The notes under the pieces are model-generated. The model was not told the origin of the DNA. It was given only the letters and a program-made list of their open reading frames with translations, and ran no database searches. This document shows, in pieces, positions 1 through 64,000 of a stretch of 64,000 nt of DNA. Position 1 is the first letter of the stretch. The number at the start of each line of letters is the position of its first letter. The position numbers and the translations under genes were made by a program. This stretch comes from Anthopleura xanthogrammica (taxonomy: Eukaryota; Cnidaria; Anthozoa; Actiniaria; Actiniidae): assembly GCA_964019055.1 (NCBI GenBank), contig OZ025206.1, positions 27,526,128-27,590,127 of the forward strand, read 5' to 3'.

Positions 1-760
1 TGACGCTAGGGAATGCCCACTTGAAAAAAGAAGAATATGACGATGCTATATTATACAGTGAAAATTTTCTTGCCATCGCACAAGAATCTGGTGAAAAAGT
101 GGCTGAGATGAATGCGTACACGACGCTATGGAATGCCCACTTGAACAAAGAAGAATATGACGATGCTATATTATACAGTCAAAAATGTCTTGCCATCGCA
201 CAAGAATCTGATGATAAAGTGGCTGAGATGAATGCGTACACGACGCTAGGGAATACCCACTTCAACAAAGAAGAATATGACGATGCTATATTATACAGTC
301 GAAAACGTCTTACCATCGCACAAGAATCTGGTGATAAAGTGGCGGAGATGGATGCGTACAGGACGCTAGGGAATGCCCACTTCTTCAAAAAAGAAAATGA
401 CGATGCTATATTATACAGTCAAAAATGTCTTGCCATCGCACAAGAATCTGGTGATAAAGTGGCTGAGTTGGATGCGTACATGACGCTAGGGCATGCCCAC
501 TTACACAAAGAAGAATCTGACGATGCTATATTATACAGTCAAAAATGTCTTGCCATCGCACAAGAATCTGGTCATAAAGTGGCTGAGATGAAAGCGTACA
601 TGACGCTAGAGAAATCCCACTTGAACAAAGAAGAATATGATGATGCTATATTATACAATCAAAAATGTCTTACCATCGCACAAGAATCTGGTCATAAAGA
701 GGCTGAGATGAATGGGTACAACACGTTAGGGTATGCCTACTTGAAGAAAGAAGAATATGA
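1..760 (+). repeat. 120-bp coding tandem repeat (TPR array)
   Basis: Six consecutive units of exactly 120 bp (40 codons) begin near positions 1, 121, 241, 361, 481 and 601, with a diverging seventh at 721. Units are almost identical at DNA level, including third codon positions, which points to recent unit duplication or conversion rather than old TPR divergence. Confidence 0.9.
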
Positions 761-2789
761 TGATGCTCATTCATGGTTTACAGAAGGCATGACAATAGCT
801 AGGGATCTAGAAGACAATGATAGGATCATTTCTTTTATGTTGTGTCTGAGGATGATTCATGAAGCAGTTGGTATAACAGAAGAAGAAGAAGACGATTTAC
901 CAAAAGCGGCCCTTAGTCATGCTTTAATTGGTGTTAGGAAAATTGAAATTCAAAGCTTGGCCCATTGGGTTAATTGCTATAATCGCTATAGACATCATAG
1001 AGCACAACATGAATACGAACACGCCATTTCATGTCTTGAAGAGGCTGAGGTGGCTGTTGCAGCAACACACGGGGATGAGAGTGTTCGATTTAAGTTACTA
1101 TTGTGGACATGTAAGTACGAAATCTCTGAGATGTATGTTTTACTCGGACAATGCAATAAAGGAGTGCAGTATCAACGAGAAGCACTAGATGTGGCACGCA
1201 AACAGGGCACAAAGTCCAATCAGGCAAGATCTCATTTGAGCCTTGGAGAAGTCTATTATAAACTTGAGCAATTTGAGAATGCAGAGAAGTCATTCAAAGA
1301 ATCCTTAAAGTGCTATGAATTGATTTTTGATGGTCTTAAGCAAAACGATAGATTCAAAATAGCTTTTGTTGATAAACACAAAAAGGCTTACAAGATGCTT
1401 CTGAAGGTTCTTATTGAAACAAATAAGAAAGAAGAGGCTCTGGTTTTGTCGGACCATTATCGTGCAAAAGCCCTGAAAGATCTACTTGTTTCAAGCTATG
1501 GAATGAAGAAAGAACAAGTTGCTAAAGAAGGTTTACAGTACGTTGATGTTCAGTCTCTTTTCTCCAACAGTAGCTACACTCTTCTGTTTTATTCAGTGTG
1601 TTTTGAGAAGTTGTGCTCGTTTCTAGTCGAAGCAGGAAACGAGCTTGAATTTTCAGTCCAGCATTTCAAATACTGTGACACATGCCTAGAGACGCTTGTT
1701 GATAAAACATTTGACGATATGAAAGTGCGTCAAGCAGTCAATTTTGCCGAGGACAGATCATTAAACGTCATGGACGACTCTGAAGAAAACAAGAATCCCA
1801 AGAAAGATGAATTAACACAATTGTTGACACGAGAGAAAGAAGAAAGGTTGTCAGAACAATGCCGTTCTACGTGTGGAAGCAGAGGAAATCCATCAGAAAA
1901 CAGTGTTGAGAGCAGCCTGACCAGCGGCCTGGAAAAAATGTACCACAAGTTAATACACAATATCAAGTGCTTAATTAAACAAGACGAAATTGTCATCATT
2001 CCTGAAGGTCCGTTGTGCAAATTAGCATTTGCTGCCCTACGGGACCCACTCACGGGACATTATTTGTCAGAGACAAAGCGAATTAGAATGGCTCCTTCGA
2101 TGGCATCTTTAAAGCTTCTCCAAGAGTACCCAGAGGAGCATCACTCCTGTAAAGATGCATTGATTATTGGCGCTGGTGTAGTTGGTCGAGTCATATTGAA
2201 TGGAGTTGAAACAGAAATACCGACGCTAATAGGTGCTCTAGAAGAGGCGATCGGCATTTCTGACATACTTGGAGTTAAACCGTTATTGGGAGCTATTGCT
2301 ACAAAGCCTGTGGTCATAAAGAGACTTCAAGAAGGAGCGTCTGTTGTTCACATTGCAGCACACGGTAACCTAGAAAAAGCCACTATCGTACTTGCTCCTT
2401 CTCCTGAAAAAAAGATACCAGACGAAGAAGATTACATGCTGACCATGGCTGATGTACAACAGGCTCAAGTACGTGCACAACTAGTTGTGTTAAGCTGCTG
2501 TCACAGTGGACGTGGCGAAATCAAAGCTGAAGGAGTAGTTGGTATGTGTCGAGCCTTTCTCGTCTCAGGAGCTCGTGCTGTAGTGGGATCCCTGTGGGCT
2601 ATAGATGACGACGCTACTTGGATGTTTATGGAAACGTTTTACACGTATTTGAAGGACGGTAAGAGCGCAAGTACAAGCCTGCATCTGACGATGAACGACA
2701 TAAGAAGAAACCCACAATACAGTGAACCGAAGTACTGGGCTCCTTTCTTTTTGATGGGTGATGACGTGACGATCCAGTTTGAAGATTAG
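1..2789 (+). CDS. TPR-CHAT protein, 3' part (5' end outside window)
   Basis: Open from the window edge (frame of base 3) to a TAG at 2787-2789; at least 922 codons, no intron seen. The N-terminal part is a run of 40-residue TPR units of the kinesin-light-chain type (pattern EEYDDAILYSQKCLAIAQES), followed by more diverged TPR helices to about residue 470 counted from base 21. The C-terminal third is a CHAT domain, the caspase-like peptidase fold: HIAAHG supplies the candidate catalytic His (residue 781) and LSCCHSG the candidate Cys (826/827), followed by the family-typical stretches GARAVVGSLW and KYWAPF. Both dyad motifs look intact, so peptidase activity is plausible. Animal proteins with this order are often annotated as TTC28-like and are numerous in corals; a role in cell-death or immune signalling is inference. 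No start codon is given because the first repeat units lie outside the window. Confidence 0.9.
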   Translation, partial: TLGNAHLKKEEYDDAILYSENFLAIAQESGEKVAEMNAYTTLWNAHLNKEEYDDAILYSQKCLAIAQESDDKVAEMNAYTTLGNTHFNKEEYDDAILYSRKRLTIAQESGDKVAEMDAYRTLGNAHFFKKENDDAILYSQKCLAIAQESGDKVAELDAYMTLGHAHLHKEESDDAILYSQKCLAIAQESGHKVAEMKAYMTLEKSHLNKEEYDDAILYNQKCLTIAQESGHKEAEMNGYNTLGYAYLKKEEYDDAHSWFTEGMTIARDLEDNDRIISFMLCLRMIHEAVGITEEEEDDLPKAALSHALIGVRKIEIQSLAHWVNCYNRYRHHRAQHEYEHAISCLEEAEVAVAATHGDESVRFKLLLWTCKYEISEMYVLLGQCNKGVQYQREALDVARKQGTKSNQARSHLSLGEVYYKLEQFENAEKSFKESLKCYELIFDGLKQNDRFKIAFVDKHKKAYKMLLKVLIETNKKEEALVLSDHYRAKALKDLLVSSYGMKKEQVAKEGLQYVDVQSLFSNSSYTLLFYSVCFEKLCSFLVEAGNELEFSVQHFKYCDTCLETLVDKTFDDMKVRQAVNFAEDRSLNVMDDSEENKNPKKDELTQLLTREKEERLSEQCRSTCGSRGNPSENSVESSLTSGLEKMYHKLIHNIKCLIKQDEIVIIPEGPLCKLAFAALRDPLTGHYLSETKRIRMAPSMASLKLLQEYPEEHHSCKDALIIGAGVVGRVILNGVETEIPTLIGALEEAIGISDILGVKPLLGAIATKPVVIKRLQEGASVVHIAAHGNLEKATIVLAPSPEKKIPDEEDYMLTMADVQQAQVRAQLVVLSCCHSGRGEIKAEGVVGMCRAFLVSGARAVVGSLWAIDDDATWMFMETFYTYLKDGKSASTSLHLTMNDIRRNPQYSEPKYWAPFFLMGDDVTIQFED

Positions 2790-3082
2790 CACAGTGAAGA
2801 TGAGTTTGAGACATGTATTGAGGAAATATTCCTCTGGACATTATTTCCATAAACAGTGAGTAACATATGACAATTATCCAGTTTAAAGATTCAAGGACTA
2901 ACAGTATTTACTCAGTTTAGTGCGAAACCTATTTTAGTTGGGAGGGGCGTAGGTCAAGATCACGAAAGCGAAGTCAGTTTAGCACAGAAAATATAATGTA
3001 CAATATATTCTTGCATTACTATTATTTTCTTTCTGTGTTATCTTGATGTCAGTGCTTCACAGCAAAAAGTGTTTTGCCAAAG

Positions 3083-3372
3083 TATACAGCTATTTCAAAG
3101 AAGGTTTGTAAAGGTTTTGTTTCATGTTCAATGTTGCATATCAAGCTCGAATTGCACTATGAGCAGTGTGAATACAATCAGCGAAAGACACAACAATGTG
3201 GAATATTCCAAAACCTTGTCTGCAGGTTTTTCCAGCATAATTTCTTCTGTGCTGACATTATTTAGCTTAGCTCACACATGTCCAATACACACGACCTGAT
3301 ACGAGTGGTGAGCAACAAGCATCACACAACATACAACAAAACGTCACCAACCTTTCTTGAAATAGCTGTATA
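3083..3372. mobile_element. Short inverted-repeat DNA element (MITE), TA-flanked
   Basis: The left end TATACAGCTATTTCAA and its complement at 3357-3372 frame about 290 bp; the inner terminal repeat continues imperfectly (AAGGTTTG / CCAACCTT). The TATA ends fit a TA target-site duplication as in Tc1/mariner-type elements. No transposase frame. A half copy of the same family lies at 8648-8752. Confidence 0.7.
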
Positions 3373-3413
3373 TATAGTGTAATATAGTAATATATATGTA
3401 TACAGTGTAATTC

Positions 3414-4313
3414 AAGTAAGAGCCACATATAGCATCTAATCTAGGACACCGACCTTGATATCAAGAGTTAACTGATAGGGTCATCCATCTTTCTGTACTT
3501 TCATGTAATTGATATCCGGGATGCACGGGTGACGTGTGGTAGGGATGAGGTCGCTCGCCTCTCACCATTAACTCTGCTGGCAGAGTCTCTAGCGAGGGAA
3601 ATAAAAGGGAGACTCTGCCAGCAGTTGGGTAACAGTACTCTTGATCGAGATTACAGATTAGAGTTGACTTTTGCAAATCATTAGGAACAGCCAACTGTAA
3701 TGTAAAGAATGCGTAACACCAATCCCACGGACTTTTAAGTTAGTTCCGGACCCCTGCTACTGCGCATCCATTTCGCGCATCTCGTTTTTTACCCTTTATT
3801 TGCGTTTTTCTGAAAATTCATCTAAATAATATCTTAATATTTTATCCTTTTCTATAACCTAACAAAATATTTCAAAAACTGACTTATAAACGAGACTAAG
3901 CCTGTGCAAATGAGTTTGTGGTCTTCAAAAACGGCGGTTTGCATCGAATGCGAAACTGGTGTATTTGTGCGACAAACCCGCAGAGGACCATTAATCCGAA
4001 GAAGACCCGACAATAATAACCTTCCGATACACCCAAACACTCCAAACAAAGGTCCAAAACTTCAGAGCCCCAATGCCTAAGCTACATTAGAAACCCAAAA
4101 CTAAACAAATGGGAGTTACAAGGAGTCACTGTTGTGAAAGATGAGAAGTAAGCTTTGTACTGACATCCCCTGAGCCACTTCAAAACAAGCATTACTGAAA
4201 TCACCTTACTGATGTCTGGATAACACTGGACGGTGAAAATAAACAAAACATGGACGGTTCTAAGTTTGGAGAGAATCCAGGCTAATAATGAATTCAGGTC
4301 AAACATGACCACG
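3414..4313. repeat. 0.9-kb duplicated block, copy 1
   Basis: Nearly the same sequence recurs in direct orientation at 9370-10222, with indels. It contains a hairpin (CTGCTGGCAGAGTCTC with its complement about 40 bp further). No coding frame is conserved between the two copies, so it is probably a non-coding transposon or a segmental duplication. Confidence 0.75.
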
Positions 4314-5277
4314 GTGAATCAATCTATAATATATTTTATTACAATTCTTTACAATCGTAAAATATTTTAGATAACAAATTTAACAAGTCAAGGTAATTAC
4401 TACTCAGAATAACTATGGTAAAACGAGCTGAGTAGCATAAAGGAAGGAAGTGGCTCATGGAATGAAAGTTTTCAGCGTCAGTACACGGGCGATATTTGCA
4501 GCGCGATTGTGATTTGGTTGCAACCTCAGATAGCCCTTGTAAACGGTCGCCGATTTGTTTGGCGATTTCAGTGCAACTTGATGAAAAGTGGTATTTTTTG
4601 ACAGCGTTTTTGCTAATAAGCGTGTAATTTTTCTTCCTCTAAACTCCTACTTACTTACTTTTTTTTGTTTTTGTCGACATACTTTCATTCGAAACCACCA
4701 TATACAAACACAAGCGCAATTTCCTTCGAAGCCGGTGTCATGTGGGCACAGTAGCATGGTACTTTTCAAGCAAAAATCGCCGTGAAGTTGCATTAGATTT
4801 CGAGCTCTACTATGTTCGAATTTGACGTACAATCGACGTACAAGTCGCAGACTCGCCGTTTACACGTTTGAGGTTACAAACATAAACGGCCTTTCATTTT
4901 AATTCTTATTACTTTGAAAGGTCGGAGGTTTGAAATTTCTCTCTATAGATAGTGTTTCGCCTTTATTTTTCCTATTTCGATATTGTTGTTTCCTAGTTTG
5001 AAGCTCTTAATTATTATACTTTCTTATATTTAACATACTTAACTTATGTCGATCCGATATATCTTCATTCATGATCATTATACATTCTTATACTTTGAAT
5101 TATTGTAATGCGCAAATAGAAATTCGTGATGGCATTGATATTTGTGCAATATAAATGAATAAATAGTTATTATGTCAGTACCGTACCCTGTTCTCAGCCG
5201 GTGCTTTCCATTAGTCGGAATTGGCCTGACAGATCAAGCAATTCCTTATAAATTGCATATACTATTCTGATGGAATG
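4314..5277. other. No gene seen
   Basis: AT-rich unique-looking DNA. Only short shadow ORFs (up to 65 codons) without recognisable domains, and no repeat structure I could define. Confidence 0.6.
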
Positions 5278-5571
5278 TATACAGCTATTTCAAGAAACGT
5301 TGAATACTGAATACTGCATAGTCAATAGTGCATTCCAAGACCGAAATGCATTTTGGGTCATGTAATATTCTAAAGTAAAATAAACAGTAATAATTTATTA
5401 TATTTTTAGTGCATTCCATCCGAGACAATAAACTAGCTACATACAAAGAGCAAATCGCTGTATATTTACTTTTTATTTCAAATTAATGAGACCCACAATG
5501 CCCTTTGGTCTTTGAATGTACTATTCAGTATGCAGTATTCAGTATTCAACGTTTTTTGAAATAGCTGTATA
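5278..5571. mobile_element. MITE with 43-bp terminal inverted repeats
   Basis: The two ends are inverted copies over about 43 bp with one mismatch noticed; the outermost part is TATACAGCTATTTCAA. Length 294 bp, no ORF. It shares its outer 16 bp with the element at 3083-3372, so the two are related families with a probable TA target site. Confidence 0.85.
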
Positions 5572-5869
5572 AAAAACTAGGGAAAACTCTCCCGAGAAAA
5601 ACGCCTTCTCCCTTTTAAATTGACCTATCTGGCCGGTCATTTCCGCTATGGGAAGCGCCCTCTGTGACGTGATTTTTAGGCCGAAGGTGGGATGGAATCT
5701 CAATCTTAGAACAAGCTGACCTGCTATCGTACAGGCATTCTCAACCATAACATCCATACGATGCCACGATCTTCATTTTCTGATAATTTTTTGAATCACA
5801 CGGCCTTATCCCATATAGATATGAAAGAAAAATGGAATTGGCTTCCAAAAAACCTTCAAATTTTATCGA

Positions 5870-6158
5870 TAGTCTGAAACAGCCTCTGGTCTGAACAAAG
5901 TCAGGGCACGGCTAACTAACAGATCGAACCCTGAAACAACCGGCTCTGGTTTGATCTAAGTCAGGGCATGGCTAACTCACTGATCGAATTTAGCGTGTTA
6001 GGTTTTGCGTGGGAAGGAAAAATGGAGATCCGGAGGAAAACCCTTGAATCAAGTGAGAGACCTAACAAACTCTAATCACATGTGATGCTGAGTCAAGGAA
6101 TCGAACCCGAGACCCCAGAGGTGAGGCGAGTGCACTACCGGTGCGCCACACTGACTCG
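5870..6158 (-). mobile_element. tRNA-derived SINE
   Basis: On the minus strand the head carries an A-box-like TGGCGCACCGGTAG and a B box GGTTCGATTCC spaced as in a tRNA (about 6085-6155). The body downstream ends near 5870 and contains an internal near-duplicate of about 60 bp. It is not an intact tRNA: the cloverleaf is poor and the sequence continues as SINE body. Confidence 0.75.
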
Positions 6159-7082
6159 ATGCTCTAAATGTCCTACATATATTACTAGTGTCCCACACCA
6201 CATGGTCGTTCTAGATTTTCAAGTAATTGTGGAGTCACAGTATGAACATTAACAAGGGACCCGGGCAGAAGAATCACGAACACCGTTAGATTATCAAGTG
6301 ACCCTGCCAGTATAGCAATTTTTACCAGTCTCCTGGATAAATATTGGGCCAATAGCTTCTCTTTGTCTCTTTGGGTCAGTGAGAAATCAGCCTTCAGAAA
6401 TTTGTGTAGCTTTTTGAATCCTTTCTGATGTGTCTACGCCGGGGTTTCGTTGTGCAAGATGAAGCTGTGCTCTCGGATTCTTCATTTTCATCCAATCTAT
6501 CTTCGTGATTTTTGTCCGTCTCATATTGATCCTTGTTGCCATGAGAACCATTTCCTTGGTAACTAAGGCACGTGTCACTCATACGCCTCTTTCCCACTGT
6601 ATAGTATTTTTCTTGGGTTTGGTTGAGCTAGCGCGTGTAATCTACAATGCGACAGGTGTTGCTTGATTTGTTAGCGCGAGCTATGAAAGGAATCGGAAAG
6701 GCCTGCGATCCTCTTACGATCGCGATCAGTGCGAGGAAATAACGGAATGACGAGTACAAGTGTAGAGGAATAAAACGGCCAGATTTCCATCGTCCAATGC
6801 TGCAGTAGCACGTTGCTATGCACATAGCACGTTGCTATATATGCACATCAGTGTATTTCTTGATGGACGGATTACACGATCAAATTAGAACGTAAATACT
6901 CTTTTGACACTTACGATTATTCATAGAATTACATAACATTAATATATTAAGCTTACTGATTTTTTTGGTTTAACGAAAACAATCTTTTTTGATAAAGGAC
7001 CCCAAGGAACGCCTGTCACATTGTATATTACGCGCGCTAGCTCAAAACACAAACAAAATTTTAACGTGCTCCCTTTGGAGAG
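6159..7082. other. No convincing gene
   Basis: A hydrophilic minus-strand frame of 67 codons (6394-6597) has no relative I recognise and no clear splice context. The remainder is AT-rich non-coding DNA. Confidence 0.5.
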
Positions 7083-7559
7083 ATGATGCACTGTGCAATG
7101 GCGTTGCCAGTTGCTGCAATCCGTTTAAAAAGAGCACCATCAGTTCTGACACTTGACACCCAATTGGCATCCATTGTACAAAACTTTGCATGCAGGATTG
7201 CAACAAAGACACGGAAGTACGATCACATAACTCCAGCAATGGAGGAACTAAACTGGCTCTCTGTTAAGGAACACTTATTATATCGTGACACTATTATGAC
7301 TTACAAATGTATGAATGAGATGGCACCTTCTTATCTATGCAAAACATTTTGTAACCGTGCCACGATTCATGGCCGTCACACCCGCAACCGTGACCAACTT
7401 CAAATCCCCAAGTACACCTCAGCATCTGGACAAAGAACATTTAATTATAGAGCTGTTAAGATTTGGAACTCATTGGATTTAGAACTAAAAGAACTTAAGT
7501 CGTTAAGCAAGTTTAAACGCATTTTAAAGTCAAAATTATTAGATAAATCTCATAATTAG
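7083..7559 (+). pseudogene. LINE reverse transcriptase, C-terminal remnant
   Basis: The 158-codon frame matches the region after the RT catalytic core in CR1/L2/jockey-like LINEs: HITPAMEELNWLSVKEHLLY, MAPSYL, RTFNYRAVKIWNSL, then a basic FKRILKSKLL tail before the stop. The RT palm is absent, so this is a typical 5'-truncated LINE insertion. The ATG at 7083 is not the true protein start. Family placement rests on motif recall. Confidence 0.8.
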
Positions 7560-7826
7560 ATGTACATGGTTTATATCAGCTAGATCTCGTAATTTAGAGC
7601 TGTTAAGATTTGGAACTCATTGGATTTAGAACTAAAAGAACTTAAGTCGGTAAGAGAGTTTAAACGCATTTTAAAGTCAAAATTATTAGACAAATTTTAT
7701 AATTAGATTTTCATGGTTTATATCAGCTAGATTTTGTATTTTAGTTCATTATTGATTATTATTAATGTGATAGGTTTTGAAAAGCCTTGTTTGGAAAGCC
7801 TAATAAAGTATGTATGTATATGTATG
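7446..7826 (+). repeat. Tandem duplication of the LINE 3' end plus TATG tail
   Basis: The last about 147 bp of the LINE (from the RAVKIWNSL codons through the 3' UTR) are repeated immediately downstream (7446-7592 and 7593-7740). After the second copy comes a TATG/TG-rich tail at 7806-7828, the usual microsatellite-like LINE terminus. Confidence 0.8.
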
Positions 7827-7829
7827 TAA

Positions 7830-8610
7830 CCTCAAACTAAAATAGCCCCTCGTCCCGTTTTAGCCAGCCTTTGGGCCAAAACAGTACTAAATGTTATAAG
7901 GCCAAAATGGCTCCCTCAAACTAAAATAGCCCCTCTTCCCGTTTTAGTCAGCCTTTGTATTGGGCCAAAACAACACTAAATGTTATGAGGCCAAAATGGC
8001 TCCTTCAAACTGAAATAGCCCCTCGTCCCATTTTGGCCAGCCTTTGGGCCAAAACAGCACTAAATGTTATAAGGCCAAAATGGCTCCTTCAAACTAAAAT
8101 AGCCCCTCGTCCCGTTTTGGCCAGCCTTTGGGCCAAAACAGCACTACATGTAATAGAGCTAAAATGGCTGTGGCAGAGCCAATATAGCTTCTTATTCTGT
8201 TTTGGCCTAACCTTGGGCCAAATCAACACTAAATGCCATAGGGTCAAAATGGCTGTGGTAGAGCCAATATAGCTTCTTATTCTGTTTTGGCCTAACCTTG
8301 GGCCAAATCAACACTAAATGCCATAGGGTCAAAATGGCTGTGGTAGAGCCAATATAGCTTCTTATTCTGTTTTGGCCTACCCTTGGGCCAAATCAACACT
8401 AAATGTCATAGGGTCAAAATGGCTGTGGTAGAGCCAAGATAGCCTCTTATTCTTTTTTGGCTTACCCTTGGGCCAAAACAGTACTAATAAAGCTATGCCA
8501 AAATGGCTTTCATGGGGCCAAAATAGCATTTTGTTCCATTTTGACCCATCTCTGGGCCAAAATAGCACTATTTTAAAAATGCCAAAACGGCTCTGTGGGG
8601 CCAAATCAGC
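7830..8610 (+). repeat. 84-bp minisatellite, about 9 units
   Basis: Units of 84-85 bp carry GGGCCAAAACAG, GGCCAAAATGGCT and CGTTTTGGCCAG. The first four to five units (CTCCTTCAAACTAAAATAGC type) and the later ones (GTGGTAGAGCCAATATAGC type) form two sub-families. The recurrent TTTTGGCC/GGCCAAAA makes each unit self-complementary. ORFs crossing it are shadows. Confidence 0.9.
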
Positions 8611-8647
8611 CCTATCAAATTTACTGTGTGAATATAATGCATTTCAA

Positions 8648-8752
8648 GCTTAGTCACACATGTCCAATACACACGACCTGATACGAGTGGTGGGCAACAA
8701 GCATCACACAGCATGCAACAAAACCTTCACCAACCTTTCTTGAAATAGTTGT
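8648..8752. mobile_element. Half copy of the 3083-3372 MITE
   Basis: Nearly identical to 3270-3372 (CACACGACCTGATACGAGTG through CAACCTTTCTTGAAATAG). The left half and left terminal repeat are missing. Confidence 0.75.
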
Positions 8753-8773
8753 ATATTAAATATTCCGTGCATT

Positions 8774-9371
8774 TTAAGGTATCAGGATATGTTTAGGACC
8801 CCTATACGCGCTACCTCAAATTTCACACGGGCTTTACAATATTTTACCATAAAATTATACATTTTCTGAAAGCTAAATAAATGTAGTTTGGGAATATGTA
8901 TTTATAATTGTCTATTTTGGAACACAAACAAGTTATTGTGTTCAAAGTTACATTCTACCGCACTTCGTTTGACAACTTCCGGCAGGATCAGAATTTCCGC
9001 TATGATTGCAAAATAGACAAAAACCTTTGAATGAAAAAAACATTTCAAACATCTGAGACACTGTTTATTAGATCGTGTTTTTTTAGATCGCGTTGTAATT
9101 TATCATAATCCAAAGTTTCAGTTCGATCTGATTTAATCCGAATGAGCTACAATGTTTAAAAAAAGTTATTTTGGTCACTCAAAAACTAAAGAGAAACTCA
9201 ATAACATTTTATGTGTCTCAAAACAGAAAATTCCAAATTAATTTTTGAAAACTATGTTTATTTAGCTTTCAGAAAATGTATACTTTTATATCGTGATATT
9301 GAAGAGGCAGCGTAAAAAAGGCTCACGCGTAAAGTAGTCTCAAAGGCCTCAAACGTATCCTGATACCTTAA
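8774..9371. mobile_element. piggyBac-like MITE flanked by TTAA
   Basis: Both borders are TTAA; the element starts GGTATCAGGATA and ends with the complement TATCCTGATACC. Inner terminal repeats resume further in (CATTTTCTGAAAGCTAAATA on both sides). The TTAA target site is the hallmark of piggyBac-type transposition. About 590 bp, no transposase ORF. Confidence 0.8.
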
Positions 9372-10222
9372 GTAAGAGCCACATATAGCACCTAGTCTAG
9401 GACACCGACCTTAATATCAAGAATTAACTGATAGGATCGCCCTACTTTCATATAATCGGTATTCGGGATGCACGGGTGGCGTGTAGTAGCGATGAGGTTC
9501 GCTCGCCTCACACCATTAACTCTGCTGGCAGAGTCACTCAATTTCGAACGAGCGAGGGAAATTAAAGGGAGACTCTTCCAGCAGGGTAACAATACTCCTG
9601 ATCGAGAATACTCCAGTTTCACATTCGATGCAAACCGCTGTGGGGTTTACATTTGGTATTATTCAACTCGTACATTCTTTACATTACAGTTGACTTTTGC
9701 GAATCATTAACAACAGCCAACTGTAATGTAAAGAATGCGCAGGTCGAATAATACAATCCCACGGACTTTTAATGATGTCTTTCAATAGCTGACTTATAAA
9801 CGAGGCTACGCCTGTGCAAATGAGTCTGTGGTCTTCAAAAACAGCAGTTTATATCGAATGCGAAGCTGGAGTATTGGAGAGGCGAACCTGGCCCCGCAGT
9901 GAACCATTCATCCGCTAAAGACCTGAAAATATCTTCCGATACACCCAAACACTCAAAACAAAGGTCCAAAATCCCCAATGCCTAAGATTAGAAACCCAAG
10001 ACTAAACAAATGGGAGTTAAAAGGAGAGTCACTGCTGTGAAAGATGAGAACTAAGCTTTGTACTGACATCCTCTGAGCCACTTCAAACAAGCAAAACTGA
10101 AATCACCTTACTGATGTCTGGATAACACTGGATGGAGAAAATGAATACACATGCATGACGGATCTAAGTTTGGAGAGAATTCAGGCTAATAATGAATACA
10201 TGTCAGAGCAAACATGACCACG
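9370..10222. repeat. 0.9-kb duplicated block, copy 2
   Basis: Second copy of 3414-4313, same orientation, with small indels and a roughly 70-bp extra stretch near 9610-9680. It abuts the right TTAA of the MITE and lies 0.28 kb from the 3' end of gene copy A. Confidence 0.75.
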
Positions 10223-10498
10223 AGGCTCAGGGGATGGTTTTCAGTAACTATGCACTCCTTGGTAGCCATGTTTGATAACTATACTTTGTATTTTGTGTAA
10301 TCATATAGACTGCCAATGAAAAATTGGACATACATTCTGTATTTATATACTATCAAAAAAAAAAAAAATGAATGGAAAAAAATATCATGCAAACACTTGG
10401 CACAGTAAAAAATATCGTGCAACACTTGAGGGCGGAAAAAACTTTGAATTGGCCGGCCCCCATCAAATATCAAATAATCCGTCCCTAACTGGAAGTTT

Positions 10499-10825
10499 TT
10501 ACTCTACTGGTTTCTCACAGATAAAGGGTTTTTTCTCAAGGCAGTGTCTACCAAACCACTGACCATCTTTTCCTGCGGCTGCGCAGTGGTGATTGGTCAC
10601 CAGATGCTTCATGTTGCGTGACATCATCAAAGCTGTGAAGTTATCATGTGGGCTGCCATCTGACCATGAAAACTGACTGGTATGGCTCGTCCTGTTTAAG
10701 CCAATCCAAACAGCTGACAGGTCTGGAATATCAATCGCTGAAAGAAAAAGAAAGTAGGTGAGAAGGAAAGAAAGAAAGAAAGAAAGAATGACAGACAGAC
10801 AGACAGAAAGACAAACAGACAGACT

Positions 10826-10899
<74 letters not shown>

Positions 10900-10920
10900 A
10901 AGAAAGAAAGAAAGACAGAC

Positions 10921-10979
<59 letters not shown>

Positions 10980-13900
10980 AAGAAAGAAAGAAAGAAGTGT
11001 CACTAGGACGATTGCATTACTACTAGAATCCCTTACACACTTTCTTTTGTTCATTTCATTAGCACCAATTTGTCTTCTTTTCTCATAAGGAAATACAAGT
11101 TTGAATACGTAAGGAAATTCATGAAGCATTCTGGTAGTGGCGATCAAATGACGCCATCATGCAAACGTCCTGATGAAATTCTTTCTTTGATGTCTAATCA
11201 AAAACTAAAATTTAAAAAAATAAAGAGCGGTCCCTGCCCGGTTGGAGTGTCTACAAGGTCAAAGCATGCAGGCTGCTTTCAGAAGGTGTAGTTATAAATT
11301 GTCTTAGCTGTTGAATGCACCTTGACTTCATCCTCAAAACCACACCCTAATTTAACATTCGATCACGTACTCTCTCGTGGTTGGTTGACCGTATTCCACT
11401 GACATGGATTAATGGCATAAATAAGAAACCTGAAAAACATTTCAAATTGTTGACTTACATTGTGCAAAGTCTTTCTTGATCTCATTGATACTGAGTTTTC
11501 TGTTATACATTTTCAAATTGCTCATGTGTCCTTTGAACGAGTTTAAATAGTTTGGATTGTAAAATCTGTTCCTGATCATCCCAATGGTATAGTAGGAAGT
11601 ATCCTCGGTCATTGCTCCTGAGAAGGTGTCAGGGATGTTTAATGTGTCTTTTATTGTACCATTAATGGCGACTTCTACTGTCGTTGTACTGTCGTCACTT
11701 TTCCAGCTTGCAGCGATATGCGTCCAAACTCCGTACTCAATACTAACAAAAATAAGACATGGGCGTAATTTTTTTCAAGCAAATTAAAACTCAGAGAATT
11801 AACAGTCAATAGCACTGGATGGAGAGAGGTCCTTATAATATGTAAAAGGAAAAAAGTGGGGGCTATAGATCCCCCCAGCTCCTCCTCCGGGATATTTTTT
11901 TTTTAACTCGTGGATACTCGAAGCGTAGAAACGAGTTATGGTGAGGGGTCTGAATATGCAAATATGTCACTCACTCGCTCACTAGCTCAGTAAAATGTTA
12001 GCTGCTTTATAATAAATCGTTTTACGTCGATAACCAACCGTTTTACGTCGTCTGTTTACGAACGTTACATAAGTCGTACTTTCGGATTTCGTACAAATAC
12101 GAAAGCCAATCGAAGATATAACGATCGCATTCTTATAGGAGGAATTCGTATTCTGCTCTTCCCATGTGGGAGGATGCATAGCACTAATTTCAATCCTACT
12201 GATCATGCGCACAAGAGTACATAGGACTTTTCTAAGTCTAATTTTAGAATGATTTTTTTAAGAAATACTATAAATAAACATAGGAAGCAAAAGAAGGTAT
12301 GTTTAAATATAATTTTTATGTACTGTTTAATAAACGAGTAGGAGTGTTTTATCAGATTTAAAATCACAAGGCGAAGCCGAGTGGTTTTAGACATGATAAA
12401 ACACGATCTACAAGTTTATTGAACTACTTCAAAAACTCATGAATAATTCACAAACCTTTGGTCGAATTAGAACGACCATACACGCCACGAACATGGACTT
12501 TTATACATCGATAGAAATTTGTACGTAACTGTCATGCGTAGTCGAGGTTTATACGTCACTGTCATGTGCAGTCAGTATTTTGAAGATAGCATGCCAGTCT
12601 CAAGGCAGGATTGGTAGTCGACCCAATTTTGTGGGTCGTCGGTGATCGTATGTGAAACTGACCTTGATGAGGCTATAAGTCTTCATCTAAACTTGGAGGC
12701 ACCTTTATCTTTGATAAAGTCGTATTGATTAGTATTCGATTAGTTTATGAATTATTATAGAGTTTTTGAATTGATTAGAACAAACTAAAAAAGGAATTTT
12801 AGTAACGGCCTTCATGTAGCGTGTTATAGTACTGACTCCCGAAATGGCAGTCGGATCTTTAATCAGTACGAAATGAATTGCTTCAAGAAAACAATCGATG
12901 TTGAAGAAAGAACGTAGAAAAACTTATCGACCAACAAGATAAAAATTTAAACCATAATTTCTCAACTGCAAGTGGCTCCCAGGCTAAACTTTTCGCCAAT
13001 CTGGTTTTCATAATCATTATTGAGTCACGTTATCCTCAAATATTTGAATTATTCAGACTTTCAAAAAATGAGGCGTTTTCATCCAAGTCCCCTTTTAACA
13101 ATATTTGAATTTTCGGCCGCAATTTTGGAAAATGGTCTCATTGCCACGCTTTGATTGACGTCCAAAAACCACTAACTTCGTCGCAACAGCAAAATTGAAC
13201 GATTTTGCGTGTGTGAACGGAAAGCGCTGTAAACTCGTCGCATGAGTGAAGCAGCGTCTAGAACGGCCCTTAGTAATAGTCCTTGAGTCTTGGTCTAGAA
13301 AGTAGCATTATTATAGTGGATTTCTAGTGTAACTGTCGAAATGATCGCGAACTACACTTACCTTATTTCAGTTGTCTTGGTAACCGGACTAGTTTCAGTT
13401 TTTATCAAAGCTTTAATCGATTGTGTAATTTTCATCAGCCAAATCTGGATACTGGGTTGCTGATATGCCCTGAATATTGTAGGATATCCTTCTATGGATT
13501 CGAGGAATCGAACCCACAGAATAATAGTAAATTCTCTTGTTAATCGAACAGCAGGTATTTCAACTAAAGCTTTATCTCCACTGAAATACAGCGCTTTTCG
13601 TCCATCAGCCACTTCGTATCGTACCTCACCGGTGATGATCTGGAACCTTTCAAGATAATAAGAGATCACGTGGTAGAAGTTAGTGTACGACCATGGACCG
13701 CGGTGTCATGGAAACACTAATTATGTAAATTAGATATTTTCTAGAGGTCACGTGATAAAAAGTTCATATTCTTCCAGCTGATTTGAAATAGTGACGTAGA
13801 AATGACGTCACTGCAAAACTGAGGTGTCATGAAACCTGTGAAAATAAACTAATAAATTAATGATGGTTTGGAACCTTTCACGATAATAAGAGATCACGTG

Positions 13901-16900
13901 GTGGAAGTTAAAGTGTACGACCATGTACTGCGGTGTTATGGAAGCACTGTGGGAAAACGTGGAGAGAGAAAGAGGGTGAACACGAAGTCTTGTAGTTGTA
14001 GACGGAGAATAAATTCAAGAAAAGTCAAGACTTCCAGATACAGAGCCTTTGGGCACTCAAGACGAAGTATTCAAATCGGAGTCTATCTATTGTATCACAA
14101 CGCCTTGACACTCACAACAGACTAAAGCTGAAGCTCAGGAACAATGGTTTAATCCTAATATATACTTTTGTTCCCCCGGAGCCACGCCTTGAATTTCTTT
14201 GTGCGTGATCGCTCAACCAGAATATCGAAAGTGGGCTATCGGAATACGAGGGAGGAAAAATAGTATTTTTGAAAATTTCTTTTGGATATGACTAATGTGA
14301 TTAGTGTTAACGTTCCTGCAAAAGTTCTTTAAATAATCGAAGCTCGATATTTTTGCCGTCCAGTCACGCGTTGTCCTGCAAAAGGCCTATTTTCTGGTCT
14401 TCTCCTTCTATACTTAGCAAATTGATTTTTTCGTTATTTGTTTTTACTTTCAAATAGCGTGAAGGAATTTCGTGACAGATTTCAAAAACGCGTCATCCCA
14501 ATTTCTAACAATTTCATTGGCTTAAAAGTGACAGGTGTAAAAATAGAAGATTTCTATTGGTCAATTGGATGAAAAACACTTTCATGTTTTTTCTTGAAAA
14601 CTGGAAGGACGTAAGGTACAATTTCTAATGCCGGCGTTTATCAGGTTTTTGAAAGAATTTTTTCACTAAAGCTGCCACTTTACTTTGGAAAAAAACCCTG
14701 AATATTTGCAGTTCCGATAGTGCAACCTTCAAACATGATATTGCATGTCATTAATGGCCAAAATTCTGAAACTAATGCTGACTGTAGACTCGTGGTACTC
14801 GTAGAAGTTGAGTCAATCCAAGCTAAGGTCAGAGTCTATGTTCTTTGAAAGTTTTCCTTTGCTTTAAATAAATAAAGGTCTTTAAAAGAATGTCAAAACA
14901 TTTCTTGTTCATTCCTGGTTGTCTGTTCTCAAACTATACGGTCTCATCTGGGATAGTACTCGAGTTTGGCTTTTGAAAAAACGCAGTTTGGTTGGGATTG
15001 AGTTTGTTCATGTTATCGTGCCGTTTTTCTAGCGGCAAGGAAATCTGATTAGTTGAATACAGCCTCATTTGCTTTTCATGGCTTACTTTACTATAAATTC
15101 CTATTCCTATTCTATTTTTGTTTACTTATCGCAACCTGCTGTCTGTCTGCTCCTTTTGTTAAAAGCATCGAGACTTTTGTTAGATGCGTTTTCAAGAACT
15201 CTATATTATTATTATTCAGTACTATTATTATTATTTCAAAACTTGGAGAAATCATTATCTTTGTCCGTTTATAGGAAGAAAAAACTTACAAGGATATAAT
15301 TTTTTCCCCTTTAAAATTGGCCTCAAATATGCGTCTATCCTCTTATCGAACATATTAACCAATCAGCGCGCGAGAAATTGTGGTAAAAAATCAAGCACCT
15401 GTGAAAGGAGAATGAATTTATGTTAGAGAAATTATTAAAGTACTATAAGATATGGTAATTAAGTAATGCAATTTTTTTTGCATTGGTATAAAGTGTTTAA
15501 AGTACACATAGTATTAAACGTGTTTTGACTTACTTGATATCTTTGTCTGTACCGTCCAGCCTAAACTGAGCCACTCCACCCTCTAGTGATGTACCTTAAC
15601 CATAAATAAGAAAAGGTCTTAGTTTCGATACCAGCAGCAGTAGCTTCTGTCTATATATCTCTTATTCATCCTTTAGTCTCAGCTTCCTTGTCCCTCTCAA
15701 CATACTACACTTATCTAATTTGAATAAAATTTCTTCAAAAATGCTGGATAGTGTTTTGACTTACCATTCGTGTTGTTCATACGGTCTTTCACGAATACAT
15801 TGTACGCAAAATCATTTTCATGATGACTGGAGATTGACATGAGGTCTCCACCCAGGGACTTGCAATAACTGCGAGCATCCAACCACGTCATGATCACGTC
15901 CTTGAAGAGTTTTAAAGCAACTTTACCATACCTATACCAGCCATTCCCAAGATCTGAATAAAATAAATTAAGACTGAGTGAATCGGACTGACTGTAAATA
16001 GGGAGCTTTAGATTTGACCACGAGTACGCGGACTACGAGATTGTTCGTTTTAAAGTATGTTACTACAAACTCGTAGTTGTCCTCGCATTGGTTCAACTGT
16101 TGTAGTCGTACTCGTAGTCTAATCTAAACTTCCCTAATATCGCCTTGAGCGCTCAAAACAAAAAACATCAAATTTTTCTAGTTTGAAATGAAAAAGTTGA
16201 TAAGTTACTGGTAAGAAATACCAAACAAAAAAAGCTGTACGGTAACAATCTATTTTTACACTTCAAATCTATCAGGGAATAGGCTCGCTTTTCAAGAAGG
16301 TTTGTATTATTGGTATATTTCAACAAAAAAAAAGGTTGTCGGAGGCAAAGGAGCTAAATAATGGTTTGAGCATGCGCATTAATAGCCGCTGATTCAACAA
16401 ATCCTGGCTCTAGAATCTTTCGGAGGAGGAAAGACTGAAACGAAGAATTGTGTAAAGAAAAATAGTAAAAACTGAAAAACATCAACTGGGAATTTGTTGA
16501 ATGAGAATGGTTGAACCCGGCTTTTATGCCTTTTCTAGGTTCCTCGGTGCCAATAACATGCAGCTCATAACATTATATTTTGCTCATCTTGTTCAACTAA
16601 TTTTTTTTATTGCTTGACAAACCTTCTTTTCTTTTGACTTCCGTTACTTGTTTCAGATAATCGGGCACATCCTGATGGGAAAAATACTATATTAACCATT
16701 CATAGTGTTCGAGATTTTCTCATCTCACACCATTGAAAGTACAGCCAATCAGAAGTTGGAAACCCGTATGTTCAGCGGTGTTCCACTGTTACTTCCCGTC
16801 AGGGATTGCTGCCTAGGTGTCACACATTTTCAATGATGTTTGGTAAAATAGTTACACAATGCTTACTATTTGCACACCATGGGATATCCCACTTGTCACT

Positions 16901-17587
16901 TGTATCTTCTTGATAAATAGATTATTGAGCAGAAACTGATTTGGTGTGAGTCCGAAATGTCACGGCACACGACACGGTTATGGGGCGGGGAGGACACTGC
17001 ACCGAATGTCGGCTGTTTTCATACACAGCACGGCACTGACACCTCTCTAAACGGCCACAAAATTTTGTCCAGACTGAGGCCGTTGCGTATAGAGGTTCGA
17101 CTATGTTTATCTCGCAAAATTCCAAGGTAAATTCATAAGGGCCGTCATGTTATACGGGCTGAGCTCGTTCGAGAAGGGAGGAAACCAGGGAAAATAATAA
17201 CAATGACAAACTGCATAGTAAGTAATTAATTTAGATGACAGTTTTGACAAAACGTCAACTCACCCCCATCTGGTGGTAGTCTGTTCCTCCTATAGACACC
17301 AAGCTACCAGGACTCGCCTTCTTGCTGGAATTATTCAGATCACATTCAACGGAACCCCAACTAGTATGACGAACGTTGACCGAGAAGCACCATGGTAACC
17401 ATACACAGGTATCCCAACAGACTTGTTCTAGACTCGCTGTCATGGTTTTGATCACGTGATTTACTAGTGCCTTTCCTCCTTCTTTGACGAAACGATAAGC
17501 TTCACACGATTCGGCGAAGGAATTACGAAATGACGCGAATTGTAAAATGATAACAGCGAGAACAAGGAACTTTGTGTTGATATTCAT
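10499..17587 (-). CDS. Copy A: secreted PAN / C-type lectin with nested LamG domain
   Basis: Seven coding exons on the minus strand: 17264-17587, 16623-16671, 15765-15953, 15534-15594, 13362-13646, 11459-11742, 10499-10737. All have GT-AG borders and compatible phases; 476 residues, TAA at 10499-10501. Exon 1: signal peptide (to about residue 25), then a PAN/apple-like domain (VCWDTCVWLPWCFSVNVR, VECDLNN). Exon 2: 16-residue linker. Exon 3: CTLD N-half (GWYRYGKVALKLF, WLDARSYCKSLGG). Exons 4-6: LamG jelly roll. Exon 7: CTLD C-half (AVWIGLNRT, FSWSDGSP, HHC, GRHC, FICEK). The four canonical CTLD cysteines are present. The usual Ca-site motifs EPN/QPD and WND are not (SPH and WFG stand there), so calcium-dependent sugar binding is doubtful. 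Probably secreted; a recognition role is inference. Confidence 0.85.
10745..10997 (+). repeat. GACA/GAAA microsatellite in last intron of copy A
   Basis: About 250 bp of GAAA, GACA and GATA units. It occupies intron 6, close to the acceptor of the last exon. Confidence 0.95.
11743..13361 (-). other. Intron 5 of copy A
   Basis: Intron between the two large LamG exons. Bases next to the exons match the other copies. The middle (about 11850-12800) is AT-rich and not seen in the same intron of C; I recognise no gene or defined element in it. Confidence 0.6.
15040..15260 (+). repeat. LINE-like 3' tail in intron 4 of copy A
   Basis: Ends in AAAAGCATCGAGACTTTTGT, TTAGATGC and an ATT-rich tail, the same 3' end type as the insertion at 26637-26800 (minus strand). 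The counterpart lies in copy D at about 63700-63880 in mirrored orientation, so it was inserted before A and D separated. Confidence 0.6.
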
Positions 17588-17720
17588 TTCTGTCAATAAC
17601 AAAAACCACAACAACAACAAAAATAATAATAATAATTAATAATAATACAAATAATAATGAATAATAATACTTATAATGATAAATAATGATAATGATAATT
17701 AAAATAATACTTATAATTAA
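17588..17720 (-). repeat. AT-rich trinucleotide tract before the copy A acceptor
   Basis: Irregular ATT/GTT repeats directly 5' of the signal-peptide exon; on the minus strand they end in TTATTGACAG just before AAATG. They form the pyrimidine-like tract of a 3' splice site. The same arrangement precedes exon 1 in B, C and D. Confidence 0.7.
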
Positions 17721-19065
17721 TAATAATTAATAAGTTCAAGTTAGTTTTGCAGAAGTTCTAGAATATTGCTAAAAATAGGTATGATGTAAGTTATTAAAAA
17801 TAGTAACAAATAGAACATCAGTGCTCAGAAGCGGCTATTTAAAGTGGCGAAAGCAGGTATAGCTAATTTACGTCACACGAGACCAGTAAATCCGAGAATT
17901 CAAATGTAGTTTTCAAGTCTTCATATTAACATTTCAATTCTCCGATCAACGGCTCTGATATTCCAAAAAAAAAATTCAGTTAAAAATTAGGTTTTGGACC
18001 CACTATCATGAATGATTGTGTAATAATTACCTAAAGCATTCACTTGCCAAACACATCGCTAAGTATCAGCTTCAAAAAAATATTTTTAAAATAAAAATAT
18101 TATGAGTTGCCGGAGTTTTGAATACTTGAGTTGGCGCTGAGATTTGGAATTTCAAACGAAGCCGCCGAAACTCCAATCAAAACATTCGGGTTACTACTGG
18201 TCACGCGTGACGTAAATTAGCTGTAAGATGTCACACACGTTCTTAGAAGATATAAACAAGCATACGCTAAATAGTTTCCTGTGAGGACCATCGGGGCTTT
18301 GTTTCAATTAAGTTTTTTTTTTTTTAGAAGACTAGATGATTTTTACGATACCCTCGACATTTTACTATTGACTCTCGACATCCTACCCTCGACACACTCG
18401 ACATGGTACCCTCGACCCTCGAGTCTCGACCAAAACGCAAAGTCGAATGAGAGAAGATTACCATCTCGGCTTTGCCAAGTCACTTACAGGGAATTATCAT
18501 CCCTAGATCATATAGAGAGAGAGGATTACCACTTATTTTGGCCAAAGCACTGGCCAGTATGGAGTTCTTATTCCTCATACCCCTTTACCCCACAAACTGT
18601 TGTACTGTTATTTCTATAGTATACTGAGCTAAGTGGTTGGAAGCATTAAATGAATCATAATTATTTCCCAAATATATGAAATTTCATGAACAAAACGCCA
18701 TTCTTATACCGAAGTATAACATTATTAACAACAAATAAAAAGTTCGCGTTAGATCCTTGATTGTTACTCGAGTATAATGAATACTGTTATCGAGTACTGA
18801 CTTGACGTCTTTGTTATCCAATGCTTCTTGGTGGTTATTTATTAACTTTGTTATTTAGTTTCTCAATAATTGAGGGTCACTTGATTTTCGCGTGATTATA
18901 TTTTCCCTAATCCTTTCCTCTCGATCTCCTCATAAGGTACATCGACTGATTTCAACGAGGAAAATTGCATGAGTTTACTGGAGTTTGATTTTGACATGTG
19001 CGGAAATGACGACGATGGTTTCTACAATGTTAAACATGACAAACCGATTTTCTTGACAATCTTAC
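17721..19065 (-). other. Intron 0 of copy A (no gene)
   Basis: Between the proposed non-coding first exon and the ATG exon. Holds a CTCGAC-rich low-complexity stretch (18350-18430) and AT-rich DNA. ORF shadows only. Confidence 0.5.
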
Positions 19066-19073
19066 CTGAGTAA
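18939..19073 (+). other. Small ORF conserved with copy D, unrecognised
   Basis: The plus-strand frame (45 codons including stop) contains STDFNEENCMSLLEF and NVKHDKPIFLTILP. The mirror position in D (58202-58342, minus) encodes the same peptide with an ATG at its head; here the ATG is absent. Two of the amino-acid positions differ and one serine codon differs by all of its bases yet stays serine. It could be an exon of an unknown antisense gene or chance conservation. Confidence 0.25.
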
Positions 19074-19143
19074 AAGAAAAACTGGCGACTCTCTGCAGCT
19101 GGACTTCTTTCTTTTTACTAAAAGTACTTGCGAACGAAACTGA
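19066..19143 (-). promoter_or_regulatory. Probable 5' UTR exon and core promoter, copy A
   Basis: On the minus strand, TTATTTATAGTCTGTCTCAG precedes a roughly 78-nt segment ending TTTACTCAG|GTAAGATTG, a near-consensus splice donor. Joined to the acceptor TTGACAG|AAATG at 17590 it gives a short leader with the ATG right after the junction. The same segment occurs in D at 58132-58209. The transcription start is a guess from the TATA-like box. Confidence 0.5.
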
Positions 19144-19174
19144 GACAGACTATAAATAACTGTTTTTAACTCTC

Positions 19175-19640
19175 TTGTTATCCCCTACGAAATCAGGAAC
19201 ACAGGAAAACAAGTTCAGTTGAGAGAGACAGTCTCTCTTGCTCAATACGAGTTCATGATATCAATTATTTATTCCATGAAGTTTGATTGATATCCGACCT
19301 AATTATTCTATCGTTCCTTGACTATGACAGGTGTTAAAAAAATGTGCTGAGTTTGAAAACTTATAAGCATCAAATGAACTCAAATGAGAGTCCTTCATAA
19401 CGATTACGAGTCTGAAAGATAATTGCATTTGAGACTCTGTAATTTTAGGGAATAATATTTAATGTTGTTAGAATTACGACACAGAAAAAAATTGCAAACA
19501 TTAAATAAAATGACGAGCCGTTGTCATTGAAAAGTAAAAATAAAAACAATTAGAAACTACACATCTGTGTGTGAAGTTTCAAACTCTTTAAGCATCAAAT
19601 GAGCTCAAATGAGATTAGCTCAGTTTTAACTCGAGTAAAT
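19175..19640 (-). promoter_or_regulatory. Conserved upstream module, copy A
   Basis: Contains TTCCTTGACTATGACAGGTG, a GAGTTCATGATATCAATTAT stretch and repeats of CATCAAATGAACTCAAATGA. The same module lies upstream of B (39035-39430), C (41110-41425, inverted) and twice upstream of D (57665-58090, inverted). Shared position relative to four genes makes it a candidate promoter/enhancer region, or simply duplicated flank. Confidence 0.5.
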
Positions 19641-20504
19641 ATTTTGTTGGAAATTCTTTCAACAATACAAATGTTTAACTTTTTCATGATATCCTATACA
19701 GTGATTCCACTACAGAAGAGTCGTAGTATTCGCTCCTTTTCGACAAAGAGCGAAAACACCGACTCATGGAATCAGCCTAGATAGCCTAGTGCTGATAACA
19801 TAAATGTGCAATTGAACTAAATAAATAAAATAAACGATGGATCGATATATCTTTACTCACTGTAAATTCGTAAATTCGCTCTTAGCTCTTAGATCTTGCT
19901 AGTGTTAGTATAGCCCACTCCTGTTGCTTGGTGTTGAAGGGTTTCTTAGATACATCATATTTTCCATAGTATTCAGCTGCGCGTTGACTAAAATATCACC
20001 AGGTTGTCTGCCGTCAGAACAACAGGTATTTGTCTCCCTTTCCAAAATAATTTTTTTCGAGGGAAAAGTCAAACGCTCAAAGAATTAATCCGGCAAACAA
20101 ACTAAAAAGCCATAATACACCAAGAGTCAACGTACTTTCAAATTCCAATCTGATCTAGGAGATATTCTCGATAGGGATAAACTCTTATAAGAAAACAAAA
20201 ATATCTCCTTTAAATATCTCCTTTCTCACCATGATGATTCGAATATAATTTGTGATTTTGTTTTTGTGAAAAGAAAAGAAGTAGAGAAAGAAAGAAAATA
20301 AGAAATAATGGGAAAATGAGAGAGCACTGAATAGAAATCTTGATTGAGTAGTAGTAATTATGGAAACTTTATTTTGTTGTATATATGCCGCTTTGAAATA
20401 CCACGGTGAGGCTAAGGGATCGTCCCTTGCTCGCTCCCCTTCGCTACACCACTGGTGCTGGGGAGTTTACATAATACTTTTATGGGGGGACAGTGTAGTA
20501 ATAG

Positions 20505-20625
20505 CATATTATAAGATGATGGGTTCCCTGTGTGTAGTAATAACATATTTTAAGATGATGGGTTCCCTGTGTGTAGTATTGGCATATTATAAGATGATGG
20601 GTTCCCTGTGTGTAGCATTGGCATA
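20505..20625 (+). repeat. 39-bp tandem repeat, three units
   Basis: Units start at 20505, 20544 and 20583 and share AAGATGATGGGTTCCCTGTG. 39 bp is 13 codons, so both strands stay open, but no start context or domain supports coding. Confidence 0.9.
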
Positions 20626-21062
20626 CAAAATATTCGGATCGAGTCTGTTTGATGGATGATGTCAATGCCACTGGCGTAGGAAGTGCGGCGAACTCGTCCC
20701 CCCGCTCCCAAATTTTTGGTAATAGGACAATAACATGACTTTTGGAGGGCATATTGTTTATTTACAAGACCAAATTATACAAAGTTCCCGCAATGTATTA
20801 AACACTAATGCTTGCTGTTATTGAGTAGAAGTTATTATTATCAGTATCTAGTTATTTTTATATAGAAGTGATTTTATAGTTTTATATTTTTATTATTAGA
20901 AGTGTTTAATTACGGTGGCCCAAAAATGTCACGGCAAAACTTTTATTAGTCACGGCAAAACTTCATTACTCACGGCAAAACTTTACATACACAATACACA
21001 TGCATACTTTTATTAATTTTTGAAAGTAACTTGGTTTGCGGTATTCCTGTGTAAATTTCAAG

Positions 21063-21353
21063 ATGGCGGATGAAGTGGACGAGAGGTCACTTCTCGAATC
21101 TTTGTTTTATAAAGGATACGAGTATGAGGAAATTCTCTATATGTTAAAAACACAAAGCAAGATAAACATGGGTCTTACACTCAAGAGAAAGCTGAAGAGG
21201 TACGAACTTCAGAGGAACATGGTTGAGTTCGATTCGCAAGAGCTAAGAAACGCTATAATGTCAATATTGGATGGTCCTGGGTGCTGCGTAGGATACCGTA
21301 GTGTTTGGCATGCCCTACAACGAAAAGGGATAAGAGTAGCAAGAAAAAAGTAG
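21063..21353 (+). pseudogene. Integrase-like transposon protein, N-terminal remnant
   Basis: Frame from ATG at 21063 (MADEVDERSLLESLF) through MVEFDSQELRNAIMSILDGP and YRSVWHALQRKGIRV to a premature TAG. It resembles the start of integrase-core (DDE) transposon proteins common in coral and fish genomes. Right after RKK the coding sense continues in another frame (VEEIVRELDPEGVEARKANK, to about 21420), so one base was lost in the A-run and created the stop. The catalytic integrase core is absent downstream. A dead fragment; family placement is from memory. Confidence 0.7.
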
Positions 21354-21429
21354 AAGAAATTGTTCGAGAACTAGACCCTGAAGGGGTTGAAGCTAGAAAA
21401 GCAAACAAGCTGCGTAGATTAACTTGCTT

Positions 21430-22235
21430 TGCGTTTTTGACATATAGAGAATTTCCTCATACTTAACTGAACGTTTTAGTGAGGGCAGTTTAATATTTGG
21501 CTTTGTATGTTGATGATAATTAGTTTTTATTCTAAGTGCCTCCCCAGATCCTGCTCAGTACAATGGGATACTAGACACTTCAATTTACCTTTACATATTT
21601 ACTTGATCAATATCTTAATCTGGGATGAACGATATCTGGAAAACCTCCTCTTCGTCTTCTAGTTTGCATTGCTTTCAGTTCATTGCTTTCTGAACTTTAG
21701 AACCCCCTCCTGCTAATTATGGCAGAGTCCCTAAAGGCCCAGTTCAAAAGTAGATCTTTTCATGAGCCGGTCTTCTTTCATGTGATTAAACGTCTAACCT
21801 TAGGCCTAAGACGTATTGTAAATCAACTAATAGACCTTTTTACCTTGGGCAGTCAGTTGTCGTCCCATTTCATAGGGCACGTGTCATTCCCTAGAGTATC
21901 ATTTCTTTGTTTAACGGTTGCGCATAAGAAGACACATGAATATGGATACAACTCAGACAAAGAATCTATTCTCAAGAGAATGACACGTGGTCTGAAATGG
22001 AACAACAAACCAACAAACGAATGAAGCTGAAAGGTCTATTGATCATTCAGGGACCGCTGATATCATTTCCAGGTGATCTGAGGAAAAACGATTAGCCAAT
22101 CAGATTGCGAATCATTTTTCTGAAAAAGAATCAATCCCATGAGTCTTTTCGAGCCCAATCATGGAAGAACAGGGAAAATCAAAACAAAACAAAATAGCAT
22201 ACAAGTACAAATATACAAGGAGAAGTGTCATTTAG
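21430..22235. other. No gene seen
   Basis: AT-rich DNA with a 101-codon plus-strand frame (21719-22024) that lacks any domain I recognise. Confidence 0.5.
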
Positions 22236-22645
22236 CCGAGGATTTAAGGCTTAAAATGTTTCTACTTCAAAGAATAAGTTGTCTAGATAAGACTAGGAAT
22301 ATATTTTAATCGATTAGGTCATTATTCATGTTTTTTTTATTAAAGAATTACCGTTGAAACGATCTCGAAGAAGCTGCCGAAAGACTTTCTCGATTCACTT
22401 GGCATGATTTAACTAAAATTCCCACATCTTACGCTGCTCTTTGGTCCTTGGCAATCTCCAAGATGCTTTAAACCTTAGGAAAAGCCGAGGATTTAAGACT
22501 TAAAATGTTTCTACTTGAAAGAAAATGTTGTCTAGATGAGACTAGGAATATATTTTCATAGGTTAGGTGATTATTCATGGTTTTTTATTAAAGAATTACC
22601 GTTCAAACGATCTCGAAGAAGCTGCCGAAAAGCTTCCTTGATTCC
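22236..22645 (+). repeat. Direct repeat of about 163 bp, two copies
   Basis: 22236-22398 and 22484-22645 share GAGGATTTAAG, AAAGAATTACCGTT and CGATCTCGAAGAAGCTGCCG at about 90% by eye. A tandem duplication with a 248-bp period; no coding sense found. Confidence 0.8.
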
Positions 22646-23746
22646 TCTATTTCATTTGTTTTAAACTCCAATTTAAAGTTATTTATACGGAGCCAATGCC
22701 ACAAATTACGTATTCGTCTGAGGAGAAAAAAATTAAAGTAGTTCAATCAGCAACGGTGCGTCATGTATGAAACAGCATTGTATTTGTGACAGTAAATACA
22801 TGTGGTAATCACAGTATCTATGCATTACATGAAGTACCAAGCTACTAAAACGTCAACATCAAGACAGATCATAGGCTCGGTTTCAGCCGTGAGGGTGCTA
22901 TTTGTACCAAACCTCCCCTCACGTGAGTTGGGAGAGGATCGCGGGCGCACCGAAACCACCACGGTTGGTAATCGAGCCTAGACATATTATTGATCTGTCG
23001 CATGTTTGACCGTCATATCAGTCCAGAAAATGCATTTCATAGCACGAAAATGGCTTCCCGGAACCATGGGTGGGCAACGTCTGACGTTTGAATTTCTTAA
23101 TTCTCTCATTTATTCCAACACAATATGTACACTTCCACCCCCCTCCCCTCAAATCCTGGGTTCTCCCTCCTTCCCTATATAAGAAACCTTCATATTTCCT
23201 TTTTCAGAAGATGATATGCAAGGAGAATTGACCCTTGAGAATGAGAATGTCCCGGATGTCGAAACCCAACGATTTCCTCTAGCTGCATCCGGGACTAAAA
23301 TGCCCTGGATTTCAAAACACAATCATTATCACTCATCACATCCGGGACATTCTAGGACTCCTCCTTTGACGTCATAGACGCCATATTCGAAAAGGGCCTA
23401 TTGTACACACAATAAATGGGTGTCATGCTACATACATACTTTATTGTCGAGCTCTCAAGGACTTTTCAGAAGTCCATAACATGCGTTTAGTACATTGTGA
23501 TCGATTCTAATTATCTAAAGCTACAATAGAATAAATGATTATGACCAGAACTGAGAAGTTGGTGTGTCAAATTTGACAACTGATGATAAAGATGTATAAG
23601 AAGTGAAATAATTATTACTTGAAAAAAACCATAACAAATTCTTTCGTTTTGTTTCTGGCTGGTTCTTATTATGTTTTGACCCATACATTCAAACAAACCA
23701 CGTGCACAGAAACATTAATTGGGCTTCCTGTGGTAACACAGACCTT
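22646..23746. other. No gene seen
   Basis: Non-coding. Includes inverted short motifs around CATCCGGGAC (23210-23350) and GGTTTC/GAAACC pairs (22880-22985), probably MITE relics. Confidence 0.5.
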
Positions 23747-24588
23747 AAGGACGTTCGCGGGCAGGTGCGAAGTAAATTTCAATTTTATGAACTTGCCAGT
23801 TGATACAACAACATAAAACACACAAAATAAGCTCCCCGAAAATAGGGGGTGACCGTGCAATCCTGCGAGTAAAATGACTTAGAAGTCGATCATTTCGGCG
23901 CCTATCGTGAGCCACGTCATCAAGTGGTGAAAACAAAAAATAATACCAGTGATAAAAAACTTTATTTTTATATGGCATTAAAACTAACACTTTCTTTTTG
24001 AGGGACCTGAAACAAAGTACCTCTCGAACAAAACTGTCACTTTTTCTTGTTCTCGCGGGTCGAGATGAAGTAAACAAGTCGCGATAAATAATGTAATTTT
24101 TTTTTAATCTTTAGCATTTCTTCAAATATATATTGAAATAAAAAATGATGATCATCGTTCGTTTTGAAGAGATATAGCCGATCGAAATCGTTTTTGCAAC
24201 GAGCGTGACGGAGTTTGATCTTGGAAAATAAGCAGCTGATATGAATTAGTGACATAGGAATGACGTCACTGCAAAACTGAGGTGTCATGACGAATGCGAA
24301 AATTGACTTATAAAAGTTTATATCTAAGATAAATCTAGAGTTTGAGGAGAGGTGTTTGATATTTTGTATACATTCAGTTATGATATTAATTATTGACTGG
24401 GTAATAAATGAAATAGGTAACCGTTTCCCGAGTCGCTGAGCTATGGATGACACCAAAGTTTTTCAAATTTTCTCGATTCTGAATGGTTGATATTTTTTCT
24501 CAGATAAGCTGGATAGGTTAAGCATGCGCGTGCCGTCACGACATCTACGCAGAAGACATGTGCACAAACAATGCCCGCAAACGTCCTT
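23747..24588. mobile_element. MITE abutting the 3' end of copy B
   Basis: Ends AAGGACGTTCGCGGGCA (23747-23763) and TGCCCGCAAACGTCCTT (24572-24588) are inverted with one mismatch; 842 bp. Copies A and B stay similar up to about 12 bp beyond the stop codon and then diverge at this border, so the element replaced the native 3' flank of B. Confidence 0.8.
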
Positions 24589-24861
24589 CACTGGAAGTTT
24601 TTACTCTACTGGTTTCTCACAGATAAAGGGTTTTTTCTCAAAGCAGTGTCTACCAAACCACTGGCCATCTTTTCCTGCGGCTGCGCAGTGGTGATTGGTC
24701 ACCAGATGCTTCATGTTGCGTGACATCATCAAAGCTGTGAAGTTATCATGTGGGCTGCCATCTGACCATGAAAACTGACTGGTATGGCTCGTCCTGTTTA
24801 AGCCAATCCAAACAGCTGACAGGTCTGGAATATCAATCGCTGAAAGAAAAAGAAGTAAGTT

Positions 24862-25213
24862 AGAATGAAAGAATGAAAGAATGAAAGAATGAAAGAATGA
24901 AAGAATGAAAGAATGAAAGAATGAAAGAATGAAAGAATGAAAGAATGAAAGAATGAAAGAATGAAAGAATGAAAGAATGAAAGAATGAAAGAATGAAAGA
25001 ATGAAAGAATGAAAGAATGAAAGAATGAAAGAATGAAAGAATGAAAGAATGAAAGAATGAAAGAATGAAAGAATGAAAGAATGAAAGAATGAAAGAATGA
25101 AAGAATGAAAGAATGAAAGAATGAAAGAATGAAAGAATGAAAGAATGAAAGAATGAAAGAATGAAAGAATGAAAGAATGAAAGAATGAAAGAATGAAAGA
25201 ATGAAAGAATGAA
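24862..25213 (+). repeat. GAATGAAA octanucleotide array in last intron of copy B
   Basis: About 44 near-perfect 8-bp units, in the same intron that holds GACA repeats in A and CTGT repeats in C. Confidence 0.97.
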
Positions 25214-26149
25214 GAAAAAAAGACAGTGTCGATAACTAGGACATTTGCATTATCGCGTAATCGATCTCTCCTTCCAGAATCCTTACCACCAGTTTCTTAG
25301 CCCCACTATTCTCATGAGGAAATACAAATTTGAATATGACAGAAAAACGCGAAGCATTCTGGTAGTGGTGGTCAAATGACGCCATCAAGCAAACGTCCTA
25401 TTAATATTCTTTCTTTGATTTCTAATTAAACATTAACTGGTTTGATAAATAAAATAAGAGCGGTCCCGGCCCTGTTGGAGTGTTTACAAGGTCAAAGCAT
25501 GTAGGCTGCTGTTATAAGGTATAGTCATAGATTGTCTCGGCTGTTGAATGCACCTTGACTTCATCTCCAAATTCACGCCCTAATTTAACATTGGAATACG
25601 TCTCTCGTGGTTGGTTGACCGTATTCCACTGACATGGATTAATAGCATGAATAAGAAACCCGAAAAGCATTTCAAATTGTTGACTTACATTGTGCAAAGT
25701 CTTTCTTGATCTCATTGATACTGAGTTTTCTGTTATACATTTTCAAATTGCTCATGTGTCCTTTGAACGAGTTTGAAATGCTTGGATCGTAAAAATTGTT
25801 ACTCTTCATCCCAATGGTATAGTAGGAAGTATCCTCGGTCATTGCTCCTGAGAAGGTGTCAGGGATGTTTAATGTGTCTTTTATTATACCATTAATGGCG
25901 ACTTCTACTGTCGTTGTACTGTCATCACTTTTCCAACTTACGGCGATATGCGTCCAAACTCCGAACTCAATACTAACAAAAATAAGACATGGACGTCATT
26001 TTTTCAAGCAAATTAAAACTCAGAGAATTGACAGTCAATATCACTGGATGGAGAGAGGTCCTTATAATATGCAAAAGGAAAAAAATGTGCTGCACCTCCC
26101 CTCCGTGGCCCCTGCCCTATAAAGATGCAAATATGATTCAGTACGTCTT

Positions 26150-27612
26150 CTACCGTGTATTGCAATGCTTTACCATGTACTACTATGCATTACCATGCAC
26201 TACAAAGTACTACCATGTTCTTTCTCCAAGTACTGCCATGTCCTACAATGTCTCCTTTAATGTACTGCCATGCTCTACCATGCTCTACCATGCACTGCCA
26301 TGCTCTACCATCACTGCCATGCACTGCTATGCTATACCATGTAGTGCCATGCTCTACCATGCACTGCCATGCTCTACCATCACTGCCATGCACTGCTATG
26401 CTATACCATGTACTGCTATGCTATACCATGTACTGCCATGCTCTACTATGCACTGCCGCGCTCTACTATGAAATGCCATGCTCTACCATGCACTGCCATG
26501 CTCTACCATCACTGCCATGCACTGCCATGCTCTACCATGCACTGCCATGCTCTACTATGCACTGCCATGCTCTACCATGCACTGCCATGCTCTACCATCA
26601 CTGCCATGCACTGCTATGCTATACCATGTACTGCCATAATAATTAAATAATAATAATAATTTTATTTCAAAGCATCTAACTAGGTCTCGATGCTTTAACA
26701 ATATAACAATAAAAATAATATAGACAAATAATAAAAAAATAAAACGATAAAAACATATATATATAAATATTAACGCGTATACACCGAATCGGAAGTGATG
26801 CCATGCTATACCATTCACTATCATCACTGCCATGCTCTACCATGCACTGCCATGCTCTACCATGCTCTGCCATGCACTGCCATGCCCTACTATTTACTAC
26901 CATCACTGCCATGCTCTACCATCACTGCCATGCACTGCCATGTTTTGCCATGCACTGCCATGCCCTACTATTTACTACCATCACTGCCATGTTCTACCAT
27001 GCTCTGCCATGCACTGCCATGCTCTGCCATTCACTGCCATGCACTGCCATGCTCTACCATCACTGCCATGCACTGCCATGCTCTACCATCACTGCCATGC
27101 ACTGTCATGCTCTGCCATGCACTGCCATGCTCTGCCATGCTCTGCCATGCACTGCCATGCCCTACTATTTACTACCATCACTGCCATGCTCTACCATCAC
27201 TGCCATGCACTGCCATGTTTTGCCATGCACTGCCATGCCCTACTATTTACTACCATCACTGCCATGTTCTACCATGCTCTGCCATGCACTGCCATGCTCT
27301 GCCATTCACTGCCATGCACTGCCATGCTCTACCATCACTGCCATGCACTGCCATGCTCTACCATCACTGCCATGCACTGCCATGCTCTACCATCACTGCC
27401 ATGCACTGCCATGCCCTACTATTTACTACTATCACTGCCATGCTCTACCATCACTGCCATGCACTGCCATGCCCTACTATTTACTACTATCACTGCCATG
27501 CTCTACCATCACTGCCATGCTTTACCATTTACTATCATCACTGCCATGCTCTGCCGCGCACTGCCACGCCCTACTATGTACTACCATCACTGCCATGCTC
27601 TACCATGTACTA
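26150..27612 (+). repeat. CCATG-rich minisatellite with 10-bp base unit
   Basis: Variants of CTGCCATGCA and CTACCATGCT, mixed with CATCACTGC, over 1.4 kb in intron 5 of copy B. Longer blocks repeat within it (the CCCTACTATTTACTACCATC block recurs several times). No stop-prone motif occurs, so all plus frames run open for about 270 codons; this is a composition effect. Confidence 0.95.
26637..26800 (-). mobile_element. Short LINE 3' tail inserted in the minisatellite
   Basis: On the minus strand it reads GCATCGAGACC, TTAGATGCTTTG and an ATT-repeat tail; it splits the CCATG array. The same 3' end type as 15040-15260. Confidence 0.65.
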
Positions 27613-28454
27613 GTTTGTACTGTGTACATTATATAATTTTACATTGACAAAAAAGGAATTATGGTACGTAGGGGCTTTTTATATCTAAGGTTATACGAGG
27701 TGGGGGGGGGGGGGGGGGGCCTTGAAAAAGTCTTTGACGTACGTCAATGGCAAGCAGGGTCCTCAATTTATCATCAGTTCTCCCAAACAATTTTTTGTGA
27801 ATGCTTCCTTATCATAGTGGATTTCTAGTATAACTGTTGAAATGATTGCGAACTACACTTACCTTATTATTTCAGTTGTCTTGGTAGAGGGACTTGTGTC
27901 AGTTTTTATTAAAAATTTGATCGATTTCATGTTTCTATTCAGCCAAATCTGGATACTGGGCACAGGATATCCATTGAATATCATAGGATACTTGGCTATG
28001 GATTCGAGGAATCGAACCCAAAGAATAATAGTAAATTCTGTTGTTAATCGAACAGCAGGTATTTCAACTAAAGTTTTATCTCCACTGAAATACAGCGCTT
28101 TTCGTCCATCAGCCACTTCGTATCGTACCTCACCCGTGGTGATCTGGAACCTTTCAAGATAATAAGAGATCATGTGGTAGAAGTTAGTGTTACCCTCTCT
28201 GACTAGATCCTCATAACTGCTTGAATCTCATTCAAAACTCACTAAAACTACCTCTTCACGTGACTCACTCACGTCATCAAAGGTGTCGTGTTACGATCCT
28301 CACATTAGTACGAGCACGGGCCGCGGCGTTAAGACCGGTTGACACAGTACAGCTTTTGCTTACAACTGTCGCATGCAATCTGCTTATACGCCACGCTTCT
28401 CGCGCCACGGATCGCCTTCGGTTCGCTATATAAAAGCGCCTCTGGAAACTGGCT

Positions 28455-28575
28455 ATTACAACACGAAATACGTCGTGTAAATCAACCCTACAACTTGCTA
28501 CAACTTTTTTCTTGTTATACACAACAGTTGTGAACAAATTGTAGGGTTGGCTTACATGACGCATTTCGTGTTTTA
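28455..28575. repeat. Hairpin in intron 4 of copy B
   Basis: ACACGAAATACGTCGTG and AACCCTACAACTTG are mirrored by CAAATTGTAGGGTTGG and GACGCATTTCGTG. A small imperfect palindrome, probably a MITE relic. Confidence 0.6.
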
Positions 28576-29322
28576 CGCATTGTACGGATAAAAACTGGTA
28601 TACATTCGATAGAAGAACGTTTAGTTCTATGACACATTTTATAAAACCTTTGAATATTCCGAAGCATCGCAACGAAAAAGTGGGTGGCCGTTACAAGTTT
28701 CAACCCCCTTATGAGTTACTGGACTTACTTGATATCTTGTATTATTAGTACTCTGTATTATTATCATTCAGTACTATTATTATTATTTCAAAATTTGGAG
28801 AGATCATTATCTTTGTCCGTTTATAGGAAGAAAAAACTTACAAGGATATAATTTTTTCCCCTTTAAAATTGGCCTCAAATATGCGTCTATCCTCTTATCG
28901 AACATATTAGCCAATCAGCAATCGAGAAATTGTGGTAAAAAATCAAGCACCTGATCGGTGAAAGGAGAATGAGTTTATCTTAGAGAAATTATTAAAGTAC
29001 TATAAGATATGGTAAGTAATGCAATTTTTTTTGCATCGGTATAAAGTGTTTAAAGTACACATAGTATTAAACGTGTTTTGACTTACTTGATATCTTTGTC
29101 TGTACCGTCCAGTCTAAACTGAGCCACTCCACCCTCTAGTGATGTACCTTAACCATAAATAAGAAAAGGTCTTAGTTTCGATACCAGCAGCAGTTACTTA
29201 CAGGTTAAAAAAGACGTGGAGGAGGATGGTTGATTGGGTGGCTAGCCACCCAAATGAAATAATCCTAATCATGATTGCCCACATGTAGTCATGTATTTAA
29301 TATACTGATTTTGGATGTAGTT

Positions 29323-29672
29323 TTACAGTCAAAATGGCTCAAGCGTACCCCCCTAAAATCCATTAATTATTAATGGATTCTTGATGAATTAATGAATTCA
29401 TTATTCGAATATTGAGTTCATTATTCACTGTGACTCCAAATTGAAAGTAGATTATCTACTTCAGTTTTGATTCGATTCTTCAACAATTGCCATGCCAAGG
29501 TAGAAAAACTCCCCAGAAAGGCATCCCTTAGAATTTTAGTGTGAAATAAATGTTAAGTTTGGAGTCTTCCGATTTTTTAATGAAAACTCAGAGTGAATAA
29601 TCAACTCAATATTCGAATAGTGAAATCATTAATGGAGCATACGGGCGTACGCTTGAGCTGTTTTGACTGTAA
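29323..29672. mobile_element. 350-bp MITE in intron 3 of copy B
   Basis: Left end TTACAGTCAAAATGGCTC is mirrored at the right end (GAGCTGTTTTGACTGTAA), with further inverted pairing inside (CTCAATATTCGAAT). No ORF. Confidence 0.75.
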
Positions 29673-29985
29673 GAGTAGATTTTAAAGCAATAAATTAGAG
29701 AGAAAAAAATTCTTTAGTCTCAGCTTCCTTGTCTCTCTCCACGTACCGTATCTCATCAGTCTAATTTGACTAAAATCTCTTCCTTACGGGACCTATCTCG
29801 CTTTATTGGGTGATAAACGTCCATGTATGTGACGTGTATGGTCTCTCCAATTGGATCAAAGTCATGAATTATTCATGATCATGAGTTTGAGATATATATA
29901 TTTACTTATTATATAGACACTTGTATTTTACTGAGAAATACGCCACTCATATTTTTAATATAAAATAAAATATAAATAATAAAAA

Positions 29986-30229
29986 TAAATGAGAATTAAC
30001 AGTGGAATCCACAGAGTGGCTCTTACTCCACTGCATTCCAATTGGAATTTAGAAGTTGATTTTTGAGGAGGGAGGAAAAACCGGAGAACCCGGAAAAACC
30101 CTCGAAGCACAGGAGAGAACCAACAAACAACTCTACTCACATACGACACCGAGCCCAGCGGGGCTCGAACTCGGGTCGCCTTGGTGAGAGGCAAGCGCTC
30201 TCACCGCTACACCACCCGTGCTTCCCAAA
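29986..30229 (-). mobile_element. tRNA-derived SINE, near full length
   Basis: Minus strand: head GGGAAGCACGGGTGG, A box GGTGTAGCGGTGAGAG, B box GAGTTCGAGCCCC, then a body with TCTCTCCTGTGCTTCGAGGG. Same family as 59469-59722 and the fragment at 46668-46802. Confidence 0.85.
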
Positions 30230-30357
30230 TAATATGAACTAGATCCGGGACCTCAGTGACATATTTTCCATCACTTCACACGTGACGTCACATCCTATCT
30301 TTTCTCACTCAGGATCGGTCAAAATGGACGCCAAATGAGGTTTTTTTCCGGGATTTG

Positions 30358-30487
30358 TCTATATAATAAAAAGAAAATTACACGTTGGCTTGAAGATATG
30401 AAGTTTATCTGCGTTCACTCGTGAAATATTTTCACCAGGAGAAGATAAACTTCATATCTTCTCGCCACCGTGTAATATCCTCTATAT
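30358..30487. mobile_element. Small palindromic MITE in intron 3 of copy B
   Basis: ATTACACG and GAAGATATGAAGTTTATCT are mirrored by AGATAAACTTCATATCTTC and CGTGTAAT; borders are TATATAAT/CTCTATAT-like. Confidence 0.7.
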
Positions 30488-31039
30488 GTTAAGGTTATCG
30501 TGATAAACACATTAAATGAAAAAGAATATTTTCTCCACAAATTCTGGATACTGTTTTGACTTACCATTCGTGTTGTTCATACGGTCTTTCACGAATACAT
30601 TGTACGCAAAATCATTTTCATGATGACTGGAGATTGACATGAGGTCTCCACCCAGGGACTGGCAATAACTGCGAGCATCCAACCACGTCAAGATCCCGTC
30701 CTTGAAGAGTTTTAGAGCAACTTTACCATACCTATACCAGCCATTCCCAAGATCTGAATAAAATCAAGTGAATTAAGACCGACTGACTATAAATATTGCC
30801 TTTAGCGTTCAAAACGAAAAATATCGAATTTTCTTGCTTGAAATGAAAATGTTTTTATAAGTTACTGGTAAGAAATACCAAACAAAAAAAGCTGTACGGT
30901 AACATTTTAATTTTACACTTCAAATCTTTGAAGAAGTTTTGTAAAATATTGGTATACATTTCAAAAAAGGTTGTTGGAGGCAAAAGAAGATAAATAGTGG
31001 TTTGAGCATGCGCATTAATAACCACTGACCCATCAAATC

Positions 31040-31428
31040 ATTGCCGAGTTTTATATCGTGAGGGCCTGGGTACGAGTCCCTAAAGTGTGATGATGACAAC
31101 ACAAAACTCACATAGCCAAAGAGAACACATCGAGCTATACAAAATTCCGAAGTTTGGTGTTAGTCGGATCATTATTGATGAACTTACAGCCATTCAAAAA
31201 TACAAAGAAATGTATGGTGTCCGGATAAAATGTCAGGACACGATACATTTCTTTGAAAATTCTAGCATTTTTGAATGTCTGTAAGTCGTTCAATATTGAT
31301 CCGATTAACACCAATCTTCGGGATTCTATAAAGCTCGAAATGTTCTTTTTGGCTATGTGAGAATTGTGTTGTCATCATCACAATTTAGGAACTCGTACCC
31401 AGTGCCTCACGAGATGAAACTCGGCAAT
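31040..31428. mobile_element. 389-bp MITE with long inverted arms
   Basis: Starts ATTGCCGAGTTT and ends AAACTCGGCAAT. The arms pair over most of the element (CTCACATAGCCAAA; GTTGGTGTTA/TCGGATCA). Comparison with the same intron in A shows a clean insertion. Confidence 0.85.
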
Positions 31429-31502
31429 GGCACAAGAATCTTCCGGAGGAAGAAGGAAACGAGAGAATTGTGTAAAGAAAAACTAGTTAAATGCATAGGC
31501 GG

Positions 31503-31683
31503 CAGAATTCCTTCCTTCCTTTCCTTCTTTCCTTCTTAGAACCTTCCTTTCTTCCTTTCTTCCTTTCAATATCTTTCTTTCCTACCTTTTTGTTCCATCC
31601 ATCCCTCCCTCCCTCCCTCCCTCCCTCCCTCCCTCCCTCCCTCCCTCCCTCCCTCCCTCCCTCCCTCCCTCCCTCCCTCCCTC
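31503..31683 (+). repeat. TTCC/TCCC microsatellite
   Basis: CCTT-type units followed by about 22 CCCT units, at the point where copy B stops resembling copy A. Confidence 0.95.
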
Positions 31684-32467
31684 GATACCTGCTGCAATGT
31701 TGACCTATATAGGTTTATCCACCTGTTCTACTCTAATTATACGTGTTATAAAGAAGAGATAATTAGTATTAAAGGTAATTGAGCACAGTTATGCTCTCTG
31801 TGATGGGCGCTTTTAAGGGTCCTTCCTCAATTTTTCTGATTTTGTACGGAAATTCCAAAAATGTAATTTTGACACATTTGTGCTTATTATTCGCACCCAA
31901 AAGAAAATGCCGGTCAATTGGCACCTGAATCATGGTAGCAATGTCCTCTTCCAATGTTAGATAATCTATTTATATTCAAGGTGAGTTAGCCGAGTTATTT
32001 ATGTTCATGTAATTTCACCTCAACTTTGTATTTTAGTGAAAAGATTCCAAAGACAAGATTTGAAACATGTAAACAGATTTGACCAAGGATAGCTTCTAGT
32101 TTCAAGAGGAAAAGAAGTCACTCTTTTATTTGAACATTGCAATAAAAGTCAAAAATCACATAATATTAGATAAGAAAGGGTATTCATGTTTGACAATAGA
32201 GGTATAAGGAATAAATCTAGGCCTAGCATTCTCCACATTATTCTTTTTTCCAAAGCATGTATCATAAGTCTATTTTAGTTTATCAAGAAGCTCATATCTA
32301 AAAAAAAAATGTTTTTCGACTTATTTACTTGGTTCAAATGTGAAGCAAACATTTTGCATTGAATACGACATTGGTATTTTGACTACCTGACGTCAACAAA
32401 AACTAGATTTCACTTTGTCAAATGTCTAGTGCTTGAGATAAAAACAAATTCATAAACTCTTAATGAG

Positions 32468-35400
32468 TGTACTGTCGCACTTTGTAATAAATCATGTCGC
32501 ACTTTGTAATAAATCTGTCGCACTTTGTAATACCTGTCGCACTTTGTGATAAATCATGTCGCACTTTGTAATAAAAAAGCTGTCGCACTTTGTAATAAAT
32601 CATGTCGCACTTTGTAATAAATCATGTCGCACTTTGTAATACCTGTCGCACTTTGTGATAAATCATGTCGCACTTTGTAATAAAAAAGCTGTCGCACTTT
32701 GTAAAAAATCATGTCGCACTTTGTAATAAAAAAGCTGTCGCACTTTGTAATAAATCATGTCGCACTTTGTAATAAATCATGTCGCACTTTGTAATACCTG
32801 TCGCACTTTGTAATAAATCTTGTCGCACTTTGTAATAAAAAAGCTGTCGCACTTTGTAGTAACCTTCGTCGCACTTTGTAATAAAAAAAGCTGTCGCACT
32901 TTGTAATAAATCATGTCGCACTTTGTAATAAATCATGTCGCACTTTGTAATACCTGTCGCACTTTGTAATAAATCATGTCGCACTTTGTAATAAAAAAGC
33001 TGTCGCACTTTGTAATAAATCATGTCGCACTTTGTAATAAAAAAGCTGTCGCACTTTGTAATACCTGTTGCACTTTGTAATAAATCATGTCGCACTTTGT
33101 AATAAAAAAGCTGTCGCACTTTGTAATAAATCATGTCGCACTTTGTAATAAAAAAGCTGTCGCACTTTGTAATAAATCATGTCGCACTTTGTAATAAAAA
33201 AGCTGTCGCACTTTGTAATAACCTTCGTCGTACTTTGTAATACTCATTACCAAAGAGTGCATAATATATATAAAGCGTTATTGACCAAGTGTATTTTGAT
33301 CGATCAACACTGCATGCATGAGATGACGTCATTGGTCACGTGGCTACACACCTTACTGATACCAATGTACAAAATGTCACAGTTAGAGTGCAAACAGTAT
33401 ATCTGTGAAACATTTGGCAAAACAAAATTGCACAAATTTGTACAAATTCTATTGTTTTCTATAGTTTAATTAGCACCATTTTGTGCTATTTAGTAATTTG
33501 TATTTCACGGATATACTGTTTGCACTCTAGTCGTAAAAATTTTCCATCTCAAAATTTGGCAAAAGTTTCATAAACATATGAAAGATAGCATGTCAAGCTT
33601 ATGAAAAAGCCAAAGAAAATGTTTTTTTTAGGGAAAACGGCCATTTTTCGTATCCCAATACCTTAATACTAATTTTGTAACAGATCATTTAGTTGAAAAA
33701 AGAGTAAGTTGTATTACGACTGTTTTCATTGCTACGCGCTGATCGAGACAACCGTCGCGACAGGGTTATCGGGCAATACACTGCCGTCAATCAATTAAAT
33801 GGTTAGATTACCTAAAGGTAAATGCCTAGCTCTGACTTTCTAAATGCTGAAACCTGACGTTCGATTGGTCATTTCTCATGAGAACAACTAGGATATGGAA
33901 CGTTCTCAATCCCCTTCCCTAAATTTGAAATGCTCCTTCTGCTGCCTCTGGACTATTCGTTTTCACTTCTATTAATGAAAAACAATCTTTGAATACAAAA
34001 AAAAAAATGGGTTTCGATTCAGCAAACATAAGCAGTATTCTAAAATGAATTGGTTACATGTATTCAAATATTAATCAATCCGTTAAGACGAAGAACTGAT
34101 AGAGTATACTGTGCTTCGACGCTTATATGCTAAACATGTTGCAGCTTACGTTTTAATTATATTATGCACTCTTTGGTAATAAGTATTACAAAGTGCGACG
34201 AAGGTTATTACAAAGTGCGACAGCTTTTTTTATTACGAAGTGCGACGAAGGTTATTACAAAGTGCGACAGCTTTTTTATTACAAAGTGCGACAAGATTTA
34301 TTACAAAGTGCGACAGGTATTACAAAGTGCGACAAGATTTATTACAAAGTGCGACACGTATTACAAAGTGCGACAAGATTTATTACAAAGTGCGACAGGT
34401 ATTACAAAGTGCGACAAGATTTATTACAAAGTGCGACAGGTATTACAAAGTGCGACAAGATTTATTACAAAGTGCGACAGGTATTACAAAGTGCGACAAG
34501 ATTTATTACAAAGTGCGACAGGTATTACAAAGTGCGACAAGATTTATTACAAAGTGCGACAGGTATTACAAAGTGCGACAGATTTATTACAAAGTGCGAC
34601 AGGTATTACAAAGTGCGACAAGATTTATTACAAAGTGCGACAGGTATTACAAAGTGCGACAAGATTTATTACAAAGTGCGACAGGTATTACAAAGTGCGA
34701 CAAGATTTATTACAAAGTGCGACAGGTATTACAAAGTGCGACAAGATTTATTACAAAGTGCGACAGGTATTACAAAGTGCGACAAGATTTATTACAAAGT
34801 GCGACAGGTATTACAAAGTGCGACAAGATTTATTACAAAGTGCGACAGGTATTACAAAGTGCGACAAGATTTATTACAAAGTGCGACAGGTATTACAAAG
34901 TGCGACAAGATTTATTACAAAGTGCGACAGGTATTACAAAGTGCGACAGATTTATTACAAAGTGCGACAGGTATTACAAAGTGCAACAAGATTTATTACA
35001 AAGTGCGACAGGTATTACAAAGTGCGACAAGATTTATTACAAAGTGCGACAGGTATTACAAAGTGCGACAAGATTTATTACAAAGTGCGACAGGTATTAC
35101 AAAGTGCGACAAGATTTATTACAAAGTGCGACAGGTATTACAAAGTGCGACAAGATTTATTACAAAGTGCGACAGGTATTACAAAGTGCGACAAGATTTA
35201 TTACAAAGTGCGACAGGTATTACAAAGTGCGACAAGATTTATTACAAAGTGCGACAGGTATTACAAAGTGCGACAAGATTTATTACAAAGTGCGACAGGT
35301 ATTACAAAGTGCGACAAGATTTATTACAAAGTGCGACAGGTATTACAAAGTGCGACAAGATTTATTACAAAGTGCGACAGGTATTACAAAGTGCGACAAG

Positions 35401-35503
35401 ATTTATTACAAAGTGCGACAGGTATTACAAAGTGCGACAGATTTATTACAAAGTGCGATAGGTATTACAAAGTGCGACGATTATTACAAAGTGCGACAGT
35501 ACA
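32468..35503. mobile_element. Foldback-type transposon with tandem-repeat arms
   Basis: Left end TGTACTGTCGCACTTTGTAA and right end TTACAAAGTGCGACAGTACA are exact inverted copies, flanked by a 5-bp duplication ATGAG (32463-32467 and 35504-35508). The arms are arrays of a TTACAAAGTGCGACA core: left 32468-33245 (spacers of three kinds), right about 34180-35503 (regular 41-bp double unit, about 28 times), inverted to each other. The arms continue into unique sequence (CTCATTACCAAAGAGTGCAT at 33245, mirrored near 34155). The 0.9-kb centre has no transposase, so it is non-autonomous. The design resembles Drosophila FB elements. It sits in the part of copy B that replaced exon 2. Confidence 0.85.
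33385..33528. repeat. Inner 144-bp hairpin of the foldback element
   Basis: 26-bp arms with one mismatch: AGAGTGCAAACAGTATATC at 33385 and its complement ending at 33528. May be a smaller MITE nested in the centre. Confidence 0.8.
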
Positions 35504-36095
35504 ATGAGGCTAATTTTTAAAGCCAGCCGGTTCTCTTGCCGGTTCTTCAAGTACAGTGGCAAAACATAGTTCAAGTTAAAACTGTTCACGACATGTGCTC
35601 ACATGGTTTTTCCCACTCCATGGCAATTTGATTGACACATTTTATACCCATATTTACTTAGCCTGAGTGCAGCCTGACTTTTACTCCAGAGTTATATTCT
35701 GGCTGCACGCAGGCTATTTTTTACTGTCACCTCAAGATATTGCAAATAACAATCACAATGAGTCTTATCTGCTTCAACCACATTACTTTCGATTTCTCGA
35801 TAATGGCTTGAATGTATGCAGTTTACAGATCCATATACTAAAAATAGATTTCACACCACTGGACCCCCCGCATGACTCAGGCAAACAAACCTCAACATTT
35901 ACAGTAAATGTATGGGAGTTCAATCTCCAATCACTGTTTTTTACAATTTATCAACGTTTTTTCCAACAAATCACCATATACCGAAAGATATCTAAAGAGA
36001 TATGCACAGCACTAAGAATACTTGCACAGGCAACCCAGTGAACACTCCCAGAGCGTCGAGTTTATTATGTATTTGCGTAATTACCAAGAATGTAA
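35504..36095. other. No gene seen (intron of copy B)
   Basis: A 124-codon plus frame (35667-36041) has no recognisable domain. AGCCTG...CAGGCT pairs at 35659-35714 form a short hairpin. Confidence 0.5.
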
Positions 36096-36488
36096 AAATA
36101 ACTATGACAAACTGCATAGTAAGTAATTAATTTAGGTGACAGTTTTGACTAAACGTCAACTCACCCCCATCTGGTGGTAGTCTGTTCCTTCTATAGATAC
36201 CAAGCTACCAGGACTCGCCCTCTTGCTGGAATTATTCAGATCACATTCAACGGAACCCCAACTAGTATGACGAACGTTGACCGAGAAGCACCATGGTAAC
36301 CATACACAGGTATCCCAACAAACTTGTTCTAGACTCGCTGTCATGGTTTTGATCACGTGATTTACTAGTGCCTTTCCTCCTTCTTTGACGAAACGATAGG
36401 CTTCACACGATTCGGCGAAGGAATTACGAAATGACGCGAATTGTAAAATGAAAACAGCGAGAACAAGGAACTTTGTGTTGATATTCAT

Positions 36489-36495
36489 CTCTGTC

Positions 36496-36527
<32 letters not shown>

Positions 36528-36534
36528 CGTTAAC

Positions 36535-36566
<32 letters not shown>

Positions 36567-36570
36567 GACA
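36489..36570 (-). repeat. GTT/ATT tract before exon 1 of copy B
   Basis: On the minus strand ATT and GTT repeats run into GTTGACAG and then AGATG, the splice acceptor of the signal-peptide exon. Confidence 0.85.
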
Positions 36571-36916
36571 TGAAAATATTACTTGAATTGGATTGGCTTA
36601 GAGCAGTGCAGTTCAAGTGTAACACAGTACAAAAAAGTGTAACACAGTGCAAATTACATTTTCCGAAAACGGTTTTGAAACCAATTTTTTTTTGATTCTG
36701 CTGATTCTGCTTCGACCTACGGTCTCGTGTAATTTAAACTCTTCGAAAAACACACTAGTGCAAATTAATCCCAAATTGAACTCGAAACCATATGATTACC
36801 TATATATACTATTTTTTTTCTTTCTTTGTATTGTATTTTTTCAAGTGATATAAGTTTTTCTTTTTATATTATATTTTCTTTTTTTTTTTTACGAATTCTA
36901 TCAAAAATATATATTT

Positions 36917-37626
36917 AGTAAATAAACCCCTCCTGGCGGCTGGGATATCGGCTGATAATGTCCGAGGATGAGAAATGATCCGAAAAAAGAACATTTGGCC
37001 GAGAAGCGAAGCTTCGAGGGCAAATGTGATATTTTGAGGACCATTTCTCATCCAAGGATATTATCAGCCGATATTCCAGTGAGCCAGAGGGGGTTTATTT
37101 ATTTTATAACCCAACGACTTCACTGAAATGAATTCAGCAAACTGCACCGACTCGTCATCTCCAGAGTTTTCAAAAAATGATTCTCTCTCGTCTCCAAGCT
37201 GGATATAAAAACAATTATTTTGGTAAATGAAAGCTGTTTGACATTGAACTATTCTATTATTTGACATTTGTTGTCGAATTCTTTGTTGGTTTTTAGTAGT
37301 TTATAAAACAATTTCGAAAACAAACCAAAAACTTCATTCACGAAACATGGATGCTTACCATTGAAGACATTTACAGTATATTTTGTTGATTTTTGTTGTG
37401 TTTCCTGGCGTAGTTTTCTCAACCAGTCTTTGTATTTTACTCTCACTTGTTCGTAAAAACCGAGTTTCTTCGTTTTCCGTGTTTTTTTTTGTTTTTTTTT
37501 TTTAACGTTTTTACCTTCTGCTGGACGAATATCACTTCGGACGGGGGATATCGCCTGACACCCGTCCTGCACGTGACCCATTTGAACCAATGACAGCGAG
37601 CGAAAATTCATCGTTGGGTTATAAAT
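36917..37626. mobile_element. Composite inverted-repeat insertion inside an older repeat
   Basis: A first hairpin (36918-37105; AAATAAACCCC / GGGGTTTATTT, inner GATATCGGCTGATAAT) is followed by a unit bounded by ATAACCCAACGA (37112) and TCGTTGGGTTAT (ending 37622). Together they split a repeat that is uninterrupted at 41840-42030. Confidence 0.7.
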
Positions 37627-37811
37627 ATTAATATTCATTCTATGATGCTATATATTTTAATAAGATTGTATGATAGTTAAACACATAGACATATATTTTA
37701 TAGTTATTTTAAAGATTGCAGTATTAAATAAAAGTTATTGTATAATAACAATGATAATAATAATGATAAATAATGATAATCAAAAACAATAATAGTTATA
37801 ATTAATAGTAA

Positions 37812-37846
<35 letters not shown>

Positions 37847-37910
37847 GATAAATAATAATAATAATGATGAAATTTGATAAAAGAATAGTTGGTAGTCATA
37901 CGTAATGATA
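37627..37910 (+). repeat. Retroelement-like 3' tail plus AAT-rich tract
   Basis: ATTCATTCTATGATGC, GATAGTTAAACACATAGAC and TAAAGATTGCAGTA followed by AAT repeats. The same tail is at 41915-42035 and, shortened, at 59850-59900. Confidence 0.7.
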
Positions 37911-38512
37911 GTAAAGGAAATAATTAACAATTAGTCCTCGAGTCCGAATGGTCTACGAGTCAAAGGGCTATTGACTCGTAGGCCATGAGGGCGAGAGGTC
38001 TAATTGTTTTAGTAAAAACCTACTAATCGGTCCAATAAAAGGATGCAAAAAGTTTTGGATTTTGCTTTAAATATATATTTTTTGGTTTTCAAAACCGGCG
38101 CTTTTCGCTACTAGAGGTCTATCACTAATAGACCCCTAGTAGCTCAGCCAATCACAGGGCTCGATTGGTGATAGACCATTAGTAGGTTTTTTCTAATGAT
38201 AAATAGAAAAAAAAATCGGTCATGCTGACCTGACAAACCTAGTGGAATCAAAACGTTTTTCATTGTTAGAGTTCTAGAAGTACCTGAATTATGGTGTTTC
38301 CCTAGCTCCTGCTTTCAAACAACCCGAACAACCGCACCGAACATTTGTGAACGGCTGTTGAACTTACTTTCCGTAGTTCGAATTTTATGAAACTCACACA
38401 AAATATTTTACGTAGATTGAAGTTTGTAAAAAATTTGAGAAATTAATGTTAAGATAGCGGCGATAAACAAGAAACGTTGAATATATACTGTACCGTCGTA
38501 ATCGCTCAGAAT

Positions 38513-39030
38513 TTAGTAGTCACGATGGCCCACAAGTCTCACGCCGAAACAAAAACTCAAGGCAAAATAAACTAAACTCACGACAATAGAGTCAACTATC
38601 GGACTAAGGATCGCTGAAGGAATTTTGGCGTGATGTGTAATTTTGACTGAACTAGATGCCAATAATATCCTTACCGAGGGCTCGAGCTGGCTGAAGTGTA
38701 CTACTTTCCTAATTTTTTTAGTGCGAGGGTACTCCACCACGATACTCGCTTAATATTGATGTAAATGGACTGAAACTTCACAGAACCCAAAGGACACGAG
38801 ACACAAGCTAGAATATTTATTGGTATGATCTAATTGTTTTTTAAGGATCGTCATGATACATTGCCTTATAAGCTTAACAACACAGAAACCCCGCTTGGGC
38901 AACCTGTGGTGAGTTTTGTTAATTTTGCTGTGACTTTCTTCCTTTTTTCGTGAGTTTAGTTTCTTTTGCCGTGAGTTTCTATTTCTTTTGCCGTTAGTTT
39001 AGTTTCTTTTGCCTTGAGTTTTTCATTTCC
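38513..39030. repeat. GTGAGTTT-rich inverted repeat region
   Basis: Left side: CTCACGCCGAAAC and AACTAAACTCACG. Right side: several TTTTGCCGTGAGTTT units in inverse sense. Related motifs at 20925-20990. It stands where copy B would carry its leader exon. Confidence 0.55.
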
Positions 39031-39034
39031 CGTG

Positions 39035-39430
39035 AGACTTGTCTCTCTTGTTTTGCTCAATGCGAGTTCATGATATCAATTATTTATTCCATGAAGTTTG
39101 TGTGATATCCGACCTAATCATTCTATCCTTCCTTGACTATGACAGGTGTTAAAACAGTGTGCCGAGTTTGAAAACTTATAAGCATCAAAAAAGCTCAAAT
39201 GAGAGTACTTAACAGCGATTTTAAAGGTCTTGTTTGAAATATAAAAAAAATATTTGGAAAATGCTACCTGGATATGTGTTCAGCTAGCTGACTTAAAGAG
39301 AATTCCATTTTAGACTCAGGCTGTAATTTAGCATAGCGAATATTATTCATTGTTAAATTTACAACACAGATAAACTCAGTGGTTGCATATATTAAATAAA
39401 TTTAACTAGCCATCAGTCTTCAAATTCAAT
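39035..39430 (-). promoter_or_regulatory. Conserved upstream module, copy B
   Basis: Same order of motifs as at 19175-19640 (GAGTTCATGATATCAATTAT, TTGACTATGACAGGTG, AAACTTATAAGCATCAAA). The leader exon expected below 39035 is missing. Confidence 0.5.
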
Positions 39431-40044
39431 TATTTTTAAATAAAATAACAGAATAAAAAAACCATGATCACAAGTACTCTAGTTTATCTTGAACAAAAAA
39501 GATAGAGGCTTGATGTGATTCAAAATGAATGACTGAATAACTGAACTAGCTAGACCCCTTTCACGCGACGTCAAAGCAGCGAATTGGAACCTATTGTTTT
39601 GTCCTCCAAATTGAGCTACATTCCGACGTGCTGCAAGGAGTCTATACGAGCTGAGAATAAAAATTACTATACAAGAAAATAATTAATCACTATATGAGAT
39701 TATCGATTAGAAGATGAGATTATCGATTCGAAGACGAGAATATAGAATATCAATTCCACGATGATATAATTTTTTCTAAACAATATTTTAAAGTTAAACC
39801 AGTACAATACAATACAATACAATTAAAAAAAAATTATACCAAAAAAGCTTTACAAAAAATTAGTAAGTAGCATAGAAAACTGTAAAGTTGTAAACTTTTT
39901 TATTTCTCCTACGCGCTTCGACTCACACTGCAGTCTTCAATACATGGGGAGTTTACAATGCTTGCAGCTTGTGTTCGTGTATGAATATGTTATGCAAAGG
40001 AAATTACGAAAACATCGAAAACATTGTTTTGGAAGTAGAGGCAT

Positions 40045-40660
40045 AATATCTATTGTTCTGACGGCAGACAACCTGGTGATATTTTCTACAATGCGCAGCT
40101 GAGTACTATCGAAAATATGATGTATCTAAGAAACCCTTCCACATCAAGTGTTGATGGTGGGAACATAGTTAATGGAGTGGAATGGTTTGGAAACCTATTG
40201 TTCTAGGTTTTTGTTTGGCGAGCGATGTTGAAGCGTACCATCACGTGATATTGACCGTGCACAATGAACCAAAGCAAGTATGGCTGAAAATACTAGTTTC
40301 TGTACTATTTTCATGTACGAACATTTTGAAAGTGTAAAATTTTCATTCTAAGATTACAAAGAAGAGGATATATAATCCCGCGCAGATACAGTTAAGTTAC
40401 AAGATGATAAATAAGAAATCGTTCAAAAAGGTGATTACCCTTTTCAGTAAACAATTAATTTTTATCATATAGAATTAATTAAGAAATATCTCCTATTTTA
40501 TAACATTTTTGAGGAAAAAACGTCTATGTTCTCTAATTTACGATGAACAAACGCTGCAACTTTTTCTTCTCTGTGCACGGTCAACGTCATATAACAATAG
40601 AAAAGGTTGAACAAAAACCTAGAACAATAGGTTTCCAAACCATTCCACTCCATTAACTAT
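40045..40660. repeat. Centre of the cluster: inverted repeat around 40.4 kb
   Basis: 40165-40262 and 40573-40660 are inverted copies (ATAGTTAATGGAGTGGAATG, AACCTATTGTTCTAGG). In addition 40045-40140 is the inverse of 19930-20030, a sequence upstream of copy A (CACCAGGTTGTCTGCCGTCA). This marks the junction between the minus-strand and plus-strand halves. Confidence 0.75.
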
Positions 40661-41109
40661 GGTGGGAACTACTAACACAGGCTGGATCTAAGTGCTAAGG
40701 GCAAATTTACGATTTTACGGTGAGTTAAGATATATCCATCGTTTATTTTATGTATTGTGTTCAATCAGTATATTTTTAATTTCTAAATACCTGCACGATA
40801 TGTCATGAAAAAACAATTCGTATTGGTGACAGAAATTTGTTCAAGATAAATTAGATCAATTGTTTTCATATTGTTTCGTATTTATCATTTCTATTCCGTT
40901 ATTTTATTTAGTTTTGGCCGAATTGCGGTTTTGAAAAAAATTGAATTTGAAAACTTCATGATCTGATACCTACAAATACCGGAGCATCAGCATAAGTATT
41001 TTTTTAGTATAACGACGGCTAGTTTAATTTACTTATGATATGCAACCCTTTTTTGTGCCAAAATTACAGAGTCTAATACTGATGCAATTCTCTGCTTTCA
41101 GTCAGCTAG

Positions 41110-41425
41110 CTGAACACTTGTACAGGTAACATTTTCCCAATAATCTAGATTCCTTATCGTTATGAAGTACTCATTCTATTTAATGTTTGCAATTTTTTTC
41201 TGTGTCGTAATTCTAACAACATTAAACATTATTCCCTAAAATTACAGAGTCTAAAATGCAATTATCTTTCAGACTCGTAATCGTTATGAAGAACTCTCAT
41301 TTGAGCTTTTTTGATGCTTAAAAGTTTTCAAACTCGGTACATTGTTTTAACACCTGTCATAGTCAAGGAACGATTATAGGATGATAAGGTCGTATATCAT
41401 CAAACTTCATGGAATAAATAAATAA
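41110..41425 (+). promoter_or_regulatory. Conserved upstream module, copy C
   Basis: Inverse of the A module: TTTTCTGTGTCGTAATTC, ACGAGTCTGAAAG in complement, AACACCTGTCATAGTCAAGG. It is cut at about 41425 by a LINE tail, so the leader exon is not seen. Confidence 0.5.
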
Positions 41426-41454
41426 TTATCATATAGTAACCGATATTTCTATAT

Positions 41455-41655
41455 TGCCGCCCCTAAGCTATGCATGGAACACTTTGCAGCTATCTCTGAA
41501 AGAAACCGAGTCTATTAACATTCTTCAAATCAGAACTCAAAACATTTTCATCATTACTACTGTATTTATTATTATTTGGAATTTTCTAATGTAAAAGCAT
41601 TGAGACCTCCGTGTAAATGCGCTCCAAGAAAGGTTATATTATTATTACTGGCTAT
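41455..41655 (+). mobile_element. 5'-truncated LINE 3' end
   Basis: Frame remnants PLSYAWNTLQLSL and ESINIFKSELKTF match the end of CR1-like RT proteins; then AAAGCATTGAGACC and an ATT tail. Confidence 0.7.
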
Positions 41656-42379
41656 TAAATGCTACCCTAGTTGAACAATGACTTTTTTTTTTTTTTTTTT
41701 TTTTTTTGTATTATTATTTTTTTTTGTATTATTTTTTTTCATATATTTTTTTTGTATTTTTTTTTTTGCTCCATCATGTCACAGTAGAGAGTGCCATATG
41801 TATAAATGTTTAGCTAGTTTTCAGGGTTTTCTTCATTCGTATTTTTCTTAAGTGATATAGGTTTTTCTTTTTATATAATTTTTCCTCTTTTTGAATTCTA
41901 TGAATAATATATATATTTCGATATTCATTCTATGATGCTATATATTTTTACAAGATTGTATGGTAGTTTTAAACACATAGACATATATTTTATTGTTCTT
42001 TTAAAGATTGCAGTATCAAATAAAACTATTATTATCATTATTATTATATTATCATTATTATATTATTACTAACTACTATTATTATTATTATTATTGAAAT
42101 GTGTATGATCGTACCATACTGTAAAATACTTATTATTACTATTATTATTATTATTAATATTATTATAATAATTTAACTTTATTTCACAATAATAATGACA
42201 ATAGTAAAAAAGACACGAAAATATTAACAGTGATTTTGAAGAATAATAAAGATACTAATGATTTATAGAATCTAAAAAAAGGGATTAATACTAAAAAATA
42301 TCTTTTTACATGTAATATTAAAAGGAAATATATAAATCATGAGGATATATCCTAAGACTATAACATAAATCATATCATT

Positions 42380-42399
42380 ATTGTTGTTATTATTATTAC

Positions 42400-42433
<34 letters not shown>

Positions 42434-42443
42434 ATTATTATTG

Positions 42444-42495
<52 letters not shown>

Positions 42496-42625
42496 TATTA
42501 TTATTATTATTAATATTATTATTGTTGTTATTTTTATTACTATTATTATTATTATTATTAATATTATTATTGTTGTTATTATTATTACTATTATTATTAT
42601 TATTATTATTAATATTATTATAACA
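42380..42625 (+). repeat. TTA microsatellite
   Basis: About 80 TTA units with sparse TTG and AATATT interruptions. The poly-Leu frame is not a gene. Confidence 0.97.
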
Positions 42626-42787
42626 ATAATATCTTTATTTCACAATAATTATAATAACAATAATAAAGAAAACAATAATAGCAATAATTAATTATAATGT
42701 TAAAACGAGCGATATTAAAGGATCTAAAAAACAAAAAATTATAAAATATGTAAAAAATTATTAAGAAGAAAAATATTTAAAAATAAA

Positions 42788-44104
42788 TCAATTGATTTCT
42801 GTTGTATTTACATTAAGTTTAAAATCAAATAAAAAGTCATTGTTCTTATAAAAAGGAACTCGTGACCCACGTACACATAGATTAATGGATCTAAGTATTT
42901 CAAAGGATAGTTTTGTTCTTATGTATGTGATTGTTTCTGCATATGGCTCGTTCGTTTTCCTTGAAATCTTCTCTGCCAGCGCCTTTAGAAACATTTGACA
43001 CTCTGTACCCATACCACCATTCGTTCCAAAGACCAAAGGGGTAAAACTTCCCATTTCCACATCCAGGATCCTTTCTTCGTATTTTCGTTTCTTTTCTTTC
43101 TCCTGTTCTTTAAAGATCGTCGAGGTAGACTTGTTCTGGTTACATTTGGAGTTTACATGCGATACACGTACATCAAAGAATGCTGTAACTCCTCGTTGCC
43201 AGAAGCCACCCGCCTTAATATCAAGGCGTGCGTCTTGACTTGTGGTGGTTGATTTAAGCTTGAATTTCTCGTCGTTGAGAGGAATAAGCTTAGGTTCCAC
43301 TTGAACGTTATGGCACACTTTGCATAATAACGTTGTCAGAAGATCTCGAACATTATCATGCCTTTGGGCCACAAAGCCTCCTTTCTTGCACGACAGGGCG
43401 TGGTTAACGTTAAAGGGCGAGCCACATGGGCAGGCATTTGGCAAATCATGTAAAGGCAAGTTGTAGCGTAATCGAAGGGCATCCTTGAATTCTTGCTTAT
43501 TTAAAACTAGACCCTGCTCTTCAAATGGTATAGCATTCAGCCAATTACTAGAACCTTTATCTCTTGCTTGGTTGACTTGACGAAGCAGATCAGGTGGTAA
43601 AGATGCATCTATCTGTTCAATCTTTATCCTTGAGTTCTCCGCTTTAACTGATTGTTGTTGTTTTTTAATGCCTTCAGTTTCCAAATCAGCTTTTAAAGTT
43701 TGGCTAATAATAGCATCAGCATGTGATGCTGTTATAATCTTTGATGCGGAGTATTGTCGTGGCGAGTCTTCCTCTAGGCAAGGTATGCCTAAAACTCCCT
43801 GGGCGGGACGCATCGACAGGATCCCAGATAAATCTTTAGGTAGAGGCTCTGTTTGTCCAAAAAGTGCCGGAAGAAGCATCTCATTAATCACTTCATCAAT
43901 AGGTTCTATGTAGTCTTCAAAAGAGTCAATTGTCCGCATAAAATAGGTGAACTTATTCCTATACCCTTTCGTAAAGGCAATGTAGGCAGATTGTGGTTGG
44001 TTCTTAGCAATCTCAGCTAGCGTTTCAAGTTCATCTTTCCATTTTGAGATATTTTCATTACAAAAAGTATCTTTGTAGCTCTTTGATCCTATGACTGCTC
44101 TCCT
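42788..44104 (-). CDS. Retrotransposon polyprotein C-terminus (after RT), open
   Basis: About 438 codons on the minus strand without a stop, from RRAVIGSKSYKDTF (44104) to TGA at 42788. It matches the region that follows the RT core in a retroelement family abundant in corals and sponges: RNKFTYFMRTI, PLHDLPNACPCG, a CxC...HxxxxC zinc-knuckle-like stretch (CPCGSPFNVNHALSC), GGFVAQRHDNVRDLL, DARLDIKAGGFWQRG, AFFDVRVSH, SFTPLVFGTNGGMG. The Cys/His cluster followed by acidic motifs resembles the CCHC plus restriction-like endonuclease of R2-type LINEs; that is inference. The RT itself is missing, replaced by a TTA tract, so the copy is 5'-truncated. It lies divergent from and 174 bp upstream of copy C's ATG. 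Confidence 0.75.
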   Translation of the reverse strand, partial: RRAVIGSKSYKDTFCNENISKWKDELETLAEIAKNQPQSAYIAFTKGYRNKFTYFMRTIDSFEDYIEPIDEVINEMLLPALFGQTEPLPKDLSGILSMRPAQGVLGIPCLEEDSPRQYSASKIITASHADAIISQTLKADLETEGIKKQQQSVKAENSRIKIEQIDASLPPDLLRQVNQARDKGSSNWLNAIPFEEQGLVLNKQEFKDALRLRYNLPLHDLPNACPCGSPFNVNHALSCKKGGFVAQRHDNVRDLLTTLLCKVCHNVQVEPKLIPLNDEKFKLKSTTTSQDARLDIKAGGFWQRGVTAFFDVRVSHVNSKCNQNKSTSTIFKEQEKEKKRKYEERILDVEMGSFTPLVFGTNGGMGTECQMFLKALAEKISRKTNEPYAETITYIRTKLSFEILRSINLCVRGSRVPFYKNNDFLFDFKLNVNTTEIN

Positions 44105-44270
44105 TACTATTACTATTATTATTATTATTATTATTAATATTATTATTGTTGTTATTATTATTACTATTATTATTATTATTACTATTATTATTATTATTAT
44201 TATTAATATTATTATTGTTGTTATTATTATTAGTATCATTATTATTATTGTTGTTGTGGTTGTTGTTATT
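44105..44270 (+). repeat. ATT/GTT tract before exon 1 of copy C
   Basis: Trinucleotide run ending TGTTGTTATTGACAG, then AAATG. It acts as the likely 3' splice site of the leader intron and also truncates the retroelement ORF. Confidence 0.9.
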
Positions 44271-44277
44271 GACAGAA

Positions 44278-47200
44278 ATGAATATCAACACAAAGTTCCT
44301 TGTTTTCGCTGTTATCATTTTACAATTCGCGTCATTTCGTAATTCCTTCGCCGAATCGTGTGAAGCTTATCGTTTCGTCAAAGAAGGAGGAAAGGCACTA
44401 GTAAATCACGTGATCAAAACCATGACAACGAGTCTAAAACCAGTTTGTTGGAACACCTGTGTATGGTTACCATGGTGCTTCTCGGTCAACGTTCGTCATA
44501 CTAGTTGGGGTTCCGTTGAATGTGATCTGAATAATTCCAGCAAGAAGGCGAGTCCTGGTAGCTTGGTGTCTATAGAAGGAACAGACTACTACCAGATGGG
44601 GGTGAGTTGACATTTAGTCAAAACTGTCACCTAAATTAATTACTTACTATGCAGTTTGTCATAATTATTATTTTCCCTGGTTTCCTCCCTTCTCGAACGA
44701 GCTCAGCCCGTATAAAATGACGGCCCTTATGAATTTACCGTGGAGTTTTTCGAGATAAATGCAATCGAACCTTAGTGCCCGTAAATGTAGAGAGGTGTCA
44801 GTGCCGTGCCGTGTCGTGTATGAAAACAGCTGACAATTCGGTGCCGTGTCCTCGCCGTGCCGTAACCGTGCCGTGTGCCGTGAACATGCTTAGCTCGGTT
44901 GGTTAGTGCGCGGCCTTAGGGGCTAGAGGTCTGTGGTTCGATCCTCATGATCCACGTCTGTTTTGACTTCTTTCTAATCCGTGTAGCTTCAGCTTTGAAA
45001 ACAGAGCACCGTCGGCCTCCATTGATAGGAGTTGAATTTCAACTGAAGGAACTACCGACATTAGAGTGAAATATCTAAACCTGTAAAATAAAAATTGCTT
45101 GTGAAAAAGAAATATTCAAATAGACACACAAGAAAACAATGGAATAAGTGTCTACTAAAGTGTATTAGTCTAATATCTAATATCTTCAAATCTTTGTAAT
45201 TTCTTTTCGTTTCTCCTTTTCATCTTGTGTTACCATTATTTGTATTTAATGTTGTTGTATTGTTATTAGATTTAGTTATACAGGTCCCCATTTAAACCAG
45301 CTATGCTGAATTGGGCAACCTGTTTAAATATTATTTTAAAAAAAATCTATTTCACGGGTTTAGTGATTTCACTCTAATTATTGGAACTTTACTTTACTTT
45401 ATTTTGACTTTTCACACTCATACCAAACAAGTGACAAGTGGGATATCCCATGGTGTGCAAATAGTAAGCATTGTGTAACTATTTTACCCAACATCATTGA
45501 AAATACCTAGACTGACATCCAGACCGCAATCCATAATGTTCCACAGTGGAACACCGCTGAACATACAACGAATTTCCAGCATTCTGATTGGCTGTATTTT
45601 TAATGGTGTGAGATGAGTATATCTCTAACACTATAAATGGTTAATATAGTATTTTTCCCACCAGGATGTGCCCGATTATCTGAAACAAGCAACGGAAGTC
45701 AAAAGAAAAGAAGGTTTGTTCAGTTATGAAAAAATTAGTTGAACAAGATGAGCAAAATTTTATGAGCTGCATGTTATTGGCACCGAGGAGCCATAGAAAA
45801 GGCAAAAACAAGTCTGGTTCAACCATTGTCATTCAACAAATTCCTATAGCTGATTTCTTTTCTGTTTTTACTAGTTTTCTTATACAGTACAGTTATCTCG
45901 TTTCCTTTCTCCTCCGAAAGACTGTAGTGCCAGGATTTGATGAATCAGTGGCCATTAATGCGCATGCTCAAACCTTTGCCTTCAACAATCTTTTTTGAAA
46001 TATACCAGTACAAATAAAATACTTCTTGAAAGGCGAGCTTATTCCCTGATAGATTTGAAGAGTAAAATCGAAATGTTACCGTGCACCTTTTTTTGTTTGG
46101 TATACGTATTTCTTTCTAGTAATTCATTACTGAACATTTTCATTTCAAGCTACATGAAAGATTTTTCTTTTCGTTTTTGAGCGCTAAAGCAGGGACTGCG
46201 GAGATGTTTTTTCTTTAATATTTTCCAATCGTGGTCAAATCTCAAGCTCCCTATTTACAGTCAGTCCGAGTCACTCAGTCTTAATTTATTTTATTCAGAT
46301 CTTGGGAATGGCTGGTATAGGTATGGTAAAGTTGCTCTAAAACTCTTCAAGGACGTGATCATGACGTGGTTGGATGCTCGCAGTTATTGCCAGTCCCTGG
46401 GTGGAGACCTCATGTCAATCTCCAGTCATCATGAAAATGATTTTGCGTACAATGTATTCGTGAAAGACCGTATGAACAAAACGAATGGTAAGTCAAAACA
46501 CTATCCAGAATTTTTGAAAATAGTTTGTTCAAATTAGATGAGTGTAGTATGTGGAGAGGGGCAAGGAAGCTGAGACTAAAGGATGAATAATCTCTTTTAA
46601 AAGACCTTTATTTACACCATATTATTTTCCTCTCTCTTATGAATAAAACAAATAAAATAAAAGAGAATTAAAATTAGATTCCACAGAGAGGCTCTTCTTC
46701 CACTCATTCTAATTGGAATTTAGAAGTTGATTTTTGAGGAGGGAGGAAAAACCGGAGAACCCGAAAAAACCCTCGAAGCACAGGAGAGAACCAACGAACA
46801 CTGCTTCGTAATCTAGGAACACATTAGATTAAATAGATGAATGCATGTGGGCTATCGTATAATAATTTCATTTGGATGGCTAGCCACCCAATCAACCTTC
46901 CCCCTCCACGTGTTTTTTGTAACCTGTAAATTACTGCTGCTGGTATCGAAACTAAGACCTTTTCTTATTTATGGTTAAGGTACATCACTAGAGGGTGGAG
47001 TGGCTCAGTTTAGACTGGACGGTACAGACAAAGATATCAAGTAAGTCAAAACACGTTTAATACTATGTGTACTTAAAACTCTTTATACTGATGCAAAAAA
47101 ATTGCATTACTTACCATATCTTATAGTACTTTTATACCTTTAACTCATTCTCCTTTCACCGATCAGGTGCTTGATTTTTATAGAATAAGGAGAAGACCAG

Positions 47201-50200
47201 AGAATAGGCCTTTTGCAGGAAATCACGTGACTGGAGAGCAAAAATATTCTTGCTTTCCTTATTCAAAGAACTTTTGCAGGATTACAAATGTCATATCCAA
47301 AACCTTTTTCAAAAATACTATTTTTCCTCCCTCACATTCCAATTGGATCCTGGGCTTCAGCTCTGTTGTGAGTGTCCCACGATGTGATACAAAAGATTGA
47401 CTCCGATTTGAGCACTTCGTCTTGAATGCCTAAACCCTGCCTCTGTATCTGTGACTCTTGACTCTTCGTGAGCTGATTTATTCTCCGTGGACCACAACAA
47501 GACTCTCATGTTTTCCCTTTTTCTTTCTGTCTCGACGTTTTTCATATTAATTATATCCATTTTGAAATCACAAGCAAATTCTGCAATCTGATTGGCTTTC
47601 AGCAGTGCGATTTATTCATTTATTATATCTTATTATATATATATATATTATTATATCGCACCATTTTGAGTTTTAAATCGCACTGTTTTGAAGAGCCAAT
47701 GAAATTGCAGAAAGCATAATATTTTATAAATCAGATCACAGAAAACAAACATTTTGAAGGAGATTTTGCAATTAATGATTCAAAATAGTGCAATTAATGC
47801 TTAAATCGCACACTTTGTAGCCAATCAGATTTCAGGATTTGCTAATGATTATTCATTTATTATATCTTATTATATATATATATATTATTATATCGCACCA
47901 TTTTGAGTTTTAAATCGCACTGTTTTGAAGAGCCAATGAAATTGCAGAAAGCATAATATTTTATAAATCAGATCACAGAAAACAAACATTTTGAAGGAGA
48001 TTTTGCAATTAATGATTCAAAATAGTGCAATTAATGCTTAAATCGCACACTTTGTAGCCAATCAGATTTCAGGATTTGCTAATGATTATTCATTTATTAT
48101 ATCTTATTATATATATATATATTATTATATCGCACCATTTTGAGTTTTAAATCGCACTGTTTTGAAGAGCCAATGAAATTGCAGAAAGCATAATATTTTA
48201 TAAATCAGATCACAGAAAACAAACATTTTGAAGGAGATTTTCTAGGTGAAAATAGATGAAATTTAAAAAATGGATTTAAATTTTAAATTCCTACTGTAGT
48301 GATTTTAAAATGGATATAATTAAGTGGTAATTGAACTTCGTGTCGTGCAATTTTGGTCTGAAATTAAACTCGTGATTAACAAATTTGATTTCAGACCTAA
48401 TCATATCCATTTTGAAATCATTAGCAAATCCTGAAATCTGATTGGCTACAAAGTGTGCGATTTAAGCATTAATTGCACTATTTTGAATCATTAATTGCAT
48501 CATTTTGTCAAACAATCACTTTTGAAGCTACATATAACTGTTGAGTATTTTAATATATTAAGTTTCAAAATGGAAATGATTAATAGGTAATAGAACTGAG
48601 TGTCTTGCAATTTTGGGCAGAAATCACACTCGTGATTAACAAATTGCACTCCCGCTGCGCGGTCGTGCAATTTTGTAATCACTCTTGCGATTTCAGCCCA
48701 AATTGCACTCAACTCAGTTCTATTACCATTATAAATTGCACTCCACTCAGTTCAATTACCATTATGAATTTTTATCACGTGACCTCTAGGATAACATATA
48801 ATTTACATAAATAGTGTTTCCATGACACCGCGGTCCATGGTCGTACACTAACTTCTACCACGTGATCTCTTATTATCTTGAAAGGTTCCAGATCACCACG
48901 GGTGAGGTACGATACGAAGTGGCTGATGGACGAAAAGCGCTGTATTTCAGTGGAGATAAAGCTTTAGTTGAAATACCTGCTGTTCGATTTACAAGAGAAT
49001 TTACTATTATTCTTTGGGTTCGATTCCTCGAATCCATAGCCAGGTATCCTGTGCTATTCAGTGGATATCCTGTGCCCAGTATCTGTATTTGGCTGATAAC
49101 AAGCGAAAAATCGATCAAAGCTTCATTAAAAACTGACACAAGTCCGATTACCAGGACAACTGCTATAAGGTAAGTCTAGTTCACGATCATTTCGACAGTT
49201 ACACTAGAAATCCACTATAATAATGCTGCTTTCTAGACCAAGACTCAAGGACTGTTACTAAGGGCCGTTCTAGACGCTGCTTCACTCATGCGACGAGTTT
49301 ACAGCACTTTTCATTCACACGCGCAAAATCGTACAATTTGCTGTCGCGACGAAGTTGCTTTTCAAGGTGCTTCCACAACATTCCACGTGGCACGTGCCTT
49401 GATAAGTTTGTGTTTTCCGACAATAATGTCAAGGATAAACTTTTATTGACGTCTACCAAAACATATGCATGAGATCGAATTTCTAGCACAAAGCATGATG
49501 GGAAAGTGAGTCCTTACGCTTTTTTGGCTCCTCTAAAAATTCATCTGACATTTTTTCCTTCGATATTTACTATGGAAATGTAAGCATTTCAAAATTTCCT
49601 TTGATTTCGCTGTTCCATTTTTGCATGACTCAGTTTCCCAGAGTGCGGCTTTGTGGGCTTTGAAGCACATTGCCTGTAGACCTTTTTTCAAAAATAGCGG
49701 CCGCAAATTCAAATGAATCAAAATTAAGCTAAGCTGTGAAAAACCAAACCAGCACTAGAAAGAGCATCTTTATAGCTATTCATTGTTTTAGGTGTTATAT
49801 CGGCCGAGAAAACGTTTTTTGAAAATCGACAAATTTTATACAGTAGTTTGTATGGCTGGGGGTATAGCGTATACAAACGTCTGTAAATTTGTCGATTTTC
49901 AAAAAGCGTTTTCTCGGCCGATATAACACATGACATAATGAATCTTGTAAGGTTACTAAAGTAAAGATGCTCTTTCTAGTGCTGGTATTGGTTTATAATT
50001 TCAACTCATTTGAATTTTCGGCCGCCATTTTGGAAAAAAATCAATTTATTTGGAGCAACAAATACGGCGTTCTTTGTGCTGAACCTAATTCGCAGGGACC
50101 ACGGAAGGGGAGGGGCAGCCCCACCACTTTTTTCTTTTTGCATATTATAAGGACCTCTCTCCATCCAGTGCTATTGACTGTCAATTATTTGATTTTTGCT

Positions 50201-50978
50201 TGAAAAAATGACGCCCATGTCTTATTTTTGTTAGTATTGAGTTCGGAGTTTGGACGGATATCGCTGTAAGTTGGAAAAGTGATGACAGTACGACGACAGT
50301 AGAAGTCGCCATTAATGGTATAATAAAAGACACATTAAACATCCCTGACACCTTCTCAGGAGCAATGACCGAGGACACTTCCTACTATACCATTGGGATG
50401 AGCAGGGGCAAATTTTACGATCCAAACTATGTAAACTCGTTCAAAGGACACATGAGCAATTTGAAAATGTATAACAGAAAACTCAGTATCAATGACATCA
50501 AGAAAGACTTTGCACAATGTAAGTCAACAACTTGAAATGTTTTTCAGGTTTCTTATTCATGCCATTAATCCATGTCAGTGGAATACGGTCAACCAACCAC
50601 GAGAGACGTGGTTCAATGTTAAATTAGGGTGTGGTTTTGGGGATGAAGTCAAGGTGCATTCAACAGCCGAGACAATCTATAACTACACCTTCTGAAAGCA
50701 GCCTACATGCTTTGACCTTGTAGACACTCCAACCGGGCAGGGACCGCTCTTTATTTTTTTAAATTTTAGTTTTTGATTAGACATCAAAGAAAGAATTTCA
50801 TCAGGACGTTTGCATGATGGCGTCATTTGATCGCCACTACCAGAATGCTTCATGAATTTCCTTACGTATTCAAACTTGTATTTCCTTATGAGAAAAGAAG
50901 ACAAATTGGTGCTAATGAACTGAACAAAAGAAAGTGTGTAAGGGATTCTAGTAGTAATGCAATCGTCCTAGTGACACT

Positions 50979-51009
<31 letters not shown>

Positions 51010-51200
51010 GTCTGTCGCCTGCGGCTCGCCATTTTAAATCCCCATAAAGGTCTCCCGCTCATGTTTTATCTATCACTTATTATATATTATTACATATTAA
51101 TCATTTTATAACGACTTCCATGTAAAGAAGTTTTTATACTTTTGGAACAATCGTTTTTAAATGAAGGTGCTATCTATCTATCAATGAATCAATCAATCAA

Positions 51201-51293
<93 letters not shown>

Positions 51294-51441
51294 TTTTATT
51301 ATATAATTTGAAATTTTCTTTCATATTTAATGTCGTACATATTGTATATATACCCAGACTCTTTTTATCACGGCTTTCATGTAAAGAAGTTTATAACTTA
51401 TGGAACTACCGTGTATAAATAAAAGTGATTCATTCATTCAT

Positions 51442-51508
<67 letters not shown>

Positions 51509-51791
51509 TTCATTCTTTCTTCAGTTTCTCACCTACTTTCTTTTTCTTTCAGCGATTGATATTCCAGACCTGTCAGCTGTTTGGATTGGTTTAAACAGGA
51601 CGAGCCATACCAGTCAGTTTTCATGGTCAGATGGCAGCCCACATGATAACTTCACAGCTTTGATGACGTCACGCCACATAAAGCATCTGGTGACCAATCA
51701 TCACTGCGCAGCCGCAGGTAAAGATGGTCAGTGGTTTGGTAGACACTGCCTTGAGAAAAAACCCTTTATCTGTGAGAAACCAGTAGAGTAA
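44278..51791 (+). CDS. Copy C: secreted PAN / C-type lectin with nested LamG domain
   Basis: Exons 44278-44601, 45665-45713, 46299-46487, 46980-47040, 48885-49169, 50235-50518, 51553-51791; all GT-AG, total 1431 nt, 476 residues. Residues 1-25 signal peptide; 27-108 PAN/apple-like with five Cys; 109-125 linker; 125-187 CTLD N-half (GWYRYG, ARSYCQSLGG, SSHHENDF); 189-397 LamG jelly roll (GRKALYFSGDKALVEIP, EFTIILWVRF, WTDIAVSWKSDD, GHMSNLKMYNRKLS); 399-476 CTLD C-half (WIGLNRT, HHC, GRHC, FICEK). Exon 3 ends and exon 7 begins in phase 1, and exons 4-6 sum to 630 nt, so the LamG cassette could be skipped in frame. The Ca-binding EPN/QPD and WND motifs are not conserved. The leader exon seen in A and D is missing upstream, so where transcription starts is unclear. 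Confidence 0.87.
44800..44882 (+). repeat. GTGCCGTG low-complexity stretch in intron 1
   Basis: Irregular repeats of GTGCCGTGCC. Related, less expanded sequence lies in intron 1 of A (16960-17050) and D (61100-61200). Confidence 0.7.
44885..45110 (+). mobile_element. tRNA-derived SINE head in intron 1 of copy C
   Basis: A box TTAGCTCGGTTGGTTAGTGC and B box GTGGTTCGATCCTC in tRNA spacing, then a non-tRNA body. A different family from the CACGG SINEs. A functional tRNA is unlikely because the acceptor arms do not pair well. Confidence 0.65.
46668..46802 (-). mobile_element. SINE fragment (3' part) in intron 3 of copy C
   Basis: Same family as 29986-30229; holds the body (GAGAACCAACGAAC to GGAATCTAATTTTAATTC in complement) but not the tRNA-like head. 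Confidence 0.75.
47609..48246 (+). repeat. 237-bp tandem repeat, about 2.7 units
   Basis: Unit starts near 47617, 47854 and 48091; includes TATATATATATATTATTAT, CGCACCATTTTGAG and GCACACTTTGTAGCC. Successive units look almost identical. Confidence 0.92.
48390..48510 (-). repeat. Inverted piece of the 237-bp unit
   Basis: Complement of the GCTTAAATCGCACACTTTGT part of the array. With 47550-47610 on the other side it suggests that the array grew inside an inverted-repeat element (about 47550-48780). Confidence 0.75.
49739..49994. mobile_element. Palindromic MITE in intron 5 of copy C
   Basis: Outer arms ACCAGCACTAGAAAGAGCAT and complement; inner arms TTATATCGGCCGAGAAAACG and complement. About 255 bp, no ORF. 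Confidence 0.85.
50979..51510 (+). repeat. TTTC and CTGT microsatellites with two LINE tails
   Basis: TTTC units at 50979-51016; CTGT arrays at 51201-51293 and 51442-51509. Each CTGT array follows a similar about 140-bp retroelement-like tail (TGTAAAGAAGTTT, TGGAAC). Located in the last intron of copy C. Confidence 0.85.
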
Positions 51792-52275
51792 TCCGATCGA
51801 GTTACCACAGGTAGCCCAAGCAATGTTCCAGTGTATGTGGTTAGTTTGAATGTATGGGTCAAAAATATCATAGACTAAGAATCCTAAAAACCATAAAATT
51901 TATATAAGGAATCGAACAACTTCGTGATCAACAATCTATATACTACCATATATGTCACATCGATATTAGTAAAATTGCAAAGTTTCGTAAAGATTGCTCT
52001 TAAATTGACGAAGTTATGAATTTTTGAAACAAAGAATTTTTGTTGAATTTTTGCAAAGAAATGTATGTGTCTAGACTGATAACGAGGCTTACCGGGCACG
52101 TAATGCCAGGCAACATATATTTTTTTGCAAAAATGCTTAGTTTCAAAAAATTATATCTTCGTAAGTTTAGAGCAATTTTTAAAAAACTTTAAAATTTTAC
52201 TATTATGGATGTGACAAATTTGATAACAAACCCTTTTTTTGTGCTTCGACGATTTTGTCGGGTTTTTTATTATTA

Positions 52276-52313
<38 letters not shown>

Positions 52314-55300
52314 TTTGCTTCAGCGATTTTGACTTTTTTTCCTTTTTGTTTCGGCAATTTTGGCGATTACAGCCCCTCCAGTTTTTGTTCTTCCGCCGCC
52401 CATACATTTACTCGTAACCACGTACTCAGGCATTTTCCTTGGGCTAGACGTATCTTACTTTCGTTTTTCTTCGTTTGGTATGGTTTTTAGCCATTAATAA
52501 AACTCAGAAAAAGCTGCTAAAAACTATAAAAATGTTAAAGATGAAGAACAGCATAACATTAAGATATGTCCGAAAGACCTTTCCCGAATCGGCTTGACGT
52601 GAAACACGAAAAAATGGCTCAAAATCCAGTTTGAACTTGAAGCTGTTGTTTCATCTTCATTAATTAATTCTGAATTTTATTCATCGCTTTTACATTCCCC
52701 ATAATGCATTGCTGTTTGGAAGTAACTAGGGTAAAAACCGCTCATATTATGCTGAAGAGTGATTCGAAGATGTTTCCAGAGTAAATGCATCTTATGATAT
52801 TTAAATTTATATAAGAAATAACCAGCTACAGAAACAAAAAGGAAGAATTTTTATGATTTTTTCGACCCAAATATACATTTACTCGTGACCATGTAGCTGT
52901 TTCTAGTCATAAGTATTTCACTTCTTATATATCTTTAACACAAAAGTTGTCAATTTTAGCACACCAACTTCTATTTCTAGGTTTTATCAAGAGAGCATAA
53001 ATAAGTGAGGGAAACTTCTTAATACCGCGCGCGCCATGTGAATTCCCGGTTGGGCTATTTTTAGCATCCGCGTACAGACAATTTTCGCCATACCCTACTC
53101 CTGTGCGTCAAAAATTGTGTGCTTCATCCAAACCTGGAAGTAGCGAAAGCATGTAAAGATTTTTTAAGGAAAAACATCAATCTCGCGTCTTTTTGAGTGT
53201 TCAACAGTGTTCTATTAGAGAACAGAACATAGCCAATCCTGATCTTTTTGCTTTATCTAATAGATTTTGTTGAAAAAAGTGAGAAAAATCGGCAAAAAGT
53301 ATAGTTTTTTTGAGCGCGCGCACACGTCCACGCCATCAAAAAAAATTAAAAACCTAACAACTTTGGATGCTAAAAATATAACAAAAAATCCTGAAATTTA
53401 GTTGACAGAAAGTCGGAAATCTAACTAACGACTGACAGCTGAACCCCCCATCCAGACCCTCATTTAGTGAACGTATACAATTGACTTCTGAAAAGTGTGG
53501 AGAGCTAATATCTCCTGCAAAATAATATGTGCCACCTACTATTCTGGAAGACCGTCCCCCTCTCCCCCGTAGCAATGTTGTCTCGCATGCATTTTATCAG
53601 GTAACCACTTCATAAGAGGGTTCTGAAGGGGTAAAATGGTAGCTGGGATTCGCCTTTTTTTAGCTGGGAAATTGGGATTTCTGGGACTGTGATTTAACCA
53701 TTACTGGGATTGGGATTTTGCAAACGTCTGAGCTGGGAACTAGGGTTAGGACCCACCTCCACGACCCTCTCATAAGGTAGAAAACTTTATAGAACTATAG
53801 AACTGAGATTGTAGACAATAAAGTAAGTATGTAGCATGCCACCCAATTTTTTGTGTACGGCAATCATTCTTGCAAATAATTTTCTGAAAAATAAACTATA
53901 AATGAGAATAGAGCTTTTTACTGGCAGGGCGGCCATCTTGAATTCTATTGTTTTAAGTAAGACATTATGGAATGCCGAGAGGGCAATTATTGGAAAATGT
54001 ATAGTATGCACAGCTGCTAGGGTGTCTTTTTATATAATTTGACGTTATCCAATGAGAAACACATCTAAAATCCAACATTCATGAGCTCAAGAGCTCCTAA
54101 TTCAAATGTTCTACTTGACTGCTCGCACTCATTTACAAAGAAAATAGCCCAAAATGGCTGTTGTACTCATCGAAAACGTTTATTTCTCGTATGAAGATAT
54201 ATCTAATGTAAAAAGTTAGCAGCAGGTCGGCTTTTTTGGTCGGAAAATCTACTTTTTCAGAAATAGGTAGCAAAATGCATACTAATGAGTGAGGTTTAAA
54301 CTGATCTCCCGCGTCATCCGAAGAAACACAAGCTCCGCCTACTGGAACCATCGTCTGTATCATAACTGATAACAAGAGAAACAAAAACTTTACCAGTTAA
54401 CACAAAGACATGTGTTACTTACTGACGAAAACCAGTCTCTTGTTAACGAATATCACGACTGAAACGTCTCAACCAAAGATAATTCGAATCATTTTTATTG
54501 GTGTTTGAAAACGGTCTTCCCCTAGAGTACGACTTGAAAGTGACTACATGACGCCTAACAAGCTTCAGTCAAACAACACCGAAATTATAAACTCTTCGGA
54601 AATAGAAAATTAAACCTTGAATATCTTTGGCTGTATAGTCGGAGTAAAACCATCATTCCTACTTCAAATGAAAAAGTTTTTGTTGGCGAATGAAGTTTTA
54701 CTATGCTTTTGATAAGAAAAGAAAAAACTAGGGTATTCTAAACATTTACTAAAGGACGCTCAGTTTTCACACCTGTTCTTAACCAAACCTCAAACTTCAA
54801 TATCTTTCGCTCTAGTTAACGTAAAACCATCTATCTTACGCTAAATTAAAGAGATTTTCATAGTGAGAAAAGATTTTGTTATGTTTTTGATACGAAGACA
54901 GAAAATAGGAGTTTTTCAATTATTTACTGAAGGACGCTCAGTGTTTACTGTTTTTCATGCTTCGCTGCTTCGTCTTCAAAAAACTTCAATCCTTATAACT
55001 TTAGTTGTAAGTACCAAGAACCACACTGTAACAAGGCTCGTCCGACTCATCGAAAGAATCATTGAAATCATCAGTGGTGTTCGGTTTGCTTCGTACGGAA
55101 TTTATAGAACAATCACTGGAATCAGTGTTTCATACTGAGTTTTTTGGCATTGAATTTTTGGAGATTTCACTCTCGATCAAAGTATCACTAGGATCATCAG
55201 CGTTGTTGGGTTTGTTTATAGTTTCTTCACATCTAGTAAACACAAGATGCCGGCCTGTGAATATAAACTGAACGGCGCTTTCTTCTCAGTTAAAAATTCG

Positions 55301-57664
55301 GGCTAAAATTCCTGTCTTTCTTGACAGTAGCATGATGACAGCGTTTGTTAAGAAGTTTGATTGACAGCCACCAAAATGCGTTGCCATAGAATCTTGGCTC
55401 ACAAACTAAAATTATGAATAAATCAAGTCATTGTGATCAGCCATGCATAGTAATTATGCCAAAATCTATAACTTTAGCACCCGTAAGTATATGTCGCCGA
55501 GAACAATAGAATTCTGCCCGATGACTGTGGTTTCCTATTAAAAAAAATCAATCTCAAAAACGAAAAGGAGAAACTCTTTAAAACTTTCAAAGTCTCAAAT
55601 CATAGGCAAAAGGAACATTTTGTATGATTTAGAAGTAAGGTTATTAAATATTTATAAACGAAACTAAGCAACTTTATGAATAAACATATAGTTTACGCAC
55701 GCAAAATCTCGGATTCAAAATGTTTTACGATTTACTCATCGATTTAATCGGTCTGGTAAAATTTTCTACTTTTTAGATATTTTCTTTGCAAAAATTCCAC
55801 AAAATGTCTTAGTTTTAAAAATGGATATCTTCTTTTCGTTCAAAACGACTTTTGCTTTCCTCATTTTTCGCACAGCATATTTCCGCTGTAACTTGTTCCG
55901 GGTCTGCTTTTCGACCAGTCCTCTCACCCAGGGGACCGTTTATTTCTTTGATCAGGAGGGGAAGGGGCTGATGGTTTTGACATAGACGCGAAGGACGGAG
56001 GCTAAGGAGCCCCCTCCTACTTTGTTTAGGCAAATTTCACACTTTTAGGATAAAAATGGTTCGCGAATTTTGGCTTTTTTTGGTTCACTTATTTTGGAGA
56101 TTTTAACCCCCATCCCCCCTCCAGCTTTTTAGTTCTTTCGTCCGCCCCTGTTTGAGGTGGGTGGCATTCATGAGAAAATATTTTGGCCTAGAGGGGGGTC
56201 AGCCACGAAAATATTGGTAAGTGAGTGGGCTACCCAAAACAATTCTTGTATAAACTATTTTGATACTATCTTTAATATATCAGAAATTTTTTTTCTCTTC
56301 TTTTTCATAGCCAGAACGCAAAATTCTCATAACTTTAAAGATATATAAGGGGCTTTCATTTATTAGTGTATGGGTAGGGGGGATGTCGGCAAAATTGGGG
56401 GTTGGGGGAAACTTTATTTTCGGAAGCTATATTTTTGATATTTGAGGGGGTTATTAAAAATATATGTGTATCTTGAGGGGGGTCAGGTTTCAAAATGTGT
56501 ATACAATGCAAAGGGGGGATCATGCAAAATTTTAGGCGCAAGTTACCCCAAATTATCAAAACCCCTCCCAATAAAAAATAAATAGTCCCCAGGTCTAACC
56601 ATAATAATGTAGTAAAATCTAAAGTTAGGGTGGGGGAGCTCCTTGCAAGCATGCTTAGTTTCAATAATGCATATCTTGGTCAGTCAGGGCAATATTTACG
56701 AAGCTTTGCATTTTTACTATTTTTGATGTGACAAATTTGATAGTGAACTTCTTTTTTCGATAACTCAGATATATTATGTCACGCTAGCATGATAAGAGTC
56801 AATTATATGTTAGCTTTGACTAAAATAAATAAAATTGTCCATCTCTAAAAGCAAGAAAAGTTGTTTTGGACTTTTGTAGCATAATAATGCCACTTCGAAG
56901 TTATAAAACAATAATTCCTTTAAAAAAATTAACCATGTTTGGCCTCCCGACCTTGAGATATGCAAATTATAAAATTAAAATATAGTGTGATGAAATTTCA
57001 AAATAGCTTAGTAGTACTAAAACAAGGCTGACTGAAATCTTTTATGATGGAACAAATAACATGTAATAATAAGGGTTTCATTCATTATATCTTATTTTGG
57101 GTGATAGTATTGAGGATAATGAGCAAAGAAGTAGGCGTTACAGACTCAACGGCCTCTAGTGTCACGCAAGGAAATACCTGCAAAAAGCACAAATTGAGAC
57201 CTACCTCATTGGGTTAGAAACGCAATGTTCCGTAAATTTTATTGCATAGATCTACAAAATAGCTTCTTATCTCAAAGTAGGATGGTATTTTGTAGGTTGG
57301 TTAGGTGCCACAAGTGAGAAATTTGCAATATTCTAAGGCTATTAATCTTCGTTTTTCAAGTCACGCATACAGTAGTCTCGATCGGTTAAGATTTTTCCCC
57401 TCGTAATTTGCACATTCCAAAACAATATTGCTGTTTCTAGTCAGAAGATGCACTAAGCTTCAGTTTAAACTAAAAAATAAGTTTTCATTTTCAGAAAAAC
57501 CCCGAGAAAACGGACTTTGAAAGTAGGCCTCGGCGACGTTCAAAATCGGCGTCTTTTGACTGATTTGGGGTCGATAGACAAAAATTCGCATAGCGGTTCG
57601 AAACTAGAATTTAAAACGATACTAAGTTTACTGTTGTAGTGAGGATAGATAGTACTTTCGTTGG
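51792..57664. other. Intergenic region between C and D, no gene seen
   Basis: Nearly 6 kb without a recognisable coding frame; the longest frames are about 90-100 codons and lack domains. Degenerate copies of one repeat occur at about 51960-52230, 55790-55860 and 56650-56760 (GATGTGACAAATTTGATA, CTTAGTTTCAA). G-rich runs lie at 56190-56640. Confidence 0.6.
55523..55795 (+). repeat. Dispersed direct repeat, copy 1
   Basis: Matches 58767-59025 closely (CACGCAAAATCTCGGATTCA, ACGAAACTAAGCAACTTTAT). No protein frame is conserved. Confidence 0.85.
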
Positions 57665-58090
57665 TAAAACCTGTCGTAGTCAAGGAACAATAGAATGATT
57701 AGGAATGATAACAATCAAACCCCAAAATGAAAATAAATAATTGATATCCTGAACTCATATTGAGCAAAACATGAGACTGAAAACAGACCTTTTCTCTCAA
57801 ACTTGTTTTCGTGTGTTCTGTTTTCGTAGGGGATAACTAGATCAATCTCTTTAGGCATATGAGGTTCAAACTGAAGTTGGAAGGTGCGCATGCAAAATTA
57901 TTGGGTCGAGTCACTTTAACGCCTGTCGTAGTCAAGGAACAATAGAATGATTAGGAATGATAACAATCAAACCCTAAAAAAATTGAAAATAAATAATTAA
58001 TATCATGAACTCATATTGAGCAAAACAAGAGACTGAAGAGAGGCTGTCTCTCTCAAACTTATTTTCCGATGCTGTGTTCTGACTTCGTGG
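57665..58090 (+). promoter_or_regulatory. Conserved upstream module of copy D, duplicated
   Basis: Two copies about 255 bp apart (57665-57840 and 57920-58090) with CCTGTCGTAGTCAAGGAACA, TGAACTCATATTGAGCAAAA and a GGGGATAACTAG-type end. They correspond to the single module of A. Confidence 0.55.
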
Positions 58091-58131
58091 GGGCTAACTA
58101 GAGACTTAAAAACATTTTTTTATAGTTTGTC

Positions 58132-58209
58132 TCAGTTTCGTTTCCAAGTACTTTTAGTAAAAAGAAAGAAGTCCAGCTGCAGAGAGTCGCCAGTTTTTCT
58201 TTTACGCAG
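58132..58209 (+). promoter_or_regulatory. Probable 5' UTR exon and core promoter, copy D
   Basis: TTTTTTATAGTTTGTCTCAG then a segment ending TTTACGCAG|GTAAGATTG, the same as the A leader exon. The 2.36-kb intron to the ATG exon holds a LINE and a SINE. Confidence 0.5.
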
Positions 58210-58342
58210 GTAAGATTGTCAAGAAAATCGGTTTGTCATGTTTAACATTGTAGAAACCATCGTCGTCATTTCCCCACATGTCAAATTCAAACTCCAGTAA
58301 AGACATGCAATTTTCCTCGTTGAAATCAGTCGATGTAGCCAT
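58202..58342 (-). other. Small ORF conserved with 18939-19073
   Basis: 46 residues on the minus strand starting MATSTDFNEENCMSLLEF. See the A counterpart; function unknown. Confidence 0.25.
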
Positions 58343-58766
58343 ACTTACCGGCAACGGTTTACCCTAACTGCGTATTCGGAAAATAATTATGACTGCGATT
58401 TTATTCAATGAAATCGCGAAATTAAAGTGTCGCGAAATCGCCAAATTAACAATTATAGGCAAATACATTTCAGGTGATTTAATTAAAGTACTTCTAGATT
58501 TGGTTTTCATTCCACTTTAGGTTTGTGGTTGGCATGCCTAAGGTGTTACCCTCCTGTTTTCAAACAACCGTACCGAACATTTTTGAACGGCCGTTAAACT
58601 AACTTTTGTTAGTTCGAATATTATGAAGTTAACATAAAATATTCTACTTGGATTGAAGTTTATGAAAATTTAAATAAATTTAAGTAAATCGCAAAAACGG
58701 TTTTAAATATATCAAGAAAAAGTTCTAAAACTAGCTAAAACTACAATATTGGGCACTCAATGAAAA

Positions 58767-59025
58767 CTGTGGTTTCCTATAAAAAAAATCAATCTCAAAA
58801 ACGAAAAGGAGAAACTCTTTAAAACTTTCAAAGTCTCAAATAATAAGCAAAAGAAACATTTTGTTTGATTTAGATGTAAGGTTATTGAAAATTTATAAAC
58901 GAAACTAAGCAACTTTATGAATAAACATATAGTTTACGCACGCAAAATCTCGGATTCAAAATGTTTTACGATTTACTCAAAATCGGTCTGGTAAAATGTT
59001 CTACTTTTTAGATATTTTGTTTGCC
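58767..59025 (+). repeat. Dispersed direct repeat, copy 2
   Basis: Second copy of 55523-55795, lacking about 10 bp near its end; it runs directly into the LINE fragment. Confidence 0.85.
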
Positions 59026-59029
59026 ATAC

Positions 59030-59457
59030 ATCGAAGTTTTACAGAAGTTTGTCCTGACTCCGTTCAATTTAAGAATTTCAGAAATTTGGTTAATCGAGAG
59101 AGGAAGGCCTGTAGAGCCTAATACTATGACTCAAGAATCCAACAACTGAAAGGTGTGAATCTAAAGAAATGGTGGGAAGAAGTGAAACGTTTAAGCGGAT
59201 CATAGTCCAATAATAGTGATTTGGTCAGTCAGATAGATGTCGAAGAGTTTTCTAGCTTGTCACAGAAAGACCAAGCAAATGTAATTAATTCTGCACTGTT
59301 AGCACCGCTGGAGGAGTATAGACTACCATCTCCACTTGAACGCTTTCCAATGAAGTCAGATTCACCCGAGATCTTAACCGTAACCGAAGATCGCGTACAG
59401 AAAGTCTTGTCCAACCTCAATCACAAGAAAGCGTGCGGGCCGGACAAAATTCCCTTT
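59030..59457 (+). pseudogene. LINE fragment, segment before the RT core
   Basis: Frame shows FKNFRNLVNRERKACRA, LKKWWEEVKRLSG, then VTEDRVQKVLSNLNHKKACG and PDKIP, the classical entry to the LINE reverse transcriptase domain. Two in-frame stops (at TAATACTAT and at TCATAGTCC). The RT core is missing; the sequence ends in a SINE insertion. Confidence 0.8.
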
Positions 59458-59468
59458 AAAAACCCTTT

Positions 59469-59722
59469 ATGGGAAGCACGGATGGCGTAGCGGTGAGAGA
59501 GCTCGCCTCTCACCAAGGCGACCAGAGTTCGATTCCCGCCGGGCTCGGTGTTGTTTGTGAATAGGGTTTTTAGTTGGTTCTCTCCTGTGCTTCGAGGGTT
59601 TTTCTCCGGCTTCAACGGTTTTCCTCCCTCCGCGAAAATCAACTTCTAAAGTCCAATTCGATCATGGAACGAGGGCCACAGGTCTGTTAGCCACTTCATG
59701 GCTATTAAGTTCTACCCTCGTA
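59469..59722 (+). mobile_element. tRNA-derived SINE inserted in the LINE
   Basis: GGGAAGCACGGATGGCGTAG, A box TGGCGTAGCGGTGAGAG, B box AGTTCGATTCCC, body with TCTCCTGTGCTTCGAGGG. Plus-strand member of the family at 29986-30229. Confidence 0.85.
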
Positions 59723-59896
59723 AAACAAGAACGGGTGTTTTATGTAAACGAGGGATGACGTTTACTAGTGGCGTGATCAGTTGTCCGTAGATACTGTTGT
59801 AGAAGGAATTCGGGCGCCACTGATGTTTTCTAGTTTTTCATATTTCTATTCGGTGTATTGTATGATAGTTAAACACATAGAAATATTTTATGATTT

Positions 59897-59899
59897 AAA

Positions 59900-59965
<66 letters not shown>

Positions 59966-60025
59966 AGGAAACTAGGCAGGGATTAAATTCTGATTATCAT
60001 TAAAATTTCATTTAAAAAAAATTAA

Positions 60026-60059
<34 letters not shown>

Positions 60060-60060
60060 G
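59897..60060 (+). repeat. ATT microsatellites
   Basis: ATT runs at 59897-59965 and 60025-60059 after a tail like that at 37640 (GATAGTTAAACACATAGA). Confidence 0.9.
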
Positions 60061-60136
60061 CGGAGCACCATACTTAAGAAAAGATTGTAACCCATCGAGT
60101 TGATTTTTCATGGCTTGATTACGTCATCACCTTGTC

Positions 60137-60345
60137 CATACATACATACATACCTACCTACCTACCCACCTACCTACCTACCTACCCACCTACCTACCTA
60201 CCTACCCACCTACCTACCTACCTACCCACCCACCTACCTACCTACCTACCTACCCACCCACCTACCTACCCACCTACCTACCTACCTACCTACCTACCTA
60301 CCTACCTACCTACCTACCTACCTACCTACCCACCCACCCATCTTT
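60137..60345 (+). repeat. CTAC/CCAC microsatellite
   Basis: About 50 four-base units. The Thr-Tyr-Leu-Pro frames are shadows. Confidence 0.95.
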
Positions 60346-60480
60346 CAGTTTTTTTTTCTGGGTTCTGGTAAAGAAGTGGTCACGCTGTAACCGGCGTTAT
60401 TCCGCGTCACACAATTGTCACGTTTTTAGCACTATATATACTATTTATGGGAGCTCCGCTTTTAGGCAGTGCCTAAATCT

Positions 60481-60483
60481 ATA

Positions 60484-60544
<61 letters not shown>

Positions 60545-60566
60545 GTTGTTGTTGTTGTTATTGACA
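60481..60566 (+). repeat. ATT/GTT tract before exon 1 of copy D
   Basis: Ends GTTGTTATTGACAG, then AAATG; same splice-acceptor arrangement as the other copies. Confidence 0.9.
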
Positions 60567-60569
60567 GAA

Positions 60570-63392
60570 ATGAATATCAACACAAAGTTCCTTGTTCTCG
60601 CTGTTGTCATTTTACAATTCGCGTCATTTCATAATTCCTTTGCCGAATCGTGTGAAGCTTATCGTTTCGTCAAAGAAGGAGGAAAGGCACTAGTAAATCA
60701 CGTGATCAAAACCATGACAACGAGTCTAAAACCAGTTTGTTGGAACACCTGTGTATGGTTACCATGGTGCTTCTCGGTCAACGTTCGTCATACTAGTTGG
60801 GGTTCCGTTGAATGTGATCTGAATAATTCCAGCAAGAAGGCGAGTCCTGGTAGCTTGGTGTCTATAGAAGGAACAGACTACTACCAGATGGGGGTGAGTT
60901 GATGTTTAGTCAAAACTGTCACCTAAAATAATTACTTACTATGCAGTTTGTCATAGTTATTATTTTCCCTGGTTTCCTCCCTTCTCGAACGAGCTCAGCC
61001 CGTATAACATGACGGCCCTTATGAATTTACCTTGGAGTTTTGCGAGATAAACATAGTCGAACCTCTACGCAACGGCCACAGTCGGGAAACATTTTTGTGG
61101 CCGTTTAGAGAGGTGTCAGTGCCGTGCTGTGTATGAAAACAGCCGACATTCGGTGCAGTGTCCTCCCCGCCCCATAACCGTGTTCGTATGCCGTGACTTT
61201 TCGGACTCATACCAAATCAGTTTCTGCTCAATAATCTATTTATCAAGAAGATACAAGTGACAAGTGGGATATCCCATGGTGTGCAAATAGTAAGCATTGT
61301 GTAACTATTTTACCCAACATCATTGGAAATGAATGACACCTAGACAGCAATCCCTGACGGGAAGTAACAGTGGAACACCACTGAACATACGACGGGTTTC
61401 CAACTTCTGATTGGCTGTACTTTCAATGCATCGCCAGAAAACCGCGCCGCTACCCATGTCACGCAAGCTTAACCCGGCTCAGAAGAAAATACGGCCGGCG
61501 AAAAGTTATAAGAAATGTATGGGTTTAACACTGAAACAAAAAGTGTCTAAAATATAGCCTGTGTGTTGGCGGATCAAAAATGTCTGCATCACAATTTGTA
61601 ATTCATTTATAGGACAGTATAAGCTGCAAAAAAATATTACTTTAATCTAAATTGAGGTTTCCTTTTTAAATTTCAAAATGACTCCTAGAGAAATCGCACT
61701 GAAAGCAGAGGTTTGTATGAGAACGGAAAAATAAACGAAAGTTAAATTAGTTTGTAACTCGCCGAAACAGAGAATAGACGACAAAAGAAACAAATGTGTG
61801 CATTCTGAAATATTGTTTAATTATTTGAGCACCAGCTCGAAACTAAGTATCGGCTCTAGGATAAATTCCGAGGTTACCTTTCGATTGCTGAACAACAACA
61901 GCAGTTAAACAGCTTAAAAATACCTCCATGTTTCCCCGTTAAAGTTCGCAAAATGTCACTGACTTCGGGGCTTGATATCTTCGCAAAGAATAAGCCAAAT
62001 CTCGTAGTTGAAACGCCATTTTGAAGAGCAACTCTCGATCGGGGCACACAATAGCATATTTGGTCCCAATATTCAGTGGGACCCCCAGAAAATAGCGCCC
62101 GAATGTATGTACCATCGCAGGAAGGTCCCTAAGCCCGCGAATGAATCAGCGGTTTTTCTTGGAAACGGGTAAACACTTATTAACGCATGCGCAATGCGCC
62201 CATTGAATACCGCTGACCGCACTTGCATGTCGCGGTTTTCTGGCGATGGGTGTGAGGTGAAAAAATCTCGAACACTATGAATGGTTAATATAGTATTTTT
62301 TCCACCAGGATGTGCCCGATTATCTGAAACAAGCAACGGAAGTCAAAAGAAAAGAAGGTTTGTTCAGTTATGAAAAAATTAGTTGAACAAGATGAGCAAA
62401 ATATTATGAGCTGCATGTTATTGGCACCGAGGAACCTAGAAAAGGCATAAAAGCCGGGTTCAACCATTCTCATTCAACAAATTCCTAGTTGATTTTTTTC
62501 TGTTTTTACTATTTTTTCTTTACACAATTCTTCGTTTCAGTCTTTCCTCCTCCGAAAGATTCTAGAGCCAGGATTTGTTGAATCAGCGGTTATTAATGCG
62601 CATGCTCAAACCATTATTTAGCTCCTTTGCCTCCGACAACCTTTTTTTTTTTTTTTTTTTGAAATATACCAATAATACAAACCTTCTTGAAAGGCAAGCC
62701 TATTCCCTGATAGATTTGAAGTGTAAAAATAGATTGTTACCGTACAGCTTTTTTTGTTTGGTATTTCTTACCAGTAACTTATCAACTTTTTCATTTCAAA
62801 CTAGGAAAATTCGATGTTTTTTGAGCGCTTTTTGAGCGCTCAAGGCGATATTAGTGAAGTTTAGATTTGACTACGAGTACGACTACAACAGTTGAACCAA
62901 TGCGAGGACAACTACGAGTTTGTTGTAACATACTTTAAAACGAACAATCTGTTAATTTATTTTATTCATCAGATCTTGGGAATGGCTGGTATAGGTATGG
63001 TAAAGTTGCTCTAAAACTCTTCAAGGACGTGATCATGACGTGGTTGGATGCTCGCAGTTATTGCCAGTCCCTGGGTGGAGACCTCATGTCAATCTCCAGT
63101 CATCATGAAAATGATTTTGCGTACAATGTATTCGTGAAAGACCGTATGAACAACACGAATGGTAAGTCAAAACACTATCCAGAATTTTTGAAGAAATATT
63201 ATTCAAATTAGATGAGTGTAGTATGTGGAGAGGGACAAGGAAGCTGAGACTAAAGGATGAATAAGAGATATATAGACAGAAGCTACTGCTGCTGGTATCG
63301 AAACTAAGACCTTTCCTTATTTATGGTTAAGGTACATCACTAGAGGGTGGAGTGGCTCAGTTTAGACTGGACGGTACAGACAAAGATATCAA
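60570..63392 (+). CDS. Copy D: PAN / CTLD-LamG gene, first four coding exons
   Basis: Exons 60570-60893 (signal peptide + PAN), 62309-62357 (linker), 62973-63161 (CTLD N-half), 63332-63392 (start of LamG), all open, with GT-AG borders and the same phases as A and C. The LamG exons and the CTLD C-half are expected to the right of the window; the last 0.6 kb is intron that mirrors intron 4 of A. The PAN exon is almost the same as in C (TSLKPVCWNTC). The leader exon is retained at 58132-58209. D therefore looks like the most complete plus-strand copy, as A is on the minus strand. Confidence 0.82.
61429..62248. mobile_element. 820-bp inverted-repeat element in intron 1 of copy D
   Basis: Starts CATCGCCAGAAAACCGCG and ends with the exact complement. 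A, C and D agree up to TTTCAATG on one side and GGTGTGAG on the other, so it is a clean insertion 60 bp from exon 2. No transposase frame. Confidence 0.85.
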
Positions 63393-64000
63393 GTAAGTCA
63401 AAACACGTTTAATACTATGTGTACTTTAAACACTTTATACCGATGCAAAAAAAAATTGCATTACTTACCATATCTTATAGTACTTTAATAATTTCTCTAA
63501 GATAAACTCATTCACCTTTCACCGATCAGGTGCTTGATTTTTTACCACAATTTCTCGCGCGCTGATTGGCTAATATGATCGATAAGAGGATAGACGCATT
63601 TTTGAAGCCAAATTTGAAGGAAAAAATATATATCCTTGTAAGTTTTTTCTTCCTATAAACGGACAAAGATAATGATCTCTCCAAATTTTGAAATAATAAT
63701 AATAGTAATAATAATAATAATACAGAGTTCTTGAAAACGCATCTAACAAAAGTCTCGATGCTTTTAACAAAAGGAGCAGACAGACAGCAGGTTGCGATAA
63801 GTAAACAAAAATAGAATAGGAATAGGAATTTATAGTAAAGTAAGCCATGAAAAGCAAATGAGGCTGTATTCAACTAATCAGATTTCCTTGCCGCTAGAAA
63901 AACGGCACGATAACATGAACAAACTCAATCCCAACCAAACTGCGTTTTTTAAAAAGCCAAACTCGAGTACTATCCCAGATGAGACCGTATAGTTTGAGAA
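63393..64000 (+). other. Intron 4 of copy D (partial)
   Basis: Mirrors 14925-15533 of copy A, including the retroelement tail at 63700-63880. No other feature. Confidence 0.75.

Follow-up and report, generated by a model that had tools for sequence, protein, structure and literature searches.

A LamG domain nested inside a C-type lectin domain in a multigene family of sea anemones

Copy C, one of four related genes in the window (the whole 64,000-nucleotide stretch of Anthopleura xanthogrammica DNA analysed here), carries a LamG domain inside a C-type lectin domain (CTLD). Sequence analysis confirmed that this nesting is real. Comparison with related genes demonstrated the nesting and its intron phases, its spread through the genome, a nearly constant first part of the CTLD and a more variable LamG. 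We consider it probable that these genes form an anemone multigene family in which a LamG was inserted into a CTLD that still forms one domain around it, with the variable LamG as the recognition head. The products would be lectin-like proteins of sea anemones that are probably secreted.

Copy C is a seven-exon gene with GT/AG borders at all seven exons (Table 1), and joining the exons gives a 1431-nt frame with a terminal stop that encodes 476 residues. The original prediction had placed a whole LamG between the second helix of the CTLD and its WIGL strand. Pfam searches on single exons bore this out, as exons 3 and 7 each matched a portion of Lectin_C and the cassette between them matched a LamG. 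With the cassette removed, the CTLD (PF00059) was recovered as one continuous match of 62.9 bits (cut-off 22.6); with the cassette in place it was recovered as two stretches totalling 59.1 bits. The phase-1 flanks and the 630-nt length (61+285+284 nt) that had been stated for exons 4-6 were exact in copy C. The cassette matched Laminin_G_3 (PF13385) at 47.6 bits against a cut-off of 27.6, over positions 4-150 of 151, and the LamG qualified as a concanavalin-A-like jelly-roll fold. A full LamG spread over exons 4-6 had been expected, and for exons 5 and 6 this stood; the match starts within exon 5, at residue 46 of the cassette, and leaves out what exon 4 encodes. Exon 4 by itself was too short for Pfam. 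The PAN domain (PF00024) reported for exon 1 was found there, but at 13.4 bits (E = 0.069) it fell below the cut-off of 21.4, and we refer to it as PAN-like.

Table 1. Coordinates of the nested genes and of the variable LamG patches in the window.
Feature	Position	Strand	Description
Copy A	10499-17587	-	full seven-exon set, frame open
Copy A, exons 1-7	17264-17587, 16623-16671, 15765-15953, 15534-15594, 13362-13646, 11459-11742, 10499-10737	-	
Copy B	24601-36488	-	exon 2 missing; possible pseudogene
Copy B, exons 1, 3-7	36165-36488, 30565-30753, 29087-29147, 27863-28150, 25689-25972, 24601-24839	-	
Copy C	44278-51791	+	seven-exon gene
Copy C, exon 1	44278-44601	+	signal-peptide-like start (by inspection), then PAN-like domain
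Copy C, exon 2	45665-45713	+	linker, phase 0 to 1
Copy C, exon 3	46299-46487	+	CTLD first part, Lectin_C positions 3-35; phase 1 at end
Copy C, exon 4	46980-47040	+	LamG cassette start, 61 nt; phase 1 at beginning
Copy C, exon 5	48885-49169	+	first half of LamG, 285 nt
Copy C, exon 6	50235-50518	+	second half of LamG, 284 nt; phase 1 at end
Copy C, exon 7	51553-51791	+	rest of CTLD, Lectin_C positions 41-107, and stop; starts in phase 1
Copy D	60570-64000	+	exons 1-4
Copy D, exons 1-4	60570-60893, 62309-62357, 62973-63161, 63332-63392	+	
Variable patch 1, LamG	49036-49167	+	exon 5 codons 51-94
Variable patch 2, LamG	50395-50439	+	exon 6 codons 54-68

The same exon order is present elsewhere in the window, with exons 1 and 3-7 in copies A and B and exons 1-4 in copy D, and this repetition excludes chance as the source of the nesting in copy C. 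Exons 5-7 of copy D lie past the window end (C1:27591357, 27592175 and 27593404). Exon 2 of copy B was not found (36488-30753, minus strand), as no exon-2-like stretch scored above shuffles, and without it the frame is lost between exons 1 and 3. The intron at the site of the missing exon holds large satellite arrays at 34183-35499 (41 bp x 32) and 32471-33242. Given the missing exon and these arrays, copy B may be a pseudogene or may use another exon.

Several other features were recorded along the window. Two tRNA-Val (CAC) genes were found, one in an intron of copy B (30151-30222, minus strand) and one upstream of copy D (59475-59546, plus strand). A 120-bp tandem array of 6.4 copies at 2-767 (plus strand), open at the window edge, codes for tetratricopeptide repeats (TPR_12, 78.8 bits). 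In copy C, the intron that separates exon 4 from exon 5 contains 2.7 copies of a 237-bp unit (47612-48241), and the 100% matches among the units indicate that this expansion is probably recent. Just upstream of copy C, a 498-codon open frame on the minus strand (42788-44284) resembles by eye the tail of a retroelement protein; Pfam gave no match to it at E 0.001.

We searched the 289.8-Mb assembly (125 contigs) for further members of the family. The 31 genome stretches taken were mostly chosen by matches to a single CTLD part, so the nested loci in them are not a random sample. A nested gene, whole or partial, was present in 26 of these stretches and absent from three (L009, L027 and L028), with L036 and L039 left out of the count. 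Including the window's four, the nested loci total 30, each with the first CTLD part, the LamG and the second CTLD part collinear on one strand; the figure covers the stretches taken, and the C3 cluster has further pairs outside them. Five of the 30 are weak or partial. The second half of the LamG alone was detected in L026, the second LamG half in the first gene of L020 had E = 0.03, and the second CTLD part of L032 is known from one search only. In L037 and L038 the second CTLD match is partial and the PAN-like exon is missing from the stretch. Splice phases were tallied for 26 of the 30 genes (copy D, L032, L037 and L038 are outside the tally). Downstream of the first CTLD part, the donor with the best score was in phase 1 in 22 of the 26 and in phase 0 in four, and the best acceptor before the second CTLD part was in phase 1 in 25 and in phase 0 in one.

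Loci with other arrangements were also seen. Eight strong CTLD matches (L001-L008) have both CTLD parts adjacent, with no LamG detected between them. L009 and L027, where the CTLD is split and a LamG was undetected, were considered as empty insertion sites and rejected, as their best splice sites do not give the same phase-1 intron. L028 contains only CTLD pieces. In L036 and L039 the first CTLD part is present and the second was not found within the stretch taken; in L036 (G000:C6:15603500-15608300) a frame of about 1,000 codons that is retroelement-like by eye follows the first CTLD part, and past this frame lies a LamG-like start. No relatives were found in viral and prokaryote contigs, and a search of phage DNA also led nowhere.

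A search of 5.8 billion proteins returned six matches, a profile search seven and a query with the plain form six. Three proteins of Actinia tenebrosa, P0001 (LOC116294204), P0003 (LOC116307881) and P0007 (LOC116302779), are nested at the same point as copy C. Like copy C they have a PAN-like part, the first CTLD part, Laminin_G_3 and the second CTLD part (35-39% identity); unlike it, they belong to other subfamilies of the nested family. In P0009 (Actinia, 'isoform X2') the LamG runs into the second CTLD part with the junction residues unchanged. P0002 (Actinostola) seems to be a read-through of an intron. P0004 (Actinia tenebrosa LOC116307875), which combines a reverse transcriptase domain with a nested-family protein, looks like a chimeric model, and models of this kind may account for a share of the 'reverse transcriptase plus CTLD' combinations given for other species in the accessible text of PMC8260672.

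These relatives bear on whether the LamG exons could instead be a separate gene sitting within an intron of a plain CTLD gene. The LamG exons are on the same strand as the CTLD exons with matching phases in many loci, and the Actinia gene models join LamG and CTLD exons. On the phases and the joined models we rejected a separate intronic gene, which we regard as extremely improbable.

Solved CTLDs of the mannose-receptor type (IgY receptor, PLA2 receptor, Ly75 and mannose receptor 1) were the best sequence matches to the CTLD without its cassette, and where the nested family has its LamG, those chains form a loop a few residues long. A profile of four Actinia proteins met the solved CTLDs in two pieces about 215 positions apart, where the best chain has five residues. 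This alignment agrees with the two parts being one domain. Foldseek and VIA returned mostly unrelated jelly-roll proteins, toxin binding domains among them, and we claim no relation to toxins.

One relative is plain. In P0008 of Exaiptasia diaphana, annotated as 'snaclec bothroinsularin subunit alpha', the CTLD parts are joined directly. Compared with the parts in P0001 they show 84% and 63% identity, and unlike the nested genes the P0008 model has neither a LamG between the CTLD parts nor a PAN-like match. The original prediction had envisaged a plain gene with an optional cassette, so that alternative splicing of exons 4-6 would give both a plain PAN-like-CTLD protein and the nested form from one gene. 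Skipping exons 4-6 keeps the frame and improves the continuous CTLD match, and P0008 is a natural plain protein joined at what would be the exon 3/7 junction and placed within the nested clade. P0008 is however a single database model that lacks the PAN-like part, and either model omission or true loss may account for it; a plain copy with the PAN-like exon was absent from the 31 genome stretches taken. In-frame skipping of the cassette is possible on the reading frame, but we judge a single gene making both forms to be unlikely. The plain gene with an optional addition gave way to a family of 30 LamG-bearing loci whose sole plain relative falls inside the nested clade.

That placement comes from a tree built on the CTLD parts alone (38 rows), in which a single origin of the nesting was not rejected (P = 0.459). 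A tree with P0008 outside the nested genes was worse (P = 0.007; P = 0.014 without the four divergent genes described below), and the plain state was rejected as the ancestor, in a test weakened by having been named after the tree was seen. In an earlier small tree the position of P0008 came out ambiguous. Lying inside the nested clade, the plain form would be derived, by loss, by skipping or through a model that omits the LamG exons; most likely it is derived, or a gene-model artefact, rather than ancestral. In the free tree, the four genes of a divergent nested group (L019-L022) had long branches and were placed amid contiguous CTLDs, which leaves room for a second origin of the nesting. We propose that a phase 1-1 exon cassette encoding a complete LamG (Laminin_G_3) jelly roll was inserted, most likely once, into a CTLD at the loop that links helix 2 to the WIGL strand.

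The domains differ in how much they vary. Across four clusters, variable amino-acid positions made up 15-33% of the LamG, 0-5% of the first CTLD part, 4-22% of the second CTLD part and 2-20% of the PAN-like part. In every cluster the first CTLD part varied least of all the domains, and the second reached 22% in C14 and 18% in C13. Four conserved cysteines are a feature of the CTLD family; those of copy C (Cys 155, 449, 463 and 471) are invariant in copy A, P0001 and P0003. In the arrangement that we propose, both CTLD parts would pack together around the LamG, a disulfide between Cys155 (exon 3) and Cys471 (exon 7) would clasp them, and the LamG would be held out as the recognition head, or reader. 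The pairing of these two cysteines is one that we presume from the pattern of the CTLD family.

Calcium-dependent sugar binding by CTLDs involves the motifs EPN or QPD together with WND, which are absent from many CTLDs. In the translated sequence of copy C, neither EPN nor QPD is present and WFG stands at the WND site. Copy C thus has a CTLD by sequence match and is no classical calcium-dependent lectin, and the CTLD frame may not bind sugar. The missing motifs would also suit a reading in which the CTLD parts are relics, degenerate stubs flanking a LamG that folds and works alone. The extent of variation in the second part in C14 points the same way, as does AlphaFold2, which gave no confident CTLD: pLDDT was below 50 over most of the CTLD parts in both models, P0001 (mean 45) and P0007 (53), so that the predicted structures do not show these parts packed together. 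Against relics stand the constancy of the first part in every cluster and the invariance of the four cysteines, and we consider degenerate flanks very unlikely.

Within the LamG, change is concentrated in two patches (Table 1). Copies A and C show 86% identity across exon 5, whereas the flanking 50 intron bases match at 50/50 and 48/50; in pairs that include copy B, divergence is about equal in exon 5 and in the introns next to it. As many as 35 variable sites fall within one 90-nt interval, against at most 19 in 2000 shuffles. Varying LamG positions coincided across clusters in exon 5 (8 columns vs 3.7 expected, P = 0.034) and in exon 6 (5 columns vs 1.6 expected, P = 0.015), and no such coincidence was found in the PAN-like part (P = 1), the first CTLD part (P = 1) or the second (P = 0.29). 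By these comparisons variation is greater in the LamG, and the sites involved recur.

We compared amino-acid and silent change in five disjoint pairs. In the LamG, 6.9% of the amino-acid-changing sites and 5.7% of the silent ones differed; the corresponding figures for the CTLD were 2.6% and 9.4%. The LamG pN/pS was 1.25-1.86 in four of the five pairs and 0.58 in the fifth; in the window cluster, pN/pS of the first CTLD part was 1.0. With the five pairs pooled, amino-acid over silent change was in excess in the LamG relative to the CTLD (odds ratio 3.2, P = 0.001), but the same contrast without the two C14 pairs gave an odds ratio of 2.4 (P = 0.21). The pooled excess thus rests on two C14 pairs whose last exon has mosaic silent divergence, and selection is not proven. 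Tested pair by pair, amino-acid change never significantly exceeded silent change in rate; the one significant result was a silent excess, in B vs C at exon 6 codons 1-53 (P = 0.031). Silent differences were raised as well in the exon 5 patch in pairs with copy A (dS 0.36-0.43). Silent divergence of the last exon was 0.34-0.47 in six of ten pairs (C14, C12 and C13 clusters; L010-L013 and L016-L018), with 0.09 or less in the first CTLD exon, a mosaic that suggests gene conversion.

The LamG pattern might therefore be non-adaptive, with loops that tolerate change and gene conversion that keeps the other exons alike. The raised silent differences in pairs with copy A, the last-exon mosaic, the single-pair tests and the loss of significance in the pooled contrast all speak for this. 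It accounts less well for an exon 5 that differs between A and C at 14% of sites beside introns that differ at 0 and 2 of 50, for LamG amino-acid differences per site that exceed silent ones in four of the five disjoint pairs, and for variation at the same positions in four clusters. We regard a non-adaptive origin as a serious candidate that falls a little short of an even chance. Selection as the driver of the LamG variation is our reading of these data and not a result. In the arrangement that we propose, the variable LamG patches would bind extracellular ligands that themselves vary, and these may be glycans from microbes, prey or other animals. We advance only tentatively, as a somewhat doubtful extension, that the family is a recognition repertoire in which the CTLD is a frame instead of a binder and the LamG a variable reader. 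On this view, selection for new ligands, be they microbes, prey or other anemones, would have diversified the LamG in tandem clusters, and the phase-1 cassette would be what a gene can keep, lose or perhaps skip.

The pairing of a CTLD with a concanavalin-A-like domain has been counted in cnidarians (PMC8260672). In the accessible text of that study, the concanavalin-A-like domain ranks first among CTLD partners in four of the six medusozoans and in two of the nine anthozoans, and the most predicted C-type lectins are in Actinia and Exaiptasia. Those cnidarian proteins have the same two domains in one protein, but there the pairing is counted as co-occurrence and nesting is not mentioned. From the corresponding text of two further studies, 70-89 CTLD genes are present in four Actinia tenebrosa transcriptomes (PMC5094078), and the concanavalin-A-like domain ranks second in abundance in tentacle samples of Actinia fragacea (PMC11857728). 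The accessible portions of all three make no mention of a domain-in-domain arrangement. Our literature search, which covered few subscription journals, found no published description of CTLD-LamG nesting. The assertion that no described protein is built in this way therefore stood, within that search, for descriptions and fails for the proteins themselves, as P0001, P0003 and P0007 were already in the database in nested form, named only 'uncharacterized protein'.

Insertion of a whole extracellular module into another by way of an intron is often discussed and, in our judgement, seldom so clean; in this case one can follow the cassette, the phases of its introns and its distribution across a gene family. 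Judging from this family, a CTLD can apparently accommodate a further domain of some 210 residues between helix 2 and the WIGL strand, and protein engineers may find a design hint in this. Were the variation in the LamG adaptive, sea anemones would possess a recognition family made of a frame and a variable insert, whose ligands would be directly testable.
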